Shown here in pieces: positions 1-64,000 of a stretch of 64,000 bases of DNA (positions are counted from its first letter, which is position 1; each line of letters begins with the position of its first letter). Source of the stretch: Mycolicibacterium goodii (lineage in GTDB: Bacteria > Actinomycetota > Actinomycetes > Mycobacteriales > Mycobacteriaceae). The position numbers and the translations under genes were made by a program. A model generated the notes under the pieces. That model did no database searches. It saw only the letters and a list, made by a program, of their open reading frames with translations, and was not told the DNA's origin. Location: NCBI RefSeq assembly GCF_001187505.1, contig NZ_CP012150.1, forward strand, positions 6,420,048 through 6,484,047, read 5' to 3'.

Positions 1-635
1 TGATTCGTCAGTCGCCCCGCAATCTCATACTCGGCATCCTGGCGAGCTTCGGTCCGAACATCGGCTTCTACGTCCCTGTCGTGTTCGGCACCAGTTACGC
101 CGCCCAGCACGGCGGTGTCACCGCGGCCGATCTCACGACGATCCACATCGTGGTTTACCTCGTCGGCATCGGCATCACCGTCCTCAGTGGGTTCCTGGCG
201 GATCGCTGGACGAAGCGCGGGACGTTCATCCTCGGTGCGCTCATCACCGCGGTCGCGGCGCTTCCGTTCTTCTGGCTCATCGATTCGCAGAACCTTCCGC
301 GGATCTGGGCTGCCTTCCTGCTGTTCTCGATCGGTTTCTACGTCATGGCCGGTGCGCAGGGAGCGTTGCTGGCGAGCCTGTTCACACGCCGGACGCGTTT
401 CACCGGAGTAGCGGTCTCCCGCGAGTTCTCCGCTGCGATTGCCGGCGGGACGGCGCCCTTCATCGCCGCACTGCTCGTGGCGTGGGGTGGCCCGTTGTCG
501 GTGTCCTGCTACGCGATTGCCCTTCTTGTCCTGTGTGCTCTCGCCGCGTACGGCACGGTGGCGCACGACGACTCCGAACAGGACGACTCCGCCTTGCTCA
601 ACCTGACTGCGCCGGTGCACAAGGAGGCGGTGTGA
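1..635 (+). CDS. MFS transporter, metabolite:H+ symporter (MHS) type, C-terminal part
   Basis: The 5' end lies outside the window; the frame is open from base 3 and ends with TGA at 633-635. About 210 residues remain, with several hydrophobic helices and an MFS loop motif (GFLADRWTKRG) near the middle. The late segment LFTRRTRFTGVAVSREFSAAIAGG resembles the corresponding part of MHS-family symporters of organic acids (ShiA/ProP type). It probably imports the substrate used by the following enzymes; the substrate is unknown. The stop overlaps the next gene's GTG by 4 nt (GTGA), so it heads or sits inside an operon running to 3943. Confidence 0.75.
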   Translation, partial: IRQSPRNLILGILASFGPNIGFYVPVVFGTSYAAQHGGVTAADLTTIHIVVYLVGIGITVLSGFLADRWTKRGTFILGALITAVAALPFFWLIDSQNLPRIWAAFLLFSIGFYVMAGAQGALLASLFTRRTRFTGVAVSREFSAAIAGGTAPFIAALLVAWGGPLSVSCYAIALLVLCALAAYGTVAHDDSEQDDSALLNLTAPVHKEAV

Positions 636-1348
636 CTGATTTCGTGATCGTGCACGGCAGTTGGCATGATGGCACCCTGCTCGAACCTGTCGCTGCCGCG
701 ATCCGCGGTCTCGGCCACCGCGCGTACGCGCCGACTGTGGCCGGACATGGGCACGGGGCCGACACCAACGTATCCATTGACGACGGTGTTCAGTCCGTCG
801 TCGACTACTGCCGCACCCGTGACCTACATGAGATCGTGCTCGTCGGCCACAGTTTCGGCGGCACCATCATCGCAAGGGTCGCCGAGGAGATCCCGGATCG
901 AATCACTCGGCTCATCTTCTGGAGCGCATTTGTGCCACGACCGGGTCACAGTGTCACCGACGAAGTCGAGCAACCGTCGATCCCTGCCGCCGAAAAGCAC
1001 GCCCCGGCAACCGGATCGTCCGAGTCCCTGTCGCTACAGGTGTGGAGGGAGGTATTCGTTCCCGACGTCGAGCCAGAGCAAGCGGCGGCTTGGCATGCCC
1101 TCCTCTCCCCCGAGCCGCGCGGCCCGAAGACGGAACGACTCGACCTGCGGCGCTTCTATCGATCCAGTTTGCCGATGCACTACATCGATGCCGTCGACGA
1201 CCGGGCGTTGCCTCGGGGGCTGGACCGAGAGGCCATGATCGAGCGGCTCGGAAACGTACGCGTTCACCGCGTTCGGGGCGGTCACGAGGTTCTCTTCACC
1301 GATCCGGAGCGCATTGCCGCCGTGATCGTCGAGGCGGGAGTGTCATGA
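632..1348 (+). CDS. alpha/beta hydrolase
   Basis: A 238-aa hydrolase of the alpha/beta fold. The nucleophile elbow GHSFGG is visible near residue 74, and the N-terminal FVIVHGSWHD is the usual first strand with oxyanion-loop HG. A late His (VRGGHEVLFTDPE) is the likely catalytic base. The GTG start at 632 overlaps the upstream stop by 4 nt and is preceded by AAGGAGG at 621-627; earlier in-frame starts would run far into the transporter gene. It probably acts in the cytoplasm on an ester or lactone in the same pathway as the following oxidoreductases. The substrate cannot be read from the sequence. Confidence 0.8.
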   Translation: MTDFVIVHGSWHDGTLLEPVAAAIRGLGHRAYAPTVAGHGHGADTNVSIDDGVQSVVDYCRTRDLHEIVLVGHSFGGTIIARVAEEIPDRITRLIFWSAFVPRPGHSVTDEVEQPSIPAAEKHAPATGSSESLSLQVWREVFVPDVEPEQAAAWHALLSPEPRGPKTERLDLRRFYRSSLPMHYIDAVDDRALPRGLDREAMIERLGNVRVHRVRGGHEVLFTDPERIAAVIVEAGVS

Positions 1349-2769
1349 GCCGCCGGTCCAATCGGGGTGCAGGCGAACAGGTCTGGATTGACGGCGGCAC
1401 CGTCCCGGTCGCCGGTGAGTACGACGTCGTTGTCGTCGGCGGCGGTCCCTCGGGCGTCGCCGCTGCGATTGCGGCTGCTCGTGGCGGTGCTCGAACCGCT
1501 CTCATCGAACGTGCCGCCTTCCTCGGCGGCACGGCGACCGGAGCGATGGTCGCGAGCTTCATGGGCTTCTATTGGAAGGACCATCGGGTGGTCGGAGGTA
1601 TCGGCTACGAACTGACTCAGCGCCTTGAGCATCGTGGAGCCTCGAGCGGTTTCAGGCGGTACGTACTCGCTGAAGCCAGCGACCAGTCGCTGGATGTCAT
1701 CACCTTTCCGTTCGACCCAGAGACGCTCAAGATCGTGCTCGACGAGATGCTCGTCGAAGCAGGCGTACATCCGTACCTTCATGCGCAAGCGATCGCCGCA
1801 TGGAAAGAAGACGGCGGCTGCGCCGGGGTCGTCTATCAAGGGGTGATCGGCCGAAAAGTTCTGCGCAGCAAAACGATCATCGACGCAAGCGCCAACGGCT
1901 CGATCGCAGTCTCAGCGGGGGCAGCACGTGAAGAAGCGCGGCAAGATCCTCGCCGGCGCCAGCCGATGACCCAAGTAGCACGGCTCGTCAACGTCGATGT
2001 CGCTCGATTCCGTCGCCTTCCGCAACCGGCCAAGCAGCAACTCGCGAGGCGCGGCCTCGAGCGCGGCGTACTCACGCAGAAGCTCCTGTCCGTGCTCAGC
2101 TCACCACACGGCGATGACGCGATCGTCCTGATGACACGCGTCTCCGAACGCGACGGCACTGATGAGCGGCAATTGGCACTGGCCGAGATCGAGGGCCGTC
2201 AGCTCGTGAGTCGACTCATCCCGTTCCTACGCGCAGAAGTGCCCGGCTTCGAAAACGCTCGTCTCGGCACGCTCGCATCGTGGATCGGGGTTCGAGAGAC
2301 CTGGCGCGTCATCGGCGATTACGTCATCACCGGGGATGACGTCATCGCAGGCAACTCATTCGACGACGCAATAGCCCTGGGCGCCGGTCCACTCGACACG
2401 CACCACTCCGCAGGCGCCGGCCTGTCCCTCGCGGTTCCCGACCGTCCGTTTCAGATCCCGTACCGAGCACTACTGCCTCGCAACGTCGACGGGTTGATCA
2501 CAACCGGCCGATGCGTGTCCGCGACCCGCGAAGGCATGGCCGGACTGCGGCACATGGGCACCGTCATGGCGATGGGCCAGGCCGCTGGGACCGCCGCTGC
2601 TCTCGCGGCCGGGCAGGGCGTACCTCCCCGTGCCTTGTCTCCGTCGGCGATCCAAGAGGCGCTCGTCCGGGACGGCGCCATCCCCACGGCAGCCGACGCC
2701 GTGCCCTTCACTGACCCTGTGACGGCCGCGCAGAGAACCCCTGCAACGTCGGAAGGAGGCGCAGCATGA
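1345..2769 (+). CDS. FAD-dependent oxidoreductase (FAD_oxidored family)
   Basis: A 474-aa flavoprotein. A dinucleotide-binding motif VVVVGGGPSGVAAAIAAARGG lies near residues 30-50, followed by the LGGTATGAMV segment typical of the FAD-dependent oxidoreductase family related to fumarate reductase/succinate dehydrogenase flavoproteins. The C-terminal GLITTGRCVSATREGMAGLRHMGTVMAMGQAAGTAAALA is the family's second FAD-contact region. The ATG start at 1345 overlaps the hydrolase stop by 4 nt (ATGA). Partner genes suggest that it oxidises or reduces a small metabolite in a catabolic pathway. No substrate is inferred. Confidence 0.8.
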   Translation: MSRRSNRGAGEQVWIDGGTVPVAGEYDVVVVGGGPSGVAAAIAAARGGARTALIERAAFLGGTATGAMVASFMGFYWKDHRVVGGIGYELTQRLEHRGASSGFRRYVLAEASDQSLDVITFPFDPETLKIVLDEMLVEAGVHPYLHAQAIAAWKEDGGCAGVVYQGVIGRKVLRSKTIIDASANGSIAVSAGAAREEARQDPRRRQPMTQVARLVNVDVARFRRLPQPAKQQLARRGLERGVLTQKLLSVLSSPHGDDAIVLMTRVSERDGTDERQLALAEIEGRQLVSRLIPFLRAEVPGFENARLGTLASWIGVRETWRVIGDYVITGDDVIAGNSFDDAIALGAGPLDTHHSAGAGLSLAVPDRPFQIPYRALLPRNVDGLITTGRCVSATREGMAGLRHMGTVMAMGQAAGTAAALAAGQGVPPRALSPSAIQEALVRDGAIPTAADAVPFTDPVTAAQRTPATSEGGAA

Positions 2770-2828
2770 CCGACGTCCGCGCGTGGGAACTCGCCGTCTG
2801 GACAGTCGGTCAGGAGGACCGCAGGTGA
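2766..2828 (+). CDS. 20-codon coupled ORF between two operon genes
   Basis: A very short ORF, MTDVRAWELAVWTVGQEDRR. Its ATG overlaps the upstream stop by 4 nt (ATGA at 2766-2769) and its TGA overlaps the downstream GTG start by 4 nt (GTGA at 2825-2828). GGAGG at 2755-2759 lies 6 nt before its start, a good ribosome binding site. It may be a real microprotein, a translational coupler for the dehydrogenase, or the decayed 5' end of a lost gene. The tight fit on both sides and the good Shine-Dalgarno favour translation, but no function is claimed. Confidence 0.4.
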   Translation: MTDVRAWELAVWTVGQEDRR

Positions 2829-3943
2829 CCACGAGCCGCGTCGCACGCACCGTCAGTCCCGGCCGACTCACATTTGAGGACCGCAAGATCGCATCGCCGC
2901 ACAGTGGCGAGGCCGTTGTGCGCATCGAGCACGTCACGCTCTGCGGCACCGACCTGCACATCTGGGAGGGTGAATACCTCAACCCGTTCCCCATCGTCCA
3001 GGGACACGAGGCCGCGGGGACCGTCGAGTCCGTCGCAGATCCGGCCGACGCCTCCATGACCGGAACGCGGGTCGTGATCTCCCCGGTGCGCTCGTGCGGA
3101 GACTGCCATGCCTGCCGCACCGGACGCGAAAACGTATGCGAACGCGTATCGGTGCTCGGATGTTACGAGGACGGCACGCTCGCGTCCCGAGTCGTCGTCC
3201 CGGTCTCGGCGCTACATCAGGTGCCAGATGCCGTGCCATCTGAACTGGCTCCCCTGAGCGAGCCTGCCAGCATTGCGCTGCAGGCAGTCCGGCGCGGACG
3301 GCCCGTTGCCGGCGAACTCGCTCTCGTGCTGGGCTGCGGACCAATCGGTCTCATCACGACCATGGCACTGCGTCAATCTGGTGTCGATGTCGTCGCGGTC
3401 GACACCATCGAGGAGCGCGCGAGATTCGCCGAGCGCTTCGGTGCAGTTGCGACCATCGCGCTGGCTCCGGGACAACGGTGTCCGTCGCACGAAGAGGTCG
3501 CCGATGCAGCCGGAAGCGACCCAGCACGGGCTGTCAGCCTCGTCATCGAGGCCACGGGGTCGCCCACGGCCCTCGCCTCCGCCATGGACGTCGTCGCCCA
3601 TGCCGGCCGGGTCGTTGTCGTCGGAATCTCTGATCGGGATGTCACGCTGCCGCATCGAACCATCGCCTTCAAGGAGCTGGACGTCCTCGGTAGTCGCAAC
3701 AGCGTCGGCCTGATCCCCGACGGTCTCGGCCTGATTGCTCAGAACCCGGCTGCGTTCAGAAGTCTCATCACGCATCGGTTCCCGTTCGATGAAACAGCGG
3801 ATGCGCTGCGGACCCTCAGGACCGATACGGCACACGTTCGGAAGGTCCTGATCATGATGGGATCCGGGGTTCAGGACCATCGCACCGACCTCGCATCGAC
3901 AGGGGCTGTGAGCTCCTCGGCGACGGTGCCGAGCATGGGATGA
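2825..3943 (+). CDS. zinc-dependent alcohol dehydrogenase (MDR family)
   Basis: A 372-aa medium-chain dehydrogenase. Catalytic zinc ligands are visible as CGTDLH and GHE (residues about 39-65). The structural zinc site is CGDCHACRTGRENVC (about 98-112), and the Rossmann glycine region LVLGCGPIGL lies near residue 170. It should oxidise an alcohol or polyol with NAD(P). GTG at 2825 is chosen over GTG 2783 because GGAGG (2813-2817) precedes it by 7 nt and it overlaps the small ORF's stop by 4 nt. It is the last gene of the operon that begins left of the window. Confidence 0.85.
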   Translation: MTTSRVARTVSPGRLTFEDRKIASPHSGEAVVRIEHVTLCGTDLHIWEGEYLNPFPIVQGHEAAGTVESVADPADASMTGTRVVISPVRSCGDCHACRTGRENVCERVSVLGCYEDGTLASRVVVPVSALHQVPDAVPSELAPLSEPASIALQAVRRGRPVAGELALVLGCGPIGLITTMALRQSGVDVVAVDTIEERARFAERFGAVATIALAPGQRCPSHEEVADAAGSDPARAVSLVIEATGSPTALASAMDVVAHAGRVVVVGISDRDVTLPHRTIAFKELDVLGSRNSVGLIPDGLGLIAQNPAAFRSLITHRFPFDETADALRTLRTDTAHVRKVLIMMGSGVQDHRTDLASTGAVSSSATVPSMG

Positions 3944-4042
3944 GCTCGCGGACCGCCATCGACGGGGCGGGCATGACGAACGCCCGGTAGGCACCGGTCG
4001 TCGCCGTCCGCGAAAACCGCGCCGACCGGTCGTCGGCGTTGC

Positions 4043-4630
4043 ATGATCGACGGCATGCGCGCACACCACGAAAATCACGTCGGGGTCGCGCGCAACGAGA
4101 CCGAGGCCGAGCGGCTGGACCGTAACTGGAACAACCTGCTGCAGGAACTGCGTGTGGTGCAGACCGGTGTGCAGCTACTGACGGGCCTGCTGCTGACCCT
4201 GCCGTTCCAGGAGAAGTTCGAGGTTCTCGACGCCACGATGCGCACGGTGTACCTCATCACCGTCGGCTGCTCGGCCGGATCCACCGCACTGCTCGTGGCG
4301 CCGGTTGCCATGCACCGCATGGTGTTTCGTCGGCACCGGATGAACCTCGTTGTGACCGCGGCGCACCGCTGCGCCTATGCCGGACTGCTGCTGCTCGGGT
4401 TCGCGATGGCGGGGGTGGTGCTGATCATCTTCGACACCGTCGCCAGCCGCCGCGCCGGCTTCATCGCGGGCGCGGTGGCGCTGATTGTGTTCGTGGGTTT
4501 CTGGATCGTCTGGCCGTTCGCGATGCGGTCCGGCACGCCCATGTCGGGTGCGTCCCGCAGGTCGACCGGCAGCTCGACCGGCAGCTCAACCGGCAGCTCA
4601 ACCGGCACTGTCGCGCAGCGCCGCGAGTAG
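4043..4630 (+). CDS. DUF6328-type integral membrane protein
   Basis: A 195-aa protein. After a soluble, charged N-terminus (NETEAERLDRNWNNLLQELRVVQTG) it carries four predicted membrane helices with an RRHRMN loop between the second and third. This layout matches the actinobacterial DUF6328 family, whose function is unknown. The C-terminus ends in three copies of SSTG encoded by a tandem 12-mer. Starts at 4043 (ATG) and 4055 (ATG) are both possible. The 3' end overlaps the convergent oxidoreductase gene by 33 nt. Confidence 0.65.
   Translation: MIDGMRAHHENHVGVARNETEAERLDRNWNNLLQELRVVQTGVQLLTGLLLTLPFQEKFEVLDATMRTVYLITVGCSAGSTALLVAPVAMHRMVFRRHRMNLVVTAAHRCAYAGLLLLGFAMAGVVLIIFDTVASRRAGFIAGAVALIVFVGFWIVWPFAMRSGTPMSGASRRSTGSSTGSSTGSSTGTVAQRRE
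4563..4610 (+). repeat. tandem 12-bp repeat, four copies
   Basis: Four adjacent 12-mers of the form CRACCGGCAGCT (last copy degenerate) lie in frame at the 3' end of the DUF6328 gene. They encode Ser-Thr-Gly-Ser steps. The array extends into the 3' end of the convergent gene on the other strand. Copy number could vary by slippage. Confidence 0.85.
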
Positions 4631-5584
4631 CGGCTTGGCGGCCTCGGCCAGGAACCGTTCCTGACTGTCACCGCCGATCTGGATCAGTGCGATGTCGGTG
4701 AAACCGGCCTGAAGGTACTCGTCCACGGCGGCGACGATTGCGTCGAGATCGGGACCGCACGGGATGGCCGATGCCACGTCTTCGGGCCGCACGAACTGTG
4801 TGGCGGCAGCGAATCCGGCCGGGGTGGGCAGGTCGGCGTTCACCGCCCAGCCGCCGGCGAACCACCGGAACTGGTCGTGCGCGCGGGCGATCGCGACATC
4901 CCGGTCAGGGTCCCAGCACACGGGTATCTGTCCGACGACCCGACCCTCGGGCAGAATGCCGGTGGCCTGGCGGCGCTTGCGCCAGTCCTCCACCACGGCC
5001 CCGTCCGGTGCGGCGTTGATCAGGTGGTCGGTCGCCACCGCGAGCTTCTCGACGGCCTTCTCGCCGGTCAGGGAGACACCGATGCCCACCGGCTCGTCGG
5101 GGACGTCCCAGATCCGCGCGGAGTCGACCTCGAAGAACTCACCACGGAAGTCGATCAAATCGCCGGTGAACAACTCCCGGATGATCTTGATGGCCTCGGC
5201 CAGCATGTCGAGGCGGCGTTCGACGGTCGGCCAGCCCTTTCCGACGACGTGTTCGTTGAGGTTCTCCCCGCTGCCCAACCCGAGCGTGAACCGTCCGTCG
5301 GACAGGATCTGGACGGTGGCGGCCTGCTGCGCCACCACGGCCGGGTGGTAGCGCATCGTCGGGCAGGTGACATACGAGTACAGGTGCGCCGATTCAGTGG
5401 CGTGGGCGACCGCCCCCAGCACGGCCCATGCGTTCGGGGCGTGCCCCTGGCTGGTCAGCCAGGGCGAGAAATGGTCGCTGCACACCTCGAAGTCGAATCC
5501 CACCTGTTCGGCGCCGACGGCGTAACGAACAAGATCTTTGGGGCCGCTCTGCTCTGTCATCAGCGTGTATCCGAACCTCGTCAT
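4598..5584 (-). CDS. LLM-class F420-dependent oxidoreductase (TIGR03557-like)
   Basis: A 328-aa luciferase-like (TIM-barrel) protein. Family landmarks are FGYTLMTEQSGP at the N-terminus, FEVCSDHFSPWL, and DGRFTLGLGSGENLNEHVVG, the pattern of F420-dependent enzymes near glucose-6-phosphate dehydrogenase (Fgd-like). It probably uses coenzyme F420; the substrate is unknown. ATG 5584 is chosen over upstream in-frame codons because a SigF-type promoter ends 9 nt before it, so longer forms could not be made from that transcript. It is convergent with the DUF6328 gene. Confidence 0.8.
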   Translation of the reverse strand: MTRFGYTLMTEQSGPKDLVRYAVGAEQVGFDFEVCSDHFSPWLTSQGHAPNAWAVLGAVAHATESAHLYSYVTCPTMRYHPAVVAQQAATVQILSDGRFTLGLGSGENLNEHVVGKGWPTVERRLDMLAEAIKIIRELFTGDLIDFRGEFFEVDSARIWDVPDEPVGIGVSLTGEKAVEKLAVATDHLINAAPDGAVVEDWRKRRQATGILPEGRVVGQIPVCWDPDRDVAIARAHDQFRWFAGGWAVNADLPTPAGFAAATQFVRPEDVASAIPCGPDLDAIVAAVDEYLQAGFTDIALIQIGGDSQERFLAEAAKPLLAALRDSAG

Positions 5585-5593
5585 GCAGTGCGG

Positions 5594-5618
5594 ATACCCG
5601 TGCACAAAGCCGCGAAAC
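5594..5618 (-). promoter_or_regulatory. SigF-type promoter for the F420 oxidoreductase
   Basis: On the minus strand GTTT (5618-5615), 15 nt, then GGGTAT (5599-5594), matching the mycobacterial SigF consensus. Only 9 nt separate the -10 from ATG 5584, so the transcript would be leaderless or nearly so. The plus strand of the same interval carries GGGTAC 9 nt before the divergent ATG 5635 but without a good -35. Confidence 0.75.
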
Positions 5619-5634
5619 TGGGTACCCGCCGCAT

Positions 5635-5985
5635 ATGACCGAAGCACAGATCGGACAGTCCGGGACATCGGGGAACGCCGCACGCAAGACGCGGATCTCG
5701 GCGACATGGGTGCTGGCGCTGCTCACGATTCCGGCCGCAGTCGCGGTGTTCCTGTATGGCATGGGCGCGGTGATGAGCATGGCCGGCTGCGCCGACGACG
5801 CGTGTGCGAACCAGGGGCCGGGTGAGTTCTGGTTCGGCGTGCTGTTCTACGGGGCGCCGGTGGTTCCGGTGGTGGTGATCGCGCTGACCGTTTTCGCCGC
5901 GCGCACCCGCCGCGGCATCCTGGTGCCGATCATCGGGCTGGCGCTGCTGGCGCTCGACTTCATCGTGTTGGCCGCCACCTTCTGA
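5635..5985 (+). CDS. small three-helix membrane protein, unknown function
   Basis: A 116-aa protein with a polar N-terminus (about 20 residues) and three hydrophobic segments: TWVLALLTIPAAVAVFLYGMGAV, FWFGVLFYGAPVVPVVVIALTVFAA and ILVPIIGLALLALDFIVLAATF. Two Cys lie in the first loop (AGCADDACANQG), possibly forming an external disulfide. ATG 5635 is preceded by GGGTAC at a spacing like the neighbouring SigF promoters, but no GTTT is seen, so regulation is uncertain. It is divergent from the F420 oxidoreductase. No family recognised. Confidence 0.6.
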   Translation: MTEAQIGQSGTSGNAARKTRISATWVLALLTIPAAVAVFLYGMGAVMSMAGCADDACANQGPGEFWFGVLFYGAPVVPVVVIALTVFAARTRRGILVPIIGLALLALDFIVLAATF

Positions 5986-6007
5986 GACTGCTGTACCCGC
6001 GCGCCGA

Positions 6008-6038
6008 TGCCTGCGGGCGACCGCATCGCCCGCAGGCA
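6008..6038. terminator. hairpin between convergent genes
   Basis: Perfect inverted repeat: 13-bp arms TGCCTGCGGGCGA (6008-6020) and TCGCCCGCAGGCA (6026-6038) with a 5-nt loop. It lies between the stop of the membrane protein gene (5985) and the stop of usfY copy 1 (6053), so it can serve both strands. No strong T-run follows, as is common in mycobacteria. Confidence 0.65.
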
Positions 6039-6052
6039 CAACCCGGTGGGAC

Positions 6053-6361
6053 CTAACTGCTGGGGCGCTGCCTCATCACGCCGGGATGCTCTGAGTACCA
6101 ACGGTCTTCGATGCGCCGCACCCGCAGGTGCTCGAGTGCCAACCACAACGATCCGATGACGAACCCGGCGGCCGCGAGGCTCACCAGGGCCAGTCCCACA
6201 TCGTGGTGGCTGGTGGCGAATGCGGCGAGGGAACCGACGAACGTCACCAGCGCCAGGCCGATCACGATCAGCGCGGGCATGATCATGTTGTCCTTCATCG
6301 ACTCCCCGGCATGCGGCCGCGTCGTGCGGGCATGATCGACAGGATCCTTCGGGCCTTTCAT
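6053..6361 (-). CDS. usfY: UsfY-like membrane protein, copy 1
   Basis: A 102-aa protein with the signature DPVDHARTTRPHAGE near the N-terminus, two membrane helices (ALIVIGLALVTFVGSLAAFAT and a second), and the conserved tail EHLRVRRIEDRWYSEHPG. This matches mycobacterial UsfY (Rv3288c in M. tuberculosis lies next to usfX-sigF). ATG 6361 is chosen because AAGGAG lies 5 nt upstream and it aligns with the starts of the other two copies. No convincing SigF promoter is seen directly upstream of this copy. Two paralogs lie at 26651-26956 and 32890-33189. Function unknown. Confidence 0.75.
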   Translation of the reverse strand: MKGPKDPVDHARTTRPHAGESMKDNMIMPALIVIGLALVTFVGSLAAFATSHHDVGLALVSLAAAGFVIGSLWLALEHLRVRRIEDRWYSEHPGVMRQRPSS

Positions 6362-6462
6362 GGCTGCTCCTTCCGCCATTGCTCCGCCCTGGCATTCGGG
6401 GCTGATTCCCACGGTAGAACGATTTGCGCCCGCAAGGGGCCGAACCGACGATGATCGAAGAA

Positions 6463-6489
6463 GGGCCCCGCCGACGCGCGGCGGGGCCC
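6463..6489 (-). terminator. terminator of the 7208-6515 operon
   Basis: GGGCCCCGCCG (6463-6473), 5-nt loop, CGGCGGGGCCC (6479-6489). Read on the minus strand it is followed by TTCTTCG, and it lies just downstream of the stop of the Rho_N-domain gene (6515). An intrinsic terminator is likely. Confidence 0.75.
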
Positions 6490-6514
6490 TGCTCGGGACG
6501 TGCGTGGATTGCGC

Positions 6515-6772
6515 TCAGTGGTTCCTGAGCATCTTCACCAGCTCGCTCTTGTTCTTGTCGGAATAGCCGCTGATCCCAAGTTCTTTCGCGCGGCTTCGCA
6601 GGTCGGATACCGTCCAGTCCTCGTAGGAGCCGGACTTGCCGCCCGAACGCCCCACGTTGGAACGCCCACGCGACGCGGCCGCATTGGAGATGCGCGCCGC
6701 CTTCTCCTTCGAATCACCTTGCTTACGCAGATCTTGATAGAGCTTTTCGTCCTTGATCGATGAGTTCGGCAT
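6515..6772 (-). CDS. small basic protein with Rho N-terminal (SAP-like) domain
   Basis: An 85-aa hydrophilic protein. The N-terminal half is a DEKLYQDLRKQGDSKEKAARISNAAAS helix pair similar to ChaB-like/DUF7218 proteins. The second half, YEDWTVSDLRSRAKELGISGYSDKNKSELVKMLRNH, is a Rho termination factor N-terminal (Rho_N/SAP-like) motif known to bind nucleic acid. AGGAGG lies 6-7 nt before ATG 6772. It is the last gene of an operon headed by the SigF-type promoter at 7218-7243. It probably binds DNA or RNA under stress; this is inference. Confidence 0.75.
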   Translation of the reverse strand: MPNSSIKDEKLYQDLRKQGDSKEKAARISNAAASRGRSNVGRSGGKSGSYEDWTVSDLRSRAKELGISGYSDKNKSELVKMLRNH

Positions 6773-6811
6773 CGTTCACCTCCTACACGTCGTCCTGTAC
6801 GTCCTCGCGGT

Positions 6812-6967
6812 CTAATACCAGGCCCGGCGGCCACCGACCGGGCGCCCGATCGAGCCGAGCAGCCAGAACACCGCTCCGACAACCATCAAGATCACCCCGA
6901 CCACCCATAGCCAGTAGACGTTGAGCACCAGGCCGAGAATGAGCAGAATCGCTCCGAGAACAATCAT
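6812..6967 (-). CDS. DUF6131-type small membrane protein
   Basis: A 51-aa protein, almost all hydrophobic: MIVLGAILLILGLVLN, a short YWLW turn, VVGVILMVVGAVFWLLGSIG, then a basic tail GRPVGGRRAWY. This two-helix hairpin with a C-terminal RRAWY resembles the actinobacterial DUF6131 family. A GTGAGG Shine-Dalgarno lies 5 nt before ATG 6967, and the gene is 7 nt downstream of the preceding stop, so it is the second gene of the operon 7208-6515. Function unknown; likely stress related through the SigF promoter. Confidence 0.75.
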   Translation of the reverse strand: MIVLGAILLILGLVLNVYWLWVVGVILMVVGAVFWLLGSIGRPVGGRRAWY

Positions 6968-6974
6968 GAGGACC

Positions 6975-7208
6975 TCACTTAAGGTTGGCGATGACAGGCA
7001 TCGCGCTGGGTTCGGGTAGGCGGCATTCGCCCACCTTCGGATTCACGCCGGCGTAGTTGAGCGGTCCGGCCAGCACAGTGAGCGCGATCTGGCCCGCTGT
7101 TGCGCAATCAGTTGTCCCGGTCTGGAAATAATCCCGCTGCCATGCGGCCAGAACGCCGATCAGCAACCAGATGAGAACGAGAGTTCCGAACAAGCCACCG
7201 AGTCTCAT
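6975..7208 (-). CDS. small membrane-anchored protein, SigF-type promoter
   Basis: A 77-aa protein with one N-terminal hydrophobic helix (LGGLFGTLVLIWLLIGVLAAW) and a short outer domain with two Cys (TTDCATAGQ, VGECRLPEP). ATG 7208 is chosen because the SigF-type -10 ends 9 nt upstream; a longer upstream reading would start before the promoter. It resembles small mycobacterial SigF-regulon membrane proteins but no named family was recognised. It is the first gene of an operon with the DUF6131 and Rho_N genes. Confidence 0.7.
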   Translation of the reverse strand: MRLGGLFGTLVLIWLLIGVLAAWQRDYFQTGTTDCATAGQIALTVLAGPLNYAGVNPKVGECRLPEPSAMPVIANLK

Positions 7209-7217
7209 ACGGTGCGG

Positions 7218-7243
7218 ATACCCGGACACTTCGCACACCAAAC
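7218..7243 (-). promoter_or_regulatory. SigF-type promoter for the 7208-6515 operon
   Basis: Minus strand GTTT (7243-7240), 16 nt, GGGTAT (7223-7218), then 9 nt to ATG 7208. The downstream bases GGGTATCCGCAC are identical to those of the promoter at 5594-5618. Confidence 0.8.
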
Positions 7244-7730
7244 AAACTCGGCGAACCGACGTGTCGGACCGCGGCCGCGCCGATACGCTCCGGTACTGGT
7301 CGATCCGGATTTGATTCCATCCGCCAGCAAACCTCGCTACGGAAATACGACTGCTTGCTTAGCGCGACTATCGGCACCATGTGCCGGCCTTCGCGGACAC
7401 CGTCGGCGGCAACTCCACGTAACCGGAATGGCGCATGTTCGTCATGTTTCGGCAAACGAATGTTATTTCTGCGGCAACAACTTTCGCTCGTGCGGCAGCG
7501 CCCCGGACAGCCCGGTGGGGTGTAGCTGATGGTTTCATGAGAACCGTCGCAGAGCAATTGTCGGTGATCACGTTCTGGCGTAAAGTCCGACACAGGTTGA
7601 GTTCACAGCCGGCTGGAATCGTCATCGACGTGCAGGCCAGCACACCCTGCGCCCGGGGGCTTTGAGCGAGCAGAGCCTGAGTGACGTGACTGCAGTAAGA
7701 AACGTGTTTGTTCTACTGATGGAGTCACAC
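7244..7730. other. 487-nt region without a supported gene
   Basis: Open frames exist on both strands, but their composition and lack of ribosome binding sites do not support coding. The sequence is less GC-rich than its neighbours (for example 7430-7490). It presumably holds the promoter of the STAS gene at 7731; no SigF-type site was found in it. Confidence 0.5.
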
Positions 7731-8162
7731 ATGCCCACTATCAGTGTTGCCAAGAGGTCCGCCTCTCAGCACGGAAGCCATGCGCGGCAACGCGCACAAT
7801 TCACCACCCAGCATCTGAGTTCGTCGACCGTCGTCGTGACGGTTCACGGGGACCTGGATGCCGCCAACGCGGCCCGCTTCACCGAGTACGCCCTGAAGTC
7901 CATGCCGCAGAACGCCAGACTCATCTTCGATCTGACTGACGTGGCGTTCTTCGGAGCCGCGTGTTTCGCCACGTTGCACACGCTCAATGTGCGGTGCGCC
8001 GCGGCAGGCGTCGAGTGGGTGGTGGTGCCGAGCAAGGCCGTCGCGCGGGTGCTGCGCATCTGCGATCCCGATGCCGGGCTCACCACCGCGCCCGATGTGC
8101 CGTCGGCGTTGTCGCGCCGCAGCGATCAGCGCCCGCTGCAGCTGGTCACCGAGAACACCTAG
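7731..8162 (+). CDS. RsfA-like STAS anti-anti-sigma factor
   Basis: A 143-aa STAS domain protein (VTVHGDLDAANAARF near 36-50; LIFDLTDVAFFGAACFATLH near 64-83). At the position where RsbV-type antagonists carry the phosphorylated Ser (DS[ST]G) it has GAAC, so it lacks the phosphoacceptor. Cys78, Cys89 and Cys111 align with cysteines of M. tuberculosis RsfA (Rv1365c), an anti-SigF antagonist reported to respond to redox state. ATG 7731 follows GGAG by 6 nt; longer starts are less likely. It faces the RsbW-like gene with an 11-nt gap. Likely releases SigF from an RsbW protein. Confidence 0.75.
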   Translation: MPTISVAKRSASQHGSHARQRAQFTTQHLSSSTVVVTVHGDLDAANAARFTEYALKSMPQNARLIFDLTDVAFFGAACFATLHTLNVRCAAAGVEWVVVPSKAVARVLRICDPDAGLTTAPDVPSALSRRSDQRPLQLVTENT

Positions 8163-8173
8163 CAGGAATCCAC

Positions 8174-8653
8174 TCAGGCATCAGCCGTCGGCGGCCTCCT
8201 GCGGGTGGTCAGAAAGATCCCGAACACCCCGCGGGGCCGGTCCTGCTGTTCGGTCGAGTAGGTGCCCACCTCGTCGGTCAGTGCCGACAGCACACGTTCG
8301 CTGAAGCGGCCCAGGCCCGCGTCCTCGGCGTGGGAGAACTCCGCGGACGCATCGACGACGAGCCGGTGCGCATCGGCCACGATGTCGAGTGACACCATCG
8401 AATCCGCCGCGGCCGCATTGATCAGCACCGCGCAGGCTTCATCGACGGCGAGGCACAGATCGGCAACCGCGTCGCTGTCCAGTCCTTCGAATGTGGCGAT
8501 CGCGCCGAGGATGTTGCGCAACGGCGCCAACATCGATTCACGCGCAGGCACCTGCACCACCACGCGACGCTGGTCACCGGTGTACGGCCCCGGCCCGCCG
8601 GGTAACCGCTCGGTATGAACGACCGTGAGCGGGGGACGCTGTGAGGACGGCAA
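8174..8653 (-). CDS. RsbW-like anti-sigma factor (HATPase_c_2)
   Basis: A 159-aa protein of the RsbW/UsfX type. The segment LRNILGAIATFEGLDSDAV followed by ADLCLAVDEAC closely resembles M. tuberculosis UsfX (Rv3287c), the anti-SigF factor. In the ATP-binding N-box the Asn of Bacillus RsbW (EACTN) is replaced by Val (EACAV). The only upstream start is TTG 8653, after an in-frame TGA, with no Shine-Dalgarno, so the start is uncertain. A SigF-like promoter 75-100 nt upstream suggests feedback. It is convergent with the STAS gene. A genuine sigF-linked rsbW would lie elsewhere. Confidence 0.75.
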   Translation of the reverse strand: MPSSQRPPLTVVHTERLPGGPGPYTGDQRRVVVQVPARESMLAPLRNILGAIATFEGLDSDAVADLCLAVDEACAVLINAAAADSMVSLDIVADAHRLVVDASAEFSHAEDAGLGRFSERVLSALTDEVGTYSTEQQDRPRGVFGIFLTTRRRPPTADA

Positions 8654-8734
8654 CCAGTGCGGATTGCCGCGCCGAGGGGGCGGCGAACGTTGTCACCTTC
8701 GCGCGCCCGGCGGCTCAGCTGTGTCACCCCTGTT

Positions 8735-8761
8735 GATTACCCCCGCCTGCGTGGGTGTCAA
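8735..8761 (-). promoter_or_regulatory. possible SigF-type promoter for the RsbW-like gene
   Basis: Minus strand GTTT (8761-8758), 17 nt, GGGTAA (8740-8735). Spacing is at the long end of the SigF range. The leader would be about 75 nt. It lies in the interval shared with the divergent topoisomerase gene. Confidence 0.5.
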
Positions 8762-8783
8762 ACGCCCCGTGGGCTGCTGACTC

Positions 8784-9800
8784 ATGCGGTTGCGTCGAAG
8801 CGTGGTCGACGGGCCCGGGATCAGACGGATCCGCAGGGGCCGCGGCTTCAGCTATCAGAAGTCGAACGGGCAGAAGGTAACTGACCGGGCCGCGTTGCAA
8901 CGCATCGAGGACCTGGTCATCCCGCCGGCCTGGAAGGCGGTGTGGATCTGCCCCTACCCCAGCGGCCACATCCAGGCGGTCGGCACCGACGTCGCGGGCC
9001 GAAGGCAGTACCTGTACCACCCGCAGTGGCAGCAGGAACGCAGCGAGGAGAAGTTCGACCGGGTACTGGAAATGTCTGCGGCACTTCAGAATTGGCGAGC
9101 AGCCCTGGCCGGCGATCTGCGCAGGCGGGGGCTGCGCCGCGACCGGGTGCTCGCGCTCGGACTGCGACTGCTCGACCTCGGATACTTCCGTGCGGGCGGT
9201 GAGAAGTACGCCGAGGAGAACAATTCGTTCGGCATCGCGACGCTGCAGTGCGAACACGTCAGTGTGGGCACCGACGGCGTGGAGTTCGACTATCCGGCGA
9301 AGAGCGGGGTGCGGCGCACCCTGCGTGTCGAGGACCCCGATGTGGTGCGTGCCGTGCGGGCGCTGCAGCGACAACGCGGGACGGGCGAACGGTTCCTGGC
9401 GTTCAAGGACACGAGCGACTGGGTCGAGGTGCGCGCCGAGGACCTCAATCTGCGGTTCAAGGAGATGGTCGGGGCGGACTACACGGTCAAGGATCTGCGT
9501 ACCTGGCACGGCACCGTGCTCGCCGCAGAGGCGTTCGTCGACGCCGACCCGCCGGTCGACCCGAAGGTGATCAAGCGGGTGGAATCGGCGGTGATGCGCG
9601 AGGTCTCCGACGGACTGGGGAACACTCCGGCGGTTGCGCGCAGCGCCTACGTCGACCCCCGTGTGGTGCAGGCATACCGCAACGGGGTGACGATCGAGTC
9701 CGTGGTGCGGCGCGCGGCGCGAATCAGGTCGGCCGATGAACGCCAGGCGGTCCTGGATCGGGCGACGGCCCGGTTGATCAGGAAGATGGCCCGCGGCTGA
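8784..9800 (+). CDS. DNA topoisomerase IB (poxvirus/eukaryote type)
   Basis: A 338-aa type IB topoisomerase. IPPAWKAVWICPYPSGHIQAVGTDVAGRRQYLYHPQW is the N-terminal DNA-clamp region. RVLALGLRLLDLGYFRAGGEKYAEENNSFG holds the first catalytic Arg, KDLRTWHGT holds the second Arg/His, and ARSAYVDPRVV carries the active-site Tyr near residue 289. It relaxes positive and negative supercoils through a 3'-phosphotyrosine link. M. smegmatis is one of the mycobacteria known to have such an enzyme. ATG 8784 has no clear Shine-Dalgarno. Confidence 0.9.
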   Translation: MRLRRSVVDGPGIRRIRRGRGFSYQKSNGQKVTDRAALQRIEDLVIPPAWKAVWICPYPSGHIQAVGTDVAGRRQYLYHPQWQQERSEEKFDRVLEMSAALQNWRAALAGDLRRRGLRRDRVLALGLRLLDLGYFRAGGEKYAEENNSFGIATLQCEHVSVGTDGVEFDYPAKSGVRRTLRVEDPDVVRAVRALQRQRGTGERFLAFKDTSDWVEVRAEDLNLRFKEMVGADYTVKDLRTWHGTVLAAEAFVDADPPVDPKVIKRVESAVMREVSDGLGNTPAVARSAYVDPRVVQAYRNGVTIESVVRRAARIRSADERQAVLDRATARLIRKMARG

Positions 9801-9803
9801 CGG

Positions 9804-11099
9804 TCAGAAACCCGCAGGCCGTCCGTTGCCCAGATACCTCAGACCGCCTGCGGTCACCACGTCGGGGTCGAGCAGGTTGCGGGTGTCCACCACCACCGCG
9901 CCGGGGGCCTGATCGGCGATCCTCGACCAGCTCAGTTCGCGGAACTCGGGCCACTCGGTGAACACCACGATGCCGTCGGCGTCCTTGGCCGCCAGATACG
10001 GATCGTCCACCGCGGCCACCGCGGCACGACGCAGTGCCTGGTGGTCGATCTTCTGCAGACGCGGGTCGTATCCGTTGATCTGGGCTCCGGTGCCTGCAAG
10101 CTCGCGGCACACCGCCAGTGCGGGCGAGTCACGGATGTCGCACGTCCCGGCCTTGAAGGTCAGGCCGAGCGCCGCGACGCGCGCCATGGCCAATGGTGCG
10201 CTGACGGTGCGCCGCAGTGTGCCGATGATCCGCGCCGCCTGCATGCTGTTGGTGGCGCAAGCCGAGGACACCTCGGGCAGGTCGACGCCGAAACGGCGCC
10301 CGGTGTGCAGGAGCGCCGAGGTGTCCTTGGGCAGACACGACCCGCCCCAGCCCGGGCCCGGCTGCAGGAAGTGCGGTCCGATGCGGACGTCGGCGCCCAT
10401 GCACCGGACGACGTCGGTGATGTCGGCACCGGCGTGCGCGCACAGCCTAGCCAACGAGTTGGCGTACGAAACCTTGAGCGCCAGAAAGGCGTTGCTCGCA
10501 TACTTGGCCAACTCCGCACTCTCGGGACTCATCCGCATCGCGGTTCTCCCGGCCGTCTCACCGTAGACCTGGGACACCAGCTCGGCCGCTGCCTCGTCGT
10601 CGGCTCCGATCAGGATGCGGTCCGGGTTGCGGAAGTCGTAGACAGCGTGGCTCTCACGCAGGAACTCCGGGTTCGACACCGCGTGGATGCCGCGCCCGCG
10701 CAACCGGTTTCCCACTTGGCGGGTGGTACCCACCGGCACGGTCGACTTCATCGCGAGCACCGCTCCATCGGGCAGCACCCCTGCGGCGCCCTCCACCACG
10801 GCGTCGACCGCGCGTAGATCCGCCGACCCGTCGTCGCCGCTCGGGGTGGGCACGCAGACGAACACCACCTGCCGATCCGCGAGCGCGCGGATGTCACTGC
10901 TGACGCGCAGCGTGTGCGCGCTCAAGCCGGCGTGCAACAGCTCCGCCAGCCCGGGTTCGTCGATGGGCGTCATGCCGGAGGACAACTGCCGCACCCGGGC
11001 CTCGTCGATGTCGACGCACACGGTGTCGTGCGCCCGCTCGGCCAGACACACCGCGGTGGTCAACCCCACGTAGCCGGCGCCGATCACGCCCACCCTCAT
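9804..11099 (-). CDS. UDP-glucose/GDP-mannose dehydrogenase family protein
   Basis: A 431-aa sugar-nucleotide dehydrogenase. The NAD-binding motif VGVIGAGYVGLTTAVCLAE is at the N-terminus. The substrate segment is VSNPEFLRESHAVYDFRNPDR, and the catalytic Cys is in GWGGSCLPKDTSAL near residue 258. The C-terminal domain keeps ALGLTFKAGTCDIRDSPAL. It should oxidise a UDP-hexose to a uronic acid. The ATG overlaps the preceding stop by 4 nt. It is the last gene of the nine-gene minus-strand glycan cluster. UDP-glucuronate could feed the UXS-like enzyme at the other end of the cluster (inference). Confidence 0.85.
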   Translation of the reverse strand: MRVGVIGAGYVGLTTAVCLAERAHDTVCVDIDEARVRQLSSGMTPIDEPGLAELLHAGLSAHTLRVSSDIRALADRQVVFVCVPTPSGDDGSADLRAVDAVVEGAAGVLPDGAVLAMKSTVPVGTTRQVGNRLRGRGIHAVSNPEFLRESHAVYDFRNPDRILIGADDEAAAELVSQVYGETAGRTAMRMSPESAELAKYASNAFLALKVSYANSLARLCAHAGADITDVVRCMGADVRIGPHFLQPGPGWGGSCLPKDTSALLHTGRRFGVDLPEVSSACATNSMQAARIIGTLRRTVSAPLAMARVAALGLTFKAGTCDIRDSPALAVCRELAGTGAQINGYDPRLQKIDHQALRRAAVAAVDDPYLAAKDADGIVVFTEWPEFRELSWSRIADQAPGAVVVDTRNLLDPDVVTAGGLRYLGNGRPAGF

Positions 11100-12070
11100 G
11101 CCCGCACCCCCAACAACTCTCGGGCCGCGTCGAGTACCCGGGGCACCGTGATCAGCAACAACCCGCGGTGCGGTTCGTCGCCGTGCGGGTCGCCACGGTT
11201 CCCCGCCCACAACGCCGTGTGGGGTCCGCCCCGCGGACCCCACTTGCTGGGCGGGGTCGGACCGAACAGCAGCACCGATGGTGTGCCCGTCGCCGTCGCG
11301 ACATGACCCACTCCGGTGTCGCCGCAGATCAGCAGCAGGCAGTTGCCGATCAGCGCCACCAGACCGAGGACGTCGAGCTTGCCTGCCAGCAGCGAGGATT
11401 CGGGCAGACCGGCCAGCTGCACCACCGAGCGGGCGAGCTCTGTCTCGCCGGCGTCGCCGGTGACCACCACATGGTGACCAGCGGCCCGCAGGGCGGCCGC
11501 CACCTCGGCGAACCGCTCGACCGGCCACCGGCGCGCGGGAAAGGCCGCGCCGGGGTGGATCACGACGACGCCGGAGAAATCGGGATGACCCGACGGTCTC
11601 GGCAGTGCGAGATCCTCTGCGTCGCAGGCGATGCCGTACCACTGCAGCAGGTGACACCAGCGGTCGACCTCGTGCAGGTCGGCCCGCCACGGCGGGCCGG
11701 GCAACTCCGGATGATCGCGGTGCCGGTGCGTCAGCAGGGCCTTCGGCCGCAGCGCCAGCAGGTCCGCGGTGCTCTGCGGTCCGCTGCCGTGCAGGTTGAC
11801 CGCGAGGTCGGGTGGCCGCTGACCGGCTCGGGCGGCTCGGAGACTGCCCAGTCCGGCGGTGGCCCTGACCTCGGTGACCGCGCCGGAGAGCATGGCGAGA
11901 TCGGCGAACCGCTGCGGGGTCGCCAAGGTGATGGCGGCATCCGGGAAGGCCCGGCGCAACCCGCGTAACGCCGGAATGCCGGTGAGCAGGTCGCCGAGTC
12001 CGAGCGCGCGCAGCACCACGATGTGCTCGACGGGCGAATCCCACTGAGCGCCAGGGCCTCTCACGGCCAT
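11096..12070 (-). CDS. GT9 (heptosyltransferase-like) glycosyltransferase, copy 1
   Basis: A 324-aa protein of the ADP-heptose:LPS heptosyltransferase family (GT9, GT-B fold). HIVVLRALGLGDLLTGIPALRGL is the family's N-terminal signature. The nucleotide-binding half has VVIHPGAAFPARRWPVERF and LLICGDTGVGHVATATGTPSVLLFGPTPPSKWGP. The donor is likely an ADP-heptose made by the neighbouring GmhA/HldE enzymes. ATG 12070 overlaps the SDR stop by 10 nt. No membrane anchor is seen, so it is probably cytoplasmic or peripheral. Mycobacteria lack LPS, so the acceptor is unknown. Confidence 0.85.
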   Translation of the reverse strand: MAVRGPGAQWDSPVEHIVVLRALGLGDLLTGIPALRGLRRAFPDAAITLATPQRFADLAMLSGAVTEVRATAGLGSLRAARAGQRPPDLAVNLHGSGPQSTADLLALRPKALLTHRHRDHPELPGPPWRADLHEVDRWCHLLQWYGIACDAEDLALPRPSGHPDFSGVVVIHPGAAFPARRWPVERFAEVAAALRAAGHHVVVTGDAGETELARSVVQLAGLPESSLLAGKLDVLGLVALIGNCLLLICGDTGVGHVATATGTPSVLLFGPTPPSKWGPRGGPHTALWAGNRGDPHGDEPHRGLLLITVPRVLDAARELLGVRA

Positions 12071-12756
12071 GATGATTCGGTGGACGCGCAGACCACCAGT
12101 TCGCGGATCTCACACCCGGCCGGCTGGCACAGCGCGAACACCACCGTCTCGGCCACGTTCGCCGGATCGTTGAGTTTGGCGTCGGGCGGCGGTTTGTACT
12201 GCTCGTCGCGCCCGTCGAAGAACGCCGTGTGCATGCCGCCGGGAATCAACGTGGTCACACCGACCTCGCCCGCGAGTTCGGCGGCCAGTGCGCGGCTGAA
12301 GCCCACGACACCGAACTTCGAGGCGCAGTAGGCGGTCGCGTCGCTCACGGCCTTGATGCCCAGTGTCGATGCGCACGTGACGATGCGTCCCTTGCTCTTC
12401 TTCAGGTAGGGCAGCGCGGCGCGCACCACCGCCACGGTGCCGAGCAGGTTCACGTGGATCACCCGTTCCCAGTCCTTGACCGCGAGATCGGCGAGCTTGC
12501 CGCAGGCATCGGTGCCGCCCGCGGTGAACACACCGTCGACCACACCACCGACCTGTTCGGCAAGTGCGGTCACGGCGGTCTCGACGGCCTCGGTGTCGGC
12601 CAGGTCGACGCACCGGTACGGCACATCGGCCGTCGGGGTGTTGCGGTCGAGGACCAGTGGCGTCCCACCCCGGCGGACCACCGCGTCCACGGTGGCCGCG
12701 CCGAGGCCGGACGCACCGCCCGTGATGATCACGTTGCCGACGTCTCTCGTGCTCAT
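12061..12756 (-). CDS. short-chain dehydrogenase/reductase in the glycan cluster
   Basis: A 231-aa classical SDR. The cofactor motif TGGASGLG is near residue 13, the catalytic Ser is in TCASTLG, and YCASK provides Tyr and Lys. At 231 residues it is too short to be an HldD-type extended-SDR epimerase. GGAGG lies 7 nt before ATG 12756. It lies between hldE and a GT9 gene and overlaps the latter, so it probably modifies a sugar or aglycone of this pathway. A general alcohol dehydrogenase role is the alternative. Confidence 0.8.
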   Translation of the reverse strand: MSTRDVGNVIITGGASGLGAATVDAVVRRGGTPLVLDRNTPTADVPYRCVDLADTEAVETAVTALAEQVGGVVDGVFTAGGTDACGKLADLAVKDWERVIHVNLLGTVAVVRAALPYLKKSKGRIVTCASTLGIKAVSDATAYCASKFGVVGFSRALAAELAGEVGVTTLIPGGMHTAFFDGRDEQYKPPPDAKLNDPANVAETVVFALCQPAGCEIRELVVCASTESSWP

Positions 12757-12772
12757 GTGATTTCCCTCCGGT

Positions 12773-14137
12773 TCACGACCGCATCGCGGCGATCAGGTTC
12801 GACGTTGAATAGCCGGCCACGGTCGGCAGCAGGACCACTTCCCCACCGTGGCGGCGCACCACGGCCGCCTCCGGCAGATCCGCCTCGGTGTAGTCGCCGC
12901 CCTTGACCCACACATCCGGGCGCAGACGCTCGAGTTGCCGTTCGGGTGAGGACTCGTCGAAGATCACCACGGCATCGACACAGGCCAGGGCCGCGAGGAC
13001 CCGCGCACGGTCGACGTCCGCCATCACCGGGCGGTCCTGACCTTTCAGTTCCCGCACCGACGAGTCCGAATTGATCAGCACCACAAGCGCATCCCCGAGT
13101 TGACGGGCCTGGTGCAGCAGGCGCACGTGACCGGTGTGCAGCAGGTCGAAACAGCCACCCGTGGCCACCAGGCGGCCGCCTCTGCCGCGCAACCGGTCAC
13201 GCACCTCGACGATGTCGCCGATGATCGCGGTCGTCTCACCCGCGGCTCGCCGGTATCCGCCCGTCTCGGCCGGGCTCGACACCCCGACGGCGCCACCTGC
13301 GGCCACGAACCGGCTCGCGGCCTCGACGGCCGCGGTCACCGCGGGCAAAACGGCGTGGCCTTCGGCCAGGGCAAGCGTGGCGGCCACGGCGAACCGGTCA
13401 CCGGCACCGCAGGTGTCGCACCGACCCGATCCCGCCGACGCGGTCGGCACCGCCACCTGTACGGTGCCGTCGTGCTCCGTGGCGACCAGCGCCCCGCGCG
13501 GGCCCATGGTCACGCACACCGCCTGCGCCTGCCACTGCCTGCGCAGCAGCTCGGCTGAGCGGCCCTGCGCCTCGGCCTCATTGGGCGTCACCAGTCGGCA
13601 GCCCGGCACCGGCGGCGCCCCGCGCGGATGTGGGTCCCACACCACCGGCACCCGCATCGTCAACTCACCCAGCACCTGACGGATGCCGCCGTGGGCCGCG
13701 ACGCCGCGGCCGTAGTCGGCCACGCAGATCGCCCGCGCCCGCTGCAGCACGCCGGTCACCGCCGCGGGGAGGTCGCCGTCGGCCGCGGTGCCGTCGCCGT
13801 GGTCGAGGCGCAGCATCGACTGGCCCAGCGCACGGATCCTGGTCTTGCACACGGTGCTTCCGTGTAACGGCAACGGGACCACCGTGACACCTGCGCGCGC
13901 GAGCAGGTCGACCAGGCGTCGGCCGTCCTCGTCGTCGGCCAGTGCGGTGACCAGGACGACGTCGGGTTCGCCGCGGGCGGCGAGCACGGCCGCCAGGCCC
14001 GCACCGCCGGGGCGCTGCCACACCCGCTGCGCGTCGACCACGGGTACCGGAGCCTCGGGGCTGAGCCGGGTGGCGGTGCCTTCGACGTCGACGTCGAGCA
14101 TGCAATCCCCGACGATCACCAGCGGATCACCGTTCAT
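12773..14137 (-). CDS. hldE: bifunctional heptose-7-phosphate kinase / heptose-1-phosphate nucleotidyltransferase
   Basis: A 454-aa two-domain protein. Residues about 1-300 form a PfkB/ribokinase fold (GDCMLDVDVEG at the start, RPGGAGLAAVLAARG, and the catalytic DTCGAGDRFAVAATL near 250). Residues about 320-454 form a cytidylyltransferase-like domain with ATGGCFDLLHTGHVRLL (HxGH motif) and DRPVMADVDRARVL. This is the HldE/RfaE arrangement that makes ADP-D-glycero-beta-D-manno-heptose. ATG 14137 overlaps gmhA by 11 nt; upstream in-frame codons lie inside gmhA. With gmhA and the GmhB-like fusion it supplies a complete nucleotide-heptose route. Confidence 0.88.
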   Translation of the reverse strand: MNGDPLVIVGDCMLDVDVEGTATRLSPEAPVPVVDAQRVWQRPGGAGLAAVLAARGEPDVVLVTALADDEDGRRLVDLLARAGVTVVPLPLHGSTVCKTRIRALGQSMLRLDHGDGTAADGDLPAAVTGVLQRARAICVADYGRGVAAHGGIRQVLGELTMRVPVVWDPHPRGAPPVPGCRLVTPNEAEAQGRSAELLRRQWQAQAVCVTMGPRGALVATEHDGTVQVAVPTASAGSGRCDTCGAGDRFAVAATLALAEGHAVLPAVTAAVEAASRFVAAGGAVGVSSPAETGGYRRAAGETTAIIGDIVEVRDRLRGRGGRLVATGGCFDLLHTGHVRLLHQARQLGDALVVLINSDSSVRELKGQDRPVMADVDRARVLAALACVDAVVIFDESSPERQLERLRPDVWVKGGDYTEADLPEAAVVRRHGGEVVLLPTVAGYSTSNLIAAMRS

Positions 14138-14780
14138 CACGCGCCCCCAACACTCCGCCTGCCTCGGGCAGCAGCACGCCGTCCAGCGCGATGCACAGCG
14201 CGTGCACCAGCAGCAGGTGGATCTCCTGGACGGTCGCGGTACTGGGCGCCTCCACACAGATCGCGTCGTCACACATCGCCGCCAACGGATTGGGCGCCGG
14301 TCCCGTCATGGCCCACGTCGTGAGCCCTTCTTCGTGGGCGGCCTTGACCGCTGCCAGCACGTTGGGACTGGTGCCGCTGGTGGACAGTGCCATCAGCACG
14401 TCACCGGGACGGCCGTGCGCGTGCACGCCCCGAGCGAAGATCTCCTCGGCCCCGTAGTCGTTGCAGATCGCCGTCAGCGCCGAGGTGTCGGCGTGTAACG
14501 CGATGGCCGACAACGGTATCCGCTCGTCGCGGAACCGGCCGACGAGTTCGGCGGTGAGGTGCTGCGCTTCGGCGGCGCTGCCGCCGTTGCCGCAGGCCAG
14601 CAGCCGGCCCCCGCCGGTCAGGATATCCGCCAGCCGGCTGCCCCACCGGGTCAGCCGGAACGTCTCGCCGTCGATGCGGGCCACCGCGTGCGCGAGTGCC
14701 GCGAGGTGGTCACCGATCGGGTTCAGCTGGGGCGCCGCGGCTGTCGACGAGTTCGTCGGCACGTTCACCGGAATGTTCAT
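14127..14780 (-). CDS. gmhA: sedoheptulose-7-phosphate isomerase (SIS domain)
   Basis: A 217-aa phosphoheptose isomerase. The SIS-domain signatures are ACGNGGSAAEAQHLTAELVGRF and MALSTSGTSPNVLAA, with the family His in TVQEIHLLLVHALC. It converts sedoheptulose 7-phosphate to D-glycero-D-manno-heptose 7-phosphate, the substrate of HldE. GGGAGG lies 9 nt before ATG 14780. The start lies 71 nt inside the preceding glycosyltransferase gene, an unusually long overlap that indicates tight coupling. Confidence 0.9.
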   Translation of the reverse strand: MNIPVNVPTNSSTAAAPQLNPIGDHLAALAHAVARIDGETFRLTRWGSRLADILTGGGRLLACGNGGSAAEAQHLTAELVGRFRDERIPLSAIALHADTSALTAICNDYGAEEIFARGVHAHGRPGDVLMALSTSGTSPNVLAAVKAAHEEGLTTWAMTGPAPNPLAAMCDDAICVEAPSTATVQEIHLLLVHALCIALDGVLLPEAGGVLGARDER

Positions 14781-15798
14781 CGGATCTACCTCCCAATCGT
14801 TCGACCGCGTCCACCAGTTCGGTGTCGGTGATGCCGTCCAGGCACGGATGTCCCGGCACCGGGCACTTCCTGGCGCGGGTGTCGCGGCATGGCGCGTTCT
14901 GGTCGCCGAGCCGGATGACGTTGTGCGTGTATGGACTCCACTGCGACGCCGGCACCACCGGCGCGAACAACGAGACCACCGGAGCGGCGACCGCGGCGGC
15001 CAGGTGCGCCGGGCCGGTGTTGGGCACCACGACCACCTCGGCGTGCGCGAAGACGGTTCCCAACGTCGCCAGTGTCGTGGCGCCGCCGAGGTCGAGCGCG
15101 ACGTCACCGGCGACCGCTGCGGTCAGGTGCCGTTCGTGTTCGTCGCCGGTGACCACCACACGGTGGCCCGCCGCGACGAGGGCGCGCACCATCGCGGCGC
15201 TGCGCGCGGGGCTCGGCATTCGGGCCGAGACCGCGGCGCCGGGGTGGAACACCACGAACGGATCGGGTCCGATCCGGGCCGCGAGCTCACCGGGCAGCTC
15301 CGGTGCCGTGCGCACCCGCAGCGACCCGTCGTCACCGTCGGGCAGCTCGAACCCCGCGGCCCGCGCCAGCGACAACGCGCGTTGTGGTTCCGGCACACCG
15401 GGTTCGACGGTATGACGGAGATTCAGCAGCGTCCCCGGATAATCCACGCTGATGGCGCCCACCCACGGCACTCCTGCCATCCGGCACACCAGGGCCAGCG
15501 GCAGCGGCGACTGGTGAAACGACGTGAAGATCAGCACGCGGTCGGGCACCAGGTCGCGCAACTGCTTGACCAACGCCTCGACGTGGTCGGCGGTGAGTTC
15601 GGGCGAGTCGAAATCCACCCAGGGCGCCTGCCACTCCAGGACATCGTCGACGCCGGGCAGCATCTCGGCCGCGGCACGGCCCCGCGGGCCTGCCAGGAAC
15701 GTCACCGAATCATGGGCCGCCGCAACGGCGCGCACGGCAGGGCCGGTGATCAGCACATCACCTGCGCTGTCGAGTCGGGCCACCACCGCGCGGGTCAT
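14710..15798 (-). CDS. GT9 (heptosyltransferase-like) glycosyltransferase, copy 2
   Basis: A 362-aa GT9 protein. RAVVARLDSAGDVLITGPAVRAVA is the family N-terminus, FVVFHPGAAVSARMP the phosphate-binding region, and VVVPNTGPAHLAAAVAAPVVSLFAPVVPASQWSPY the nucleotide/sugar site. A Cys-rich tail (CRDTRARKCPVPGHPCLDGIT) follows, as in many heptosyltransferase-like proteins. ATG 15798 overlaps the upstream stop by 4 nt. It is a diverged partner of the GT9 gene at 11096-12070, so the product may carry two heptoses or a heptose and another sugar. Confidence 0.85.
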   Translation of the reverse strand: MTRAVVARLDSAGDVLITGPAVRAVAAAHDSVTFLAGPRGRAAAEMLPGVDDVLEWQAPWVDFDSPELTADHVEALVKQLRDLVPDRVLIFTSFHQSPLPLALVCRMAGVPWVGAISVDYPGTLLNLRHTVEPGVPEPQRALSLARAAGFELPDGDDGSLRVRTAPELPGELAARIGPDPFVVFHPGAAVSARMPSPARSAAMVRALVAAGHRVVVTGDEHERHLTAAVAGDVALDLGGATTLATLGTVFAHAEVVVVPNTGPAHLAAAVAAPVVSLFAPVVPASQWSPYTHNVIRLGDQNAPCRDTRARKCPVPGHPCLDGITDTELVDAVERLGGRSDEHSGERADELVDSRGAPAEPDR

Positions 15799-17306
15799 CG
15801 TGCCTCCCTGAGCACCATCGAAACGGCTTCGGTCAACGTCGAAGCCACCCGTGCCCGCTCACGCGCGTGGGAAACCTCTTCAGGCATGGTCTTTCCGGTC
15901 GGCACCAACACCGCGCGGGCCTGGGCGGACAGCGCGGCCTGCACGTCGCCGCCGGTGTCCCCGATCAGCACGCACCGGTCGGGTTGCACACCGAGCGCCT
16001 CGGCGGCGGCGAGAACCATGCCCGGTCGGGGTTTGCGGCAGTCGCAGCCGTCGCCGGTGTCGTGCACGCAGATCTGCCAGGAGTCGAACGGTCCGAGCAG
16101 TTCGTCGACGCGGGCATTGACCTGGGTCAGCTGTTCGGTGTCGATCAGTCCCTTGGCCACGCCGGACTGGTTGGTCACCACCGCGAGCAGGATCCCGCGG
16201 GACCGCAGGCGGTCGAGTGCCTCGTCGGCGCCGGTGACCGGGCGGACACCTCGCGGATCGTTGAGATACGGCACGTCCTCGATGATCGTGTCGTCCCGGT
16301 CGAGCAGCACCGCCAGTGGTGGATCACGGTGTGCGGCAAGGAAATCCCACTCCCCGCGCAGCCGGTGGTACACCGCGACCGGAGGGATCAGGATGCTGGT
16401 GGTCAGCATCCGCGCGGCTTCGCCCACCGTGCGCCGCCCGGACAGGAGCCGGCGCAGCGCGAATTCGGCGGTCAGCGCACACCACGCGATGCGACCCCAC
16501 CGCGCGAGCCTGCCGCCCGGTGCGGCGAGGCCGACTGCTGCCGCGACCGTGGTGGCCAGGTGTGCGGGCAGGCGGCCCCGCCCCTCGCCGATCGCCGGAC
16601 GCCAGCCCTTGCCGTACTTGCGGTGCAGCAGCGCGTCATCGCGGTTGCCGACCTGCGCACGTACGCTGCTCATCCACGTCGCGCGCGCCACGGGGTGCGT
16701 AGAACGACGCCCACCGCCCACGATCTTCCTGCCGGACAACGTGATCCGCAGCCCGAGATCGGAATCCTCGCGATAGGCGCGCGGAAAACGCTCGTCGAAC
16801 CCCCCGACCTCGACCAGCGCCGACCGGCGGTAGGCCATGTCGGCGGTGATCCACTGCGCGGTCTGAAGCCTCTGGGTCCGCCGCTCGTCGTCGCAGACAC
16901 GATGCCCGGGCGGTATCGGAACGCCGATGATCGCCTGTGATCCGGCGGCTCCGGCAGCATCGGCCGCCGCGAGATCCGCGGCCAGGGCCGCGGCCCATCC
17001 GGGGTCGGGACGCACGTCGTCGTCGAGGAAGCAGATCCAGCGCGCGGTACTGCGGCGCCACCCGGCGTTGCGTGCCGCGGCGGGTCCGCGGCCACCGCTG
17101 GAGACCACGGTGACCGCCAGGTTCGACGTGATCGACAGCGGCGGATCGGGTTTCGCGCGATCGTCGACGACGATCACCGCCCGCGACTCGACACCCGCGG
17201 TGCGCGCCAGCTCCTTCTCCAACGCCGCCAGCAGGACCTGCAGGGTCGGCCGCCCGATCGTGGGGATGACGACGGCGAAGTCCGGAGTCGCGGCAGCCCG
17301 GCTCAA
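15795..17306 (-). CDS. GT2 glycosyltransferase fused to GmhB-like HAD phosphatase
   Basis: A 503-aa fusion. Residues about 10-250 are a GT2 domain (VVIPTIGRPTLQVLLAAL, CFLDDDVRPDPGW with the DxD metal motif, FDERFPRAYREDSDLGLR). Residues about 328-503 are a HAD phosphatase: LLDRDDTI, VVTNQSGVAKG, CDCRKPRPGM, LIGDTGGDVQAA, like D,D-heptose 1,7-bisphosphate phosphatase GmhB with its Cys-rich loop. The start is taken as TTG 17306: it overlaps the upstream TGA by 4 nt and has GGAGG 5 nt before it. The phosphatase would act between HldE's kinase and transferase steps. Confidence 0.8.
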   Translation of the reverse strand: MSRAAATPDFAVVIPTIGRPTLQVLLAALEKELARTAGVESRAVIVVDDRAKPDPPLSITSNLAVTVVSSGGRGPAAARNAGWRRSTARWICFLDDDVRPDPGWAAALAADLAAADAAGAAGSQAIIGVPIPPGHRVCDDERRTQRLQTAQWITADMAYRRSALVEVGGFDERFPRAYREDSDLGLRITLSGRKIVGGGRRSTHPVARATWMSSVRAQVGNRDDALLHRKYGKGWRPAIGEGRGRLPAHLATTVAAAVGLAAPGGRLARWGRIAWCALTAEFALRRLLSGRRTVGEAARMLTTSILIPPVAVYHRLRGEWDFLAAHRDPPLAVLLDRDDTIIEDVPYLNDPRGVRPVTGADEALDRLRSRGILLAVVTNQSGVAKGLIDTEQLTQVNARVDELLGPFDSWQICVHDTGDGCDCRKPRPGMVLAAAEALGVQPDRCVLIGDTGGDVQAALSAQARAVLVPTGKTMPEEVSHARERARVASTLTEAVSMVLREAR

Positions 17307-18916
17307 CGGGGCCTCCGCACCAGCAACGGTCCGATCGCCAACACGTCGATCGGTGCGCTGCCGAAGCACTCCAGGGCATCCCGCGGGCTGTCGACCATCG
17401 GCCTGCCCGCGGTGTTGCAGCTGGTGTTGACGATCACCGGCACACCGGTGCGTTCGGCGAATCGGCTGATCGTGGCGTGCAGCAACGCGTCGGAGCGGTC
17501 GACGGTCTGGATGCGCGCGGTGTTGTCGACGTGGGTGACCGCGGGGATCCGCGCCCGCCAGTGCGGCGCCACGTCGTGCACGAACAGCATGTACGGGCTG
17601 GGAAGCGGTCCGCCCGAGAATATCTCAGCGGCGGACTCGGCGAGCACCATGGGGGCGACGGGACGGAACTGTTCACGCCCCTTCACCGCGTTGAGCCGGT
17701 CGAGGTTGCGGGCGCGGCGCGGATCGGCGAGCAGCGACCGTCGGCCCAGCGCTCTGGGCCCGAATTCGGAGCGGCCCTGGAACCACCCGATGATCAGGTC
17801 GTCGGCGAGCGCGTCGCCGACAGCGGCGGCGAGATCACCGGGGCGTTCGAACGGCACCGCGGCCTCGGTGAGTGCCGCCTCGATCTCGTCGTCGGAGAAG
17901 CCGCGGCCCAGCGCAGCCGTCGGCATCGGGGCGATGGGTTCGCCCGCCTCGGCCGCCAGCGACAGCGCCGCGCCGAGCGCCGTGCCCGAGTCCCCCGCCG
18001 CGGGTTGCACCCACACGTCGCGGAAGCCTCCGCTGTTGTAGAGCTTGGAGTTCGCGACGCAGTTGAGGGCGACTCCCCCGGCCAGACAGAGGTTTTCGTG
18101 GTCGGTGCGGGTGCGCAGCCACCGCACGAGCTCGAGCAGGACCTCCTCGACGACGCGCTGCACGCTGCACGCCAGGTCGACCCGGTCATCCCACCCGGTC
18201 CCGAACTGCTCCCAGTCCACCGGTTCGGTGCGGAAACCGCCGTCGCCGGTGGCGTAGACGAGTTCACGGAACTGGTCGGCGAAGCGCGGCTTGCCGTAGG
18301 AGGCCATCGCCATGACCTTGTACTCGTCGCTGGACCGCTGGAACCCCAGATGCTGGGTCAGGTCCTCGTACAGCAGGCCGAGCGAATGCGGCAGTTCCTG
18401 TGCGGCGTGGATGTCGAGTTTGTTGTCGGTGTAGGCCCCGGCGAGCATGGATGTCCGCTCACCGCGCCCGTCGACCACCAGCACCGCGCAGTCGGGATGG
18501 GGCGAGGCCAGCGCGCTGGACGCGGCGTGCGCGACGTGGTGGCGGACGTAGCGCACCACGTCGGGATCCAGGCCGGGCAACGCCGATCGCAAGAAGCGCG
18601 GGGCCCGTTCGGCGTAGAGCGTGCGCAGGTATTCCCAGTCGCGGTCCAGGCCTGCCAGATCGGTGTCCTGCCCCTGCATCAGCCTGGGATCGTAGGAGTA
18701 CCCGACCGCGTCGAGGTCCGACGGCGAGAGTCCGGCCTGCTGCAGGCACCACCGCGCCGATTGCACGGGCAACTCCCACGTGGAGAACGCGACCGCCTCC
18801 TTGCCGTGCTTGCGTCTGCTGAACCGTTCCTCCTCGGCCGCGGCGACGATCTGTCCGTCGACCACCAGCGCGGCGGCCGGGTCGTGGAACACCGCATTGA
18901 TTCCCAGAATCCGCAC
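17303..18916 (-). CDS. carbamoyltransferase (NodU/CmcH family)
   Basis: A 537-aa protein. The N-terminal kinase-like domain begins LGINAVFHDPAAALVVDG with EEERFSRRKHGK soon after, and has CLAGGVALNCVANSKL. The C-terminal YrdC-like domain includes FQGRSEFGPRALGRRSLLADPR and PVIVNTSCNTAGRPMVDSPRDALECF. Such enzymes transfer a carbamoyl group from carbamoyl phosphate, via ATP, onto a hydroxyl of a sugar or antibiotic. The start is GTG 18916 with AGGAG 6 nt upstream. Its place among glycosyltransferases suggests that the sugar product is carbamoylated. Confidence 0.9.
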   Translation of the reverse strand: MRILGINAVFHDPAAALVVDGQIVAAAEEERFSRRKHGKEAVAFSTWELPVQSARWCLQQAGLSPSDLDAVGYSYDPRLMQGQDTDLAGLDRDWEYLRTLYAERAPRFLRSALPGLDPDVVRYVRHHVAHAASSALASPHPDCAVLVVDGRGERTSMLAGAYTDNKLDIHAAQELPHSLGLLYEDLTQHLGFQRSSDEYKVMAMASYGKPRFADQFRELVYATGDGGFRTEPVDWEQFGTGWDDRVDLACSVQRVVEEVLLELVRWLRTRTDHENLCLAGGVALNCVANSKLYNSGGFRDVWVQPAAGDSGTALGAALSLAAEAGEPIAPMPTAALGRGFSDDEIEAALTEAAVPFERPGDLAAAVGDALADDLIIGWFQGRSEFGPRALGRRSLLADPRRARNLDRLNAVKGREQFRPVAPMVLAESAAEIFSGGPLPSPYMLFVHDVAPHWRARIPAVTHVDNTARIQTVDRSDALLHATISRFAERTGVPVIVNTSCNTAGRPMVDSPRDALECFGSAPIDVLAIGPLLVRRPR

Positions 18917-18925
18917 GTGCTTCTC

Positions 18926-19870
18926 CTAACGTTGCTGGGCGGCGAACCATTTGATGGTCCTGGCGAGCCCCTCACGGCAACCCACCTTCGGCTGCCACCC
19001 CAGTTGCTCTCGGGCCGCGGTGATGTCGGGGCACCGCCGCTGCGGATCGTCCTCGCCGAGGGGCAGGAACTCGATGGACGATGCGCTTCCGGTCAGCTCC
19101 CGGATCAGCTCGGCGATCTCCAGCACGGTCAGCTCTTGGGGGTTGCCGATGTTGAGCGGTCCGGTGCAATCGGATTCGGCCAGCCCGACCAGCGCGTCGA
19201 CGGTGTCGTCGACATAGCACAGCGACCGGGTCTGCCGTCCGGTGCCGTGCACCGTGATCGGCTGCCCCGCGAGGGCCTGCCTGCAGAACGTCGGCACGAT
19301 ACGTCCGTCGTCGCCGCGCATCCGCGGGCCGAAGGTGTTGAACAGGCGCGCGACGCCGATGTCGGCGCCCCTGGCCCGGCGGTAGGCGAAGGTCAGCGCT
19401 TCGGCGAACCGTTTCGCCTCGTCGTAGACGCTGCGCAACCCGACGGGATTGACGTTACCCCAATATGTTTCGCGTTGCGGATGTTCCAGCGGATCACCGT
19501 AGACCTCGCTGGTGGAGGTCAGGATGAGCCGTGCATTGCACCGTTCGGCGAAATCCAGCGCGTTGGCGGTGCCCACGGATCCGGTGCGCAACGTCTGCAC
19601 CGGCATGCGCTGGTAGTCCACCGGTGAGGCAGGCGAGGCCAGGTGGAAAACGGTGTCCACGGCGGGCATGCCGGTCAGCGGCGCGCTGATGTCGTGTTGG
19701 ACGAAGGTGAACCCGTCGCGGCCGTTCAGCAGGTCGACGGTGCTCGGTGCGCTGGTCGACAGGTCGTCGACACAGATCACCTCGCGGCCGTCGTCGAGCA
19801 GTCGTTCACACAGGTGGCCGCCGAGGAAGCCTCCTCCTCCGGTGACCAGGACACGTTTGCACTCATGCAC
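18926..19870 (-). CDS. NAD-dependent epimerase/dehydratase, UDP-glucuronate decarboxylase-like
   Basis: A 314-aa extended SDR. VLVTGGGGFLGGHLCERLLDDG binds NAD, ICVDDLSTSAPSTVDLL follows, the catalytic triad shows in LTSTSEVYGDP and SVYDEAKRFAEAL (YxxxK), and ARLFNTFGPRM plus RSLCYVDDTVDAL are typical of UXS/dTDP-glucose 4,6-dehydratase relatives. UDP-xylose synthase is the best guess, with UDP-glucuronate from the dehydrogenase at 9804-11099 as substrate. The start is GTG 19870. It is the first gene of the cluster. No SigF-type promoter was seen on its strand. Confidence 0.8.
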   Translation of the reverse strand: MHECKRVLVTGGGGFLGGHLCERLLDDGREVICVDDLSTSAPSTVDLLNGRDGFTFVQHDISAPLTGMPAVDTVFHLASPASPVDYQRMPVQTLRTGSVGTANALDFAERCNARLILTSTSEVYGDPLEHPQRETYWGNVNPVGLRSVYDEAKRFAEALTFAYRRARGADIGVARLFNTFGPRMRGDDGRIVPTFCRQALAGQPITVHGTGRQTRSLCYVDDTVDALVGLAESDCTGPLNIGNPQELTVLEIAELIRELTGSASSIEFLPLGEDDPQRRCPDITAAREQLGWQPKVGCREGLARTIKWFAAQQR

Positions 19871-19874
19871 GATG

Positions 19875-19899
19875 GTTTACCGATCCTCGTCGTGGGTAG
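19875..19899 (+). promoter_or_regulatory. SigF-type promoter for the GT2 gene at 19911
   Basis: GTTT (19875-19878), 15 nt, GGGTAG (19894-19899), then 11 nt to ATG 19911. It lies in the 40-nt gap between the divergent epimerase and GT2 genes. Confidence 0.7.
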
Positions 19900-19910
19900 C
19901 TCGCCGGGAT

Positions 19911-20807
19911 ATGGATGAGAGCACGCTGCGGCGCAGGTTGTCGTTCGTGATCGCCAGCCGCAACCGCGCGCCGGAGCTGGTCTCGGTGGTGCGGCGCCTG
20001 CTGGACACGACGCCGTGCCCGATCGTCGTGGTGGACAACGGATCCGACGACGACTCGGTGGCGGCCGTCGGCCGGGCAGCGGTCGGCGCCGAAGACCGGG
20101 TCACGGTGCTCGGCCTCGCGCGCAATCTCGGTGCGGTTGCGCGCAACGTCGGCGTCGCGGCGAGCGGCACCCCATACGTCGCCTTCTGTGACGACGATTC
20201 GTGGTGGGATTCGCAGGCCCCCGCGCGCGGTGCGGAGATCTTCGACCGCTATCCCAGCACCGCCGTACTCGCAGGCCGCACCGAGATCTGGCCGCAGCGG
20301 CGCGAGGATCCCCTCGTCGAGCAGTTGGCCAACAGTGCGCTGGGATGCAGCAACGACCTTCCCGGTCCCTCGATCCTGGGTTTCTTGGCCTGTTCGGCGA
20401 TGGTGCGCAAGTCGGCGTTCGAGGCCGCGGGCGGGTTCAGCGGAATCCTGCACTTCCGCGGCGAAGAACGGCTTCTGGCACTGGACCTGGCCGCCCTGGG
20501 CTGGGATCTGTGCTACTGCGCGGAATTGACCGCCATCCATCAACCGTCGGTGCAGCGGCCGACCACCGCGGCGCAGGACGCCCGCAGCCTGCGCAACGAC
20601 GTGCTCACCACCTGGCTGCGCCGGCCGGTTCGGCACTGCGTGCGGGCGACCGGGGCGCTGCTCGGGGCGGCCGTGCACGACACCGAGCACACCCGCGCGG
20701 CGGTCGAGGCCGTGCTCCGACTTCCCGCGGTGATCGCCCACCGCAGGCGCCTGCCTTCGACCGTCGAAAGCGCGCTCGCGGTGCTGGAGCGGGACGGTCG
20801 GCGCTGA
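19911..20807 (+). CDS. GT2 family glycosyltransferase
   Basis: A 298-aa GT-A glycosyltransferase. FVIASRNRAPELVSVVRRLL, VVVDNGSDDDSVAAV, ARNLGAVARNVGVAAS and VAFCDDDSWWD (DxD-type metal site) are in the usual order within the first 100 residues. HFRGEERLLALDLAALGWDLCYCAEL follows as the acceptor-side motif. No membrane helix is evident. ATG 19911 stands 11 nt after a SigF-type -10. It is divergent from the heptose cluster and convergent with the GT4 gene, so it may decorate the same glycan under stress (inference). Confidence 0.82.
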   Translation: MDESTLRRRLSFVIASRNRAPELVSVVRRLLDTTPCPIVVVDNGSDDDSVAAVGRAAVGAEDRVTVLGLARNLGAVARNVGVAASGTPYVAFCDDDSWWDSQAPARGAEIFDRYPSTAVLAGRTEIWPQRREDPLVEQLANSALGCSNDLPGPSILGFLACSAMVRKSAFEAAGGFSGILHFRGEERLLALDLAALGWDLCYCAELTAIHQPSVQRPTTAAQDARSLRNDVLTTWLRRPVRHCVRATGALLGAAVHDTEHTRAAVEAVLRLPAVIAHRRRLPSTVESALAVLERDGRR

Positions 20808-20812
20808 CGCAG

Positions 20813-22036
20813 TCATCCCAGCGACGCGCTCGGCGTGTCGGGCTGCTGGTACCCGGAAGGTCCGAGGCGGTCGTAGACCCGCAGGGTGTCCGCGGCGATG
20901 CGGTCCCATGTGTAGCGTGATCTGGCCCGGTCCCGCCCGGCCGCACCGAGGCTCTGGCGCAGGAACTCGTCGCGCAGCAGATCGTTGACGGCCTCGGCCA
21001 CCCGGTCCGGCCGTTTCGGGGTCACCAGCCGGCCGGTCACGTCGTGCACCACGGTGTCGAGCATGCCGCCGACCGCGGACGCCACCACCGGGACACCGCA
21101 CGCCATCGCCTCCAGCGGCACGATCCCGAACGGTTCGTACCACGGTGTGCACGCGACGACATCCGCCGACCGCAGCAGGGCCGGCATGTCCGAACGCGCA
21201 ACCGCACCGTAGAGCTTCACGCGGTGCTCGACCCCGAGGCGGCGGGCCAGTTCCCGCAGCCTGCACGCCTCCGGATCGCTGTCCAACCCGGCCCGATCCG
21301 GTCCGCCGACGATGACCAGCTCGGTGTCGGGGATGGTCGGCAACGCGCGGATGACGATGTCGAAACCCTTTCTGGGCACGAATCTTCCGACGCTGACGAT
21401 GCGATGCAGGCCAGTGCGTGCGGCCTTCGGGCCGTCCGGGCGGAACAGGTTCACGTCGACCCCGCACGGGACCACCGAGGTCTGCGACCGTGACCGACCA
21501 AGGCGCATCAACTCGAAGACCTCGTCGGTGCATGTGGCGGCCACCCAGGTGGCGCATCGCGCCACCATCGCTTCCAGTTTCAACCGGTCGGGCGGGCTGG
21601 TGTCCCTGGCACCCTGGTGCCGCCGCTTCACCACGCCCAGGGCGTGGAAGGTCTGCACCGCGGGCAGATTGAGGTGGCGGGCCGCGAGTTGGGTGGCGAC
21701 GCCGGACATCCAGAAGTGGGCATGCACGACGTCCGGCCGGTCCTTGGCCCAGGTCCGGTCCAGATATCGCGCGAAATCGCCCATGTACTGGAGCAATTCG
21801 TCCTTGGGTATCGGCTCGGCCGGACCGGCCGGAACGTGGTGGACGCGGTATCCGTCGGGTGTGTCGATGCGTTCGAGTAGGTCGGGGTCGTCGCGCCGGG
21901 TGTAGACCGCCACCTCGTGACCACGCCGGCTCAGCGCGGCCGACAGCTCGGCGACGTGTACGTTCTGCCCTCCGGCGTCAACCCCGCCGAGCGCGGCCAG
22001 CGGACTGGCGTGCTCGGAAACCATCGCGATTTTCAT
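20813..22036 (-). CDS. GT4 family glycosyltransferase
   Basis: A 407-aa GT-B protein. SEHASPLAALGGVDAGGQNVHVAELSAAL is the N-terminal donor loop seen in MshA and sucrose-phosphate-synthase-like GT4 enzymes. The C-terminal half has VSVGRFVPRKGFDIVIRAL and CTPWYEPFGIVPLEAMACGVPVVAS with the EX7E motif. The donor is probably a UDP- or GDP-sugar. It is the second gene of a minus-strand pair, 15 nt after the GT gene at 22052-23035, and so shares that gene's SigF-type promoter. Confidence 0.85.
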   Translation of the reverse strand: MKIAMVSEHASPLAALGGVDAGGQNVHVAELSAALSRRGHEVAVYTRRDDPDLLERIDTPDGYRVHHVPAGPAEPIPKDELLQYMGDFARYLDRTWAKDRPDVVHAHFWMSGVATQLAARHLNLPAVQTFHALGVVKRRHQGARDTSPPDRLKLEAMVARCATWVAATCTDEVFELMRLGRSRSQTSVVPCGVDVNLFRPDGPKAARTGLHRIVSVGRFVPRKGFDIVIRALPTIPDTELVIVGGPDRAGLDSDPEACRLRELARRLGVEHRVKLYGAVARSDMPALLRSADVVACTPWYEPFGIVPLEAMACGVPVVASAVGGMLDTVVHDVTGRLVTPKRPDRVAEAVNDLLRDEFLRQSLGAAGRDRARSRYTWDRIAADTLRVYDRLGPSGYQQPDTPSASLG

Positions 22037-22051
22037 TCACCACTCCTCCGG

Positions 22052-23035
22052 TCACCGGCAGTATTCGGCGATCAACCGGTCCCATTCGCGCAGGAACCGG
22101 TCGAGACCGAAATGGGCCAATGCGTGTTCGCGGGCCGCCTTGCCCGCGACCATCGCCGCGGACGGGTCGGCCACATACATCCCGAGCGCGGATGCCAGTT
22201 GCCCGACATCCGCACCCACCACACCTGCATCTGCGGGTATGGCCATCGGCGCCGCGGTCGAGGCCACCGCGACTATCGGCATGCCGACAAACATCGCCTC
22301 GATCAGGGACAGGCCAAGGGAGGTCCACCGCGCGGTGTGCAGGTAGACCCGCCGCCGCGCGACCTCGTGCAGGACGTGGGGATGCCCGACATCGCCGCGC
22401 CCGGTCACCGCGCCGAGTCTCCCGTCGCGGTTCAGATCGTCGGTGCCGATGCCCCAGACATCGATGGGAACGTGTGTGCTCAGATCGGTGAGCAGATCGG
22501 TGCCCACCGTTCGCCAGCGTCGCAGCGGTTCGTTGATCATCGTCGCCGCGGCACCGACCACGCCGCTGAACTGGTTGCCCGGATCGGCGATTCCGTGGGC
22601 GATGACCAGCGTCGGCGCGACGCCGTTGTCCCACATCAACCGGTTGTAGTCGGTCACGTGCACGATGGGGATGTCACGGCGCTCGGCGAGCGGGTGCACA
22701 CTGCCGGTCGGATACGGTCGCGGTGCGTTGTGTTCGACATACACCGCGGGTATGTCGACGCCGGGGCGGCGCCCGAGAAAACGTGCCGCCAGTTCCAACT
22801 CTGCGGGCCGCTGCAGCACGACGAGGTCGATGTCTTCGTCCCGCAACCGATCCAGCGGGATTTCCTGTGCGGCAGGCCATTTCCGTCCGCACAGACCGCG
22901 CCCGTCAGCGTCGCCGTTCCCGTCGGCCGGGATGCCGACCGGAATCAGGTAGCGATGCCGGCCGGCGACGAACGATTCCATCCAGGAACCGTGCACGTGC
23001 CACGCCAAGATCGACCGGATCCGGTCTGCAGTCAT
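22052..23035 (-). CDS. glycosyltransferase (GT-B, GT4-like)
   Basis: A 327-aa protein. The N-terminal part contains AWHVHGSWMESFVAGRHRYLIP, and DIDLVVLQRPAELELAARFLG is typical of glycosyltransferases acting on surface glycans. The C-terminal part has RVYLHTARWTSLGLSLIEAMFVGMPIVAVASTAAP with an EX7-type motif. ATG 23035 is chosen because the SigF-type -10 ends 10 nt upstream; longer readings begin before the promoter. It is first in a two-gene operon with the GT4 gene. The sugar and acceptor are unknown. Confidence 0.8.
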   Translation of the reverse strand: MTADRIRSILAWHVHGSWMESFVAGRHRYLIPVGIPADGNGDADGRGLCGRKWPAAQEIPLDRLRDEDIDLVVLQRPAELELAARFLGRRPGVDIPAVYVEHNAPRPYPTGSVHPLAERRDIPIVHVTDYNRLMWDNGVAPTLVIAHGIADPGNQFSGVVGAAATMINEPLRRWRTVGTDLLTDLSTHVPIDVWGIGTDDLNRDGRLGAVTGRGDVGHPHVLHEVARRRVYLHTARWTSLGLSLIEAMFVGMPIVAVASTAAPMAIPADAGVVGADVGQLASALGMYVADPSAAMVAGKAAREHALAHFGLDRFLREWDRLIAEYCR

Positions 23036-23045
23036 GCGACCCGGC

Positions 23046-23070
23046 GTACCCGGGCACTCCTCTCTTAAAC
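23046..23070 (-). promoter_or_regulatory. SigF-type promoter for the 23035-20813 operon
   Basis: Minus strand GTTT (23070-23067), 15 nt, GGGTAC (23051-23046), then 10 nt to ATG 23035. It is back to back with the promoter at 23080-23104. Confidence 0.78.
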
Positions 23071-23079
23071 ACGCGAAGA

Positions 23080-23104
23080 GTTTGATCGAGAACCACTCGG
23101 GTAT
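23080..23104 (+). promoter_or_regulatory. SigF-type promoter for the 23115-26639 operon
   Basis: GTTT (23080-23083), 15 nt, GGGTAT (23099-23104), then 10 nt to ATG 23115. The two divergent -35 elements are only 9 nt apart, so both polymerases cannot bind together. Confidence 0.8.
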
Positions 23105-23114
23105 CCGCTCGGCC

Positions 23115-23330
23115 ATGGAGCGCCAAGACGTACCCGACGAGGTACCCGTCGCAGATGCCGTCGAACAGGAGCAGCCCGCCGTCCGGCCACCCATCGATGA
23201 CGAGCGCGACGACGATGCAGTGTCCGGGGCCGACGGTCCTCCGCTGGAGGCCAGCGACGGTGACTGGCAGGAGCAACGCGAGACCGTTGAGTTCGACCCC
23301 GATGACGAAGTATCAGATCTCGAAAGCTAG
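23115..23330 (+). CDS. small acidic protein, unknown function
   Basis: A 71-aa, strongly acidic, probably disordered protein (DDERDDDAVSGADG, FDPDDEVSDLES), with no hydrophobic core or Cys. ATG 23115 stands 10 nt after a SigF-type -10, which excludes the longer upstream reading. The next gene starts 15 nt after its stop. Such acidic tails and small proteins are common in stress regulons, but no family was recognised. Confidence 0.65.
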   Translation: MERQDVPDEVPVADAVEQEQPAVRPPIDDERDDDAVSGADGPPLEASDGDWQEQRETVEFDPDDEVSDLES

Positions 23331-23345
23331 GCAGGCGAAATACCC

Positions 23346-24233
23346 ATGGAATCTTTTGAATCCGACGAATCCGGCGCGGGCGAGGATCCCAACGACCAGC
23401 ACAACGTGATCTCCTATCCCGGCCGCACCGGGGAGATGGCCGACGAGCCGCACGACGAGATGGCCGATTATGTGGGCCGCGGACTCCTTGAGGGCAAGCG
23501 CGCGTTGATCACCGGCGGCGATTCCGGTATCGGACGTGCGGTGGCGGTGGCGTTCGCCAAGGAGGGCGCCGACGTCGCGATCGCCTATCTGGAGGAGCAT
23601 GACGACGCCACCCACACCGCATCTCTGGTGGAAGCCGCCGGCCGTCGCTGCCTGCGCCTGCCGGGCGATCTGTCGGACGTCGAGCAGTGCCGGGCGATCG
23701 TGACGCGCACCGCCGGTGCGCTGGGCGGTCTCGACATCCTGGTCAACAACGTCGCGTATCAGCGGCCCACCGAGAAGTTCACCGAGATCAGCGACGAACA
23801 GTGGCGGCACACGTTCGCGGTGAACATCGACAGCTTCTTCTACGTCACCAAGGCCGCACTCGAGCACATCCCCGACGGGGGTGCGATCATCAACACCGCG
23901 TCGATCAACGGCTTGCGCGGCAACAAGACGCTGATCGACTACTCGGCCACCAAGGGCGCGGTCATCGCGCTCACCTACGCGCTGGCGCAGTCGCTCACCG
24001 AACGCCGGATCCGGGTCAACTGCGTCGCCCCCGGACCGGTGTGGACACCGCTTATCCCGGCCACCATGGATGCCGACCGCGTCGAATCCTTCGGTGAGCA
24101 AACACCGTACAACCGCGCGGCCCAACCCGACGAGATCGCGCCGTCGTACGTCTTCTTCGCCGCCGACCAACTGTCGTCGTACTACACCGGCGAGGTGCTC
24201 GCGCCGCTCGGCGGCGAGACGCTTCCCGGCTGA
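23346..24233 (+). CDS. general-stress SDR oxidoreductase
   Basis: A 295-aa SDR with an extra acidic N-terminal arm (about 40 residues: ESDESGAGEDPNDQHN) before the cofactor motif ITGGDSGIGRAVAVAF. NNVAYQ, NTASINGLRGNKTLIDYSATKGA (Ser, Tyr and Lys of the active site) and VNCVAPGPVWTPLIP follow. It resembles the YghA/YdaD group of glucose/aldehyde dehydrogenases in bacterial general-stress regulons. Its place in the SigF-type operon fits that. Substrate unknown. Confidence 0.82.
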   Translation: MESFESDESGAGEDPNDQHNVISYPGRTGEMADEPHDEMADYVGRGLLEGKRALITGGDSGIGRAVAVAFAKEGADVAIAYLEEHDDATHTASLVEAAGRRCLRLPGDLSDVEQCRAIVTRTAGALGGLDILVNNVAYQRPTEKFTEISDEQWRHTFAVNIDSFFYVTKAALEHIPDGGAIINTASINGLRGNKTLIDYSATKGAVIALTYALAQSLTERRIRVNCVAPGPVWTPLIPATMDADRVESFGEQTPYNRAAQPDEIAPSYVFFAADQLSSYYTGEVLAPLGGETLPG

Positions 24234-24240
24234 GCCGCAG

Positions 24241-24711
24241 GTGAGGCGCCGTGGCGTCGATGACAGACGCCGTCACCTCCGGAGGTTGTTGCCTGCCGTT
24301 GTGCTGATCGTCGCGCTGGGCCTGTTGCTCACCCGCTGCCCGAGCACCCGCGACGGGATGCCCGGCCAACTCGCGCAGGCCATGCAGGAGACCGTGGTCG
24401 CCGCCCGCAGCGGCGCCCTCGCGCTGGACCTGCGGATCCGCGACCGCACCACGCCCCAACTGGTGAGCGTGCAGATCTCCGATGCCAGGGACGAAGTTGT
24501 CAAGGCGTACAAGGGGATTGCCGATCTCGAAGCCGAAGATCCGGTGGACATCACCCGACAGCGGTTGCTGACGACGTCGATGACCGACATCATCGCGCGG
24601 CTCAACACCGCCTCGGCCCGGGTGCGGGAGGTCGTCGCCGCGCCCTCGCTGCCCCGGCTCCGCGACGACCTGACGGCGGCCGCCGACGCGCTCGAATCCG
24701 GATACCGCTGA
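24241..24711 (+). CDS. membrane-anchored protein of unknown function
   Basis: A 156-aa protein. A basic N-terminus (RRRGVDDRRRHLRR) is followed by one hydrophobic segment LLPAVVLIVALGLLL, ending in TRC, which could be a lipid-modified or simply anchored Cys. The rest is helical and charged (LAQAMQETVVAARSGALALDLR...). The GTG 24241 start is 7 nt after the SDR stop. The stop overlaps the next ATG by 1 nt (TGATG), so it is coupled to the Nramp-like transporter and may work with it. No family recognised. Confidence 0.6.
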   Translation: MRRRGVDDRRRHLRRLLPAVVLIVALGLLLTRCPSTRDGMPGQLAQAMQETVVAARSGALALDLRIRDRTTPQLVSVQISDARDEVVKAYKGIADLEAEDPVDITRQRLLTTSMTDIIARLNTASARVREVVAAPSLPRLRDDLTAAADALESGYR

Positions 24712-25940
24712 TGAAGCGGTTCTTCGCGGTCGCCCTCGGCATCCTCACCGCCATCGGCGGCTTCCTCGACATCGGTGACCTGGTCACCAACGCCGTGGTC
24801 GGATCGCGGTTCGGACTGGCGCTGGCGTGGGTGGTGGTGGTCGGCGTGGTGGGCATCTGCCTGTTCGCGCAGATGGCGGGCCGGGTGGCCGCGGTCAGCG
24901 GCCGGGCCACCTTCGAGATCATCCGCGAACGCCTCGGCCCGCGCACGGCCGCGGCCAACCTTGGTGCCTCGTTCCTGATCAACCTCATGACGCTGACCGC
25001 CGAGATCGGCGGTGTCGCCCTCGCGTTGCAACTGGCCACCGACGTCGGGCGGATGATGTGGATCCCGGTCGCGGCGCTGGCGGTGTGGATCGTGATCTGG
25101 CGGGTCAAGTTCACCGTCATGGAGAACACGGCGGGGCTGGTCGGGCTGTGCCTGATCGTGTTCGCCGTCAGTGTGTTCGCCCTGCACCCGAACTGGGGCG
25201 AGCTCACCGCTCAGGCGGTGCAGCCCACCATCGCAGAATCGGAATCCGCTGCCACCTACTGGTATTACGCCATCGCGCTCTTCGGCGCGGCGATGACACC
25301 GTACGAGGTGTTCTTCTTCTCCTCGGGTGCGGTCGAAGAGCATTGGACCACAAAGGATCTGGGTGTCTCGCGAATGAACGTCATGGTCGGTTTCCCGCTG
25401 GGCGGGGTGCTGTCCATCGCGATCGCGACGTGCGCGACGTTGGTTCTGCTGCCCGGCCAGATCGAGGTGACCTCACTGTCACAGGTGGTGATGCCCGTCG
25501 CCGAGGCCGGCGGCAAGCTCGCGTTGGCCTTCGTGATCATCGGCATCGTCGCCGCGACCTTCGGTGCGGCACTGGAGACCGCACTGTCGAGCGGATACAC
25601 GCTGGCCCAGTTCCTCGGCTGGCCGTGGGGAAAGTTCCGCAGACCGGCCGAGGCCGCGCGATTCCACGTCGTGATGTTCGTGAGCATCGTCGTGGGGGTG
25701 GCGGTGCTGTTCACCGGCGTGGACCCGGTGCTGGTGACGGAGTACTCGGTGGTGTTCTCGGCGATCGCGCTGCCGTTGACCTATCTGCCCATCCTGATCG
25801 TCGCCAACGATCCGGAATACATGGGCGAGAACACGAACGGAAGGCTGACCAACATGCTCGGCTCCGGCTACCTGGTGATCATCCTGGCGGCCTCGCTGGC
25901 CGCGATACCGCTGATGATCGTGACGGGGGCCGGGCAGTGA
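24711..25940 (+). CDS. Nramp-like divalent metal transporter with altered metal site
   Basis: A 409-aa integral membrane protein with about 11 helices, the Nramp (SLC11/MntH) fold. The helix-1 metal motif, normally DPGN, reads DIGD (GGFLDIGDLVTNAVVG). The helix-6 motif, normally MPH, reads MTPYE (GAAMTPYEVFFFSSGAVEEHW). The soft Met ligand is thus displaced and an extra acid is present, so the ion may be Mg2+, a proton or another non-transition metal. Its ATG overlaps the upstream stop by 1 nt and its stop overlaps the next GTG by 4 nt. Confidence 0.8.
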   Translation: MKRFFAVALGILTAIGGFLDIGDLVTNAVVGSRFGLALAWVVVVGVVGICLFAQMAGRVAAVSGRATFEIIRERLGPRTAAANLGASFLINLMTLTAEIGGVALALQLATDVGRMMWIPVAALAVWIVIWRVKFTVMENTAGLVGLCLIVFAVSVFALHPNWGELTAQAVQPTIAESESAATYWYYAIALFGAAMTPYEVFFFSSGAVEEHWTTKDLGVSRMNVMVGFPLGGVLSIAIATCATLVLLPGQIEVTSLSQVVMPVAEAGGKLALAFVIIGIVAATFGAALETALSSGYTLAQFLGWPWGKFRRPAEAARFHVVMFVSIVVGVAVLFTGVDPVLVTEYSVVFSAIALPLTYLPILIVANDPEYMGENTNGRLTNMLGSGYLVIILAASLAAIPLMIVTGAGQ

Positions 25941-26311
25941 CCGGCGAGGCCACGCTGGACGCGCGGCTGCACCTGCTCGACCGTCAGTTGGTCGGCGACG
26001 ACGACGCGCCGGTGGGCATCGTCGACGACCTCGAACTCGACGGCATCGAGATCGATGAACCCATCGCACCGGATACACCGGCGCCGCGCGTCACCTCGCT
26101 GCTGACCGGTCAGGTGGTGATCACCCGCATGCTCGGCGGTGCGCCGCCGCGGTCGCTGCTGCACGAGATCCCTTGGGATCTGGTGGCATCGATCGGCGTC
26201 ACGGTGCGCCTGCGCCCCACCGACCGCCGCTTCGACGCGCACTGGGTGGAGCGCTGGCTGCGTGAGCATGTCGTCTCCCGCATTCCGGGAGGTCGCCATG
26301 CAGCTGAGTAG
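25937..26311 (+). CDS. PRC-barrel-like protein A
   Basis: A 124-aa soluble acidic protein. RLHLLDRQLVGDDDAPVGIVDDLEL is a PRC-barrel-like beta segment (residue to be matched to the 'D.....G.V.D' pattern), then an acidic linker and a C-terminal part LHEIPWDLVASIGVTVRLRP. The GTG 25937 start overlaps the transporter stop by 4 nt (GTGA). It probably binds at the membrane next to the transporter or acts as an accessory factor; this is inference from position. Confidence 0.6.
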   Translation: MTGEATLDARLHLLDRQLVGDDDAPVGIVDDLELDGIEIDEPIAPDTPAPRVTSLLTGQVVITRMLGGAPPRSLLHEIPWDLVASIGVTVRLRPTDRRFDAHWVERWLREHVVSRIPGGRHAAE

Positions 26312-26639
26312 TCTTCTGGGACTCGAGGTGCTCGACGCGGGTCACCACCGGGTGGGAACGGTGATCGACGTCCGGCTCACGATCGACGGTCCGGCGACCG
26401 ACAACCCGCCCTCGCCGCGGTTGACGGGCCTGGTGGTGAGCCCGCACACCGGGTCGTCGTATCTCGGCTACGAGCGGACCGGCATCAATGCGCCCGCCGT
26501 GATCGCGGCGATCGCGCGCTGGCGCCACCGCGGCACCTTTCTGGTCGCATGGGAGGACATCGCCCGCATCGGGGGCGACCGCGTCACCCTCCGCAGCGGG
26601 TTCGAGCGCCGTTCGCCGGCGCTACGCAGGTCGCGTTGA
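26298..26639 (+). CDS. PRC-barrel-like protein B
   Basis: A 113-aa protein starting LSSLLGLEVLDAGHHRVGTVIDVRLTID, a PRC-barrel N-terminal strand pattern, followed by LTGLVVSPHTGSSYLGYERTG and WEDIARIGGDRVTLRSG. GGGAGG at 26287-26292 precedes ATG 26298, which overlaps gene A by 14 nt. Two PRC-like proteins in tandem suggest a duplicated or split accessory unit for the Nramp-like transporter. The gene ends 11 nt before the convergent usfY copy 2. Confidence 0.65.
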   Translation: MQLSSLLGLEVLDAGHHRVGTVIDVRLTIDGPATDNPPSPRLTGLVVSPHTGSSYLGYERTGINAPAVIAAIARWRHRGTFLVAWEDIARIGGDRVTLRSGFERRSPALRRSR

Positions 26640-26650
26640 CCGCCTTCGCC

Positions 26651-26956
26651 TCAGGGCCGGCTGTGGTGCACCTCGGGGTGTGCCGCGTTCCATTCCCGTT
26701 CCTTGCGGGTCACCCGTCGATGCTCGATCACCAGCCACGCACCACTGACCACGAACAGCAGCGCCGCGACGACCGCGAGGAGGATGCCGACCGTTTCGTG
26801 GCTGGTGCTGAACGCGAAGAGGCTGGAGACGAAGGACACGCCGCCGAGGAACAGCAGCACCAGTGCCGGAATGTTGGTGGTGTCCTTCAGCGTCTCACCG
26901 GCGTGCGGCCGTGTCGTTCGTGCATGGTCCACCGGGTCTTTCGCGGTGTCGCCCAT
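26651..26956 (-). CDS. usfY: UsfY-like membrane protein, copy 2
   Basis: A 101-aa UsfY paralog: GDTAKDPVDHARTTRPHAGE, two hydrophobic helices (ALVLLFLGGVSFVSSLFAF and LLAVVAALLFVVSGAWLVIEH), and tail HRRVTRKEREWNAAHPEVH. ATG 26956 has a GAGGAG Shine-Dalgarno 8 nt upstream, and a SigF-type promoter lies 70 nt upstream. The N-terminal motif is identical in all three copies; the tails differ more. Function unknown. Confidence 0.8.
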   Translation of the reverse strand: MGDTAKDPVDHARTTRPHAGETLKDTTNIPALVLLFLGGVSFVSSLFAFSTSHETVGILLAVVAALLFVVSGAWLVIEHRRVTRKEREWNAAHPEVHHSRP

Positions 26957-27026
26957 TTCTGTTGCTCCTCTCGGCGGCGCCCAAATCATCTTCGGTCCTG
27001 ACCGGGCAGGCCGGACTCGTCCAGGA

Positions 27027-27052
27027 CTACCCCACGGCCGCCGCCGCGAAAC
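27027..27052 (-). promoter_or_regulatory. SigF-type promoter for usfY copy 2
   Basis: Minus strand GTTT (27052-27049), 16 nt, GGGTAG (27032-27027). The leader is about 65 nt and contains the GAGGAG ribosome binding site, unlike the leaderless sites in the window. Confidence 0.72.
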
Positions 27053-27112
27053 GGGCCCGACCCGACGAGCACCGCGGCGGGCCCACCCGGCCCCGGCCGT
27101 AAGGTCGGGGAT

Positions 27113-28042
27113 GTGTCGATGCGCGAACTCGTCGTTCTCGGTACCGCCAGTCAGGTGCCCACCCGGCTGCGCAATCACAACGGGTATCTGCTGCGCTGGG
27201 ACGACGAGGGCTTCCTGTTCGACCCGGGTGAAGGCACGCAGCGGCAGATGCTGCTGGCCGGGGTGACCGCGAGTTCGGTCACGCACCTGTGCCTCACGCA
27301 CTTTCACGGCGACCATTGCCTCGGTGTCCCCGGCGTCGTGCAGCGCATGGCGACCGATCACATCTCCCATCCGGTTCATGCGCACTATCCGGCGTCGGGT
27401 CAGGAGTTCTTCACCCGGCTCCGCAACGCCAGCCTGTTCCACGACGCCGTCGACATCCGGCAACGTCCGGTGCAGATGGACGGGCCGGTGGCGGTCGGTG
27501 CGTTCGGGACGCTCGAGGCGCGTCGGCTCGACCATTCCGTGGAGTCCATCGGCTACCGGCTGACCGAACGGGACTCCTGGCGGATGCGTCCGGACCTGCT
27601 GGCGCAGTACGGGATTCACGGTCCCGCGGTGGGCGTGCTGCAACGCGAGGGGATGATCCGCCTCGGCTCAGACGGGGGCCCGGCCGTGGTCCATCGCTGG
27701 CAGGTCGGCGAGCGCCGCGCGGGGCAGCGGTTCGCGTTCGTGATGGACACCCGGCTGTGCGACGCGGTGTACGCGCTCGCCGACGGCGCCGACATGCTGG
27801 TGATCGAGTCGACGTTTCTCAACCAGCACGCCGACCTCGCACTGCGTTACGGGCATCTGACCGCACGTCAGGCCGCGCGCGTCGCGGCCTCCTGCCACGT
27901 GCGCAAACTGGTGCTGACCCACTTCTCGCAACGTTACGGCGACACCCGCGGTCACTTCGAGGAGGCCGCCGAGGTATACGACGGTGACCTGGTGGTCGCC
28001 GATGACCTGCAGCGCATCTCCGTTCCGCGCCGCTCGGCCTGA
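27113..28042 (+). CDS. rnz: ribonuclease Z (metallo-beta-lactamase fold)
   Basis: A 309-aa MBL-fold nuclease. [26 protein letters not shown] and [16 protein letters not shown] open the protein. [14 protein letters not shown] is the zinc motif HxHx[13 protein letters not shown] supplies the second-metal Asp, and [11 protein letters not shown] the last His. RNase Z cleaves the 3' trailer from tRNA precursors. Starts at GTG 27113 and ATG 27119 are both possible; no clear Shine-Dalgarno decides. Confidence 0.87.
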
Positions 28043-28053
28043 CCCGGCACCGT

Positions 28054-29427
28054 TCACATGGCCGGATCGACAGCCGCTGCCGCCACGGCGCGCTCGGCAG
28101 GCCGCAGCGAGAACTCCAGTCCCATCTGGTCGAACGTCATCGGCAGCGGCTCCCCCGGCGCGGGCCGCGGCGTCGACCTGAGCTCCAAGTGCACGCGGCT
28201 GAGCAGGTTGGCCGCCAACGTGCTCGTGGTGAACAGCACCAGATTGCGCCCGGGGCACTCGGCCGGGCCCGCCGAGAACGGCACCAGCTGCGGATACAGT
28301 TGGGCCCGCCCGTCGATCCAGATCTCCGGGACGAAATCGTGCGCGAAGGGCAGCATCTGATCGTCCCGGTGGAACGCGGGCGCGACGATCATCACGCCTG
28401 CGCCCGCGGCGACGGGGAAACGCTCGGCGCCTTCGCGCCAGTGCGTGTCCTCGGTGGTGTCGCGCAGGATGGTCGGCGTGGTCGGCCACAGCCGCACCGA
28501 CTCCTGGACGCAGCCGCGCAGATAAGGCCGCAGCAGCGGACGGTTGGGCTCACCGGCATCCTCCAGCGCACGGGCGCGCTGCAGCGGATGGGTGGCCAGG
28601 ACCGCCAGGGCCCGCAGCAGCGCCATACCGGCGGCGTCGAAGGCGAAGAGCCACTGCGGAATCTGCCCCACCGGGTCCACCGCCCCGCCCGCCGGAACGT
28701 CGGCGAGGGCGCTCACCAAGGTGCCCGGTTCGGGGTCCTCGGCGTATCGGTACAGATCCTCCAGGAACCGCGACCGCGCCCGGTGGTGCGGTAGCGCCAG
28801 AAACGACCAGTTGCCCGCGCGGCGCAGCCGCGCCAGCCGATCGGTGACGCCATGGTCATCGCGGGCCCGCTCCCCCAGCGTCAGCCGGCGGACCAACCGC
28901 CACCACGCCGCCATGAACTCGGCGGAATCCAGCCGACCGCTCGGCAGGGTCCCGGCGACCAGGGTGTCCGCCTCGGAGGTGATCTTGGCCGCGAAGGATT
29001 CCGCCAGTCGGTGCACCGCGGCACCCGAGTCGAGCGCCGCCTCGTTCACCGCGCGTCGCCGCTCGCGGATCTGGCCTCGGGAGATCAGGACACCGTGCGG
29101 CTGGAACCACTGCAGTGCCTTGCGCTTTTCCCGATTGGCCGGGTGGAACGGTTCGGGCGCCTGCGCGAGCACCGCACCGACGTCCTCGGGATCGGTCACC
29201 ACCACGATCCGACGTCCCGGTATGACCAGTTCGACCGGTCCCCGGCCGAACCGGGTGCGCAGCCGGCGCATCCTGTTGACCGCGCGTTCGTCGGCCTGGA
29301 TGCGCTCCAGCAGTCCCAGCACCGGACGGCGGCGCGCGATCACACCGGACGAGATCGCCGCAAAACCGAGATCGGCCAACACGGCAAGGGCCTCAACACC
29401 GTGCAATCGGTGTCCACCGTTTCTCAT
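28054..29427 (-). CDS. cytochrome P450
   Basis: A 457-aa P450. The K-helix ExxR is in QESVRLWPTTPTILRDT, and the heme-Cys loop is FSAGPAECPGRNLVLF near residue 405. The I-helix reads FAFDAAGMALLRAL and lacks the usual Thr of the acid-alcohol pair, so oxygen activation may differ (seen in some other P450s). ATG 29427 is chosen because a SigF-type -10 ends 10 nt upstream. It is convergent with rnz and divergent from the DUF4383 gene. The redox partner and substrate are unknown. Confidence 0.85.
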   Translation of the reverse strand: MRNGGHRLHGVEALAVLADLGFAAISSGVIARRRPVLGLLERIQADERAVNRMRRLRTRFGRGPVELVIPGRRIVVVTDPEDVGAVLAQAPEPFHPANREKRKALQWFQPHGVLISRGQIRERRRAVNEAALDSGAAVHRLAESFAAKITSEADTLVAGTLPSGRLDSAEFMAAWWRLVRRLTLGERARDDHGVTDRLARLRRAGNWSFLALPHHRARSRFLEDLYRYAEDPEPGTLVSALADVPAGGAVDPVGQIPQWLFAFDAAGMALLRALAVLATHPLQRARALEDAGEPNRPLLRPYLRGCVQESVRLWPTTPTILRDTTEDTHWREGAERFPVAAGAGVMIVAPAFHRDDQMLPFAHDFVPEIWIDGRAQLYPQLVPFSAGPAECPGRNLVLFTTSTLAANLLSRVHLELRSTPRPAPGEPLPMTFDQMGLEFSLRPAERAVAAAAVDPAM

Positions 29428-29437
29428 GGGCAGCGGT

Positions 29438-29462
29438 CTACCCGTGAGCCCAGGCGCCAAAC
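29438..29462 (-). promoter_or_regulatory. SigF-type promoter for the P450 gene
   Basis: Minus strand GTTT (29462-29459), 15 nt, GGGTAG (29443-29438), 10 nt to ATG 29427. Confidence 0.75.
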
Positions 29463-29498
29463 ATGGTGCTCAGCACGCCTGTCACGACGGTGCGAGGC

Positions 29499-29524
29499 GT
29501 TTCACCCGGAGGCAGCCGGGGTAG
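29499..29524 (+). promoter_or_regulatory. SigF-type promoter for the DUF4383 gene
   Basis: GTTT (29499-29502), 16 nt, GGGTAG (29519-29524). The leader to ATG 29580 is about 50 nt. It shares the intergenic region with the divergent P450 promoter. Confidence 0.72.
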
Positions 29525-29579
29525 TCGAGCAGCAAGCCTGCGCAACGCGCGGCTGCCACGGCGAGGGAAGGATTTAGCA

Positions 29580-30077
29580 ATGGCTACACCACACGCCACG
29601 GGTCCGGGTGTCAGGGCCGCACGGGTACCGCTGCAGTGGGCGGCGCTCATCGTCGGCGCGGTCTTCCTCCTGGTCGGCATCGCCGGCTTCATCCCTGGCA
29701 TCACCACCAACTACGGCGACCTCTCGTTTGCCGGCCACCACTCCGAAGCCATGCTGCTCGGGATCTTCGCGGTCTCGGTGCTGCACAATCTGGTGCACCT
29801 GGCGTTCGGTGTCGCAGGCCTTGCGATGGCGCGCACGCCCGCCGCGGCCCGCGTCTACCTGATCGTCGGCGGCGCCATCTACGCCGTGCTGTGGCTCTAC
29901 GGTCTGGTGATCGACCGGGCCAGTGCGGCCAACTTCGTGCCGCTGAACACCGCGGACAACTGGCTGCACTTCGCGTTGGCGGTCCTGATGATCGGGCTGG
30001 GTGTCGCACTGGGACGGCAGACCACATTGCGCGCGACCAACGGCGCGGGCACCGGAGCGCCCGGCACGCTCAACTGA
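29580..30077 (+). CDS. DUF4383 membrane protein
   Basis: A 165-aa protein with four predicted helices. LQWAALIVGAVFLLVGIAGFIPG, then a loop with LSFAGHHSEAMLLGIFAVSVLHNLVHLAFGVAGLAMA, and DNWLHFALAVLMIGLGVALG match the DUF4383 family found in actinobacterial stress regulons. His residues in the second and fourth helices are conserved in that family and could bind a cofactor or metal (inference). ATG 29580 has a GAAGGA ribosome site. Driven by the SigF-type site at 29499-29524. Confidence 0.82.
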   Translation: MATPHATGPGVRAARVPLQWAALIVGAVFLLVGIAGFIPGITTNYGDLSFAGHHSEAMLLGIFAVSVLHNLVHLAFGVAGLAMARTPAAARVYLIVGGAIYAVLWLYGLVIDRASAANFVPLNTADNWLHFALAVLMIGLGVALGRQTTLRATNGAGTGAPGTLN

Positions 30078-30382
30078 TCCGCAGTGTGCTCAAAAGTGTT
30101 CGCGGGCCGCTGTCCTCATTTCTGGATGCGGACGGCGGTCCGGAACTATTCTGGGCGCAGCTTCTTCGTTCTGTCCGCACGATCTCCACGAGACCTGCAC
30201 GTGGCATCCGCATGAGGTGCCCACGACGTACAAGGCCGCGGAGCCAACTCGACCACACCGCCGCGGTTTCCGACACGACCAGGAGCAGCACAATCAATAC
30301 ACAGCAAAACGGCAGGCCTACACGTCGAGGCACGCCTGAATTCACGTTTACCGCAGGCCGAAATGGGAATTCCAGGGGCAAT
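30078..30382. other. 305-nt intergenic region
   Basis: No gene is supported in this gap; short frames on both strands lack ribosome sites and normal codon use. Its 3' end carries the SigF-type site at 30346-30370 for the diiron protein gene. Promoter or leader function for 30078-30340 is unknown. Confidence 0.5.
30346..30370 (+). promoter_or_regulatory. SigF-type promoter for the diiron protein gene
   Basis: GTTT (30346-30349), 15 nt, GGGAAT (30365-30370), 12 nt to ATG 30383. The -10 has A instead of T at position 4, as accepted in mycobacterial SigF sites (GGGWAW). Confidence 0.68.
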
Positions 30383-31405
30383 ATGATGACATTCCCAACC
30401 ACCCTGCAACCGCCGCTTCCCGACGCCCAGGGCCGCATATCGGCCGCGGTGATCTCCGAACTCAGAGGCCGCGCACCGCACAACCACCTCGAACCGGTGT
30501 GGGTGCCGCTGCGCGACGCCGATCCGCTCGGGTTGGACATCCAACTCGCGCTCTATGTCTGTTACGAACTGCACTACCGCGGATTCGACGGCGTCGACCC
30601 AGAGTGGGAGTGGAGCGCCGGGCTTCTGCACCTGCGCTCACAGCTCGAACGCGCGTTTCTCGCCGCGGTCCACAAGGAGGTCGGCCCCATCGACTCGGAC
30701 GCCACGGCGGCAAGCGAGATGGAACGGCTGTCGGTCGAACCGGTCGACGGCACCGGCCCGTCGTACCACCTGCGCGACCATGGCACGTGGGAGCAGATGC
30801 GGGAGTACTTCGTGCACCGGTCGCTGTATCACCTCAAGGAGGGCGACCCGCACGCGTGGCTGATCCCCCGGATCGGCGGGCAGGCCAAGGCGTCATTCGT
30901 GGCGATCGAGTACGACGAGTACGGCGCCGGCCACGGCAACCATCTGCACCAGCAGCTGTTCGCCGACCTCATGGAGGCGGCCGATCTCGACAGCAGCTAC
31001 CTCGGCTACATCGCCCACGTGCCCGCCGAGTCGCTGGCCCTGGTGAACCTGATGTCGATGTTCGGGCTGCACCGCAAGCTCCGTGGGGCCGCGGCCGGGC
31101 ACTTCGCGGCAACCGAGATCACCTCATCGCCGGGTTCGCAGCGGCTCACCGCGGCGTTACGACGCCTCGACGCGCCCGAGCCGTGCGTGCGTTTCTACGC
31201 CGAGCACGTGGAGGCCGACGCCGTGCACGAGCAGGTGGTGCGGCTCAACGTGATCGGTGATCTCCTGGAACGCGAGCCGCAACTCGACGCCGACGTGGTG
31301 TTCGGCATCCGCGCGTTCGGCGCGCTGGAAGACCGCCTGGCCGACCACCTGATGAAGAACTGGTCGGCCGAGCGCAGCTCGCTGACCAGGCCGCTGGACG
31401 AGTAG
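30383..31405 (+). CDS. iron-containing redox enzyme (heme-oxygenase-like diiron fold)
   Basis: A 340-aa mostly helical protein of the 'iron-containing redox enzyme' group. Likely metal ligands lie in AIEYDEYGAGHGNHLHQQLFADLM (Glu and His pattern) and RFYAEHVEADAVHEQVV. Related heme-oxygenase-like diiron proteins include oxidases and oxygenases of fatty acids and amino compounds, but this reaction is unknown. The start is ATG 30383 or ATG 30386, 12-15 nt after the SigF-type -10. It ends before a strong hairpin terminator. Confidence 0.75.
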   Translation: MMTFPTTLQPPLPDAQGRISAAVISELRGRAPHNHLEPVWVPLRDADPLGLDIQLALYVCYELHYRGFDGVDPEWEWSAGLLHLRSQLERAFLAAVHKEVGPIDSDATAASEMERLSVEPVDGTGPSYHLRDHGTWEQMREYFVHRSLYHLKEGDPHAWLIPRIGGQAKASFVAIEYDEYGAGHGNHLHQQLFADLMEAADLDSSYLGYIAHVPAESLALVNLMSMFGLHRKLRGAAAGHFAATEITSSPGSQRLTAALRRLDAPEPCVRFYAEHVEADAVHEQVVRLNVIGDLLEREPQLDADVVFGIRAFGALEDRLADHLMKNWSAERSSLTRPLDE

Positions 31406-31433
31406 CCGCACGAAACAGCCGTCATCACAGACT

Positions 31434-31466
31434 ATTTCGCCCCCACCGTGACGGTGGGGGCGAAAT
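31434..31466. terminator. strong hairpin between convergent genes
   Basis: Perfect arms ATTTCGCCCCCACCG (31434-31448) and CGGTGGGGGCGAAAT (31452-31466) with a 3-nt loop. The A/T ends of the stem give T-runs on each strand. It lies between the diiron gene (stop 31405) and the CDGSH gene (stop 31487). Confidence 0.85.
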
Positions 31467-31486
31467 CGTCTGTCGGGGGCCGGGTC

Positions 31487-31735
31487 TCACGCGGACCGCT
31501 TGGTGGCCTTGTAATTCTTGTCGGCGTGATTCTTGTCGGTCCTGTCGGCCCGGACGTGTTTGCGATGGCTGGTGTCGCACAACGGGTAGGTCTTGGACCG
31601 ACGGCACGTGCACACCGCGACCATGAAGCGGTCCGACTCGATCTTGGAACCGTCGGGCATCTCGATGCAGACGGGACCTTCGACCAACATCGGACCGCGA
31701 TCGGTGATCTGCACGGTCCGTCGCTGCGCGGTCAT
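31487..31735 (-). CDS. CDGSH-type iron-sulfur protein
   Basis: An 82-aa protein. CTCRRSKTYPLCDTSHRKH fits the CDGSH motif C-X-C-X2-S-X3-P-X-C-D-x-[ST]-H, with Thr in place of the usual Gly, so it should bind a 2Fe-2S cluster with 3Cys-1His ligands. Electron transfer or redox sensing is the usual role. ATG 31735 overlaps the methyltransferase stop by 4 nt (ATGA), so the two are co-transcribed from the SigF-type promoter at 32431-32455. Confidence 0.85.
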   Translation of the reverse strand: MTAQRRTVQITDRGPMLVEGPVCIEMPDGSKIESDRFMVAVCTCRRSKTYPLCDTSHRKHVRADRTDKNHADKNYKATKRSA

Positions 31736-32400
31736 GGCTTGTCCGCTCGGATCACGACCAACACCTCATCGTCGCGATCATCGCGCAGTCGTCCGGTATC
31801 GCGCAACCACTGGGCCTGTGCGGTCACCACCGGACCCCACGGAATCGACTGCGTGACGACGATCTCGGTCTTGAGGCCACTCCAGCTCAGCCGGGCCAGC
31901 GACTCCTCGACACCCGAGAACTCCGATTGCACCAGGAACATCGAGCCGTCTTCGGCGAGCATCGCGCCTGCCACATCACACAGCGGGTCGAGGATCATCC
32001 GTCCGTCCGCGCCGCCGTCCCAAGCCGTCGCGGGCCCGGCCCACGGCGCCACGCTGGACGGATCCACCGCCGGGCTGGTGGGCACGTAGGGCGGGTTGCA
32101 GACGACGAGGTCGAACGGCTCCCAGTTGAGCGCTTCGTTCCAGGAGCCCAGTTCGACGTTGACCTCCACTCCCGCTGTCGCCGCGTTGGCCGAGGCGTAT
32201 TGCACGGCGCGGGGGCAGATGTCGAGCGCGGTCACGTGTTCGGCGCCCAGGCGCGCGGCCGCGATCGCCACAACGCCGCTTCCGGTACACAGGTCCAGAA
32301 CGCGGCGGCCGGGTACCTGGCCATAGCGTTCCAACGCATCGATGAGCAGTTGCGAGTCTTCTTGCGGACGGTAAACACCTTCGGCGGCGATTGCGAGCAT
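31732..32400 (-). CDS. SAM-dependent methyltransferase, HemK2/PrmC-like
   Basis: A 222-aa class I methyltransferase. YRPQEDSQLLIDAL, VLDLCTGSGVVAIAAARLGAEHVTALDI (SAM motif I) and FDLVVCNPPYVPTSP with the NPPY catalytic motif are in HemK/N-glutamine methyltransferase order. The substrate may be a Gln in a protein, but small-molecule targets are possible. ATG 32400 follows AAAGGA and lies 30 nt after a SigF-type -10. First gene of the pair with the CDGSH protein. Confidence 0.8.
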   Translation of the reverse strand: MLAIAAEGVYRPQEDSQLLIDALERYGQVPGRRVLDLCTGSGVVAIAAARLGAEHVTALDICPRAVQYASANAATAGVEVNVELGSWNEALNWEPFDLVVCNPPYVPTSPAVDPSSVAPWAGPATAWDGGADGRMILDPLCDVAGAMLAEDGSMFLVQSEFSGVEESLARLSWSGLKTEIVVTQSIPWGPVVTAQAQWLRDTGRLRDDRDDEVLVVIRADKP

Positions 32401-32430
32401 CTGAGTCCTTTCGATCACCTGGCTCGTTTG

Positions 32431-32455
32431 GTACCCATCTGGCTGACCGGCAAAC
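32431..32455 (-). promoter_or_regulatory. SigF-type promoter for the methyltransferase-CDGSH operon
   Basis: Minus strand GTTT (32455-32452), 15 nt, GGGTAC (32436-32431). About 30 nt to ATG 32400. Confidence 0.72.
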
Positions 32456-32488
32456 CTTTCCGACCTCGGGCGTTGTCCCGGAGATGAC

Positions 32489-32514
32489 GTTTCGGTGCGC
32501 GGCGTACCGGGCAT
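32489..32514 (+). promoter_or_regulatory. possible SigF-type promoter for the CsbD-like gene
   Basis: GTTT (32489-32492), 16 nt, GGGCAT (32509-32514), one mismatch from GGGTAT. The leader is about 70 nt. Confidence 0.5.
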
Positions 32515-32589
32515 CCCGGTCCGTAGCGCGAAGACGCGTGACGTAACCACCCATCCAATTCGCGCACAGCGGAAGGCGGAAAGGTAGCC

Positions 32590-32832
32590 ATGACCGAGAA
32601 GAACTCAGGACCTGAAGAAGGCATCAAGGGCGCCGTCGAAGACGTCAAGGGCAAGGCCAAGGAGGCCGTCGGCACCGTGACCGGCCGTGACGACATGATT
32701 CGGGAAGGCAAGGCCCAGCAGGACAAGGCCGATGCCCAGCAGGCCGCCGCCAAGAAGGAAGCCGAGGCCGAATCGGCCCGCGCCGGAGCCAAGGCGGCCG
32801 AGCAGCGTCAGGAAGCCGAGCAGCGGCCCTGA
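32590..32832 (+). CDS. CsbD-like stress protein
   Basis: An 80-aa, very hydrophilic, alanine- and lysine-rich helical protein. GIKGAVEDVKGKAKEAVGTVTGRDDM is the CsbD-family signature; the tail is a repetitive Lys/Glu/Ala helix (QAAAKKEAEAESARAGAKAAEQRQ). CsbD was defined as a general-stress protein of Bacillus; mycobacterial members are called microaggregate-binding protein 1. ATG 32590 follows AAGGTAGCC. A strong terminator follows the gene. Confidence 0.82.
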   Translation: MTEKNSGPEEGIKGAVEDVKGKAKEAVGTVTGRDDMIREGKAQQDKADAQQAAAKKEAEAESARAGAKAAEQRQEAEQRP

Positions 32833-32844
32833 TCTGCGACACCA

Positions 32845-32884
32845 AAGATGGCCCAGCCGAAATCGGCTGGGCCATCTTGTTTTT
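32845..32884 (+). terminator. intrinsic terminator after the CsbD-like gene
   Basis: AAGATGGCCCAGCCGA (32845-32860), 2-nt loop, TCGGCTGGGCCATCTT (32863-32878), then GTTTTT. A 16-bp stem with a T-run; it also serves usfY copy 3 from the other side. Confidence 0.88.
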
Positions 32885-32889
32885 GCGCA

Positions 32890-33189
32890 TCAGCTCGGGT
32901 TCTGGCGCACGATCCCGGGATGGTTTGCGTACCAACGCTCCTCGTTCTTGCGCACCCGGTAGTGCTCGGTGGCGAGCCAGATACCGCCCGCCAGTGCGCC
33001 GATCGCGGCGAGCCCCACCAGAATTCCGCCGACGTCCACATGGGCCGTCGCGAATGCCACCAGGCTGCCCACGAACACCACAAGCGCCGCGGCGATCAGA
33101 CCGAGGCCGGGCAGGTTCCTGGCATCTTTCATCGTCTCGCCGGCATGCGGTCGCGTCGTTCGGGCATGGTCCACCGGTTCGTCAGCCAT
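32890..33189 (-). CDS. usfY: UsfY-like membrane protein, copy 3
   Basis: A 99-aa UsfY paralog: PVDHARTTRPHAGETMKD, helices LIAAALVVFVGSLVAFAT and ILVGLAAIGALAGGIWLATEH, and tail YRVRKNEERWYANHPGIVRQ. AAGGAG lies 5 nt before ATG 33189; GTG 33195 is a less likely start. It follows the broken flavodoxin gene by 2 nt, so it is probably the last gene of the operon from 33929. By synteny with M. tuberculosis Rv3288c-Rv3290c (usfY near lat), this copy is the positional ortholog. Confidence 0.8.
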   Translation of the reverse strand: MADEPVDHARTTRPHAGETMKDARNLPGLGLIAAALVVFVGSLVAFATAHVDVGGILVGLAAIGALAGGIWLATEHYRVRKNEERWYANHPGIVRQNPS

Positions 33190-33191
33190 GT

Positions 33192-33675
33192 TCACTCCTT
33201 CGTCGTTCGCCGGATTGCTTCTCGCACAGCACGTTCACTCGTAGCGCGGATACGGCCCGCCGCGCAGCAGGTCTCGTGGGCGCCGTCCTCATTGCCCACC
33301 ACGGCCACCAGCGCGACCTTGCCCGCCAACACGGGTCGACCGGCGTCGTCGGTGTTGGACAGTTCGGCATCGAGCCGCTCAAGCACGCGCTGGGTGATGC
33401 TCGACGGGTGACCGATCCACACCGGGGTGGCGATCAACAGGATGTCTGCGGCCAGGATGTTCTCGCGGATCTGCGGCCACTGGTCGGCGCCGCCCATGTC
33501 GGCCTCCACCCCGGGTTCGATCGTGTAGTCGGCGCACCGCAGGATTTCGATGCCCACCCCGGCCGCGCCCAGGTTCTCGCAGACGTGGCGAGCCATCAGC
33601 TCACTGCTCGACTCGGCCGGGCTGCGTTTGGAGACTGCACACCAGCGCCAGGGCGCGCAGCGTCGGCGCGGTCAC
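33192..33675 (-). pseudogene. flavodoxin/NADPH-FMN-reductase-like gene, frameshifted and C-terminally truncated
   Basis: From GTG 33675 the frame reads TAPTLRALALVCSL, then a one-base shift at about 33630 moves it to KRSPAESSSELMARHVCENLG and on to 33192. Both parts together match the N-terminus of flavodoxin-family proteins (LVCSLKPSPAESSS...), which bind FMN. After VGNEDGAH the family's normal C-terminal half is missing and an unrelated 26-residue tail follows. A sequencing error could explain the shift but not the lost end. It sits 11 nt after the Cys-rich gene and 2 nt before usfY copy 3. Confidence 0.7.
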
Positions 33676-33686
33676 GGGTGCCCCAC

Positions 33687-33929
33687 TCAACCCACCGCCT
33701 CACGGTCGACCAGCTCGGAGTGTCCCGCCTTGCGCGCGCAGTGCGCGCAGCAGAACATCGTCCCGGCCGCTTCCAGACCATGTCCGAGGATCCGGCAGCC
33801 GCAGTGCGCACATTCGGGTGCGACGTGGGCGGCCGCGCACTCGATGCTGTCGAAGGCCTCGGTGTGGCCCTCCCAGCTCACCGTGAAAGCCTTGTCGTAA
33901 TCGTTTCCGCAGGTGGCACAGATCGCCAT
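33687..33929 (-). CDS. small Cys-rich zinc-ribbon-like protein
   Basis: An 80-aa protein with CATCGNDYDKAF, a central ECAAAHVAPECAHCGCRILGHG and CCAHCARKAGH: nine Cys and several His arranged as two zinc-binding knuckles. Similar short proteins are widespread in actinobacteria without a known function; metal handling or nucleic-acid binding are guesses. GGGAG lies 7 nt before ATG 33929, and a SigF-type site with GGGAAG lies 37 nt upstream. First gene of the operon ending with usfY copy 3. Confidence 0.7.
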   Translation of the reverse strand: MAICATCGNDYDKAFTVSWEGHTEAFDSIECAAAHVAPECAHCGCRILGHGLEAAGTMFCCAHCARKAGHSELVDREAVG

Positions 33930-33966
33930 TGCACATCTCCCGACTCGTCGCCGTTGCCACAGACGA

Positions 33967-33992
33967 CTTCCCGGCGCCGCACCGGGTTAAAC
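33967..33992 (-). promoter_or_regulatory. possible SigF-type promoter for the Cys-rich/usfY operon
   Basis: Minus strand GTTT (33992-33989), 16 nt, GGGAAG (33972-33967). The -35 lies inside the palindrome 33979-33999. Confidence 0.55.
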
Positions 33993-33999
33993 CCGGTGC
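33979..33999. promoter_or_regulatory. perfect palindrome in a divergent promoter region
   Basis: Arms GCACCGGGTT (33979-33988) and AACCCGGTGC (33990-33999) around one A. It overlaps the minus-strand -35 and sits 53 nt before the divergent gene at 34052. An operator for a dimeric regulator is likely; a hairpin role is less likely at this position. Confidence 0.5.
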
Positions 34000-34051
34000 G
34001 CGGGCGCGCGGGCGGCTCAGGTGTCGCCCCGAACCTCTAGCATCTGCGCTC

Positions 34052-34609
34052 GTGACCCGGACCAAGCTCTGTCTCGCCGCGGGCCTCGGGGCGGCGCTCA
34101 CCGGTCATCTCGCCGGGGTCGGCCTGCCGTGGGCGGTGCTGATCGGTGTGCTGGTGCCGCTCGGGATCGCGGCGCTGCCGCGCTTCGTCGTCGCCGTGGT
34201 GAACGGTGCGCGCACCCCCGGCCCCAAGGAGAGCACCGCGGCCGACATGTCCGGGCTGGAGTTCGAGGATTACGTCGCGCGCATCGCGAGGTCGTGCGGC
34301 CTGCCGGTCATCATGACCCCGCTCAGTGGGGACTGGGGTGTCGACCTGATCGTGGGCCGTCGGCCACACCGCATCGCGATCCAGTGCAAGCGGCAGTCCC
34401 GCCCGGTCGGGGCGGGCGCGGTACAGGAGGTGGTCGCCGGAGCGCCGATGCAGGACTGCACCGCGACGATGGTGGTGTCCAACAACGGGTTCACGCCGGC
34501 GGCACGCAAACTCGCCGAGTTGCACGGATGCGAACTCGTCGGCGGTGACGACCTGCCGCGCCTGCGGTCGATCCTGCGCCGCGCCGCGGCGGACGGATCC
34601 CCGCCCTGA
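34052..34609 (+). CDS. membrane-anchored restriction-endonuclease-like (Mrr-type) protein
   Basis: A 185-aa protein. Two N-terminal hydrophobic segments (LCLAAGLGAALTGHLAGVGLPWAVLIGVLVPLGIAALP) precede a PD-(D/E)XK nuclease fold of the Mrr type: FEDYVARIARSCG, WGVDLIVGRR (catalytic Asp), IAIQCKRQ (catalytic Q-x-K) and VSNNGFTPAARKLAE. It may cut modified or foreign DNA or process DNA at the membrane. GTG 34052 is chosen because it precedes the first membrane segment. Its stop is 7 nt from the convergent lat stop. Confidence 0.78.
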   Translation: MTRTKLCLAAGLGAALTGHLAGVGLPWAVLIGVLVPLGIAALPRFVVAVVNGARTPGPKESTAADMSGLEFEDYVARIARSCGLPVIMTPLSGDWGVDLIVGRRPHRIAIQCKRQSRPVGAGAVQEVVAGAPMQDCTATMVVSNNGFTPAARKLAELHGCELVGGDDLPRLRSILRRAAADGSPP

Positions 34610-34615
34610 TCGGGT

Positions 34616-35980
34616 TCAGCGTTGGCCGAGCACACCGCGCAGCACGTCGAGGCACGCGTCGATGTCCTCGCGCGTCACCGTGAGGGCTGGGCGGAACCGC
34701 ACCGAATTCACCCCGCTCGGCAGCATGATGACGTGGTGGTCCCACAGCTTTCGGACCAGCGCGTCACGGTCCTCTGGCGTGGGCATGCTGAAGGCGCACA
34801 TCAGTCCGCGGCCGCGCGGGTCGACGACCAGCCCGGGGAATCGCGTTGCCAGCGCGCGCAATTCGTCGAGCAGGTACGCACCGGTGTCACGGGCGTTCCG
34901 TAACAGATCGTCGCGCTCGATCACTTCGAGGATGCGGCGCGAGCGCACCATGTCGACCAGGTTGCCGCCCCAGGTCGAGTTGATCCGCGAACTCACGGCG
35001 AACACGTTGTCGCGCACCTCGTCCACCCGCCGCCCGGCCATGACGCCGCACACCTGCGTCTTCTTGCCGAACGAGACGACATCGGGCGTCACGCCCAGTT
35101 GCTGGTAGGCCCAGGGGGTTCCGGTGATGCCGCAGCCGGTCTGGACCTCGTCGAAGATCAGCAGCGCGTCGAACTCGTCGCACAGTTGCCGCATGGCCGC
35201 GAAGAACTCGGGCCGCAGGTGGCGGTCTCCGCCTTCACCCTGGATGGGTTCGGCGATGAAGCACGCGATGTCGTGCGGGTACGCCTCGAACGCGGCACGT
35301 GCCTGCCGCAGCGACTCGGCCTCCAGCGCGGCCAGGCCCGCATCGTCGAGGCCGGGCCGGACGTAGGGCGCGTCGATGCGCGGCCAGTCGAACTTCGGGA
35401 AACGGGCCACCTTGACCGGATCGGTGTTGGTCAGCGACAGCGTGTAGCCGCTGCGGCCGTGGAAGGCGCCCCGCAGGTGCAGCACCCTGGTGCCCAGTCC
35501 CGGGTCGATGCCGCGGGCCTCGTTGTGGCGGCTCTTCCAGTCGAACGCCACCTTGAGGGCGTTCTCGACCGCGAGCGCGCCGCCGTCGACGAAGAACAGA
35601 TGCGGCAGCGCCGGGTCGCCGAGCACGCGGCGGAAGGTGTCGACGAAGCACGCCATCGGCACGCTGTAGATGTCGGAGTTGCTCGGCTTGTTCACCGCGG
35701 CCTGCGCCAGCTCGGCGCGGAACTCGGGATCGTCGGCCAGTGCCGGATGGTTCATGCCGAGCGCCGACGAGGCGAAGAAGGTGAACATGTCCAGGAACTG
35801 CTCGCCGGATCGCGCGTCGACCAGATGCGATCCCCTGGAATTCTCCAGGTCCAGCACGAAGTCGAAACCGTCGGCCAGGATGCTGCGGGCCAGCGTCTCC
35901 CGGACGAGTTCGGGCGCGAGGGTCTGCCCGGCGTCCAGCGAGTCGGGACCGGAGGCAGGCGTGTTCAGCAGAGCGGTCAT
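34616..35980 (-). CDS. lat: L-lysine 6-transaminase
   Basis: A 454-aa PLP-dependent class III aminotransferase, the length of M. tuberculosis Lat (Rv3290c). MNHPALADDPEFRAELAQAAVNKPSNSDIYS is typical of Lat. LIFDEVQTG is the PLP-binding segment, and the Schiff-base Lys is in VVSFGKKTQVCG. It transfers the epsilon-amino group of lysine to 2-oxoglutarate, giving the semialdehyde that cyclises to piperideine-6-carboxylate, the substrate of Pcd at 36558. It is located downstream of the Lrp gene, which probably controls it. Lat is strongly induced in starved M. tuberculosis (established). Confidence 0.93.
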   Translation of the reverse strand: MTALLNTPASGPDSLDAGQTLAPELVRETLARSILADGFDFVLDLENSRGSHLVDARSGEQFLDMFTFFASSALGMNHPALADDPEFRAELAQAAVNKPSNSDIYSVPMACFVDTFRRVLGDPALPHLFFVDGGALAVENALKVAFDWKSRHNEARGIDPGLGTRVLHLRGAFHGRSGYTLSLTNTDPVKVARFPKFDWPRIDAPYVRPGLDDAGLAALEAESLRQARAAFEAYPHDIACFIAEPIQGEGGDRHLRPEFFAAMRQLCDEFDALLIFDEVQTGCGITGTPWAYQQLGVTPDVVSFGKKTQVCGVMAGRRVDEVRDNVFAVSSRINSTWGGNLVDMVRSRRILEVIERDDLLRNARDTGAYLLDELRALATRFPGLVVDPRGRGLMCAFSMPTPEDRDALVRKLWDHHVIMLPSGVNSVRFRPALTVTREDIDACLDVLRGVLGQR

Positions 35981-36032
35981 GCCGCCAGATTAGCGCAATT
36001 TTTACGGTCTACACGACCCGAGACCGCAAGAG

Positions 36033-36497
36033 TTACGGAATGTAGTCCCGAGCTGTGTAAAATGTCTGCAAGATTATGGTGCTGCGGGTCCGGACGTTCG
36101 CCGCGGTCCTGATCCGCTGCAGCAAGTCCTCCAGTGCACGCGCAGAGGCCACACGGACCTGAAGGATGTAGCTCTCGTCGCCGGCCACCGAATGGCACGA
36201 CTCGATTTCGGGGATGTGCTCGAGCCGGGCAGGCGCATCATCGGGTTGGGACGGATCGAGAGGAGTGATCGCGACGAACGCCGAGAGCATGTTGCCCAAC
36301 GCTTCGGGGTTGATCCGTGCCGCATACCCGGTCACCACACCGCGGGACTCCAGACGCCGCACACGGGCCTGCACGGCCGACACCGACAGCCCGGCCGCCG
36401 CCGCCAGGTGCGCCAGCGTCGCCCGCCCGTCAGCCACGAGTTCGCGGACCAGAATCCGGTCGATCGCATCCAACGACTGTTCGTCCGGTTCGCCCAT
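36033..36497 (-). CDS. Lrp/AsnC-family transcriptional regulator
   Basis: A 154-aa feast/famine regulator. The helix-turn-helix is LAHLAAAAGLSVSAVQARVRRLESRGVVTGYAARI; the RAM/effector domain follows (AFVAITPLDPSQPDDAPARLEHIPEIESCHSVAGDESYILQVRV). It is close to M. tuberculosis LrpA (Rv3291c), which senses amino acids and controls lat. ATG 36497 is chosen; GTG 36506 is possible, and no Shine-Dalgarno supports either, so the mRNA may be leaderless. It lies between lat (same strand) and pcd (divergent, 60 nt away), so it can control both. Confidence 0.9.
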   Translation of the reverse strand: MGEPDEQSLDAIDRILVRELVADGRATLAHLAAAAGLSVSAVQARVRRLESRGVVTGYAARINPEALGNMLSAFVAITPLDPSQPDDAPARLEHIPEIESCHSVAGDESYILQVRVASARALEDLLQRIRTAANVRTRSTIILQTFYTARDYIP

Positions 36498-36557
36498 GGC
36501 CCGCACTGTAGCGGTTCACCCACCCAACCCGGCACTGCCGACCAGAGAGGCGCAACG

Positions 36558-38141
36558 ATGACAGCGAATATCACATCAGACCAGGCTCAGGGCGCCGGCG
36601 TGGCCGGTCTCCCCACGGCCGACGAACTGCGGCAGCGGGTGCGTCGCGCGCTCGACGCGATCGGCGCGACCGCCGCGCTCGCCGAACCGGGCGGCGCATC
36701 CGACGGTGACCTGCACGCCAGCACACCCATCACCGGGGACGTGCTGTTCACCCTCCCCGGGCACACCGCAGAGGCGGCCGACGCGGCGATCGCCGAAGCC
36801 GCCCAGGCGTTTTCCGTGTGGCGGACCACGCCCGCCCCGGTGCGCGGTGCCCTGGTGGCGCGGCTGGGTCAACTGCTGGTCGAGCACAAGGCCGATCTGG
36901 CGACGCTGGTGACGGTCGAGGCGGGCAAGATCACCTCCGAGGCCCTCGGCGAGGTGCAGGAGATGATCGACATCTGCGAGTTCGCCGTCGGGTTGTCGCG
37001 CCAGCTGTACGGCCGCACGATCGCCTCGGAACGGCCGGGGCACCGGCTCATGGAGACCTGGCATCCGCTGGGCGTGGTCGGCGTGATCACCGCGTTCAAC
37101 TTCCCGGTGGCGGTGTGGTCGTGGAACACCGCGATCGCGCTGGTGTGCGGGGACACCGTCGTGTGGAAGCCCTCGGAGCTCACGCCGCTGACCGCGATCG
37201 CCTGCCAGGCGCTGATCGAGCGGGCCGCCGCCGACGTCGGCGCGCCGGCCGCGGTGAGCCGGTTGGTGCAGGGTGGACGCGAGGTCGGCGAACGCCTCGT
37301 CGACGATCCCCGGGTGGCACTGGTCAGCGCGACCGGCTCGGTGCGGATGGGCCGGGAGGTCGGCCCGCGGGTGGCGTCCCGGTTCGGCAAGGTGCTGCTG
37401 GAACTCGGCGGCAACAACGCCGCCATCGTGACGCCGTCGGCCGACCTCGACCTCGCGGTCCGGGCGATCGTGTTCTCCGCCGCGGGCACCGCGGGCCAGC
37501 GGTGCACCACGCTGCGCAGGCTGATCGTGCACTCCTCGATCGCCGACGAGGTGGTGCGCCGTGTCGTGTCGGCCTACCAGAGCCTGCCGATCGGTGACCC
37601 GTCGGCCGACGCAACGCTGGTGGGTCCGTTGATCCACGCCCGCGCCTACCGCGACATGGTCGGCGCCCTCGAGCAGGCGCGCGCCGACGGCGCAACCGTG
37701 TACGGCGGTGAGCGTCACGAACTCGGCGACGAGGAGGGCGCGTTCTACGTGGCGCCAGCGGTCGCGGTGATGCCCGCGCAGACCGAGATCGTGCACACCG
37801 AGACCTTCGCCCCGATCCTCTATGTGCTCACCTACGATCGGCTCGATGAGGCCATCGCGCTCAACAACGGGGTGCCGCAAGGGCTTTCGTCGGCGATCTT
37901 CACCACCGACGTGCGGGAGGCCGAGCGGTTCATGGCGGCCGACGGTTCCGACTGCGGCATCGCCAACGTCAACATCGGCACGTCGGGCGCCGAGATCGGC
38001 GGGGCGTTCGGCGGCGAGAAGCACACCGGCGGTGGACGCGAATCGGGTTCGGACGCGTGGAAGGCCTACATGCGCCGCGCCACCAACACCGTCAACTACT
38101 CCTCGGAGTTGCCGCTGGCCCAGGGCGTGCATTTCGGATAG
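36558..38141 (+). CDS. pcd: L-piperidine-6-carboxylate dehydrogenase
   Basis: A 527-aa aldehyde dehydrogenase of the ALDH7 type, homolog of M. tuberculosis Rv3293. AFNFPVAVWSWNTAIALVCGDTVVWKPSE binds NAD, ELGGNNAAIV carries the general-base Glu, and GTAGQRCTTLRRL the catalytic Cys. NIGTSGAEIGGAFGGEKHTGGGRESGSDAWK completes the family. It oxidises the semialdehyde made by Lat to 2-aminoadipate. AGAGAGG precedes ATG 36558; longer in-frame readings enter the divergent regulator gene. Operator sites of the Lrp protein probably lie in 36498-36557. Confidence 0.92.
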   Translation: MTANITSDQAQGAGVAGLPTADELRQRVRRALDAIGATAALAEPGGASDGDLHASTPITGDVLFTLPGHTAEAADAAIAEAAQAFSVWRTTPAPVRGALVARLGQLLVEHKADLATLVTVEAGKITSEALGEVQEMIDICEFAVGLSRQLYGRTIASERPGHRLMETWHPLGVVGVITAFNFPVAVWSWNTAIALVCGDTVVWKPSELTPLTAIACQALIERAAADVGAPAAVSRLVQGGREVGERLVDDPRVALVSATGSVRMGREVGPRVASRFGKVLLELGGNNAAIVTPSADLDLAVRAIVFSAAGTAGQRCTTLRRLIVHSSIADEVVRRVVSAYQSLPIGDPSADATLVGPLIHARAYRDMVGALEQARADGATVYGGERHELGDEEGAFYVAPAVAVMPAQTEIVHTETFAPILYVLTYDRLDEAIALNNGVPQGLSSAIFTTDVREAERFMAADGSDCGIANVNIGTSGAEIGGAFGGEKHTGGGRESGSDAWKAYMRRATNTVNYSSELPLAQGVHFG

Positions 38142-38166
38142 GCAACGCCTCTTGTAGAAAGTACGC

Positions 38167-38982
38167 ATGGACATCGACGGCACCACCGCCGTGGTCACCG
38201 GCGGCGGATCGGGCATTGGCGCGGCCCTGGCCGAGGCGTTCGCGGCCGCAGGCGCCCGCGTCGTCGTCGCCGACCTCGACGAAACGGGTGCCGCGGGCAC
38301 CGCGGAGCGGATCGGCTCGGCCGGCGGGTCCGCCGTGGCGGTGCGCGCGGACGCGACCGCCACGGCCGACATCGCCGCGCTCACCCGCACCGGGTTCGGC
38401 CCGGTCGACATCTACGTCGCCAACGCGGGGATCCTCGGCGTCACCGGCCTCGGCACCGACGAGGACTGGGACCGGATCCTCGCGGTGAACCTGCGCGCCC
38501 ACGTCCGGGCCGCCGACGTCCTGGTGCCGCAATGGGTCTCGCGGGGCCGCGGATACTTCGTGTCCGTGGCCTCGGCCGCGGGCCTGCTCTCCCAGATCGG
38601 CGCGGCCGGGTACGCCGTCAGCAAGCACGCCGCCGTGGGGTTCGCCGAGTGGCTCGCGATCACCTACGGCGACGACGGCATCGGCGTGAGCTGTGTGTGC
38701 CCGCTCGGGGTCGACACGCCGTTGCTGCAGGCCGTGCGCCATTCGGCGGAAACCGATGCGCACGTGGGGGCCGAGTCGATCGTGCGGTCCGGGGATGTCA
38801 TCTCACCGCAGGACGTGGCGGCCGTGACCGTCGAGGCCGTGCGGGCCGGGCAGTTCCTGGCGCTGCCGCACCCACACGTGCTCGACCTGTACCGCCGCAA
38901 GGGCTCCGACTACGACCACTGGATCGCGGGCATGCGGCGCTACCAGCGGTCACTGCGCGGCGGTGCCGTGCCCGGCACGTAG
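38167..38982 (+). CDS. short-chain dehydrogenase/reductase
   Basis: A 271-aa classical SDR: TGGGSGIGAALAEAF (cofactor), VANAGILG, SVASAAGLLSQIGAAGYAVSKHA (catalytic Ser, Tyr, Lys) and CPLGVDTPLL. It begins 25 nt after pcd and may be in the same transcript. The product is unknown; lysine degradation is one option from position. Its last 33 nt overlap the convergent LMF1-like gene. Confidence 0.82.
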   Translation: MDIDGTTAVVTGGGSGIGAALAEAFAAAGARVVVADLDETGAAGTAERIGSAGGSAVAVRADATATADIAALTRTGFGPVDIYVANAGILGVTGLGTDEDWDRILAVNLRAHVRAADVLVPQWVSRGRGYFVSVASAAGLLSQIGAAGYAVSKHAAVGFAEWLAITYGDDGIGVSCVCPLGVDTPLLQAVRHSAETDAHVGAESIVRSGDVISPQDVAAVTVEAVRAGQFLALPHPHVLDLYRRKGSDYDHWIAGMRRYQRSLRGGAVPGT

Positions 38983-40398
38983 CGTCACCGGCGGCACATA
39001 GTCACCGAGCAGGGTGCGCTTCCACCACACGTGGTCGCGGCGCAGTTCGTCCCACGTGCTGTAGCGGTAGCGGTAGAGCCTGGCCCGCACATGACGCGGC
39101 GGGTGGTCCGGAAACGGGTTGGCGCGCAGCAACTTCAGCGTGCTGCGGTCCCCCTCGAGCAGCCGTTCCAAGAACGTCTGCAGCCACGGCTGGGCATAGG
39201 CGGGCGAGATCGCGGCGAACCACATCAACCAGTCGAGGCGCAGGTGGTACGGCGCGAACTGGCGCGGCAGGCGGCGCACATCGCCCGGTTTGCCCTTGAA
39301 CTCGTACTCGCGCCAGGTCGTCTCGTCGGTGAGCGTCGCCTCGTCGGTGCCCTCGATCACCACCTCGTCACGGGTCCGCCCGACCACGCCGAACGCCCCG
39401 TACGAGTTCACCAGGTGATACCGGTTGTAGGACATGTTCATCCGCTGCCGCTTGGACACCAGGTTGCGCAGCGGCCAGAAGCTCAACGACACCACCAGTG
39501 CGGTGAACGCGACGACCGCGGCCACGTACCACACCGGCGGATCACCCGCCTCGGGCACGGCAGGCAGCGACACCACCGCGCCGATGACCGGATCGGACAC
39601 CACACCGCATGCCAGCACGATCGTGATCCAGTTGAGCCACGCGAAGTTCCCGGACGCCACGAGCCACAACTGCGTGACGATCACGACGATCGCCGCGCCG
39701 CTCGCAACCGGTTGCGGAGCGAACAGGAAGAACGGAACCACAAGCTGCGCAAAGTGATTCCCCGCCACCTCGGCCCGGTGCAGCGGCTTGGGCAGGTGGT
39801 GGAAGAACCAGCTGAGCGGGCCGGGCATCGGCTGCGTCTCGTGGTGGTAGTACAGGCACGTCAGGTCGCGCCAGCAGCGGTCACCGCGCATCTTGATCAT
39901 CCCGGCTCCGAACTCCACCCGGAACAGCAACCACCGCACCAGCCACAGCACCAGCAGCGGCGGCGCGACGTCGTCGTTGCCGAGGAAGACCGCCAGCGTC
40001 CCGGCCTCCAGCAGCAGCGACTCCCACCCGAACGAGTACCAGGCCTGACCCACGTTCGCGATCGACAGGTACAGCACCCACAGCAGTACCCACAGCAGCA
40101 TCGCGGCCCACAGCGGCACCCGATCCCCCACCCCGAGCACCAGCGCCGCGGACACCGCGGCGCCGGTCCAGCAGACCGCGGCGAAGAACCCGTCGGAGTA
40201 GTGGAAGTGGAAGATGCTGGGGGAATTCTTGAACGAACTGCGGGCCAGGAACCGCGGGACCGGCAACAGACCCCGCCGGCCGAGGAGCGCCCGGAACTGC
40301 AGCGCCGCCGCGACGAACGCGACGACGTAGAGCGCCGCGATCCCCCGCTGCAGCACCTGCCGGGCCAGCCAGTATTCGGATGCCGTGAACCACTCCAT
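38950..40398 (-). CDS. lipase maturation factor (LMF1)-like membrane protein
   Basis: A 482-aa protein with about seven membrane helices. SSFKNSPSIFHFHYSDGFFAAV, WYSFGWESLLLEAGTLAVFLG, FRVEFGAGMIKMRGDRCWRDLTCLYYHHETQPMPGPLSWFFHHLP and the soluble C-terminal part with FKGKPGDVRRLPRQFAPYHLRLDW are the lipase maturation factor 1 family signature. In animals LMF1 helps lipases fold in the ER; the bacterial role is unknown. ATG 40398 is chosen; the antisense frame continues open much further but only against lhr. No clear promoter is seen. Confidence 0.85.
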   Translation of the reverse strand: MEWFTASEYWLARQVLQRGIAALYVVAFVAAALQFRALLGRRGLLPVPRFLARSSFKNSPSIFHFHYSDGFFAAVCWTGAAVSAALVLGVGDRVPLWAAMLLWVLLWVLYLSIANVGQAWYSFGWESLLLEAGTLAVFLGNDDVAPPLLVLWLVRWLLFRVEFGAGMIKMRGDRCWRDLTCLYYHHETQPMPGPLSWFFHHLPKPLHRAEVAGNHFAQLVVPFFLFAPQPVASGAAIVVIVTQLWLVASGNFAWLNWITIVLACGVVSDPVIGAVVSLPAVPEAGDPPVWYVAAVVAFTALVVSLSFWPLRNLVSKRQRMNMSYNRYHLVNSYGAFGVVGRTRDEVVIEGTDEATLTDETTWREYEFKGKPGDVRRLPRQFAPYHLRLDWLMWFAAISPAYAQPWLQTFLERLLEGDRSTLKLLRANPFPDHPPRHVRARLYRYRYSTWDELRRDHVWWKRTLLGDYVPPVTLRAGHGTAAQ

Positions 40399-40481
40399 GT
40401 GCGGACCTATACGTGCGCATCGTGCGAGGACAACCTGCCTGACCACCTGAAAGTACTCCGGACGGTCCCAGCCCAAACCCG

Positions 40482-40507
40482 GTTTCACCCCGGTGTTCGC
40501 CGGGTAC
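40482..40507 (+). promoter_or_regulatory. SigF-type promoter for the 56-aa gene
   Basis: GTTT (40482-40485), 16 nt, GGGTAC (40502-40507), 9 nt to ATG 40517. Confidence 0.75.
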
Positions 40508-40516
40508 GCAGGCCGC

Positions 40517-40687
40517 ATGGCCGAGCGCGCGGACGACAGGTCCGAAGAAGATGTCGACAAGGACGAGAACGTCGCCACCTCGCGGGAGGGCGGGCGCTTC
40601 GTCGGCCGGGCCGCATCCGACGATTCCTTCGACGCCGAGCGCAGCGGCGCCGAGGCCAGAAGCCAGAGCAAGGACGACGACCGGTGA
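40517..40687 (+). CDS. small acidic disordered protein
   Basis: A 56-aa hydrophilic protein (DDRSEEDVDKDENVATSREGGRF; FDAERSGAEARSQSKDDDR) with no hydrophobic segment. ATG 40517 lies 9 nt after a SigF-type -10, which makes an in-frame GTG at 40493, placed inside the promoter, unlikely. It is close to the size and charge of the acidic protein at 23115-23330. Function unknown; probably a stress protein. Confidence 0.65.
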   Translation: MAERADDRSEEDVDKDENVATSREGGRFVGRAASDDSFDAERSGAEARSQSKDDDR

Positions 40688-40749
40688 TTTGGCCGGGCCG
40701 CGGACCCGGGCGTGCCGCACTTGTCGGTGCCCGGGTGCACCATGGCTAG

Positions 40750-45276
<4,527 letters not shown>

Positions 45277-45308
45277 CGCGTGATCGACGGCAAAGGTTGG
45301 ATTGACAC

Positions 45309-46067
45309 ATGCCCGAGGGCGACACCGTGTTCCACACCGCGACCGCGCTGCGCGGCGCGCTGGTGGGCAAGACACTGACACGATGTGACGTGCGGGTGCC
45401 GCGCTACGCCACGGTGGATCTGCGCGGCGCGGTCGTCGACGAGGTGCTCAGCCGGGGCAAGCATCTGTTCATCCGCGCCGGGGCGGCGAGCATCCACTCG
45501 CACCTGAAGATGGATGGCGCCTGGCGCATCGGGCCCACCAAGGTGGCCCCGCACCGCATCCGCATCGTCCTGGAGACCGCCGACAGCCGAGCCACCGGTA
45601 TCGACCTGGGGATCCTGGAGATCCTCGACCGCGGCGCCGACATGGCCGCCGTCGCGCACCTGGGCCCCGACCTGCTCGGGCCGGACTGGGAACCACGGGT
45701 CGCCGCGGCCAATCTGGCGGCCGACCCGGACCGGCCGTTGGCATCGGCCCTGCTCGATCAACGCGTGATGGCGGGCATCGGCAACGTCTACTGCAACGAG
45801 TTGTGCTTCGTGTTCGGCCGGCTGCCCACCGCACCCGTCGGCACCCTCAAAGATCCGCTCCGCGTCGTACAACGCGCAAGGGACATGCTGTGGCTCAACC
45901 GTTCCCGCTGGAACCGCACCACCACCGGTGACACCCGCAACGGTCGCCAGCTGTGGGTGTACGGCCGCGCGGGCGAACCATGCCGGCGCTGCGGGACGCT
46001 GATCGAGACCGACCGCGGCGGCGAACGTGTCACCTACTGGTGCCCGGTGTGCCAGACCGCGTCCTGA
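45309..46067 (+). CDS. nei2: endonuclease VIII-type DNA glycosylase Nei2
   Basis: A 252-aa Fpg/Nei-family DNA glycosylase. The mature N-terminus [13 protein letters not shown] has the catalytic Pro and Glu; [13 protein letters not shown] provides the conserved Lys; the helix-two-turn-helix is [19 protein letters not shown]; and the zinc finger is [24 protein letters not shown]. It removes oxidised pyrimidines and cleaves the abasic site. It corresponds to M. tuberculosis Rv3297 and is co-oriented 33 nt behind lhr. Confidence 0.92.
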
Positions 46068-46143
46068 CAGTCGCGCATCGGGATAGGCGCATCGGGAAGG
46101 CCCATCGGAAATAGTCCGGACCCCGATCCGGGTTGGGCTTGGT

Positions 46144-46500
46144 ATGAGCACAGTGGACGGTGACCTCTCGCAGTTCGGTCCCAACGCCCCCGGATATACC
46201 TGGATCTCCGCCGACGACGTGCCTGCCAAGGAGCCGTTTCCCGGTATCACCATCAAGCTGCTGTGGGAAGGCGACAACGGCGCCAAGGCCGCCATCACCG
46301 AGATCGCACCCGGCGCCGTCTGGGGCAACGAGGACCACCACAGCCCCGGACCGGAGGAGGTCTACGTCGTCTCGGGTGTGTTCAACGACGGCGTGAACGA
46401 CTACCCGGCCGGTACCTTCCTGCATGCACCGGCCGGATCCTGGCACGTGCCGCAGTCGAAAGAAGGCTGCGTGTTGTTCCTCTTCTATCCCGAGGGCTGA
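46144..46500 (+). CDS. cupin-domain protein
   Basis: A 118-aa single-domain cupin: EIAPGAVWGNEDHHSPGPEEVYVVSGVFNDGVNDYPAGTFLHAPAGSWHVPQS, with His and Glu positions for a metal. It is cytoplasmic (no signal peptide). The reaction is unknown; ChrR-type cupins are the nearest shape. No SigF-type promoter is visible. It is convergent with a secreted cupin. Confidence 0.78.
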   Translation: MSTVDGDLSQFGPNAPGYTWISADDVPAKEPFPGITIKLLWEGDNGAKAAITEIAPGAVWGNEDHHSPGPEEVYVVSGVFNDGVNDYPAGTFLHAPAGSWHVPQSKEGCVLFLFYPEG

Positions 46501-46516
46501 GCGCCCTACGGGGCGA

Positions 46517-46990
46517 TCACTCCAGATTGCAGCCTGGATCCGGCGCGCTGTCGGACGTGGGAGCACCCGCCGAATCGACGTAGGTCACCTCGAGCACAAG
46601 CGGTGTCGAACCCTCGTTGCGGCCGATGTGCACATGATCGGGGCCGGTGGGATCGGTGATCGGGGTGCCGGGGCCGAACACGCCGTCCCGTTTGCAGTTC
46701 GATTCGTAATGGGTGAGCACACCGGTCTTGACGATGCCGTAGACCAGACCCTGGTGGGTGTGCCACCCGGTGCTGCCACCCGCGGCGATCGTGATGTCGG
46801 TGACGATGTAGTCCTTGCCGTCGACGGTCTGCTTCGACAGAACCACGGCGTTGACGCCTTTCGGCGGGGTGGCGTGTGCGGTTGCCGCCGGGCCTGCCAC
46901 CGATCCGGCCACGGCGATCAGCACCGCGAGCAGCACCGGGGCGCCAGGTTTGCCGAGCGCGGGCAGATCAAGCGTTGACAGCGTTCTCAC
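46517..46990 (-). CDS. secreted cupin-domain protein
   Basis: A 157-aa exported protein. A signal peptide (PVLLAVLIAVAGSVAGPAATAHA) precedes a cupin core: DITIAAGGSTGWHTHQGLVYGIVKTGVLTHYESNCKRD and PDHVHIGRNEGSTPLVLEVTYVD, with His ligands and a Cys pair (SNCKRD, DPGCNLE). GTG 46990 has GAAAGG 8 nt upstream; GTG 47017 is the alternative. Function unknown. Confidence 0.75.
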   Translation of the reverse strand: MRTLSTLDLPALGKPGAPVLLAVLIAVAGSVAGPAATAHATPPKGVNAVVLSKQTVDGKDYIVTDITIAAGGSTGWHTHQGLVYGIVKTGVLTHYESNCKRDGVFGPGTPITDPTGPDHVHIGRNEGSTPLVLEVTYVDSAGAPTSDSAPDPGCNLE

Positions 46991-47063
46991 AGAGGGCCTT
47001 TCGTGTCGGGCGGTCACGAGGTTCTTCCAGGAATGGAACGCCTGCGGAGAACGATCCGTTCAC

Positions 47064-47831
47064 TCAGAGCACGGGCAGCAGCGCGCGTAACACCGCGCAC
47101 GACGCGGCGGCGACCTCACCGGCGAACTGGTCGAATTCGAACCGCGAGTCCTCACCGGCCAGATCGGACAGTGCCCGGATGATCACCAGCCAATCCACCC
47201 CGAACGCCTCGGCGACCTGGGCCACGGCACCGCCCTCCATCTCGACCGCGCGGCCACCGAACTGGGCGTGCAGCCGGTCCCGCGTCGGTGCGCTGTGCAG
47301 GTACTGGTCACCGGAAAGGACTGTGCCGTAGGTGATCCGGGCCGCGGCGCCGTGGCCTCCTGCCCGCGCCGACAGCGGCGGTAGACGCAGACCCTCCAGC
47401 GCGGCCCTGACCTTGTCCAACAGCACCGGGTCGACGTCGTAGCCGAGTCGGTCGGTCGGGTTGATGAACGGCACGTGGCCGGCCTGATAGGTCTGCAGTC
47501 GTTCGTTGTCGATCAGGCCCGCATCGTGTTGGATCACGCGTTCGGCGACGATGACGTCGCCCACGCTCAACGCCGGGTCCAGGCCACCGGCCACACCCGA
47601 GAAAACGATTGCGCGACAACCGAAACCGTGGATCAGCAGGGTGGTCACCAGCGCGGCGTTGACTTTGCCCATGCCCGTTCCGGCAAGCACGACCTCGCGC
47701 CCGTCGAGTGTCCCGGTCTGGAAAATCGTGTGCGCGTGGTGAACAACGTCGCCGCTGCCGGTCGCTTCGCCCATCACGCGGTGGAGGTGGTCCAGTTCCT
47801 GCGGCAGCGCGCAGATCAAACCGATTGTCAC
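47064..47831 (-). CDS. nucleoside phosphorylase-fold 5'-methylthioadenosine/S-adenosylhomocysteine nucleosidase-like
   Basis: A 255-aa nucleosidase. IGLICALPQELDHL opens the fold, FSGVAGGLDPALSVGDVIVAERVIQHDAG is the family core, VEMEGGAVAQVAEAFGVDWLVIIRALSDLAG provides the Glu that binds ribose and the catalytic Asp. It should hydrolyse methylthioadenosine or S-adenosylhomocysteine, though a futalosine- or other nucleoside-specific role cannot be excluded. GTG 47831 is taken as start at the natural N-terminus; longer readings enter the divergent gene region. Confidence 0.82.
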   Translation of the reverse strand: MTIGLICALPQELDHLHRVMGEATGSGDVVHHAHTIFQTGTLDGREVVLAGTGMGKVNAALVTTLLIHGFGCRAIVFSGVAGGLDPALSVGDVIVAERVIQHDAGLIDNERLQTYQAGHVPFINPTDRLGYDVDPVLLDKVRAALEGLRLPPLSARAGGHGAAARITYGTVLSGDQYLHSAPTRDRLHAQFGGRAVEMEGGAVAQVAEAFGVDWLVIIRALSDLAGEDSRFEFDQFAGEVAAASCAVLRALLPVL

Positions 47832-47907
47832 AAACCGAATTATGCCCCGTCTCTCGGGAAGCATGCCCCGGGGAACGGTTTCACCCCCGGTCGACGTTGT
47901 CTTCTTC

Positions 47908-48945
47908 ATGCGCTATCGAACCCTTGGCAGGCACACCGGCCTGCGCGTCTCGGAATACGCGCTGGGAACCGCGCGGTTCGGCGCACCGGAGCACACCGAC
48001 GATGCCAGGGCAGTGTTCGGGGCATTCGTCGACCAGGGCGGCACAACGTTTGCCACGTCGAACATCTACCAGGATGGTCGGGCCGAGGCGCTGCTCGGTG
48101 AACTCATGGGCCGGGACCGCGACGACTACGTCGTGGTGACGAAGTATTCGGGGGCGTACCCGGGTGCCGGGGCGCCCCGCCCCGGAACCACCGGCAACAG
48201 CCGCAAGACAATGATCCGTTCGCTGGAAGCAAGTCTGCGCCGTCTCGGGACCGACTACGTCGACGTCTTCATGCCGCATTTTCCCGATCAGATCACTCCC
48301 GTCGAGGAGATCATGGCGGGCTTCGAAGACCTGGTCCGGTCCGGCAAGATCCGGTACGGCGGCTTCTCGAACTTCCCGGCCTGGCGCATCGCGGGCGCTG
48401 CCGTGCGGGCGGATCTGCTCGGAATGCCAAGGCCGATCTGTATCGAAACCGAGTACAGCCTGGCCGAGCGCACCGCCGACCGGGAGCTGTTGCCGATGGC
48501 CGAGGCGCACGGCCTGGGTGTTCTGCTCTACTCACCGCTGGCGGGTGGGCTGCTCACCGGCAAGTACCGCAGAGGTGAGACCGGTCGGCTCAGCGCCGCC
48601 GGCCGCGCGATCGAGAAGGACCTTCAGCAGACCGCGGTGATCGACGAGGTCCTTGCGATCGCACGCGAGACCGAACACACCGCCGCGGGAGTGTCCCTGG
48701 AATGGTTGCGCCACCGGGCCGCACTGGCCTCGACGGCGCTGATTCCGATCCTCGGACCGCGGATCGTCGAGCACCTGACCGAGTATCTGCAACCCGTCGA
48801 CCTCGACATCCGCCACCACCAACGTCTGGACAAGGCGAGCGCGCCGCGCATGGGCGCTCCTCACGACGACGTGGCCGGCGCGCTGCTCAACGGCTACGAC
48901 GGTGACCGGTCGCTTCTAGACGCACCGCGCGTGCCGCCGATCTGA
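47908..48945 (+). CDS. aldo/keto reductase
   Basis: A 345-aa protein of the (beta/alpha)8 AKR superfamily: LGTARFGAPEHTDDARAVFGAFVDQGG, TSNIYQDGRAEALLGE (catalytic Tyr), VVTKYSGAYP (Lys), YVDVFMPHFPD, and YGGFSNFPAWRI. It reduces aldehydes or ketones with NADPH. ATG 47908 fits the standard AKR N-terminus (YRTLGRHTGLRVSEYALGT). It precedes the F420 oxidoreductase by 5 nt and may be co-transcribed. Confidence 0.85.
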   Translation: MRYRTLGRHTGLRVSEYALGTARFGAPEHTDDARAVFGAFVDQGGTTFATSNIYQDGRAEALLGELMGRDRDDYVVVTKYSGAYPGAGAPRPGTTGNSRKTMIRSLEASLRRLGTDYVDVFMPHFPDQITPVEEIMAGFEDLVRSGKIRYGGFSNFPAWRIAGAAVRADLLGMPRPICIETEYSLAERTADRELLPMAEAHGLGVLLYSPLAGGLLTGKYRRGETGRLSAAGRAIEKDLQQTAVIDEVLAIARETEHTAAGVSLEWLRHRAALASTALIPILGPRIVEHLTEYLQPVDLDIRHHQRLDKASAPRMGAPHDDVAGALLNGYDGDRSLLDAPRVPPI

Positions 48946-48950
48946 CGGGA

Positions 48951-49862
48951 ATGCCGACGCGGGTCGCATCCGTTTCCCAACCCATGGACCTTGGTTTTCA
49001 CATCCCGATCTTCGACATCGACGGCGGCACCACCGCGATCGCCGGCGAACTCGCCCGGGTCGGCGAGTCCGCCGAAGCCGCGGGCGCGAGCTGGCTGTCG
49101 TTCATGGACCACTATTTCCAGATCGAACCGACCGGCCTGCCCGCCGAGGCACACATGCTCGAGGGTTACACCACATTGGGTTATCTTGCCGCGCACACCA
49201 AGACGGTTCCGTTGGGCCTGCTGGTCACCGGCATCACCTACCGCCACCCCGGCCTGCTGGCAAAGATCGTCACCACGCTCGACGTGCTCTCCGGCGGTCG
49301 CGCGGTACTGGGTGTCGGCGCCGCGTGGTTCGAACGTGAACACGTCGGCCTCGGCGTGCCGTTCCCCCCGCTCGCCGAGCGCTTCGAACGGCTGGAGGAG
49401 ACATTGCAGATCTGCGCGCAGATGTGGGATCCGGCCGACAACGGGCCCTACGACGGCACGCACTACCACCTGGCCGAGACGTTGTGTTCACCGCAGCCCA
49501 TCAATCGGCCCAAGGTGATGATCGGCGGCAGCGGTGAGCGCAAGACGCTGCGCCTGGTGGCTCAGTACGGCGACGCGTGCAATCTGTTCGCCTCGTCGGT
49601 CGACGACGTCAGGCACAAGATCGACGTCCTCAAGCGGCACTGCGACACGGTCGGTCGCGACTTCGACGAGATCCGGGTGACGATCGCAGCCAACGACCCA
49701 CGGCCGACCCCCGAGACCCGTGACGAATTCGTCCGCAGCATGGCCGATTACGCCAAGCTGGGTGTGCACATGGCGATCATCATGCCGACAACCGGGTCAC
49801 CGGCGGCCTGGATCGACGCGATGGCGCCGGTGGTTCCCCAACTGGCCGAACTGGATTCGTAG
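48951..49862 (+). CDS. LLM-class F420-dependent oxidoreductase
   Basis: A 303-aa luciferase-like protein: LGFHIPIFDIDGG, ASWLSFMDHYFQIEP, PLGLLVTGITYRHPGLLAKIVTTLDVLSGGRAVLGVGAAWFEREHVGLGVPFPP. The pattern matches mycobacterial F420-dependent LLM enzymes. Starts at ATG 48951 and ATG 48984 are possible; the later is closer to the family N-terminus. It follows the aldo/keto reductase by 5 nt and ends next to the convergent chorismate mutase gene. Confidence 0.82.
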   Translation: MPTRVASVSQPMDLGFHIPIFDIDGGTTAIAGELARVGESAEAAGASWLSFMDHYFQIEPTGLPAEAHMLEGYTTLGYLAAHTKTVPLGLLVTGITYRHPGLLAKIVTTLDVLSGGRAVLGVGAAWFEREHVGLGVPFPPLAERFERLEETLQICAQMWDPADNGPYDGTHYHLAETLCSPQPINRPKVMIGGSGERKTLRLVAQYGDACNLFASSVDDVRHKIDVLKRHCDTVGRDFDEIRVTIAANDPRPTPETRDEFVRSMADYAKLGVHMAIIMPTTGSPAAWIDAMAPVVPQLAELDS

Positions 49863-50432
49863 TCAGCCGCAGTAGGTCGCGGTGGCGGCGCCGAGCGCCT
49901 GCTGATACAGCGGGTCGAGCGAGCGGGCGGCCGTCACCGCGGCACGCGCCGAGTCCAGTGCCTGCGCACAGCCACCGCCCTGCAGCACACCGCGCTGCGC
50001 GGCCATCTCGGCGACCATCTCGCGATTGAACCCGTCGATCGCTGCCCGTGGCGCCGCGAGATCCGGCGCGGAGGTCGGGGCGTGCGCCGGATCGAACTTC
50101 CACTGCGCGAAGCGCGTGTACTCCACACCCTCGGTGGCATGGATCTGGTGCTCGAACGCCCGACGCACGAAAGTCTCGTCGAGTCCGCGTTTTCTGGCGT
50201 CGGCGGCGACCGCGTCGAGCACCTGGTTCGCCCTGGCGCCGTCCTCGATGGATCCGCCGTTCACCCACTTCGAGGCCGAAACCGGATCAGCCGTCTGCAG
50301 TCGCTGCACCGCGATGTCGACCAGCCGGTACAGCGGACTCGCGTCGTCGGCGTGTGCCGGTGTGACGGCGCCGCAGGCCCCCAGGGCGGCGGTCACGAGC
50401 GCGATACCGAAGCGTTGCACGGCAATTCTCAT
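49863..50432 (-). CDS. secreted chorismate mutase
   Basis: A 189-aa protein. A signal peptide (IALVTAALGACGAVTPAHA) is followed by an all-helical mature part: LVDIAVQRLQTADPVSASKWVNG, DETFVRRAFEHQIHATEGVEYTRFAQWKFDP, and a Cys pair (GGGCAQAL ... TYCG). It closely resembles the secreted chorismate mutase of M. tuberculosis (Rv1885c). It converts chorismate to prephenate outside the cytoplasm; the reason is unknown. Its ATG overlaps the ECF sigma factor stop by 1 nt, so both are one unit. Confidence 0.88.
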   Translation of the reverse strand: MRIAVQRFGIALVTAALGACGAVTPAHADDASPLYRLVDIAVQRLQTADPVSASKWVNGGSIEDGARANQVLDAVAADARKRGLDETFVRRAFEHQIHATEGVEYTRFAQWKFDPAHAPTSAPDLAAPRAAIDGFNREMVAEMAAQRGVLQGGGCAQALDSARAAVTAARSLDPLYQQALGAATATYCG

Positions 50433-51040
50433 CAGCGGGTTCCTGTCTGGGTCGGGTCGTGTGCTGGAGGGTGTGGCATCGGATGCGAGAGGGCCTGGCG
50501 CAGCAGGGCTTTCCCCCGGTGCAACCGCGACCCTACCGTGCCGACCGGGATGCCGAGCAGCACTGCGATCTCGGTGTTGCGGTAGTCGGCGATGCAGGCG
50601 TAGTAGACGATGTCACGCAGCTCCGGCGGCAACATCGCCAGCGCGACGCCCGCATCGCCGGGCAGCGACTGCAGAACCTCCGTCTCGGCCGAGTCCACCC
50701 AGCCCGTCGAGAGCACATCGACGCTTCCTCTCAGGTCGGCCATCTCGGCGCTGAGCTGCTCGCGGGGCCGACGTTGCGCCGAACGATGTCGATCGATCCA
50801 CGCGTTGGACATGATCCGCGCGAGCCAGGCCTTGAGATGGTGTCCGTCGCGGTATCTCTCGAATGACATGTACGCCTTGAGCAGGGTTTCCTGGACGAGA
50901 TCCTCGGCGTCGGCACGCTGATGTGTCAACCGGATGGCGTTGCGGATCAGGAAGTCCCGCACCGGCTCGGTCTCACGGACGAACCGCTCGTTGAGCGCGT
51001 TCGGACCGACCGAGGCGCCGGCACAGACCGTTGCAGTCAT
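50432..51040 (-). CDS. ECF sigma factor
   Basis: A 202-aa sigma-70 family protein with regions 2 (LTHQRADAEDLVQETLLKAYMSFERYRDGHHLKAWLARIMSNAWIDRHRS) and 4 (LPPELRDIVYYACIADYRNTEIAVLLGIPVGTVGSRLHRGKALL). ECF factors of this size direct stress or envelope responses. No anti-sigma gene follows; the coupled gene is the secreted chorismate mutase (TGATG overlap). Its promoter is presumably in 51041-51159, and may be self-controlled; no motif is assigned. Confidence 0.9.
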   Translation of the reverse strand: MTATVCAGASVGPNALNERFVRETEPVRDFLIRNAIRLTHQRADAEDLVQETLLKAYMSFERYRDGHHLKAWLARIMSNAWIDRHRSAQRRPREQLSAEMADLRGSVDVLSTGWVDSAETEVLQSLPGDAGVALAMLPPELRDIVYYACIADYRNTEIAVLLGIPVGTVGSRLHRGKALLRQALSHPMPHPPAHDPTQTGTR

Positions 51041-51159
51041 CGAAGCAATCTCCTTGATCGCTCGTGCGCAAGCTCTTCATGTGAAAGAGCCTTCAGATAG
51101 GTGGCAAGCCATGGGCGCCGTTGCCCGCTGGCTTGCGGTGTCGGCCGCGGCCGCTCGCG

Positions 51160-52527
51160 TCAGCAGGTACGCGACCGCGACGGGAGCAGGGTGGCCGCAA
51201 AGACATTCGCCGGATCCCAGCGGTCCTTGACGGCGAGGAGCCGCTGGGCGTTGGGCCCGTAGGCGGCGTCGGCCTGGTTCTGCTGGTCCGGGCCGATGAG
51301 ATTCGGGTAACCGCCCGCGAGCGCATGAACCCCGAGTTCGTCGAAAAGCGACTGCGCCCAATGTCGGTGCCGCGCGGGGTCGCCGTGCGACGGCTCCCAG
51401 GCGGCGATGATCTCCACCACGAGGTGCGGCGTCCGCAGCCCGAAAGCGGTGTCGGCGGCCCCGACCCGGGTCGAGGCGCCGTGGAAGTGGTGCGTGGACA
51501 GCGCGCTCACCGGGCTCGTGCGGGCCGACCCCGCGGCCACCAGCGCGTCGATCACCCCGGGCGACAGGGTGTCGACGTTCACGGTGCGCAACGCATAGTG
51601 ACGGCCTTGGGGTACCAGGTCGTCGAGTAGATGCAACTGGGCGCTCGGCGGCATCGGGTCGATCCGTTCGAACACCGGATTGCCGAGGCGGCGCACCTCT
51701 TTCACCCACCGTTCGGCCTCATCGGGGTCGCCGGCCCAGACCGGCGCCACGAACACCACCGGGGCGCCGTCGGCACCCGGGATCACGCCACACTGCAGGT
51801 TGAGGGCGTCGGGCAGCGACGGCAGCAGCGCGTCGTACCGGTGGAACACGTCGGGCGCCTGTTCCCACGGGAACATGAGCACCCCGGTGGTCAGGGTTGC
51901 GACCGGGTGCAGCCGCACCCGAAGTCGGGTCACCACACCGAAATTCCCGCCACCGCCGCGCAACGCCCAGAACAGCTCCGGCTCACTGGTGGCGCTCGCG
52001 GTGACCGACCGTCCGTCGGCGAGCACCACCTGCGCTTCGAGCAGGTTGTCGACACCGAGACCGGCGATCCCGTTGAGCGGCCCGTAGCCTCCGGCGAGGG
52101 TGAATCCGACAAACCCGACATCGCCGATGTTTCCCGCCGCCGCGGTCAATCCGTGCCGCTCGGCGGCGCGCACGACGTCGTCGGCGGTGGCACCGCCCTC
52201 GACGACCGCTTCGCGCGCAGCGGGATCCACGCGCACCTGCCGCATCCCCGCCAGGTCGACGACCAGACCGCCGTCGTTCAGCGCCCGCCCGGCGTAGTCG
52301 TGTCCGCCACCCCGCACGGTGAGCGGGATCTGTCGATCGTGTGCGAACCGCACGGCCGTCCGCACGTCGTCGGACGAGCGGGGACGCACCACTGCGGCGG
52401 GTCGCGCCGTCACCGCGCCGTTCCACAGGGTCACACCGTCGCGGTACTCCGATGAGCCGGGTCGGTGCACGCGTCCGGGAATGGACGTCGCAAGTTCGTC
52501 GAACACGGTTGGGTGCACTTCCAGCAT
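51160..52527 (-). CDS. FAD-linked oxidase, BBE (berberine-bridge-like) type
   Basis: A 455-aa PCMH-type flavoenzyme. PAAVVRPRSSDDVRTAVRFAHDRQIPLTVRGGGHDYAGRALNDGGLVVDLAGM is the FAD-binding domain, the His in GGGHDY is the usual covalent FAD site, and the C-terminal BBE motif is YPNLIGPDQQNQADAAYGPNAQRLLAVKDRWDPANVF. ATG 52527 has GGGAG 6 nt upstream; GTG 52560 is an alternative inside the operator region. It probably oxidises an alcohol or amine. Divergent from the TetR gene. Confidence 0.85.
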   Translation of the reverse strand: MLEVHPTVFDELATSIPGRVHRPGSSEYRDGVTLWNGAVTARPAAVVRPRSSDDVRTAVRFAHDRQIPLTVRGGGHDYAGRALNDGGLVVDLAGMRQVRVDPAAREAVVEGGATADDVVRAAERHGLTAAAGNIGDVGFVGFTLAGGYGPLNGIAGLGVDNLLEAQVVLADGRSVTASATSEPELFWALRGGGGNFGVVTRLRVRLHPVATLTTGVLMFPWEQAPDVFHRYDALLPSLPDALNLQCGVIPGADGAPVVFVAPVWAGDPDEAERWVKEVRRLGNPVFERIDPMPPSAQLHLLDDLVPQGRHYALRTVNVDTLSPGVIDALVAAGSARTSPVSALSTHHFHGASTRVGAADTAFGLRTPHLVVEIIAAWEPSHGDPARHRHWAQSLFDELGVHALAGGYPNLIGPDQQNQADAAYGPNAQRLLAVKDRWDPANVFAATLLPSRSRTC

Positions 52528-52560
52528 CGCAACTCCCGATTGGAGGGTGGATTGACTCAC

Positions 52561-52575
52561 TAGAGCCAGACTCTA
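52561..52575. promoter_or_regulatory. inverted repeat, candidate TetR operator
   Basis: TAGAG (52561-52565), 5 nt, CTCTA (52571-52575) in the 107-nt gap between the divergent FAD oxidase and TetR genes. It lies 34 nt before the oxidase ATG, where a bound repressor would block it. Confidence 0.45.
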
Positions 52576-52634
52576 ATGATTCCAGTTTGCACCTGTTGAC
52601 CGGAGATGGCCACCCGGCTCGTTACGCTGACGTC

Positions 52635-53270
52635 ATGAGCGAACACCCAAGCGGGGCATCGCGGCGTGCCGAGTACGCAGAGCTGACACGGCGAGCAATC
52701 ATCGAAGCCGCACGTGAACTGTTCGCACAGCGTGGATATGCGCGCACCAAGGTCGACGACATCGCGGCCCGCGCACGGGTCTCCCCGGCAACGGTTTACG
52801 CCGTTGCCGGAGGCAAGCAGGGACTGCTGCACACCCTGGTCGACGAGTGGACACAGGCACCGGAGGTGGCCGAAGCGTATGCGGCGATCAACGCCGCCGA
52901 GACCGCCGACGCGGTACTGGATCTCACCGCCGCCGCGGTGCGCCGCATGCGCGGCGACTGGGCCGACGTCATGCGGATCGTCCTGTCCACTGCGACACAG
53001 GACGACACCGCCGCCGAGAGACTCCGGGTGGCCACCGAGCGTTACCGGGCCGCCATGCACGTTGTCGCATTGCGACTCTGTGAACTCGATGCGCTCAAAC
53101 CGGGAATCACCGTCAAGGATGCTGTGGATGTGCTGTGGTTCTTCTTCGGCTACACAGGGTTTTTCACGCTGCTCGACGACAACGGGTGGTCTGCCGAGAA
53201 GGCCGAACGTTGGCTTCGCGATGCCGCGGCGTCGAATCTGCTGCGCGGCGAATACATCGCGAAAAAATGA
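52635..53270 (+). CDS. TetR-family transcriptional regulator
   Basis: A 211-aa regulator. The DNA-binding domain is TRRAIIEAARELFAQRGYARTKVDDIAARARVSPATVYAVAGGKQGLL, and the rest is a helical ligand domain. ATG 52635 starts after TGACGTC; longer frames enter the oxidase gene. It probably represses the divergent FAD oxidase and itself through the inverted repeat at 52561-52575. Its stop overlaps the methyltransferase start by 4 nt (ATGA). Confidence 0.85.
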   Translation: MSEHPSGASRRAEYAELTRRAIIEAARELFAQRGYARTKVDDIAARARVSPATVYAVAGGKQGLLHTLVDEWTQAPEVAEAYAAINAAETADAVLDLTAAAVRRMRGDWADVMRIVLSTATQDDTAAERLRVATERYRAAMHVVALRLCELDALKPGITVKDAVDVLWFFFGYTGFFTLLDDNGWSAEKAERWLRDAAASNLLRGEYIAKK

Positions 53271-54211
53271 CGTTTGAAGTTGCGATGAAACCTCGGACCT
53301 CCCCCACGTGGACCGCCACGCTCGACAGACTGACCGCCCTGCCCCGCGGTGAGCAGTACGCGGCGCTCACCGAACTGCGCGCCCGCCTGCAGCGCACCGA
53401 AACCGAGGCATGGAACACCACGTTCGGGCCCGACAGCCTCTACAACGCGTGGACCCGGCTGCCGTTCGTCGAATCGATCTACGTCCACAACCGTTCCGCG
53501 ATCGCCGACGCGCTCGACGGGCGCACCGACTGGCGCGTGGTCGAGATCGGCGGCGGCAACGGCGCACTGTGGCAAGGTCTTCTGGAGTCCCTTCCCCCTG
53601 GCACGTTCACCCTGATCGACCCCAACCCGGACGCACACCAGGCCGTGCAGAAGCGACTCCCCGCCGGCGTCGACTTCCGCTCCGTGGTGGCACCTGTCGC
53701 GTCGGCCGCCATCCCGACCGCCGACGTCGTCGTCTGCAGCTTGACGTTGCATCACCACGCCGGCGAGAACGCCGCGCAACGCGCGGCGTACGCACTGGGC
53801 GGCGACGGCAAGGTCGAGATCCTGCGGCGCGTGGTCGAGGCGCTGCGGCCCCGATCAGGCATCGGGGTGCTCAACGAGGCGGACTGCTACAACGACATCG
53901 CGCTGCCACCCGGCGACGAGACACTCGTCGACCACTTCCTCGACGTGTACGTGCGACGTGCGGCACGCGCGGTGGCACAGGCCATCGACTCGGCGCCAAC
54001 GGAATTCGCGTTGACCGAGGCATGGGAGGCGATCCTGCGGCACTGGTGTCTCGAACAGGTCGACTACGCCTTCGTCGGGCGAGAAGAACGCGACGTCTAC
54101 GAACTCGACGTCGCCAGTTGGGAGCGACTGCTGCGGGAAGCGGGTGCCGACGACATCACGCATCGATACACCGACGCATGGAACCTGTTCGTGCAGTATC
54201 TGTTCCGATGA
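53267..54211 (+). CDS. SAM-dependent methyltransferase
   Basis: A 314-aa class I methyltransferase: VVEIGGGNGALWQGLLESLPPGTFTLIDPNPDAHQAVQKRLP (motif I) and TADVVVCSLTLHHHAGENAAQRAAYALGGDGKVEILRRVVEALRPRSGIGVLNEADCYND. It methylates an unknown small molecule. ATG 53267 overlaps the TetR stop by 4 nt, so it belongs to the regulator's operon and may act on the product of the divergent oxidase. Confidence 0.8.
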   Translation: MTFEVAMKPRTSPTWTATLDRLTALPRGEQYAALTELRARLQRTETEAWNTTFGPDSLYNAWTRLPFVESIYVHNRSAIADALDGRTDWRVVEIGGGNGALWQGLLESLPPGTFTLIDPNPDAHQAVQKRLPAGVDFRSVVAPVASAAIPTADVVVCSLTLHHHAGENAAQRAAYALGGDGKVEILRRVVEALRPRSGIGVLNEADCYNDIALPPGDETLVDHFLDVYVRRAARAVAQAIDSAPTEFALTEAWEAILRHWCLEQVDYAFVGREERDVYELDVASWERLLREAGADDITHRYTDAWNLFVQYLFR

Positions 54212-54288
54212 GCGAGTAGCCGATTCCGACGCTGGACGCGGTCGCGCGCGTGCCTGCACGACGATTCGGCGTCCGCACAACGGCGGTT

Positions 54289-54789
54289 TCAGTCGGTCCG
54301 CCGTCCGATCCTGGCGTGGATCAGATGCGGTCCCCGCGCCCGGATGGCGGCCTCGAACTGCCACGCCAATTCGTCTGTCGTGTCCGCGCTCGTCGCGGGA
54401 ACACCGATACCCTCGGCCACGGCCGCGAAATCGATTGCCGGATTGCGCAGCTCGATCAGCGGGGCGGCCCGTTGCGGCATGTCACCGATGCGATCCGCCT
54501 CCCGTCGGATCGAGGCGTATCCGGCGTTGTCGAGAAGGACCACGGTGACATCGGCACGCTCGCGCGCCATCGTCCATAGCGCCGAGATCGTGTACATGGC
54601 GCTGCCGTCGGCCTGTAACGCGATGACCGGACGGTCGGGCGCGGCGATCGCTGCGCCCAGCGCGACCGGAAGTCCCTGCCCGATGGCGAGGCCGGTGATC
54701 CCCAGCGCGTCGTGGCGCGCCGCGCCGGGTGCCACTTCGGCGAACGCTCCCGCCGGCGACGGGTCACCCTCTGGCATGCTCGATCCCAC
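54289..54789 (-). pseudogene. C-terminal fragment of a thiamine-diphosphate enzyme (acetolactate-synthase type)
   Basis: About 166 residues remain, beginning SPAGAFAEVAPGAARHDALGITGLAIGQGLPVALGAAIAAPDRPVIALQADGSAMYTISALWTMARERADVTVVLLDN, which is the C-terminal TPP-binding domain (GDGS...N Mg2+/diphosphate motif: here ADGSAMYTISALW). The N-terminal pyrimidine-binding and central domains of such enzymes (about 520-550 residues) are absent upstream. It cannot be a complete member of the family; it is a remnant unless a partner subunit supplies the rest. Confidence 0.7.
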
Positions 54790-54875
54790 CGGCCCCTCCG
54801 CTCACACGCTCTGTGTTGTGGAACGGCGCGCGACGCGGAAGCGTTCGCACGCCCCCGGCGTCGCGGATCGACCGT

Positions 54876-56030
54876 TCAGTGGGTGAGCACCGGTTCGGCT
54901 TGGCGCGTGGGTTCTTCGGGCCGCGCCGTGGCAGTCTCTTTCGCGTCCGGCGCGGGAATCTCGGGCCTGCTCCCCCACGGGAAGGCGAGCCGGACGATCT
55001 TGCGGACCACGGTGCCGAACTGCTTGTGCAGTGGGCCGCTGTTGTACGGCAGGCCGTAGCGTTGGCAGATCTCGCGCACCTCCGCGGAGATCTCGGCGTG
55101 CCGGTGTGCCGGGATATCCGGGAACAGGTGGTGCTCGATCTGGAACGACAGGTTGCCGGACAGGATGTGGAACAGCTTGCCGCCGGTGAGGTTCGCCGAA
55201 CCCAGCAGCTGGCGGAAGTACCACCGGCCGCGGGACTCGTTCACGGTCTCCTCGACGGAGAACTCCTGGGTGCCGTCCGGGAAGTGCCCGCAGAAGATGA
55301 TCATGAACGCCCACACGTTGCGGGTGAGATTGGCGGTGAGGTTGCCCGCGAACACCAGCGGCGCGAACGGACCGGCCAGCAACGGGAACGCCACGTAGTC
55401 CTTGACGGTCTGCGACTTGGTCTTGTGCCAGATCTCCCGCAGCACTTCGCGTTTGTCGGCGACGCTGATCTCCCCGGCGCGGATCCGCTCGGTCTCCAGT
55501 TCGTGCAGCGCGACGCCGTACTGGAACAGCACCATCAGCAGGAATGCGTACAGCGGGTTGCCCAGGAAATACGGGCTCCACCGCTGATCCGGGCTCATGC
55601 GCAGGATGCCGTACCCGATGTCGCGGTCCATGTCGACGATGTTGGTGTAGGTGTGGTGCATGTAGTTGTGAGAGTGCCGCCACTGGTCGGCCGGGCAGGC
55701 GGTGTCCCACTCGAATGTCTTGGAGGACAGGGCCGGATCCCCCATCCAGTCGTACTGCCCGTGCATCACGTTGTGGCCGATCTCCATGTTGTCGAGGATC
55801 TTGGACACCGCCAGCATCGCGGTGCCGGCGAACCAGAACGGCGGGAAGATGCTGGCGAACAGCAGCGCCCGGCCGCCCACCTCGAGGGTGCGCTGGGCCT
55901 TGATGACGTTGCGGATGTAGGTGGCGTCGCGCTCGCCGAGATCGGCGACCACGCGCTCACGGATGGCGTCGAGTTCGCGGCCGAACGCATCGGCCTGCTC
56001 GGGGGTCAGGGTGTAGGTGGGTGTGCTCAT
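54876..56030 (-). CDS. membrane fatty acid desaturase, DesA3-like
   Basis: A 384-aa acyl-lipid desaturase of the DesA3 (Rv3229c) type. The three His boxes of the diiron site are visible: HNVMH, HSHNYMHH and IEHHLFPD. Hydrophobic helices flank them. It introduces a double bond into a fatty acyl chain, using electrons from the reductase upstream. ATG 56030 follows AGGGAACTCCC. It is 28 nt downstream of the reductase gene on the same strand and so forms an operon with it. Confidence 0.9.
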   Translation of the reverse strand: MSTPTYTLTPEQADAFGRELDAIRERVVADLGERDATYIRNVIKAQRTLEVGGRALLFASIFPPFWFAGTAMLAVSKILDNMEIGHNVMHGQYDWMGDPALSSKTFEWDTACPADQWRHSHNYMHHTYTNIVDMDRDIGYGILRMSPDQRWSPYFLGNPLYAFLLMVLFQYGVALHELETERIRAGEISVADKREVLREIWHKTKSQTVKDYVAFPLLAGPFAPLVFAGNLTANLTRNVWAFMIIFCGHFPDGTQEFSVEETVNESRGRWYFRQLLGSANLTGGKLFHILSGNLSFQIEHHLFPDIPAHRHAEISAEVREICQRYGLPYNSGPLHKQFGTVVRKIVRLAFPWGSRPEIPAPDAKETATARPEEPTRQAEPVLTH

Positions 56031-56058
56031 GGGAGTTCCCTTCCGTCGAATCTTCGGT

Positions 56059-57150
56059 TCACAAGCGCAGGTCGACATCGCCGACGGGTGCGGTGACGCA
56101 GATCTGGATGTCTTCGCTGTCGGTGCCGGAGACCGCACCGGTGATGAGGTTGCGCACGGCACCGCGGGTCTTGGTGCGGGTGCAGCTGTGGCAGATACCC
56201 ATTCGGCATCCGCTCTGTGGGGTCAGACCGGCGGCCTCGGCCTGCACGAGCAGGGGTTGACCGTCGTCGCGCACCGCAACGGCGCTGTCGGTGAAGGTCA
56301 CGGTGCCGCCGCTGGCGGTGGCGTCGAACGTGGGTGGGACGAAGCTCTCGGCCTGCACGTTGTCGCAGTGTTTTTGCACGGCTGCGACGAGATCGGGTGG
56401 GCCACAGACGTATACGGCGTCGGGCGGGTCGCCCAACAGCGCCGCTTCGAGGTGTGCGGGTCCGAAGCGTCCGGTCAGGTCGGTGCCCGCGTGGTCGCGG
56501 GTGTACCCGTGCAGCACCCGGACCCCTGGCATGGCGGCGCTGATGCGGTCGAGCTCATCGCGGTAGCACGCCTCGGTGGCGCTGCGCGCGTAGTGCAGGA
56601 ACCCGATCTGTCCGGTGAACGCCTGTGCACGAAGCGTGCGCAGCATCGACAGCACCGGGGTGATCCCGCTGCCGCCCGAGACGAACAGGATGCGCCGCGG
56701 CGGCGGGTCCGGTAGGACGAAGTCGCCGCCGACGGAGTCCAGCCCCAGCACCATTCCCGGGTGGGCGTGTTCGCACAGGTACGTCGAGACCAGACCGCCG
56801 TCGTGGCGGCCGATGGTCAGTTCGATGGCCGCAGCGCCCGCGGCGCCTGCGGGCGAATAGCACCGCGTGCGTCGCCTGCCGTTGATCTCGACGGACAGGT
56901 TGATGTGCTGCCCGGCCCGGAAACCGCTGAACGCGTCGTTGGGTTCGAGGGTCAGGGTGACGCTGCGCGGCGTCTGCCGTCGCACCGCGACGACTCTGGC
57001 GCGTGCGTCGCGGCGCGTCCAGGTGGGCTCGACCAACTCGGTGTAGCGGTCGACACCGTGCGGGCCGGTCAACAGGTTGGCCAGCCGCGCGATGCGCGGG
57101 GTGGCCAGCAACCGCCTGCCGAATCCGGCCGCAGTCGTTTGAGTGAACAT
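56059..57150 (-). CDS. ferredoxin reductase-like electron partner of the desaturase
   Basis: A 363-aa protein like Rv3230c. The FAD domain is RARVVAVRRQTPRSVTLTLEPNDAF..AGQHINLSVEINGRRRTRCYSPAG, the NADPH domain is ILFVSGGSGITPVLSMLRTL, and the C-terminal plant-type 2Fe-2S domain has CRMGICHSCTRTKTRGAVRN. It passes electrons from NADPH to the DesA3-like enzyme. ATG 57150 lies inside the direct-repeat operator; GTG codons earlier are ignored. Divergent from a TetR gene. Confidence 0.88.
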   Translation of the reverse strand: MFTQTTAAGFGRRLLATPRIARLANLLTGPHGVDRYTELVEPTWTRRDARARVVAVRRQTPRSVTLTLEPNDAFSGFRAGQHINLSVEINGRRRTRCYSPAGAAGAAAIELTIGRHDGGLVSTYLCEHAHPGMVLGLDSVGGDFVLPDPPPRRILFVSGGSGITPVLSMLRTLRAQAFTGQIGFLHYARSATEACYRDELDRISAAMPGVRVLHGYTRDHAGTDLTGRFGPAHLEAALLGDPPDAVYVCGPPDLVAAVQKHCDNVQAESFVPPTFDATASGGTVTFTDSAVAVRDDGQPLLVQAEAAGLTPQSGCRMGICHSCTRTKTRGAVRNLITGAVSGTDSEDIQICVTAPVGDVDLRL

Positions 57151-57237
57151 GTGTACACAGTGCGTGCGTTCTCTGGGGCGTGTCAACGATCAATTCGCTT
57201 TCTGTGCTACGGTTCACATCAGTGAACAGACGTACAC
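57142..57237. promoter_or_regulatory. two-copy operator AGTGAACA-N3-GTACAC
   Basis: The 17-mers at 57142-57158 (agtgaacaTGTgtacac) and 57221-57237 (agtgaacaGACgtacac) share all but three central bases. Each has the imperfect dyad GTGAAC / GTACAC. One copy spans the reductase start and the other the TetR start. A third dyad, GTTCAC-ATCA-GTGAAC at 57212-57227, overlaps the second. It is a likely binding site for the TetR protein. Confidence 0.6.
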
Positions 57238-57896
57238 CGAGTACCCGAACACGACGATCGGAAACATCGCGTTCGCGCGACACCCTGTCCCGCGAGGAGC
57301 GCAAGGAGGCCACCCGCCGGGCACTGATCGCCGCCGCGCTGAAGCTGTTGAAAGACCGCAGTTTCAGTGCGTTGAGCCTGCGTGAGGTCACCCGCGAGGC
57401 GGGTATCGTCCCGGCCGCCTTCTATCGGCACTTCGACTCGATGGACGCGCTGGGCCTGGTGCTCATCGACGAATCGTTCCGCTCGCTGCGCGACACGCTG
57501 CGCGGTGCCCGCACGGGACGACTCGATCCGCACCACGTCATCGAATCCTCGGCCGAGATCCTGACCGGCAGCTTCAACGAGCGTCGCGAGCACTGGCGGT
57601 TCATCGCCCGCGAACGGTCCGGCGGGGCGCCGGCGCTGCGCTACGCGATCCGCACCGAGATCCGGTTGATCACCTCCGAACTCGCGATCGACCTGGCCCG
57701 CTTCCCCGCGCTCAAGGACTGGAGCAGCGAGGACCTCAACATCCTGGCCAACCTGTTCGTCAACGCGATGATCTCGACGGCCGAAGCCCTCGAGGACGCC
57801 ACCGACGCGCAGTCCATCGAGACCATCCACCGCACGGCGGTCAAACAGCTGCGGATGATCGCCGTCGGGGTCAACGGCTGGCGCAGCGCGGACTGA
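57222..57896 (+). CDS. TetR-family regulator of the desaturase operon
   Basis: A 224-aa regulator. LSREERKEATRRALIAAALKLLKDRSFSALSLREVTREAGIVPAAFYRHFDSMDALGLVLIDE is the DNA-binding domain. It resembles TetR proteins that control fatty-acid desaturation (DesT-like) by position. GTG 57222 lies inside a repeat (57221-57237), so the protein could block its own translation start. The ligand, probably an acyl-CoA, is inferred. Confidence 0.82.
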   Translation: MNRRTPSTRTRRSETSRSRDTLSREERKEATRRALIAAALKLLKDRSFSALSLREVTREAGIVPAAFYRHFDSMDALGLVLIDESFRSLRDTLRGARTGRLDPHHVIESSAEILTGSFNERREHWRFIARERSGGAPALRYAIRTEIRLITSELAIDLARFPALKDWSSEDLNILANLFVNAMISTAEALEDATDAQSIETIHRTAVKQLRMIAVGVNGWRSAD

Positions 57897-58066
57897 GCTA
57901 CCGGTTTCGAACCCGCGTCGGCCGGTGGACCGTGTGCCCTCCGCCTCCCGGCCGACCCTGGTGTGATATTGGACTCGACTGCCCACCGCCGACTGGCATG
58001 TCAGGCGAGTCCGGTGCCAGCATGGGATACATGGTCGTAACACCCCCGAAACAAGGCTGGTGACAA

Positions 58067-58654
58067 GTGCCCGTCACGAGCCGGCGTCGATGGTGGGTGC
58101 TGCGTGCCCTCGGTAAGAATCCGCTCGTTCGGCGCACCGACCGCATCGAGGCGCTCGCCGTCGTTTTCGCGATCGTCGTCAGCGTCCTCGTCATCCCGTT
58201 CGTGATCTCGTTCAGCGACGAGGTGCACGCCGGTCAACTCCGCGAAGCCGCGACGCAGGCGCAGACGCGTAAGCAGATCCCGGCGACGGTGGTCAACGAC
58301 AGCGAATCCGACGTCGAAGGCGCCAACGTCCGCATCGTCGGCATCACCTGGACCATCAACGGCGAGAAGCACACCGGCGCCCTGCGCCCGACCTCCAAGG
58401 TCCAGCCGGGCGATCAGGTCCAGATCTGGGTCGACCCGAAGGGTCAGCGTGTACCGCCGCCCATCTCCCCGACGACCGCAAGGGCGTACGCGACCGGTTC
58501 GGCCGTCGCCCTGTGGGCAGCCATCACCGTGCTGTGTGGGTTGCTGGCCGCTCTGACCCGCAAGGTGCTCGACCACCAGCGGGCGCACGCCTGGTCCGAC
58601 GAGCTGTATCTGCTGCTGAACCACGGCGACGGCCGCACCAAGTGGTCCCGCTGA
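58067..58654 (+). CDS. Rv1733c-type membrane protein
   Basis: A 195-aa protein with helix ALAVVFAIVVSVLVIPFVISF near the N-terminus and ATGSAVALWAAITVLCGLLAALT near the C-terminus. The 95-residue outer part (TATVVNDSESDVEGANVRIVGITWTINGEKHTG) lies between. This layout matches the two-helix Rv1733c family, of which the M. tuberculosis member is DosR induced. The start is GTG 58067. Function unknown. The stop lies 6 nt from a convergent gene. Confidence 0.75.
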   Translation: MPVTSRRRWWVLRALGKNPLVRRTDRIEALAVVFAIVVSVLVIPFVISFSDEVHAGQLREAATQAQTRKQIPATVVNDSESDVEGANVRIVGITWTINGEKHTGALRPTSKVQPGDQVQIWVDPKGQRVPPPISPTTARAYATGSAVALWAAITVLCGLLAALTRKVLDHQRAHAWSDELYLLLNHGDGRTKWSR

Positions 58655-58660
58655 GTTCCG

Positions 58661-58942
58661 CTACGTACACGCACTCACGCTGACCCGCCGTCCGACGTTC
58701 GCGCACACGCTGACGTTCGGGGCCGGCGGCGGAGGCGGCGGCTCGGATGCCGGCGGTGGAGGCGGCGGCGGGGGCGGTGTGAGCGCGTCGTTGAGTTCCG
58801 AGAGCGGGTCGGCGCAGCCGCTGATGTCGACGTGCCTGCCGCCGACCGAACCGCAGACGGTGGCCTGCGCCGTCGGCACCGCGACGAATCCGGCGCCGAC
58901 ACACATCAGTGCTGCCGCGGCCACCAGCCACAGTTTCACCAT
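58661..58942 (-). CDS. secreted proline-rich protein
   Basis: A 93-aa exported protein. Signal peptide VKLWLVAAAALMCVGAGFVAVPTAQA is followed by a short mature part with CGSVGGRHVDISGCADPLSEL, a Pro-rich stretch (nine prolines, then six), and a final CANVGRRVSVSACT. Four Cys may form two disulfides. AGGAG lies 7 nt before ATG 58942. No function is known; similar mycobacterial proteins are small secreted proteins of unknown role. Confidence 0.7.
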   Translation of the reverse strand: MVKLWLVAAAALMCVGAGFVAVPTAQATVCGSVGGRHVDISGCADPLSELNDALTPPPPPPPPPASEPPPPPPAPNVSVCANVGRRVSVSACT

Positions 58943-59013
58943 CGCGCAACTCCTTGCTCTGCAGTCACACCATTTTGCGGTCCGGCGCACCAAAACGTTG
59001 ACGATTGCGAAAA

Positions 59014-59889
59014 TTAGCCGAGGGCGCGGCTGCTCACGAATTCCCGCCGCTGCCCGCTGACCGGGTCGTCGAACACCAGGCGCTGCGCCAGCAGCCGCAA
59101 CGGGCGGCTGAAGTCGTCGGGCGCCACGTCGATCACGCTGGGATAGAACGGATCACCGGTGATCGGCAGGCCGATCGACGCCAGGTGCACCCGCAGTTGA
59201 TGGGTGCGCCCGGTGCGCGGGGTCAGCCGGTACACCCCGGCGCCGAGCGCCTCGACATGGGTTTCGGCATTGGGCTCACCGGGTTCCTCGGTGGCCTGTA
59301 ACCGCCCGCGGTGCTTGACGATCCGGCTACGCAGCGTCACCGGCAGGTCGACCGTTGCGGTGCCGTCGGAGTGCGCCAGGTACGTCTTCTGCACGTCGCC
59401 GCGCGCGAACATGGTTTGATACCGCCCGCGCAGTTCGCGCCGCGCCGTGAACAGCAGCACGCCCGCGGTCAGCCGGTCGAGGCGGTGCGCGGGTGCCAGT
59501 TCGGGCAGGTCGAGTTCCCGCCGCAACCGCACCAGCGCGGTCTGGGTGACGTGCCTGCCACGCGGCATCGTCGCCAGGAAGTGCGGCTTGTCGACGACGA
59601 CGATGTCGTCGTCGCGGTACAGGACCGGGAGGTCGAACGGCACCACGACCTCGTCGGGCAGTTCGCGGTACAGGTACACATGGCTGCCCGCGGGCAGCAC
59701 CGTCGACTCGTCGAGGACCGTGCCGTCGGCCGAGAAGACCTCACCGGCGCGGACTTTCCATCCCGCGCCGAAGCGCCGGTCGAGTTCGTCGACCAGTCGT
59801 CCGCCCTGGACCTGCAGACGCGCGGGACCGATCCCCTCGTGCCCCGGACGTTCCGGCAGGCCTTGCGGGGACCGTGCCCGGCGCCTCAA
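59014..59889 (-). CDS. RluA-family RNA pseudouridine synthase
   Basis: A 291-aa protein. An N-terminal S4-like part (LVDELDRRFGAGWKVRAGEVFSADGTVL) precedes the synthase domain: LYRDDDIVVVDKPHFLATMPRG, APAHRLDRLTAGVLLFTARREL (catalytic Asp in HRLDR) and YRLTPRTGRTHQLRVHLASIGLPITGDPFYP. It is similar to M. tuberculosis Rv3300c. TTG 59889 overlaps the glpD2 stop by 4 nt and is the natural start; upstream in-frame codons lie inside glpD2. It modifies uridine in rRNA or tRNA; the site is unknown. Confidence 0.85.
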   Translation of the reverse strand: MRRRARSPQGLPERPGHEGIGPARLQVQGGRLVDELDRRFGAGWKVRAGEVFSADGTVLDESTVLPAGSHVYLYRELPDEVVVPFDLPVLYRDDDIVVVDKPHFLATMPRGRHVTQTALVRLRRELDLPELAPAHRLDRLTAGVLLFTARRELRGRYQTMFARGDVQKTYLAHSDGTATVDLPVTLRSRIVKHRGRLQATEEPGEPNAETHVEALGAGVYRLTPRTGRTHQLRVHLASIGLPITGDPFYPSVIDVAPDDFSRPLRLLAQRLVFDDPVSGQRREFVSSRALG

Positions 59890-61631
59890 TTGAGCGGTAC
59901 CGGTTCGAGGATCTCGGCGCGGGCCTCCGGTGCGGCCTGGCGCAGGGCGTCGGCGGACTCGTCGTCGGGTTGCTGCTGCGAGCGCACCTCGGCGTCGACC
60001 CTGGCGGCGTAGGTGGCCACCTCGCGGTCGACGTCCTCGGCAGTCCAACCCAGCACCGGGGCAACCACTTCGGCGACCTCACGCGCACAGTCGACGCCGC
60101 GGTGCGGGTACTCGATCGAGATCCGCATGCGCCGGGCGAGGATGTCCTCGAGGTGCAGCGCGCCTTCCGCCGCGGCGGCGTAGGCGGCCTCGACCTTGAG
60201 GTACACCGGGGCCTCGGTGATCGGTTCGAGCAGTTCGGGTTTGCCGTCGGCGAGCGCGAGCACCTCACCGATCAGCGAGCCGTACCGGTCCAGCAGGTGC
60301 CGCACCCGGTACGGGTGCAGGCCGTACTGGCGGCCCACATGCTCGGTCTGGTTGATCAGCGCGAAGTAGCCGTCGGCGCCCATCAGCGGAACCTTCTCGG
60401 TGATCGACGGCGCCACCCGCGTCGGCACGAACTCCGCGGCCGCGTCGATCGCGTCGGCGGCCATCACGCGGTAGGTGGTGTACTTCCCGCCTGCGATCGC
60501 GACCAGACCCGGCGCCGGCACCGCGACCGCGTGCTCGCGCGACAGCTTGGACGTCTCCTCGCTCTCACCGGCCAGCAGCGGGCGCAGGCCCGCATACACC
60601 CCGTCGATGTCGTCCGGCGTCAACGGCGTGGCCAGCACGGTGTTGACATGGCCGAGGATGTAGTCGATATCGGCCTTGGTCGCGGCCGGATGCGCCAGAT
60701 CGAGGTTCCAGTCGGTGTCGGTGGTGCCGATGATCCAGTGCGTGCCCCATGGGATCACGAACAGCACCGACTTCTCGGTGCGCAGGATGATCGCGACCTC
60801 GCTGACGACGCGGTCGCGCGGCACCACGATGTGCACGCCCTTGGAGGCCCGCACGCGAAAGCGTCCGCGCTGCTTGGACAACGCCTGGATCTCGTCGGTC
60901 CACACGCCCGTCGCGTTGACCACGACGTGTCCGTTGACCGAACCGACCGTGCCGTCTTCGGAGTCGCGCACCCGCACGCCGGTGACCCGGTCACCCTCGC
61001 GCAGCAGGGCAACCACCTGCGTCGAGGTGCGCACCACGGCGCCGTAGTGGGCCGCGGTCCGCGCCACGGTCATGGTGTGCCTGGCGTCGTCGACAACGGT
61101 GTCGTAGTAACGGATTCCACCGATCAGCGAACTGCGTTTGAGACCGGGAGCCAGGCGAAGCGCGCCGGCCTTGGTCAGATGCTTCTGCGCCGGAACCGAT
61201 TTCGCGCCGCCCAACTGGTCGTAGAGGAAGATGCCCGCCGCGACGTAGGGCCGCTCCCACCACCGGTTGGTCAGCGGGAACAGGAACGGCAAGGGCTTCA
61301 CCAGATGTGGCGCCAGCGTCGTCAGCGACAATTCGCGCTCGTGCAACGCCTCACGCACGAGCCCGAACTCGAGCTGCTCGAGATAACGCAGCCCGCCGTG
61401 GAACATCTTGCTGCTGCGGCTCGAGGTACCCGACGCCAGATCGCGCGCCTCCACCAGCGCGACCTTGAGCCCGCGGGTGGCCGCGTCGAGCGCAGCGCCG
61501 GCCCCGACGACACCGCCGCCGATGACGACGACGTCAAATTGCTGATTTCCGAGTTGCTCCCAGGCTTGCGCCCGTTGCTGTGGCCCGAGGAAGGTTTGCC
61601 CGTCGCCCGGAGCCGAGATCGGGACAGTCAC
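59886..61631 (-). CDS. glpD2: glycerol-3-phosphate dehydrogenase (FAD, aerobic)
   Basis: A 581-aa flavoprotein close to M. tuberculosis GlpD2 (Rv3302c) along its whole length: FDVVVIGGGVVGAGAALDAATRG (FAD), SSRSSKMFHGGLRYLEQ, IPWGTHWIIGTTDTDWNLDLAHP, GLVAIAGGKYTTYR. It oxidises glycerol-3-phosphate to dihydroxyacetone phosphate and feeds the quinone pool at the membrane. GTG 61631 starts at the position of the M. tuberculosis protein; an upstream in-frame start is weaker. It is next to lpdA as in M. tuberculosis; phoY1 is absent between it and the pseudouridine synthase. Confidence 0.92.
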   Translation of the reverse strand: MTVPISAPGDGQTFLGPQQRAQAWEQLGNQQFDVVVIGGGVVGAGAALDAATRGLKVALVEARDLASGTSSRSSKMFHGGLRYLEQLEFGLVREALHERELSLTTLAPHLVKPLPFLFPLTNRWWERPYVAAGIFLYDQLGGAKSVPAQKHLTKAGALRLAPGLKRSSLIGGIRYYDTVVDDARHTMTVARTAAHYGAVVRTSTQVVALLREGDRVTGVRVRDSEDGTVGSVNGHVVVNATGVWTDEIQALSKQRGRFRVRASKGVHIVVPRDRVVSEVAIILRTEKSVLFVIPWGTHWIIGTTDTDWNLDLAHPAATKADIDYILGHVNTVLATPLTPDDIDGVYAGLRPLLAGESEETSKLSREHAVAVPAPGLVAIAGGKYTTYRVMAADAIDAAAEFVPTRVAPSITEKVPLMGADGYFALINQTEHVGRQYGLHPYRVRHLLDRYGSLIGEVLALADGKPELLEPITEAPVYLKVEAAYAAAAEGALHLEDILARRMRISIEYPHRGVDCAREVAEVVAPVLGWTAEDVDREVATYAARVDAEVRSQQQPDDESADALRQAAPEARAEILEPVPLN

Positions 61632-61690
61632 GGTTCTCAGGCTACGTGGCACGCCTCAGATTTGCCGGTTGCCGGGCCGGTCAAACCCGA

Positions 61691-63109
61691 TCAGTCCAGG
61701 TCGTCGTGCTGCATCAACTGGCGCGCGGCCTCGGTGATCGAGCCAGACAGCGACGGGTACACCGAGAACGTCTGCGCGAGTTCGGAGACCGGGATGCCGT
61801 TCTGCACCGCCAACGCGATCGGCAGGATCAGCTCCGATGCGATCGGCGCCACCACGACACCGCCGATCACCACACCCGTGGCCGGACGGCAGAAGATCTT
61901 CACGAAACCGTGGCTGAGGCTCGACATCTTGGCCCGCGCATTGGTCGCGAGCGGCAGCGTCAGGGTGCGGGCGGGCACCGAACCGTCGTCGATCTTGGCC
62001 TGCGGCACACCCACGGCGGCGATCTCGGGACGCGTGAACACCGCGGCGGCGACGGTGCGCAACCGGATCGGCGTCACCGCCTCCCCCAGCGCGTGGTACA
62101 TCGCGATGCGGCCCTGCATCGCCGCCACCGACGCGAGCGGCAGCAATCCCGTGCAGTCACCGGCCGCGTAGATGCCCGGCACCTTGGTGCGCGAGACCCG
62201 GTCGACGTCGAGGTAGCCGCCCGGTCCGAGTTCGATGCCGACGCGCTCCAGGCCCAGCCCCGTGGTGTTGGGCACCGAGCCCACCGTCATCAGGGCGTGG
62301 CTGCCCTCGACCGTGCGGCCGTCCGTCATCGTCACCAGGACCCCGTCGGAGCCGGTGCGGGTGACCGATTCCGCACGGGCGTTCTTGACCAGCGTCACGC
62401 CGCGCTGCGCGAACACCTGCTCAAGGACCGCCGCCGCATCGGAGTCCTCGTGCGGCAGGATCTGATCGCGGCTGGCCACAACGGTCACCGTGACGCCCAG
62501 TTCGGTGTAGGCGTTGACGAACTCCGCACCCGTGACACCGGAACCGACGACCACAAGATGTTCGGGCAGGGTGTCGAGGTCATAGAGCTGACGCCAGTTG
62601 AGGATGCGCTCGCCGTCCGGCACGGCGTTCGGCAGCACCCGCGGGCTCGCGCCGGTGGCGATCAACACCACATCGGCGGTGAGCTGCTGCACCGTCCCGT
62701 CGTGCCCGGTCACCTTGATGCGGTGCTGGGCCATGCCCGGCACATCGTCGATCAGCTCGCCGCGGCCGGCGATCAGGGTGATGCCCTCGGTGCGCAGCCG
62801 GTCGGCGATGTCGCGGGACTGTGCCGCGGCCAGCGTCTTGACCCGCTCGTTGATCAGCGGCAGACCCACCTTGGCCTGGTCCAGATCGATCGAATAGCCC
62901 AGCTTCGGGGCGCGCCGCAGCTCGGTGCGCACGCCGGTCGCGGCGATGAACGACTTCGACGGGACGCAGTCCCACAGCACACACGCGCCACCGATGCCGT
63001 CACAGTCGACGACGGTGACATCTGCGACTTCCGGTCCACGGGCTGCGGCGACCAGGGCCGCCTCATAGCCGGCGGGGCCGCCGCCGACGATCACGATGCG
63101 CGTTACCAC
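61691..63109 (-). CDS. lpdA: NAD(P)H:quinone oxidoreductase of the lipoamide dehydrogenase fold
   Basis: A 472-aa flavoprotein like M. tuberculosis LpdA (Rv3303c): IVIVGGGPAGYEAALVAAARG (FAD), GGACVLWDCVPSKSFIAATG (disulfide-type motif), VVVGSGVTGAEFVNAYTELGVTVTVVASRD (NAD) and SRTKVPGIYAAGDCTGLLPLASVAAMQGR. LpdA of M. tuberculosis reduces quinones and is not a real lipoamide dehydrogenase. GTG 63109 fits the N-terminus. It is 59 nt upstream of glpD2 on the same strand and may be co-transcribed with it. Confidence 0.92.
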   Translation of the reverse strand: MVTRIVIVGGGPAGYEAALVAAARGPEVADVTVVDCDGIGGACVLWDCVPSKSFIAATGVRTELRRAPKLGYSIDLDQAKVGLPLINERVKTLAAAQSRDIADRLRTEGITLIAGRGELIDDVPGMAQHRIKVTGHDGTVQQLTADVVLIATGASPRVLPNAVPDGERILNWRQLYDLDTLPEHLVVVGSGVTGAEFVNAYTELGVTVTVVASRDQILPHEDSDAAAVLEQVFAQRGVTLVKNARAESVTRTGSDGVLVTMTDGRTVEGSHALMTVGSVPNTTGLGLERVGIELGPGGYLDVDRVSRTKVPGIYAAGDCTGLLPLASVAAMQGRIAMYHALGEAVTPIRLRTVAAAVFTRPEIAAVGVPQAKIDDGSVPARTLTLPLATNARAKMSSLSHGFVKIFCRPATGVVIGGVVVAPIASELILPIALAVQNGIPVSELAQTFSVYPSLSGSITEAARQLMQHDDLD

Positions 63110-63150
63110 TGCACCAACCTAACCCGCGTTGCCCACTAAGCTGTCTTACC

Positions 63151-63618
63151 GTGCCGCTTTACGCCGCGTATGGATCCAACATGCATCCGGAGCAAATGCT
63201 CCAGCGCGCTCCCCATTCGCCCATGGCGGGAACCGGGTGGCTGCATGGGTGGCGGCTGACCTTCGGCGGTGAGGACATCGGCTGGGAAGGCGCGCTGGCC
63301 ACCGTGGTCGAGGACCCGCTGTCCAAGGTCTTCGTCGTGCTCTACGACATGACCAAGGAAGATGAGGAGGCCCTCGACCGCTGGGAGGGAGCCGAGCTGG
63401 GGATCCACAAGAAGATCCGCTGCCGCGTCGACCGGCTGTCGTCGGACACCACCACCGATCCGGTTCTGGCGTGGCTGTATGTCGTCGACGCGTGGGAGGG
63501 CGGCCTGCCGTCGGCGCGGTACATCGGCGTGATGGCCGACGCCGCCGAGATCGCAGGCGCACCGCCGGAGTATGTGCACGACCTGCGGACCCGCCCGTCG
63601 CGCAACATCGGCCCGTAG
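63151..63618 (+). CDS. gamma-glutamylcyclotransferase-like protein
   Basis: A 155-aa protein of the BtrG/GGCT fold. YAAYGSNMHPEQM is the substrate-binding YGSN motif, and GWLHGWRLTFGG and WEGAELG follow. It corresponds to M. tuberculosis Rv3304. The reaction (release of 5-oxoproline from gamma-glutamyl compounds) is not established for the mycobacterial members. The start is GTG 63151, divergent from lpdA with a 41-nt gap. Confidence 0.82.
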   Translation: MPLYAAYGSNMHPEQMLQRAPHSPMAGTGWLHGWRLTFGGEDIGWEGALATVVEDPLSKVFVVLYDMTKEDEEALDRWEGAELGIHKKIRCRVDRLSSDTTTDPVLAWLYVVDAWEGGLPSARYIGVMADAAEIAGAPPEYVHDLRTRPSRNIGP

Positions 63619-63669
63619 CGTCTTCTTCAGCACCGCGTTCCCTAGCGCTGGCTGGCCCTAGCACCGCGA

Positions 63670-63690
63670 CCGTGCGTGTCTGTCGCACGG
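63670..63690. terminator. hairpin between convergent genes
   Basis: CCGTGCG (63670-63676), 7-nt loop, CGCACGG (63684-63690), between the GGCT-like gene (stop 63618) and the end of the partial gene (63723). A modest stem with no T-run. Confidence 0.45.
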
Positions 63691-63722
63691 CGCGCCGTCA
63701 ATCGACAGCACTATGCGCACGC

Positions 63723-64000
63723 TCACGCGGCGCGAGCGAGACTCAACTGCCGATCGATGCGCCCAACTGTCTCCTGGGCACGCAACCGAACGTCCTCGGA
63801 CACGAGCCCGAGCACACTCCAGCCGACCTCCATGAGGGCCGCCGCGCGTTGCCGGTCGTTGCGCAACGCCTCGGGATTGTTGTGCCAGTCCTCTCCGTCG
63901 TATTCGACGGCCACGCGACAGTCGGGCCAGGCGAAATCGAGGCGACGCAACTGGCCTCTTCCGTCGATCACCTCGTACTGCAGTTCGGGCATCGGTAGTC
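63723..64000 (-). CDS. DUF559/endonuclease-like protein, C-terminal part
   Basis: The 5' end lies beyond the window; the frame stays open to 64000 upstream of the internal ATG 63992. The visible 92 residues contain LDFAWPDCRVAVEYDGEDWHNNPEALRNDRQRAAALMEVGWSVLGLVSEDV, a PD-(D/E)XK-type nuclease fold as in DUF559 and in the C-terminal part of AbiEi-like proteins of mycobacteria. Full length and function cannot be judged here. Confidence 0.65.
   Translation of the reverse strand, partial: LPMPELQYEVIDGRGQLRRLDFAWPDCRVAVEYDGEDWHNNPEALRNDRQRAAALMEVGWSVLGLVSEDVRLRAQETVGRIDRQLSLARAA

Follow-up and report, generated by a model that had tools for sequence, protein, structure and literature searches.

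The window, i.e. the whole 64 000-nucleotide stretch of Mycolicibacterium goodii DNA analysed here, carries nine genes packed closely together on the minus strand, at 9804-19870, and ORF coordinates together with domain searches bear out their number, strand and functions as named in the original prediction. In order of position, with cwg names referring to the Streptomyces operon discussed below, they are: UGDH, a UDP-glucose 6-dehydrogenase-like nucleotide-sugar dehydrogenase (9804-11099, likely ATG at 11099); GT9b, a glycosyltransferase of the heptosyltransferase family, cwgJ-like by position (11096-12070; PF01075, 99 bits); a short-chain dehydrogenase/reductase, SDR (12061-12756; PF00106); HldE, a predicted D-beta-D-heptose 7-phosphate kinase/1-phosphate adenylyltransferase, cwgI-like (12773-14137); GmhA, a predicted sedoheptulose 7-phosphate isomerase, cwgH-like (14127-14783); GT9a, a cwgE-like putative heptosyltransferase (14710-15798; PF01075, 65 bits); GT2-HAD, a GT2 fused to a GmhB-like HAD phosphatase, equivalent to cwgC and cwgD in one protein (15795-17369; PF00535 plus HAD families); an O-carbamoyltransferase of the NodU/TobZ/GdmN type, cwgB-like by position (17303-18916; PF02543 and PF16861); and UXS, a cwgA-like predicted UDP-glucuronate decarboxylase/UDP-xylose synthase (18926-19870). 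The GmhB-like phosphatase announced earlier is present, as a domain of a GT2 protein here and not as a separate gene. With the start codons chosen, ORF coordinates give overlaps of 4 (ATGA), 10, 11, 74, 4 and 67 nt and gaps of 16 and 9 nt, so that the description of genes mostly overlapping by 4-71 nt was essentially right (4-74 nt, with two short gaps). An ORF at 9804-12113 is not a fusion gene, because its N-terminal ∼330 residues have no Pfam match and a second, overlapping frame encodes GT9b.

The boundaries first proposed enclose these nine genes correctly and are too narrow: the cluster spans about 9804-23035 and has three further glycosyltransferase genes as members, two of GT4 type and a GT2 on the plus strand. 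The GT2 gene (19911-20807, plus strand; PF00535, 62.6 bits), cwgK/L-like, and GT4a (20813-22036, minus strand; PF00534, 142 bits), MshA-like and cwgG-like by position, are both absent from the original prediction; GT4a scores 247 bits with TIGR03449, below the cut-off of 462.5. GT4b (22052-23035, minus strand), cwgF-like by position, has weak Pfam glycosyltransferase matches just below cut-off. Its start was moved from 23194 to the ATG at 23035; relatives align from about residue 45-62 of the longer version onward (the exception, locus L018, aligns from residue 5), and a promoter motif described below fits the shorter one. A 564-aa minus-strand ORF at 19863-21557 was discarded, as it has no Pfam match and GT2 is read on the opposite strand. 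Among the 61 congener loci with the carbamoyltransferase, the three additional genes co-occur in 57 (GT2), 59 (GT4a) and 58 (GT4b).

The cluster is not a chance grouping, since 8 of 37 same-genus genomes (the present one included) hold the block, one of the eight without a match to the dehydrogenase, and at least 48 of the 61 loci keep all 12 cluster genes in one order; the latter count is a lower bound taken from the 15 commonest orders, which cover 60 of the 61 loci. In a larger draw of 248 same-genus genomes, 61 have the carbamoyltransferase. The search for this gene set across actinobacteria, suggested with the original prediction, finds it in Streptomyces and other actinobacteria as well as in these congeners, and in the other actinobacteria the gene order also varies. 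A clean empty site was not found in the flanks of four topoisomerase-bearing genomes drawn from nine congeners without an HldE match; two of these four have a GT4 about 40% identical nearby. Among the matches listed from the open-access literature, none describes the locus in mycobacteria.

The idea that the block represents a new type of glycoconjugate cluster has to be given up. Judged by its protein matches, the locus is homologous to the cwg (‘cell wall glycan’) operon of Streptomyces coelicolor, a set of 12 genes (SCO6179-SCO6190), and represents the form that this operon takes in mycobacteria. The published distance from the cwg promoter to the first start codon is 147 bp (PMC6767563, Table 1), and the exact promoter sequence is found at that same distance in a Streptomyces genome (G439, locus L080), followed by UXS, CarbT, GT2, HAD, GT9, GT4b, GT4a, GmhA, HldE, GT9, GT2 and GT2. 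Proteins of the window match all 12 of these genes, the last two GT2s both matching the single GT2 of the window; two such genes occur in five of the six Streptomyces promoter loci read, and one locus, L082, has the promoter with just two matching genes. Published names agree with the assignments at positions 5 (cwgE, putative heptosyltransferase), 8 and 9 (cwgH, phosphoheptose isomerase, and cwgI, bifunctional synthase/transferase; PMC5839063); the fourth gene, cwgD, is named a ‘putative dehydratase’ in PMC5839063 and is read here as a HAD phosphatase. The orders UXS-CarbT-GT2-HAD-GT9 and GmhA-HldE are kept. In contrast, the mycobacterial form has GT2 and HAD fused, the two GT4 genes upstream and the GT2 on the other strand, it adds the SDR (without a match in the Streptomyces cwg loci read) and UGDH, and it carries SigF-type motifs in place of the cwg promoter, of which the 29 bases have no match with up to three mismatches in the window. 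Neither in the window nor in the commonest congener orders do the genes form a single co-directional operon in the Streptomyces order.

Mycobacteria make no LPS. The cluster nevertheless has the first three enzymes of the LPS ADP-heptose pathway (GmhA-HldE-GmhB-HldD), along with GT9 transferases, and the first steps of an ADP-heptose route, as originally predicted, are supported by GmhA, HldE and GmhB-type domains whose presumed catalytic motif residues are conserved. HldE, the only match in the genome, scores 182.6 bits with TIGR02199, just over the cut-off of 181.5 (NF008454 at 266 and TIGR02198 at 118 bits are below theirs), and its GAGD and HxGH motifs are conserved in aligned relatives. 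The Glu and His positions of GmhA are kept in 57/57 mycobacterial rows and in 26/26 and 25/26 other rows, respectively. In GT2-HAD, of which the best PDB matches are D,D-heptose 1,7-bisphosphate phosphatases, the DxD and C-H-C-C residues are kept in 58/58 mycobacterial and 26/26 other rows, so that the checked GmhB-like motif residues persist with few or no exceptions among the relatives aligned. The pathway in LPS producers ends with HldD, whereas no HldD 6-epimerase above cut-off exists in the whole genome (the best of 15 matches reaches 81.9 bits against 274.6), which supports the view, already part of the original prediction, that the ADP-D,D-heptose form would be used.

Could these enzymes have shifted to non-heptose substrates such as hexose phosphates, so that no heptose is made at all? 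GmhA (NF010546, 187 bits; TIGR00441, 166 bits), the kinase part of HldE and the HAD domain all fall under their NCBIfam equivalog cut-offs, as such a shift would allow. BlmC, the sugar synthase of bleomycin, presumably resembles HldE. BlmC is described as acting in a GDP-mannose route (PMC7017467). We nevertheless regard a loss of heptose chemistry as very unlikely, given that GmhA, HldE and GT2-HAD are each present in 58-60 of the 61 loci with the checked residues kept, that TIGR02199 is over its cut-off, and that the only two GT9 matches of the genome both lie in the cluster, GT9b being found in 59 of the 61 loci.

A second sugar donor is indicated by the genes at the two ends of the block. 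UGDH is over the cut-off of TIGR03026 (403 bits), its closest PDB chains are UDP-glucose dehydrogenases, and it carries the cysteine motif GGSCLPKD; it is present in 55 of the 61 congener loci. The enzyme at the other end had been called a UXS-like epimerase, a reading that we replace, on the strength of its sequence match and active-site residues, by UDP-xylose synthase, i.e. a decarboxylase. It matches human UXS1 over residues 4-311 of 314 with E=1.1e-103, the next best other chain being at 5.5e-36. By an alignment with positions counted by hand, all nine active-site residues listed for the human enzyme (Tyr84, Thr118, Ser119, Glu120, Arg144, Tyr147, Lys151, Asn176 and Arg277; PMC12820599, Table 3) are identical in the window protein, as they are in 58 mycobacterial and 17 other aligned rows (from 60 and 30 loci, respectively). 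As a decarboxylase, UXS together with UGDH should supply UDP-xylose as second donor. The Streptomyces cwg set includes no UGDH and, if UXS works as supposed, Streptomyces must obtain UDP-glucuronate elsewhere. The SDR, whose YxxxK Tyr and Lys are kept in 58/58 mycobacterial and 17/17 other rows, would oxidize or reduce a sugar.

For the carbamoyltransferase, PDB searches give as relatives another carbamoyltransferase, GdmN and TobZ, antibiotic enzymes among them. The alternative of a glycosylated secondary metabolite, left open originally, would make the cluster a sugar module comparable to that of bleomycin. By name, the bleomycin genes blmC-G (sugar synthase, carbamoyltransferase, sugar transferase, hydroxylase and sugar epimerase; PMC7017467) resemble the cluster, and a partial version of it on a Streptomyces plasmid (L218) has a P450 and an MFS transporter close by. 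The window itself lends this option no support: a Pfam scan of 38 distinct ORFs, a subset of those in the window, revealed no PKS or NRPS, the KR-model matches falling on SDR proteins only. ADP-heptose did not appear among the matches listed for bleomycin in the open-access literature. The single order of all 12 genes in at least 48 of the 61 congener loci and the cell-envelope-stress promoter in front of the Streptomyces set also speak against a secondary metabolite, which we consider improbable. A further module, on a Burkholderia multivorans plasmid (NZ_CP143553.1, L220), assembles in one block an SDR, a HAD-IIIA, two GT9, a carbamoyltransferase 48% identical to that of the window, a glycosyltransferase and a GT4; GmhA, HldE and UXS are not annotated in the stretch examined, and the module lies next to sigma-54 regulators.

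In mycobacteria the promoters appear to be of another kind. The window has 12 motifs that fit the SigF consensus GTTT-N14-19-GGGTA (PMC4694148), where 0.11 would be expected. One (GTTT-N15-GGGTA, 19875-19898, plus strand) lies 12 nt before the ATG of GT2, and another of the same form (23047-23070, minus strand) ends 11 nt before the GT4b ATG at 23035. GT2 is preceded by such a motif in 56 of 57 loci (0/57 for the motif reversed or permuted in four ways), and GT4b in 52 of 58 (reversed, 0/58; permuted, 1, 0, 0 and 0 of 58); the GT2 count does not represent 57 independent events because the loci are related by descent. For UXS such a site lies close upstream in just 23 of 59 loci (reversed and permuted controls, 0 or 1), and the UXS-to-UGDH operon of the window, which holds most of the cluster genes, has no strict SigF-type site before it. 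SigF control of GT4b-GT4a and of the divergent GT2 is what we infer from these motifs. With the M. smegmatis SigF regulon (PMC4694148) the window shares the promoter consensus and, in its neighbourhood, the names P450, methylase, oxidoreductase and type I topoisomerase. No cluster gene is recognizable by name in Table 1 of that study, where the GT2 entry MSMEG_1097 may or may not correspond to the GT2 of the window. The oxidoreductase and the topoisomerase are there MSMEG_1782 and MSMEG_1784; if these are the SDR and topoisomerase of the window, the numbering suggests that M. smegmatis mc2 155 lacks the locus at that place. Yet the carbamoyltransferase is 93% identical to a protein labelled M. 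smegmatis, as it is to one labelled M. goodii.

From the observed gene content, cwg homology, active-site conservation and promoter motifs, substrates, a product and its location can be proposed. ADP-D-glycero-beta-D-manno-heptose, used without 6-epimerization, would arise from sedoheptulose 7-phosphate through GmhA, the kinase of HldE, the GmhB-like domain and lastly the HldE adenylyltransferase, while UDP-glucose would be oxidized by UGDH and then decarboxylated by UXS to UDP-xylose. The two GT9 enzymes would add heptose, the two GT4-type enzymes and two GT2 domains xylose and other sugars; the carbamoyltransferase would place an O-carbamoyl group on one sugar, and the SDR would modify one sugar or donor. 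Both the acceptor and the carbamoylated product are predicted ones. The oligosaccharide, presumably built in the cytoplasm, would end in the envelope, as its Streptomyces context suggests, and transcription, at least that of GT4b-GT4a and of the divergent GT2, would start from SigF-type promoters and not from the Streptomyces cwg promoter. The cluster genes include no initiating phospho-sugar transferase, flippase, polymerase or ligase, and the ‘cell wall’ destination is therefore an analogy. The same sugar chemistry might instead yield a stress oligosaccharide or glycoside that stays soluble in the cytoplasm, of a protectant type. Besides the lack of a transport or lipid-carrier gene, this would suit the SigF-type motifs, which trehalose synthase and glycine-betaine transport genes share (PMC4694148, Table 1), and the activation of cwgA by salt in S. 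coelicolor (PMC13011467). In Frankia, a gene named as an ADP-heptose heptosyltransferase, which may or may not lie in a cluster of this sort, also goes up with salt (PMC5563000). However, vancomycin induces cwg, with sigma-E responsible for part of the effect, and a wall glycan is its predicted product (PMC6767563), and we think the soluble form unlikely, though less so than the other two alternatives. On the whole, a mycobacterial cwg locus behind SigF-type promoters, for an envelope-bound oligosaccharide of D,D-heptose, xylose and carbamoyl groups, seems to us the probable explanation.

What looks new is that a quarter or so of congeners (61/248) have the carbamoyltransferase, with at least 48 of 61 loci in one order and with SigF-type motifs instead of the Streptomyces promoter. 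More tentatively, and with slightly more doubt than belief, we suggest that a SigF-induced and hitherto undescribed D,D-heptose/xylose/O-carbamoyl oligosaccharide, envelope-bound or soluble, is made by about one mycobacterial species in four, and that it is of the same kind as the sigma-E-driven cwg product of Streptomyces. The reading in terms of ADP-D,D-heptose, UDP-xylose and carbamoyl groups gives concrete chemical signals to seek, and the mycobacterial locus opens tests in fast-growing organisms. Its position behind SigF-type promoters would connect the general stress response with a glycan hidden so far. If this is true, actinobacteria would share a single, widespread stress glycan that different lineages have brought under different stress sigma factors.

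Reading of the open reading frames, together with family profile searches, confirmed the contents predicted for the nine minus-strand genes at 9804-19870 of the window (positions 6,420,048-6,484,047 of a 7.1-Mb single-contig genome). The predicted GmhB-like phosphatase is present too, not as a gene of its own but fused to the C-terminal end of a GT2 enzyme. The unit is also larger than the nine genes: three more glycosyltransferases belong to it, a GT2 enzyme (19911-20807, plus strand), a GT4 enzyme (20813-22036) and a GT4-like protein (22052-23035). The route through GmhA, HldE and GmhB leads to ADP-heptose, and the cluster's GmhA and HldE, with the GmhB-like domain, would provide ADP-D-glycero-beta-D-manno-heptose as a first donor. 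In an alignment of relatives the residues checked, which we take to be correctly assigned to their motifs, are conserved: GAGD and HxGH in HldE, Glu and His in GmhA, DxD and C-H-C-C in the HAD domain. HldE has a single match in the whole genome, no GT9 genes occur besides these two, and no genome protein reaches the family cut-off of HldD, the 6-epimerase of ADP-heptose, as had been anticipated.

A second donor is suggested by the protein previously taken for a UXS-like epimerase, which matches human UDP-xylose synthase, UXS1 (E=1.1e-103, against 5.5e-36 for the next best other chain). Table 3 of PMC12820599 lists the active-site residues of UXS1, and at each listed position the window residue is identical in the printed alignment, with positions counted by hand. 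Nine of the active-site residues are invariant in the aligned rows, which represent 58 of 60 mycobacterial loci and 17 of 30 others; Ala79 was excluded from this count because the motif used fell on the neighbouring Pro. The cluster dehydrogenase is of the UDP-glucose dehydrogenase type, according to profile and PDB matches, and has four paralogues elsewhere in the genome. The economical reading is thus that UDP-glucose would be converted to UDP-glucuronate by the dehydrogenase and then to UDP-xylose by UXS.

The cluster is not a new kind of system but a mycobacterial variant of the cell wall glycan (cwg) operon of Streptomyces coelicolor. According to PMC6767563, this operon has 12 genes (SCO6179-6190), is a partly dependent sigma-E target induced by vancomycin, and is predicted to direct synthesis of a cell wall glycan. 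A search for the published cwg promoter across 295 genomes of one genus, taken as Streptomyces, gave matches with at most two mismatches in seven, being exact in one, G439; six of the seven loci were read (L065 among them, G346 left out). In G439 the first start codon lies 147 bp downstream of the promoter, the same distance as published, and 12 genes of the locus are recognised by window proteins, in the order UXS, carbamoyltransferase, GT2, HAD, GT9, GT4b, GT4a, GmhA, HldE, GT9, GT2, GT2. The same set is found in four of the other five loci, some genes of L081 aligning in pieces. A reduced locus, L082 (2077-5058), keeps the promoter with only one GT2 and one GT4 match downstream. Where the published names are specific enough, those of cwgE (putative heptosyltransferase; PMC5882110), of cwgH (phosphoheptose isomerase; PMC5839063) and of cwgI (bifunctional synthase/transferase; PMC5839063) are consistent with the matches in G439, whereas cwgD, a 'putative dehydratase' in PMC5839063, was matched here as a HAD phosphatase. 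Our searches of an open-access library showed no publication on the mycobacterial version. Elsewhere in Streptomyces, a plasmid (L219) carries a 12-gene cwg-like block in the same annotated order, with STAS, ANTAR, PP2C phosphatase and CsbD genes close by. On a Streptomyces fungicidicus plasmid (L218, 11308-21461) an epimerase, a carbamoyltransferase, two glycosyltransferases, an SIS protein and rfaE2 form a shorter block, with genes for a P450 and an MFS transporter next to it. Streptomyces sp. DH41 has two carbamoyltransferase loci (L088 and L121; 97% and 83% identity to the query), possibly duplicated cwg-like clusters.

The first HldE search covered 61 genomes, our own and 60 relatives, and gave matches in 21; regions were fetched for 16 of the 20 non-own matches. 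Seven loci of the same genus (L016-L022) hold the complete block, L017 alone lacking a dehydrogenase match. The eighth same-genus match (L030, 9096-14205 in G034) is a different locus, possibly a heptose locus of another type: its HldE is distant, at 34% identity, and is accompanied by a HAD and a GT9 match, the remainder of the block being absent. A class-wide draw gave HldE at E 1e-60 or better in 30 of 148 genomes; of the 16 regions fetched, most have these enzymes too, with the gene order varying. Some are incomplete, one (L066) having HldE and GmhA only. The actinobacterial locus L070 has GT9 matches and two HldE-like genes (3930-5336 and 9306-10646) about 4 kb apart. Within the genus, the carbamoyltransferase was found at 1e-100 in 61 of 248 genomes; that of the window genome shares 93% identity with proteins that carry the labels Mycolicibacterium smegmatis and M. 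goodii. The full set of 61 loci (seven from the first fetch, 53 from later ones and the window) has the carbamoyltransferase in all, GT2-HAD in 60, GT9a, GT9b, SDR, HldE, UXS and GT4a in 59 each, GmhA and GT4b in 58 each, GT2 in 57 and UGDH in 55, and short contigs or the extent of the fetched stretch may explain some absences. All 12 genes occur in one shared order in at least 48.

The cwg promoter has no match within the window. Exact GTTT-N15-17-GGGTA sites, in contrast to an expected 0.11, number 12 in the window (1-64000). For SigF, the mycobacterial general stress sigma factor, the consensus is given as GTTT-N14-19-GGGTA (PMC4694148) or, alternatively, GGWWT-N16-17-GGGTAY (PMC7693655). 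A high density is expected, because the gene names in the window recall those of MSMEG_1766-1804, the SigF-regulon neighbourhood of M. smegmatis (PMC4694148, Table 1). The motifs are nevertheless more than a trait of that neighbourhood, since the topoisomerase lies within 3 kb in only 31 of 61 loci; it has an upstream site in 1/36. Sites within 150 nt upstream were found for GT2 in 56/57 loci, GT4b in 52/58 and UXS in 23/59, the next ATG/GTG being 11-13 nt away in 49 of the 56 GT2 cases and 10-11 nt away in all 52 GT4b cases. The carbamoyltransferase has a site in 4/61, and the remaining cluster genes in none of 55-60 loci each. Upstream of GT2, GT4b and UXS the reversed motif was found in no locus, and four permuted motifs were absent except in 1/58 upstream of GT4b. 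Because these counts come from related loci that share ancestry, and the UXS operon of the window has no strict site, the motifs suggest SigF control of GT2 and GT4b rather than of the pathway as a whole. An additional site on the opposite strand near the GT4b promoter (23080-23103, plus strand) points toward an SDR at 23346 and an Nramp-like gene at 24711.

Six glycosyltransferase domains, the SDR and the O-carbamoyltransferase, which is related to TobZ and GdmN, would complete the product. No gene of the cluster encodes a flippase, polymerase or priming enzyme that would indicate the acceptor or the location of this product. A related glycan module occurs in a proteobacterium, on a Burkholderia multivorans plasmid (L220) where sigma-54 regulators adjoin the shared genes, in the order SDR, HAD, GT9, carbamoyltransferase, glycosyltransferase, GT9, GT4. 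GmhA and HldE, unlike in the cluster, are not annotated there, which would fit a heptose donor, as a maker of LPS can supply its own ADP-heptose.

The original observation is thus confirmed and extended, and its interpretation was partly right. Relative to cwg, the analysis gives a sharper chemical prediction for the product, and the mycobacterial variant appears to have moved to SigF-type promoters.
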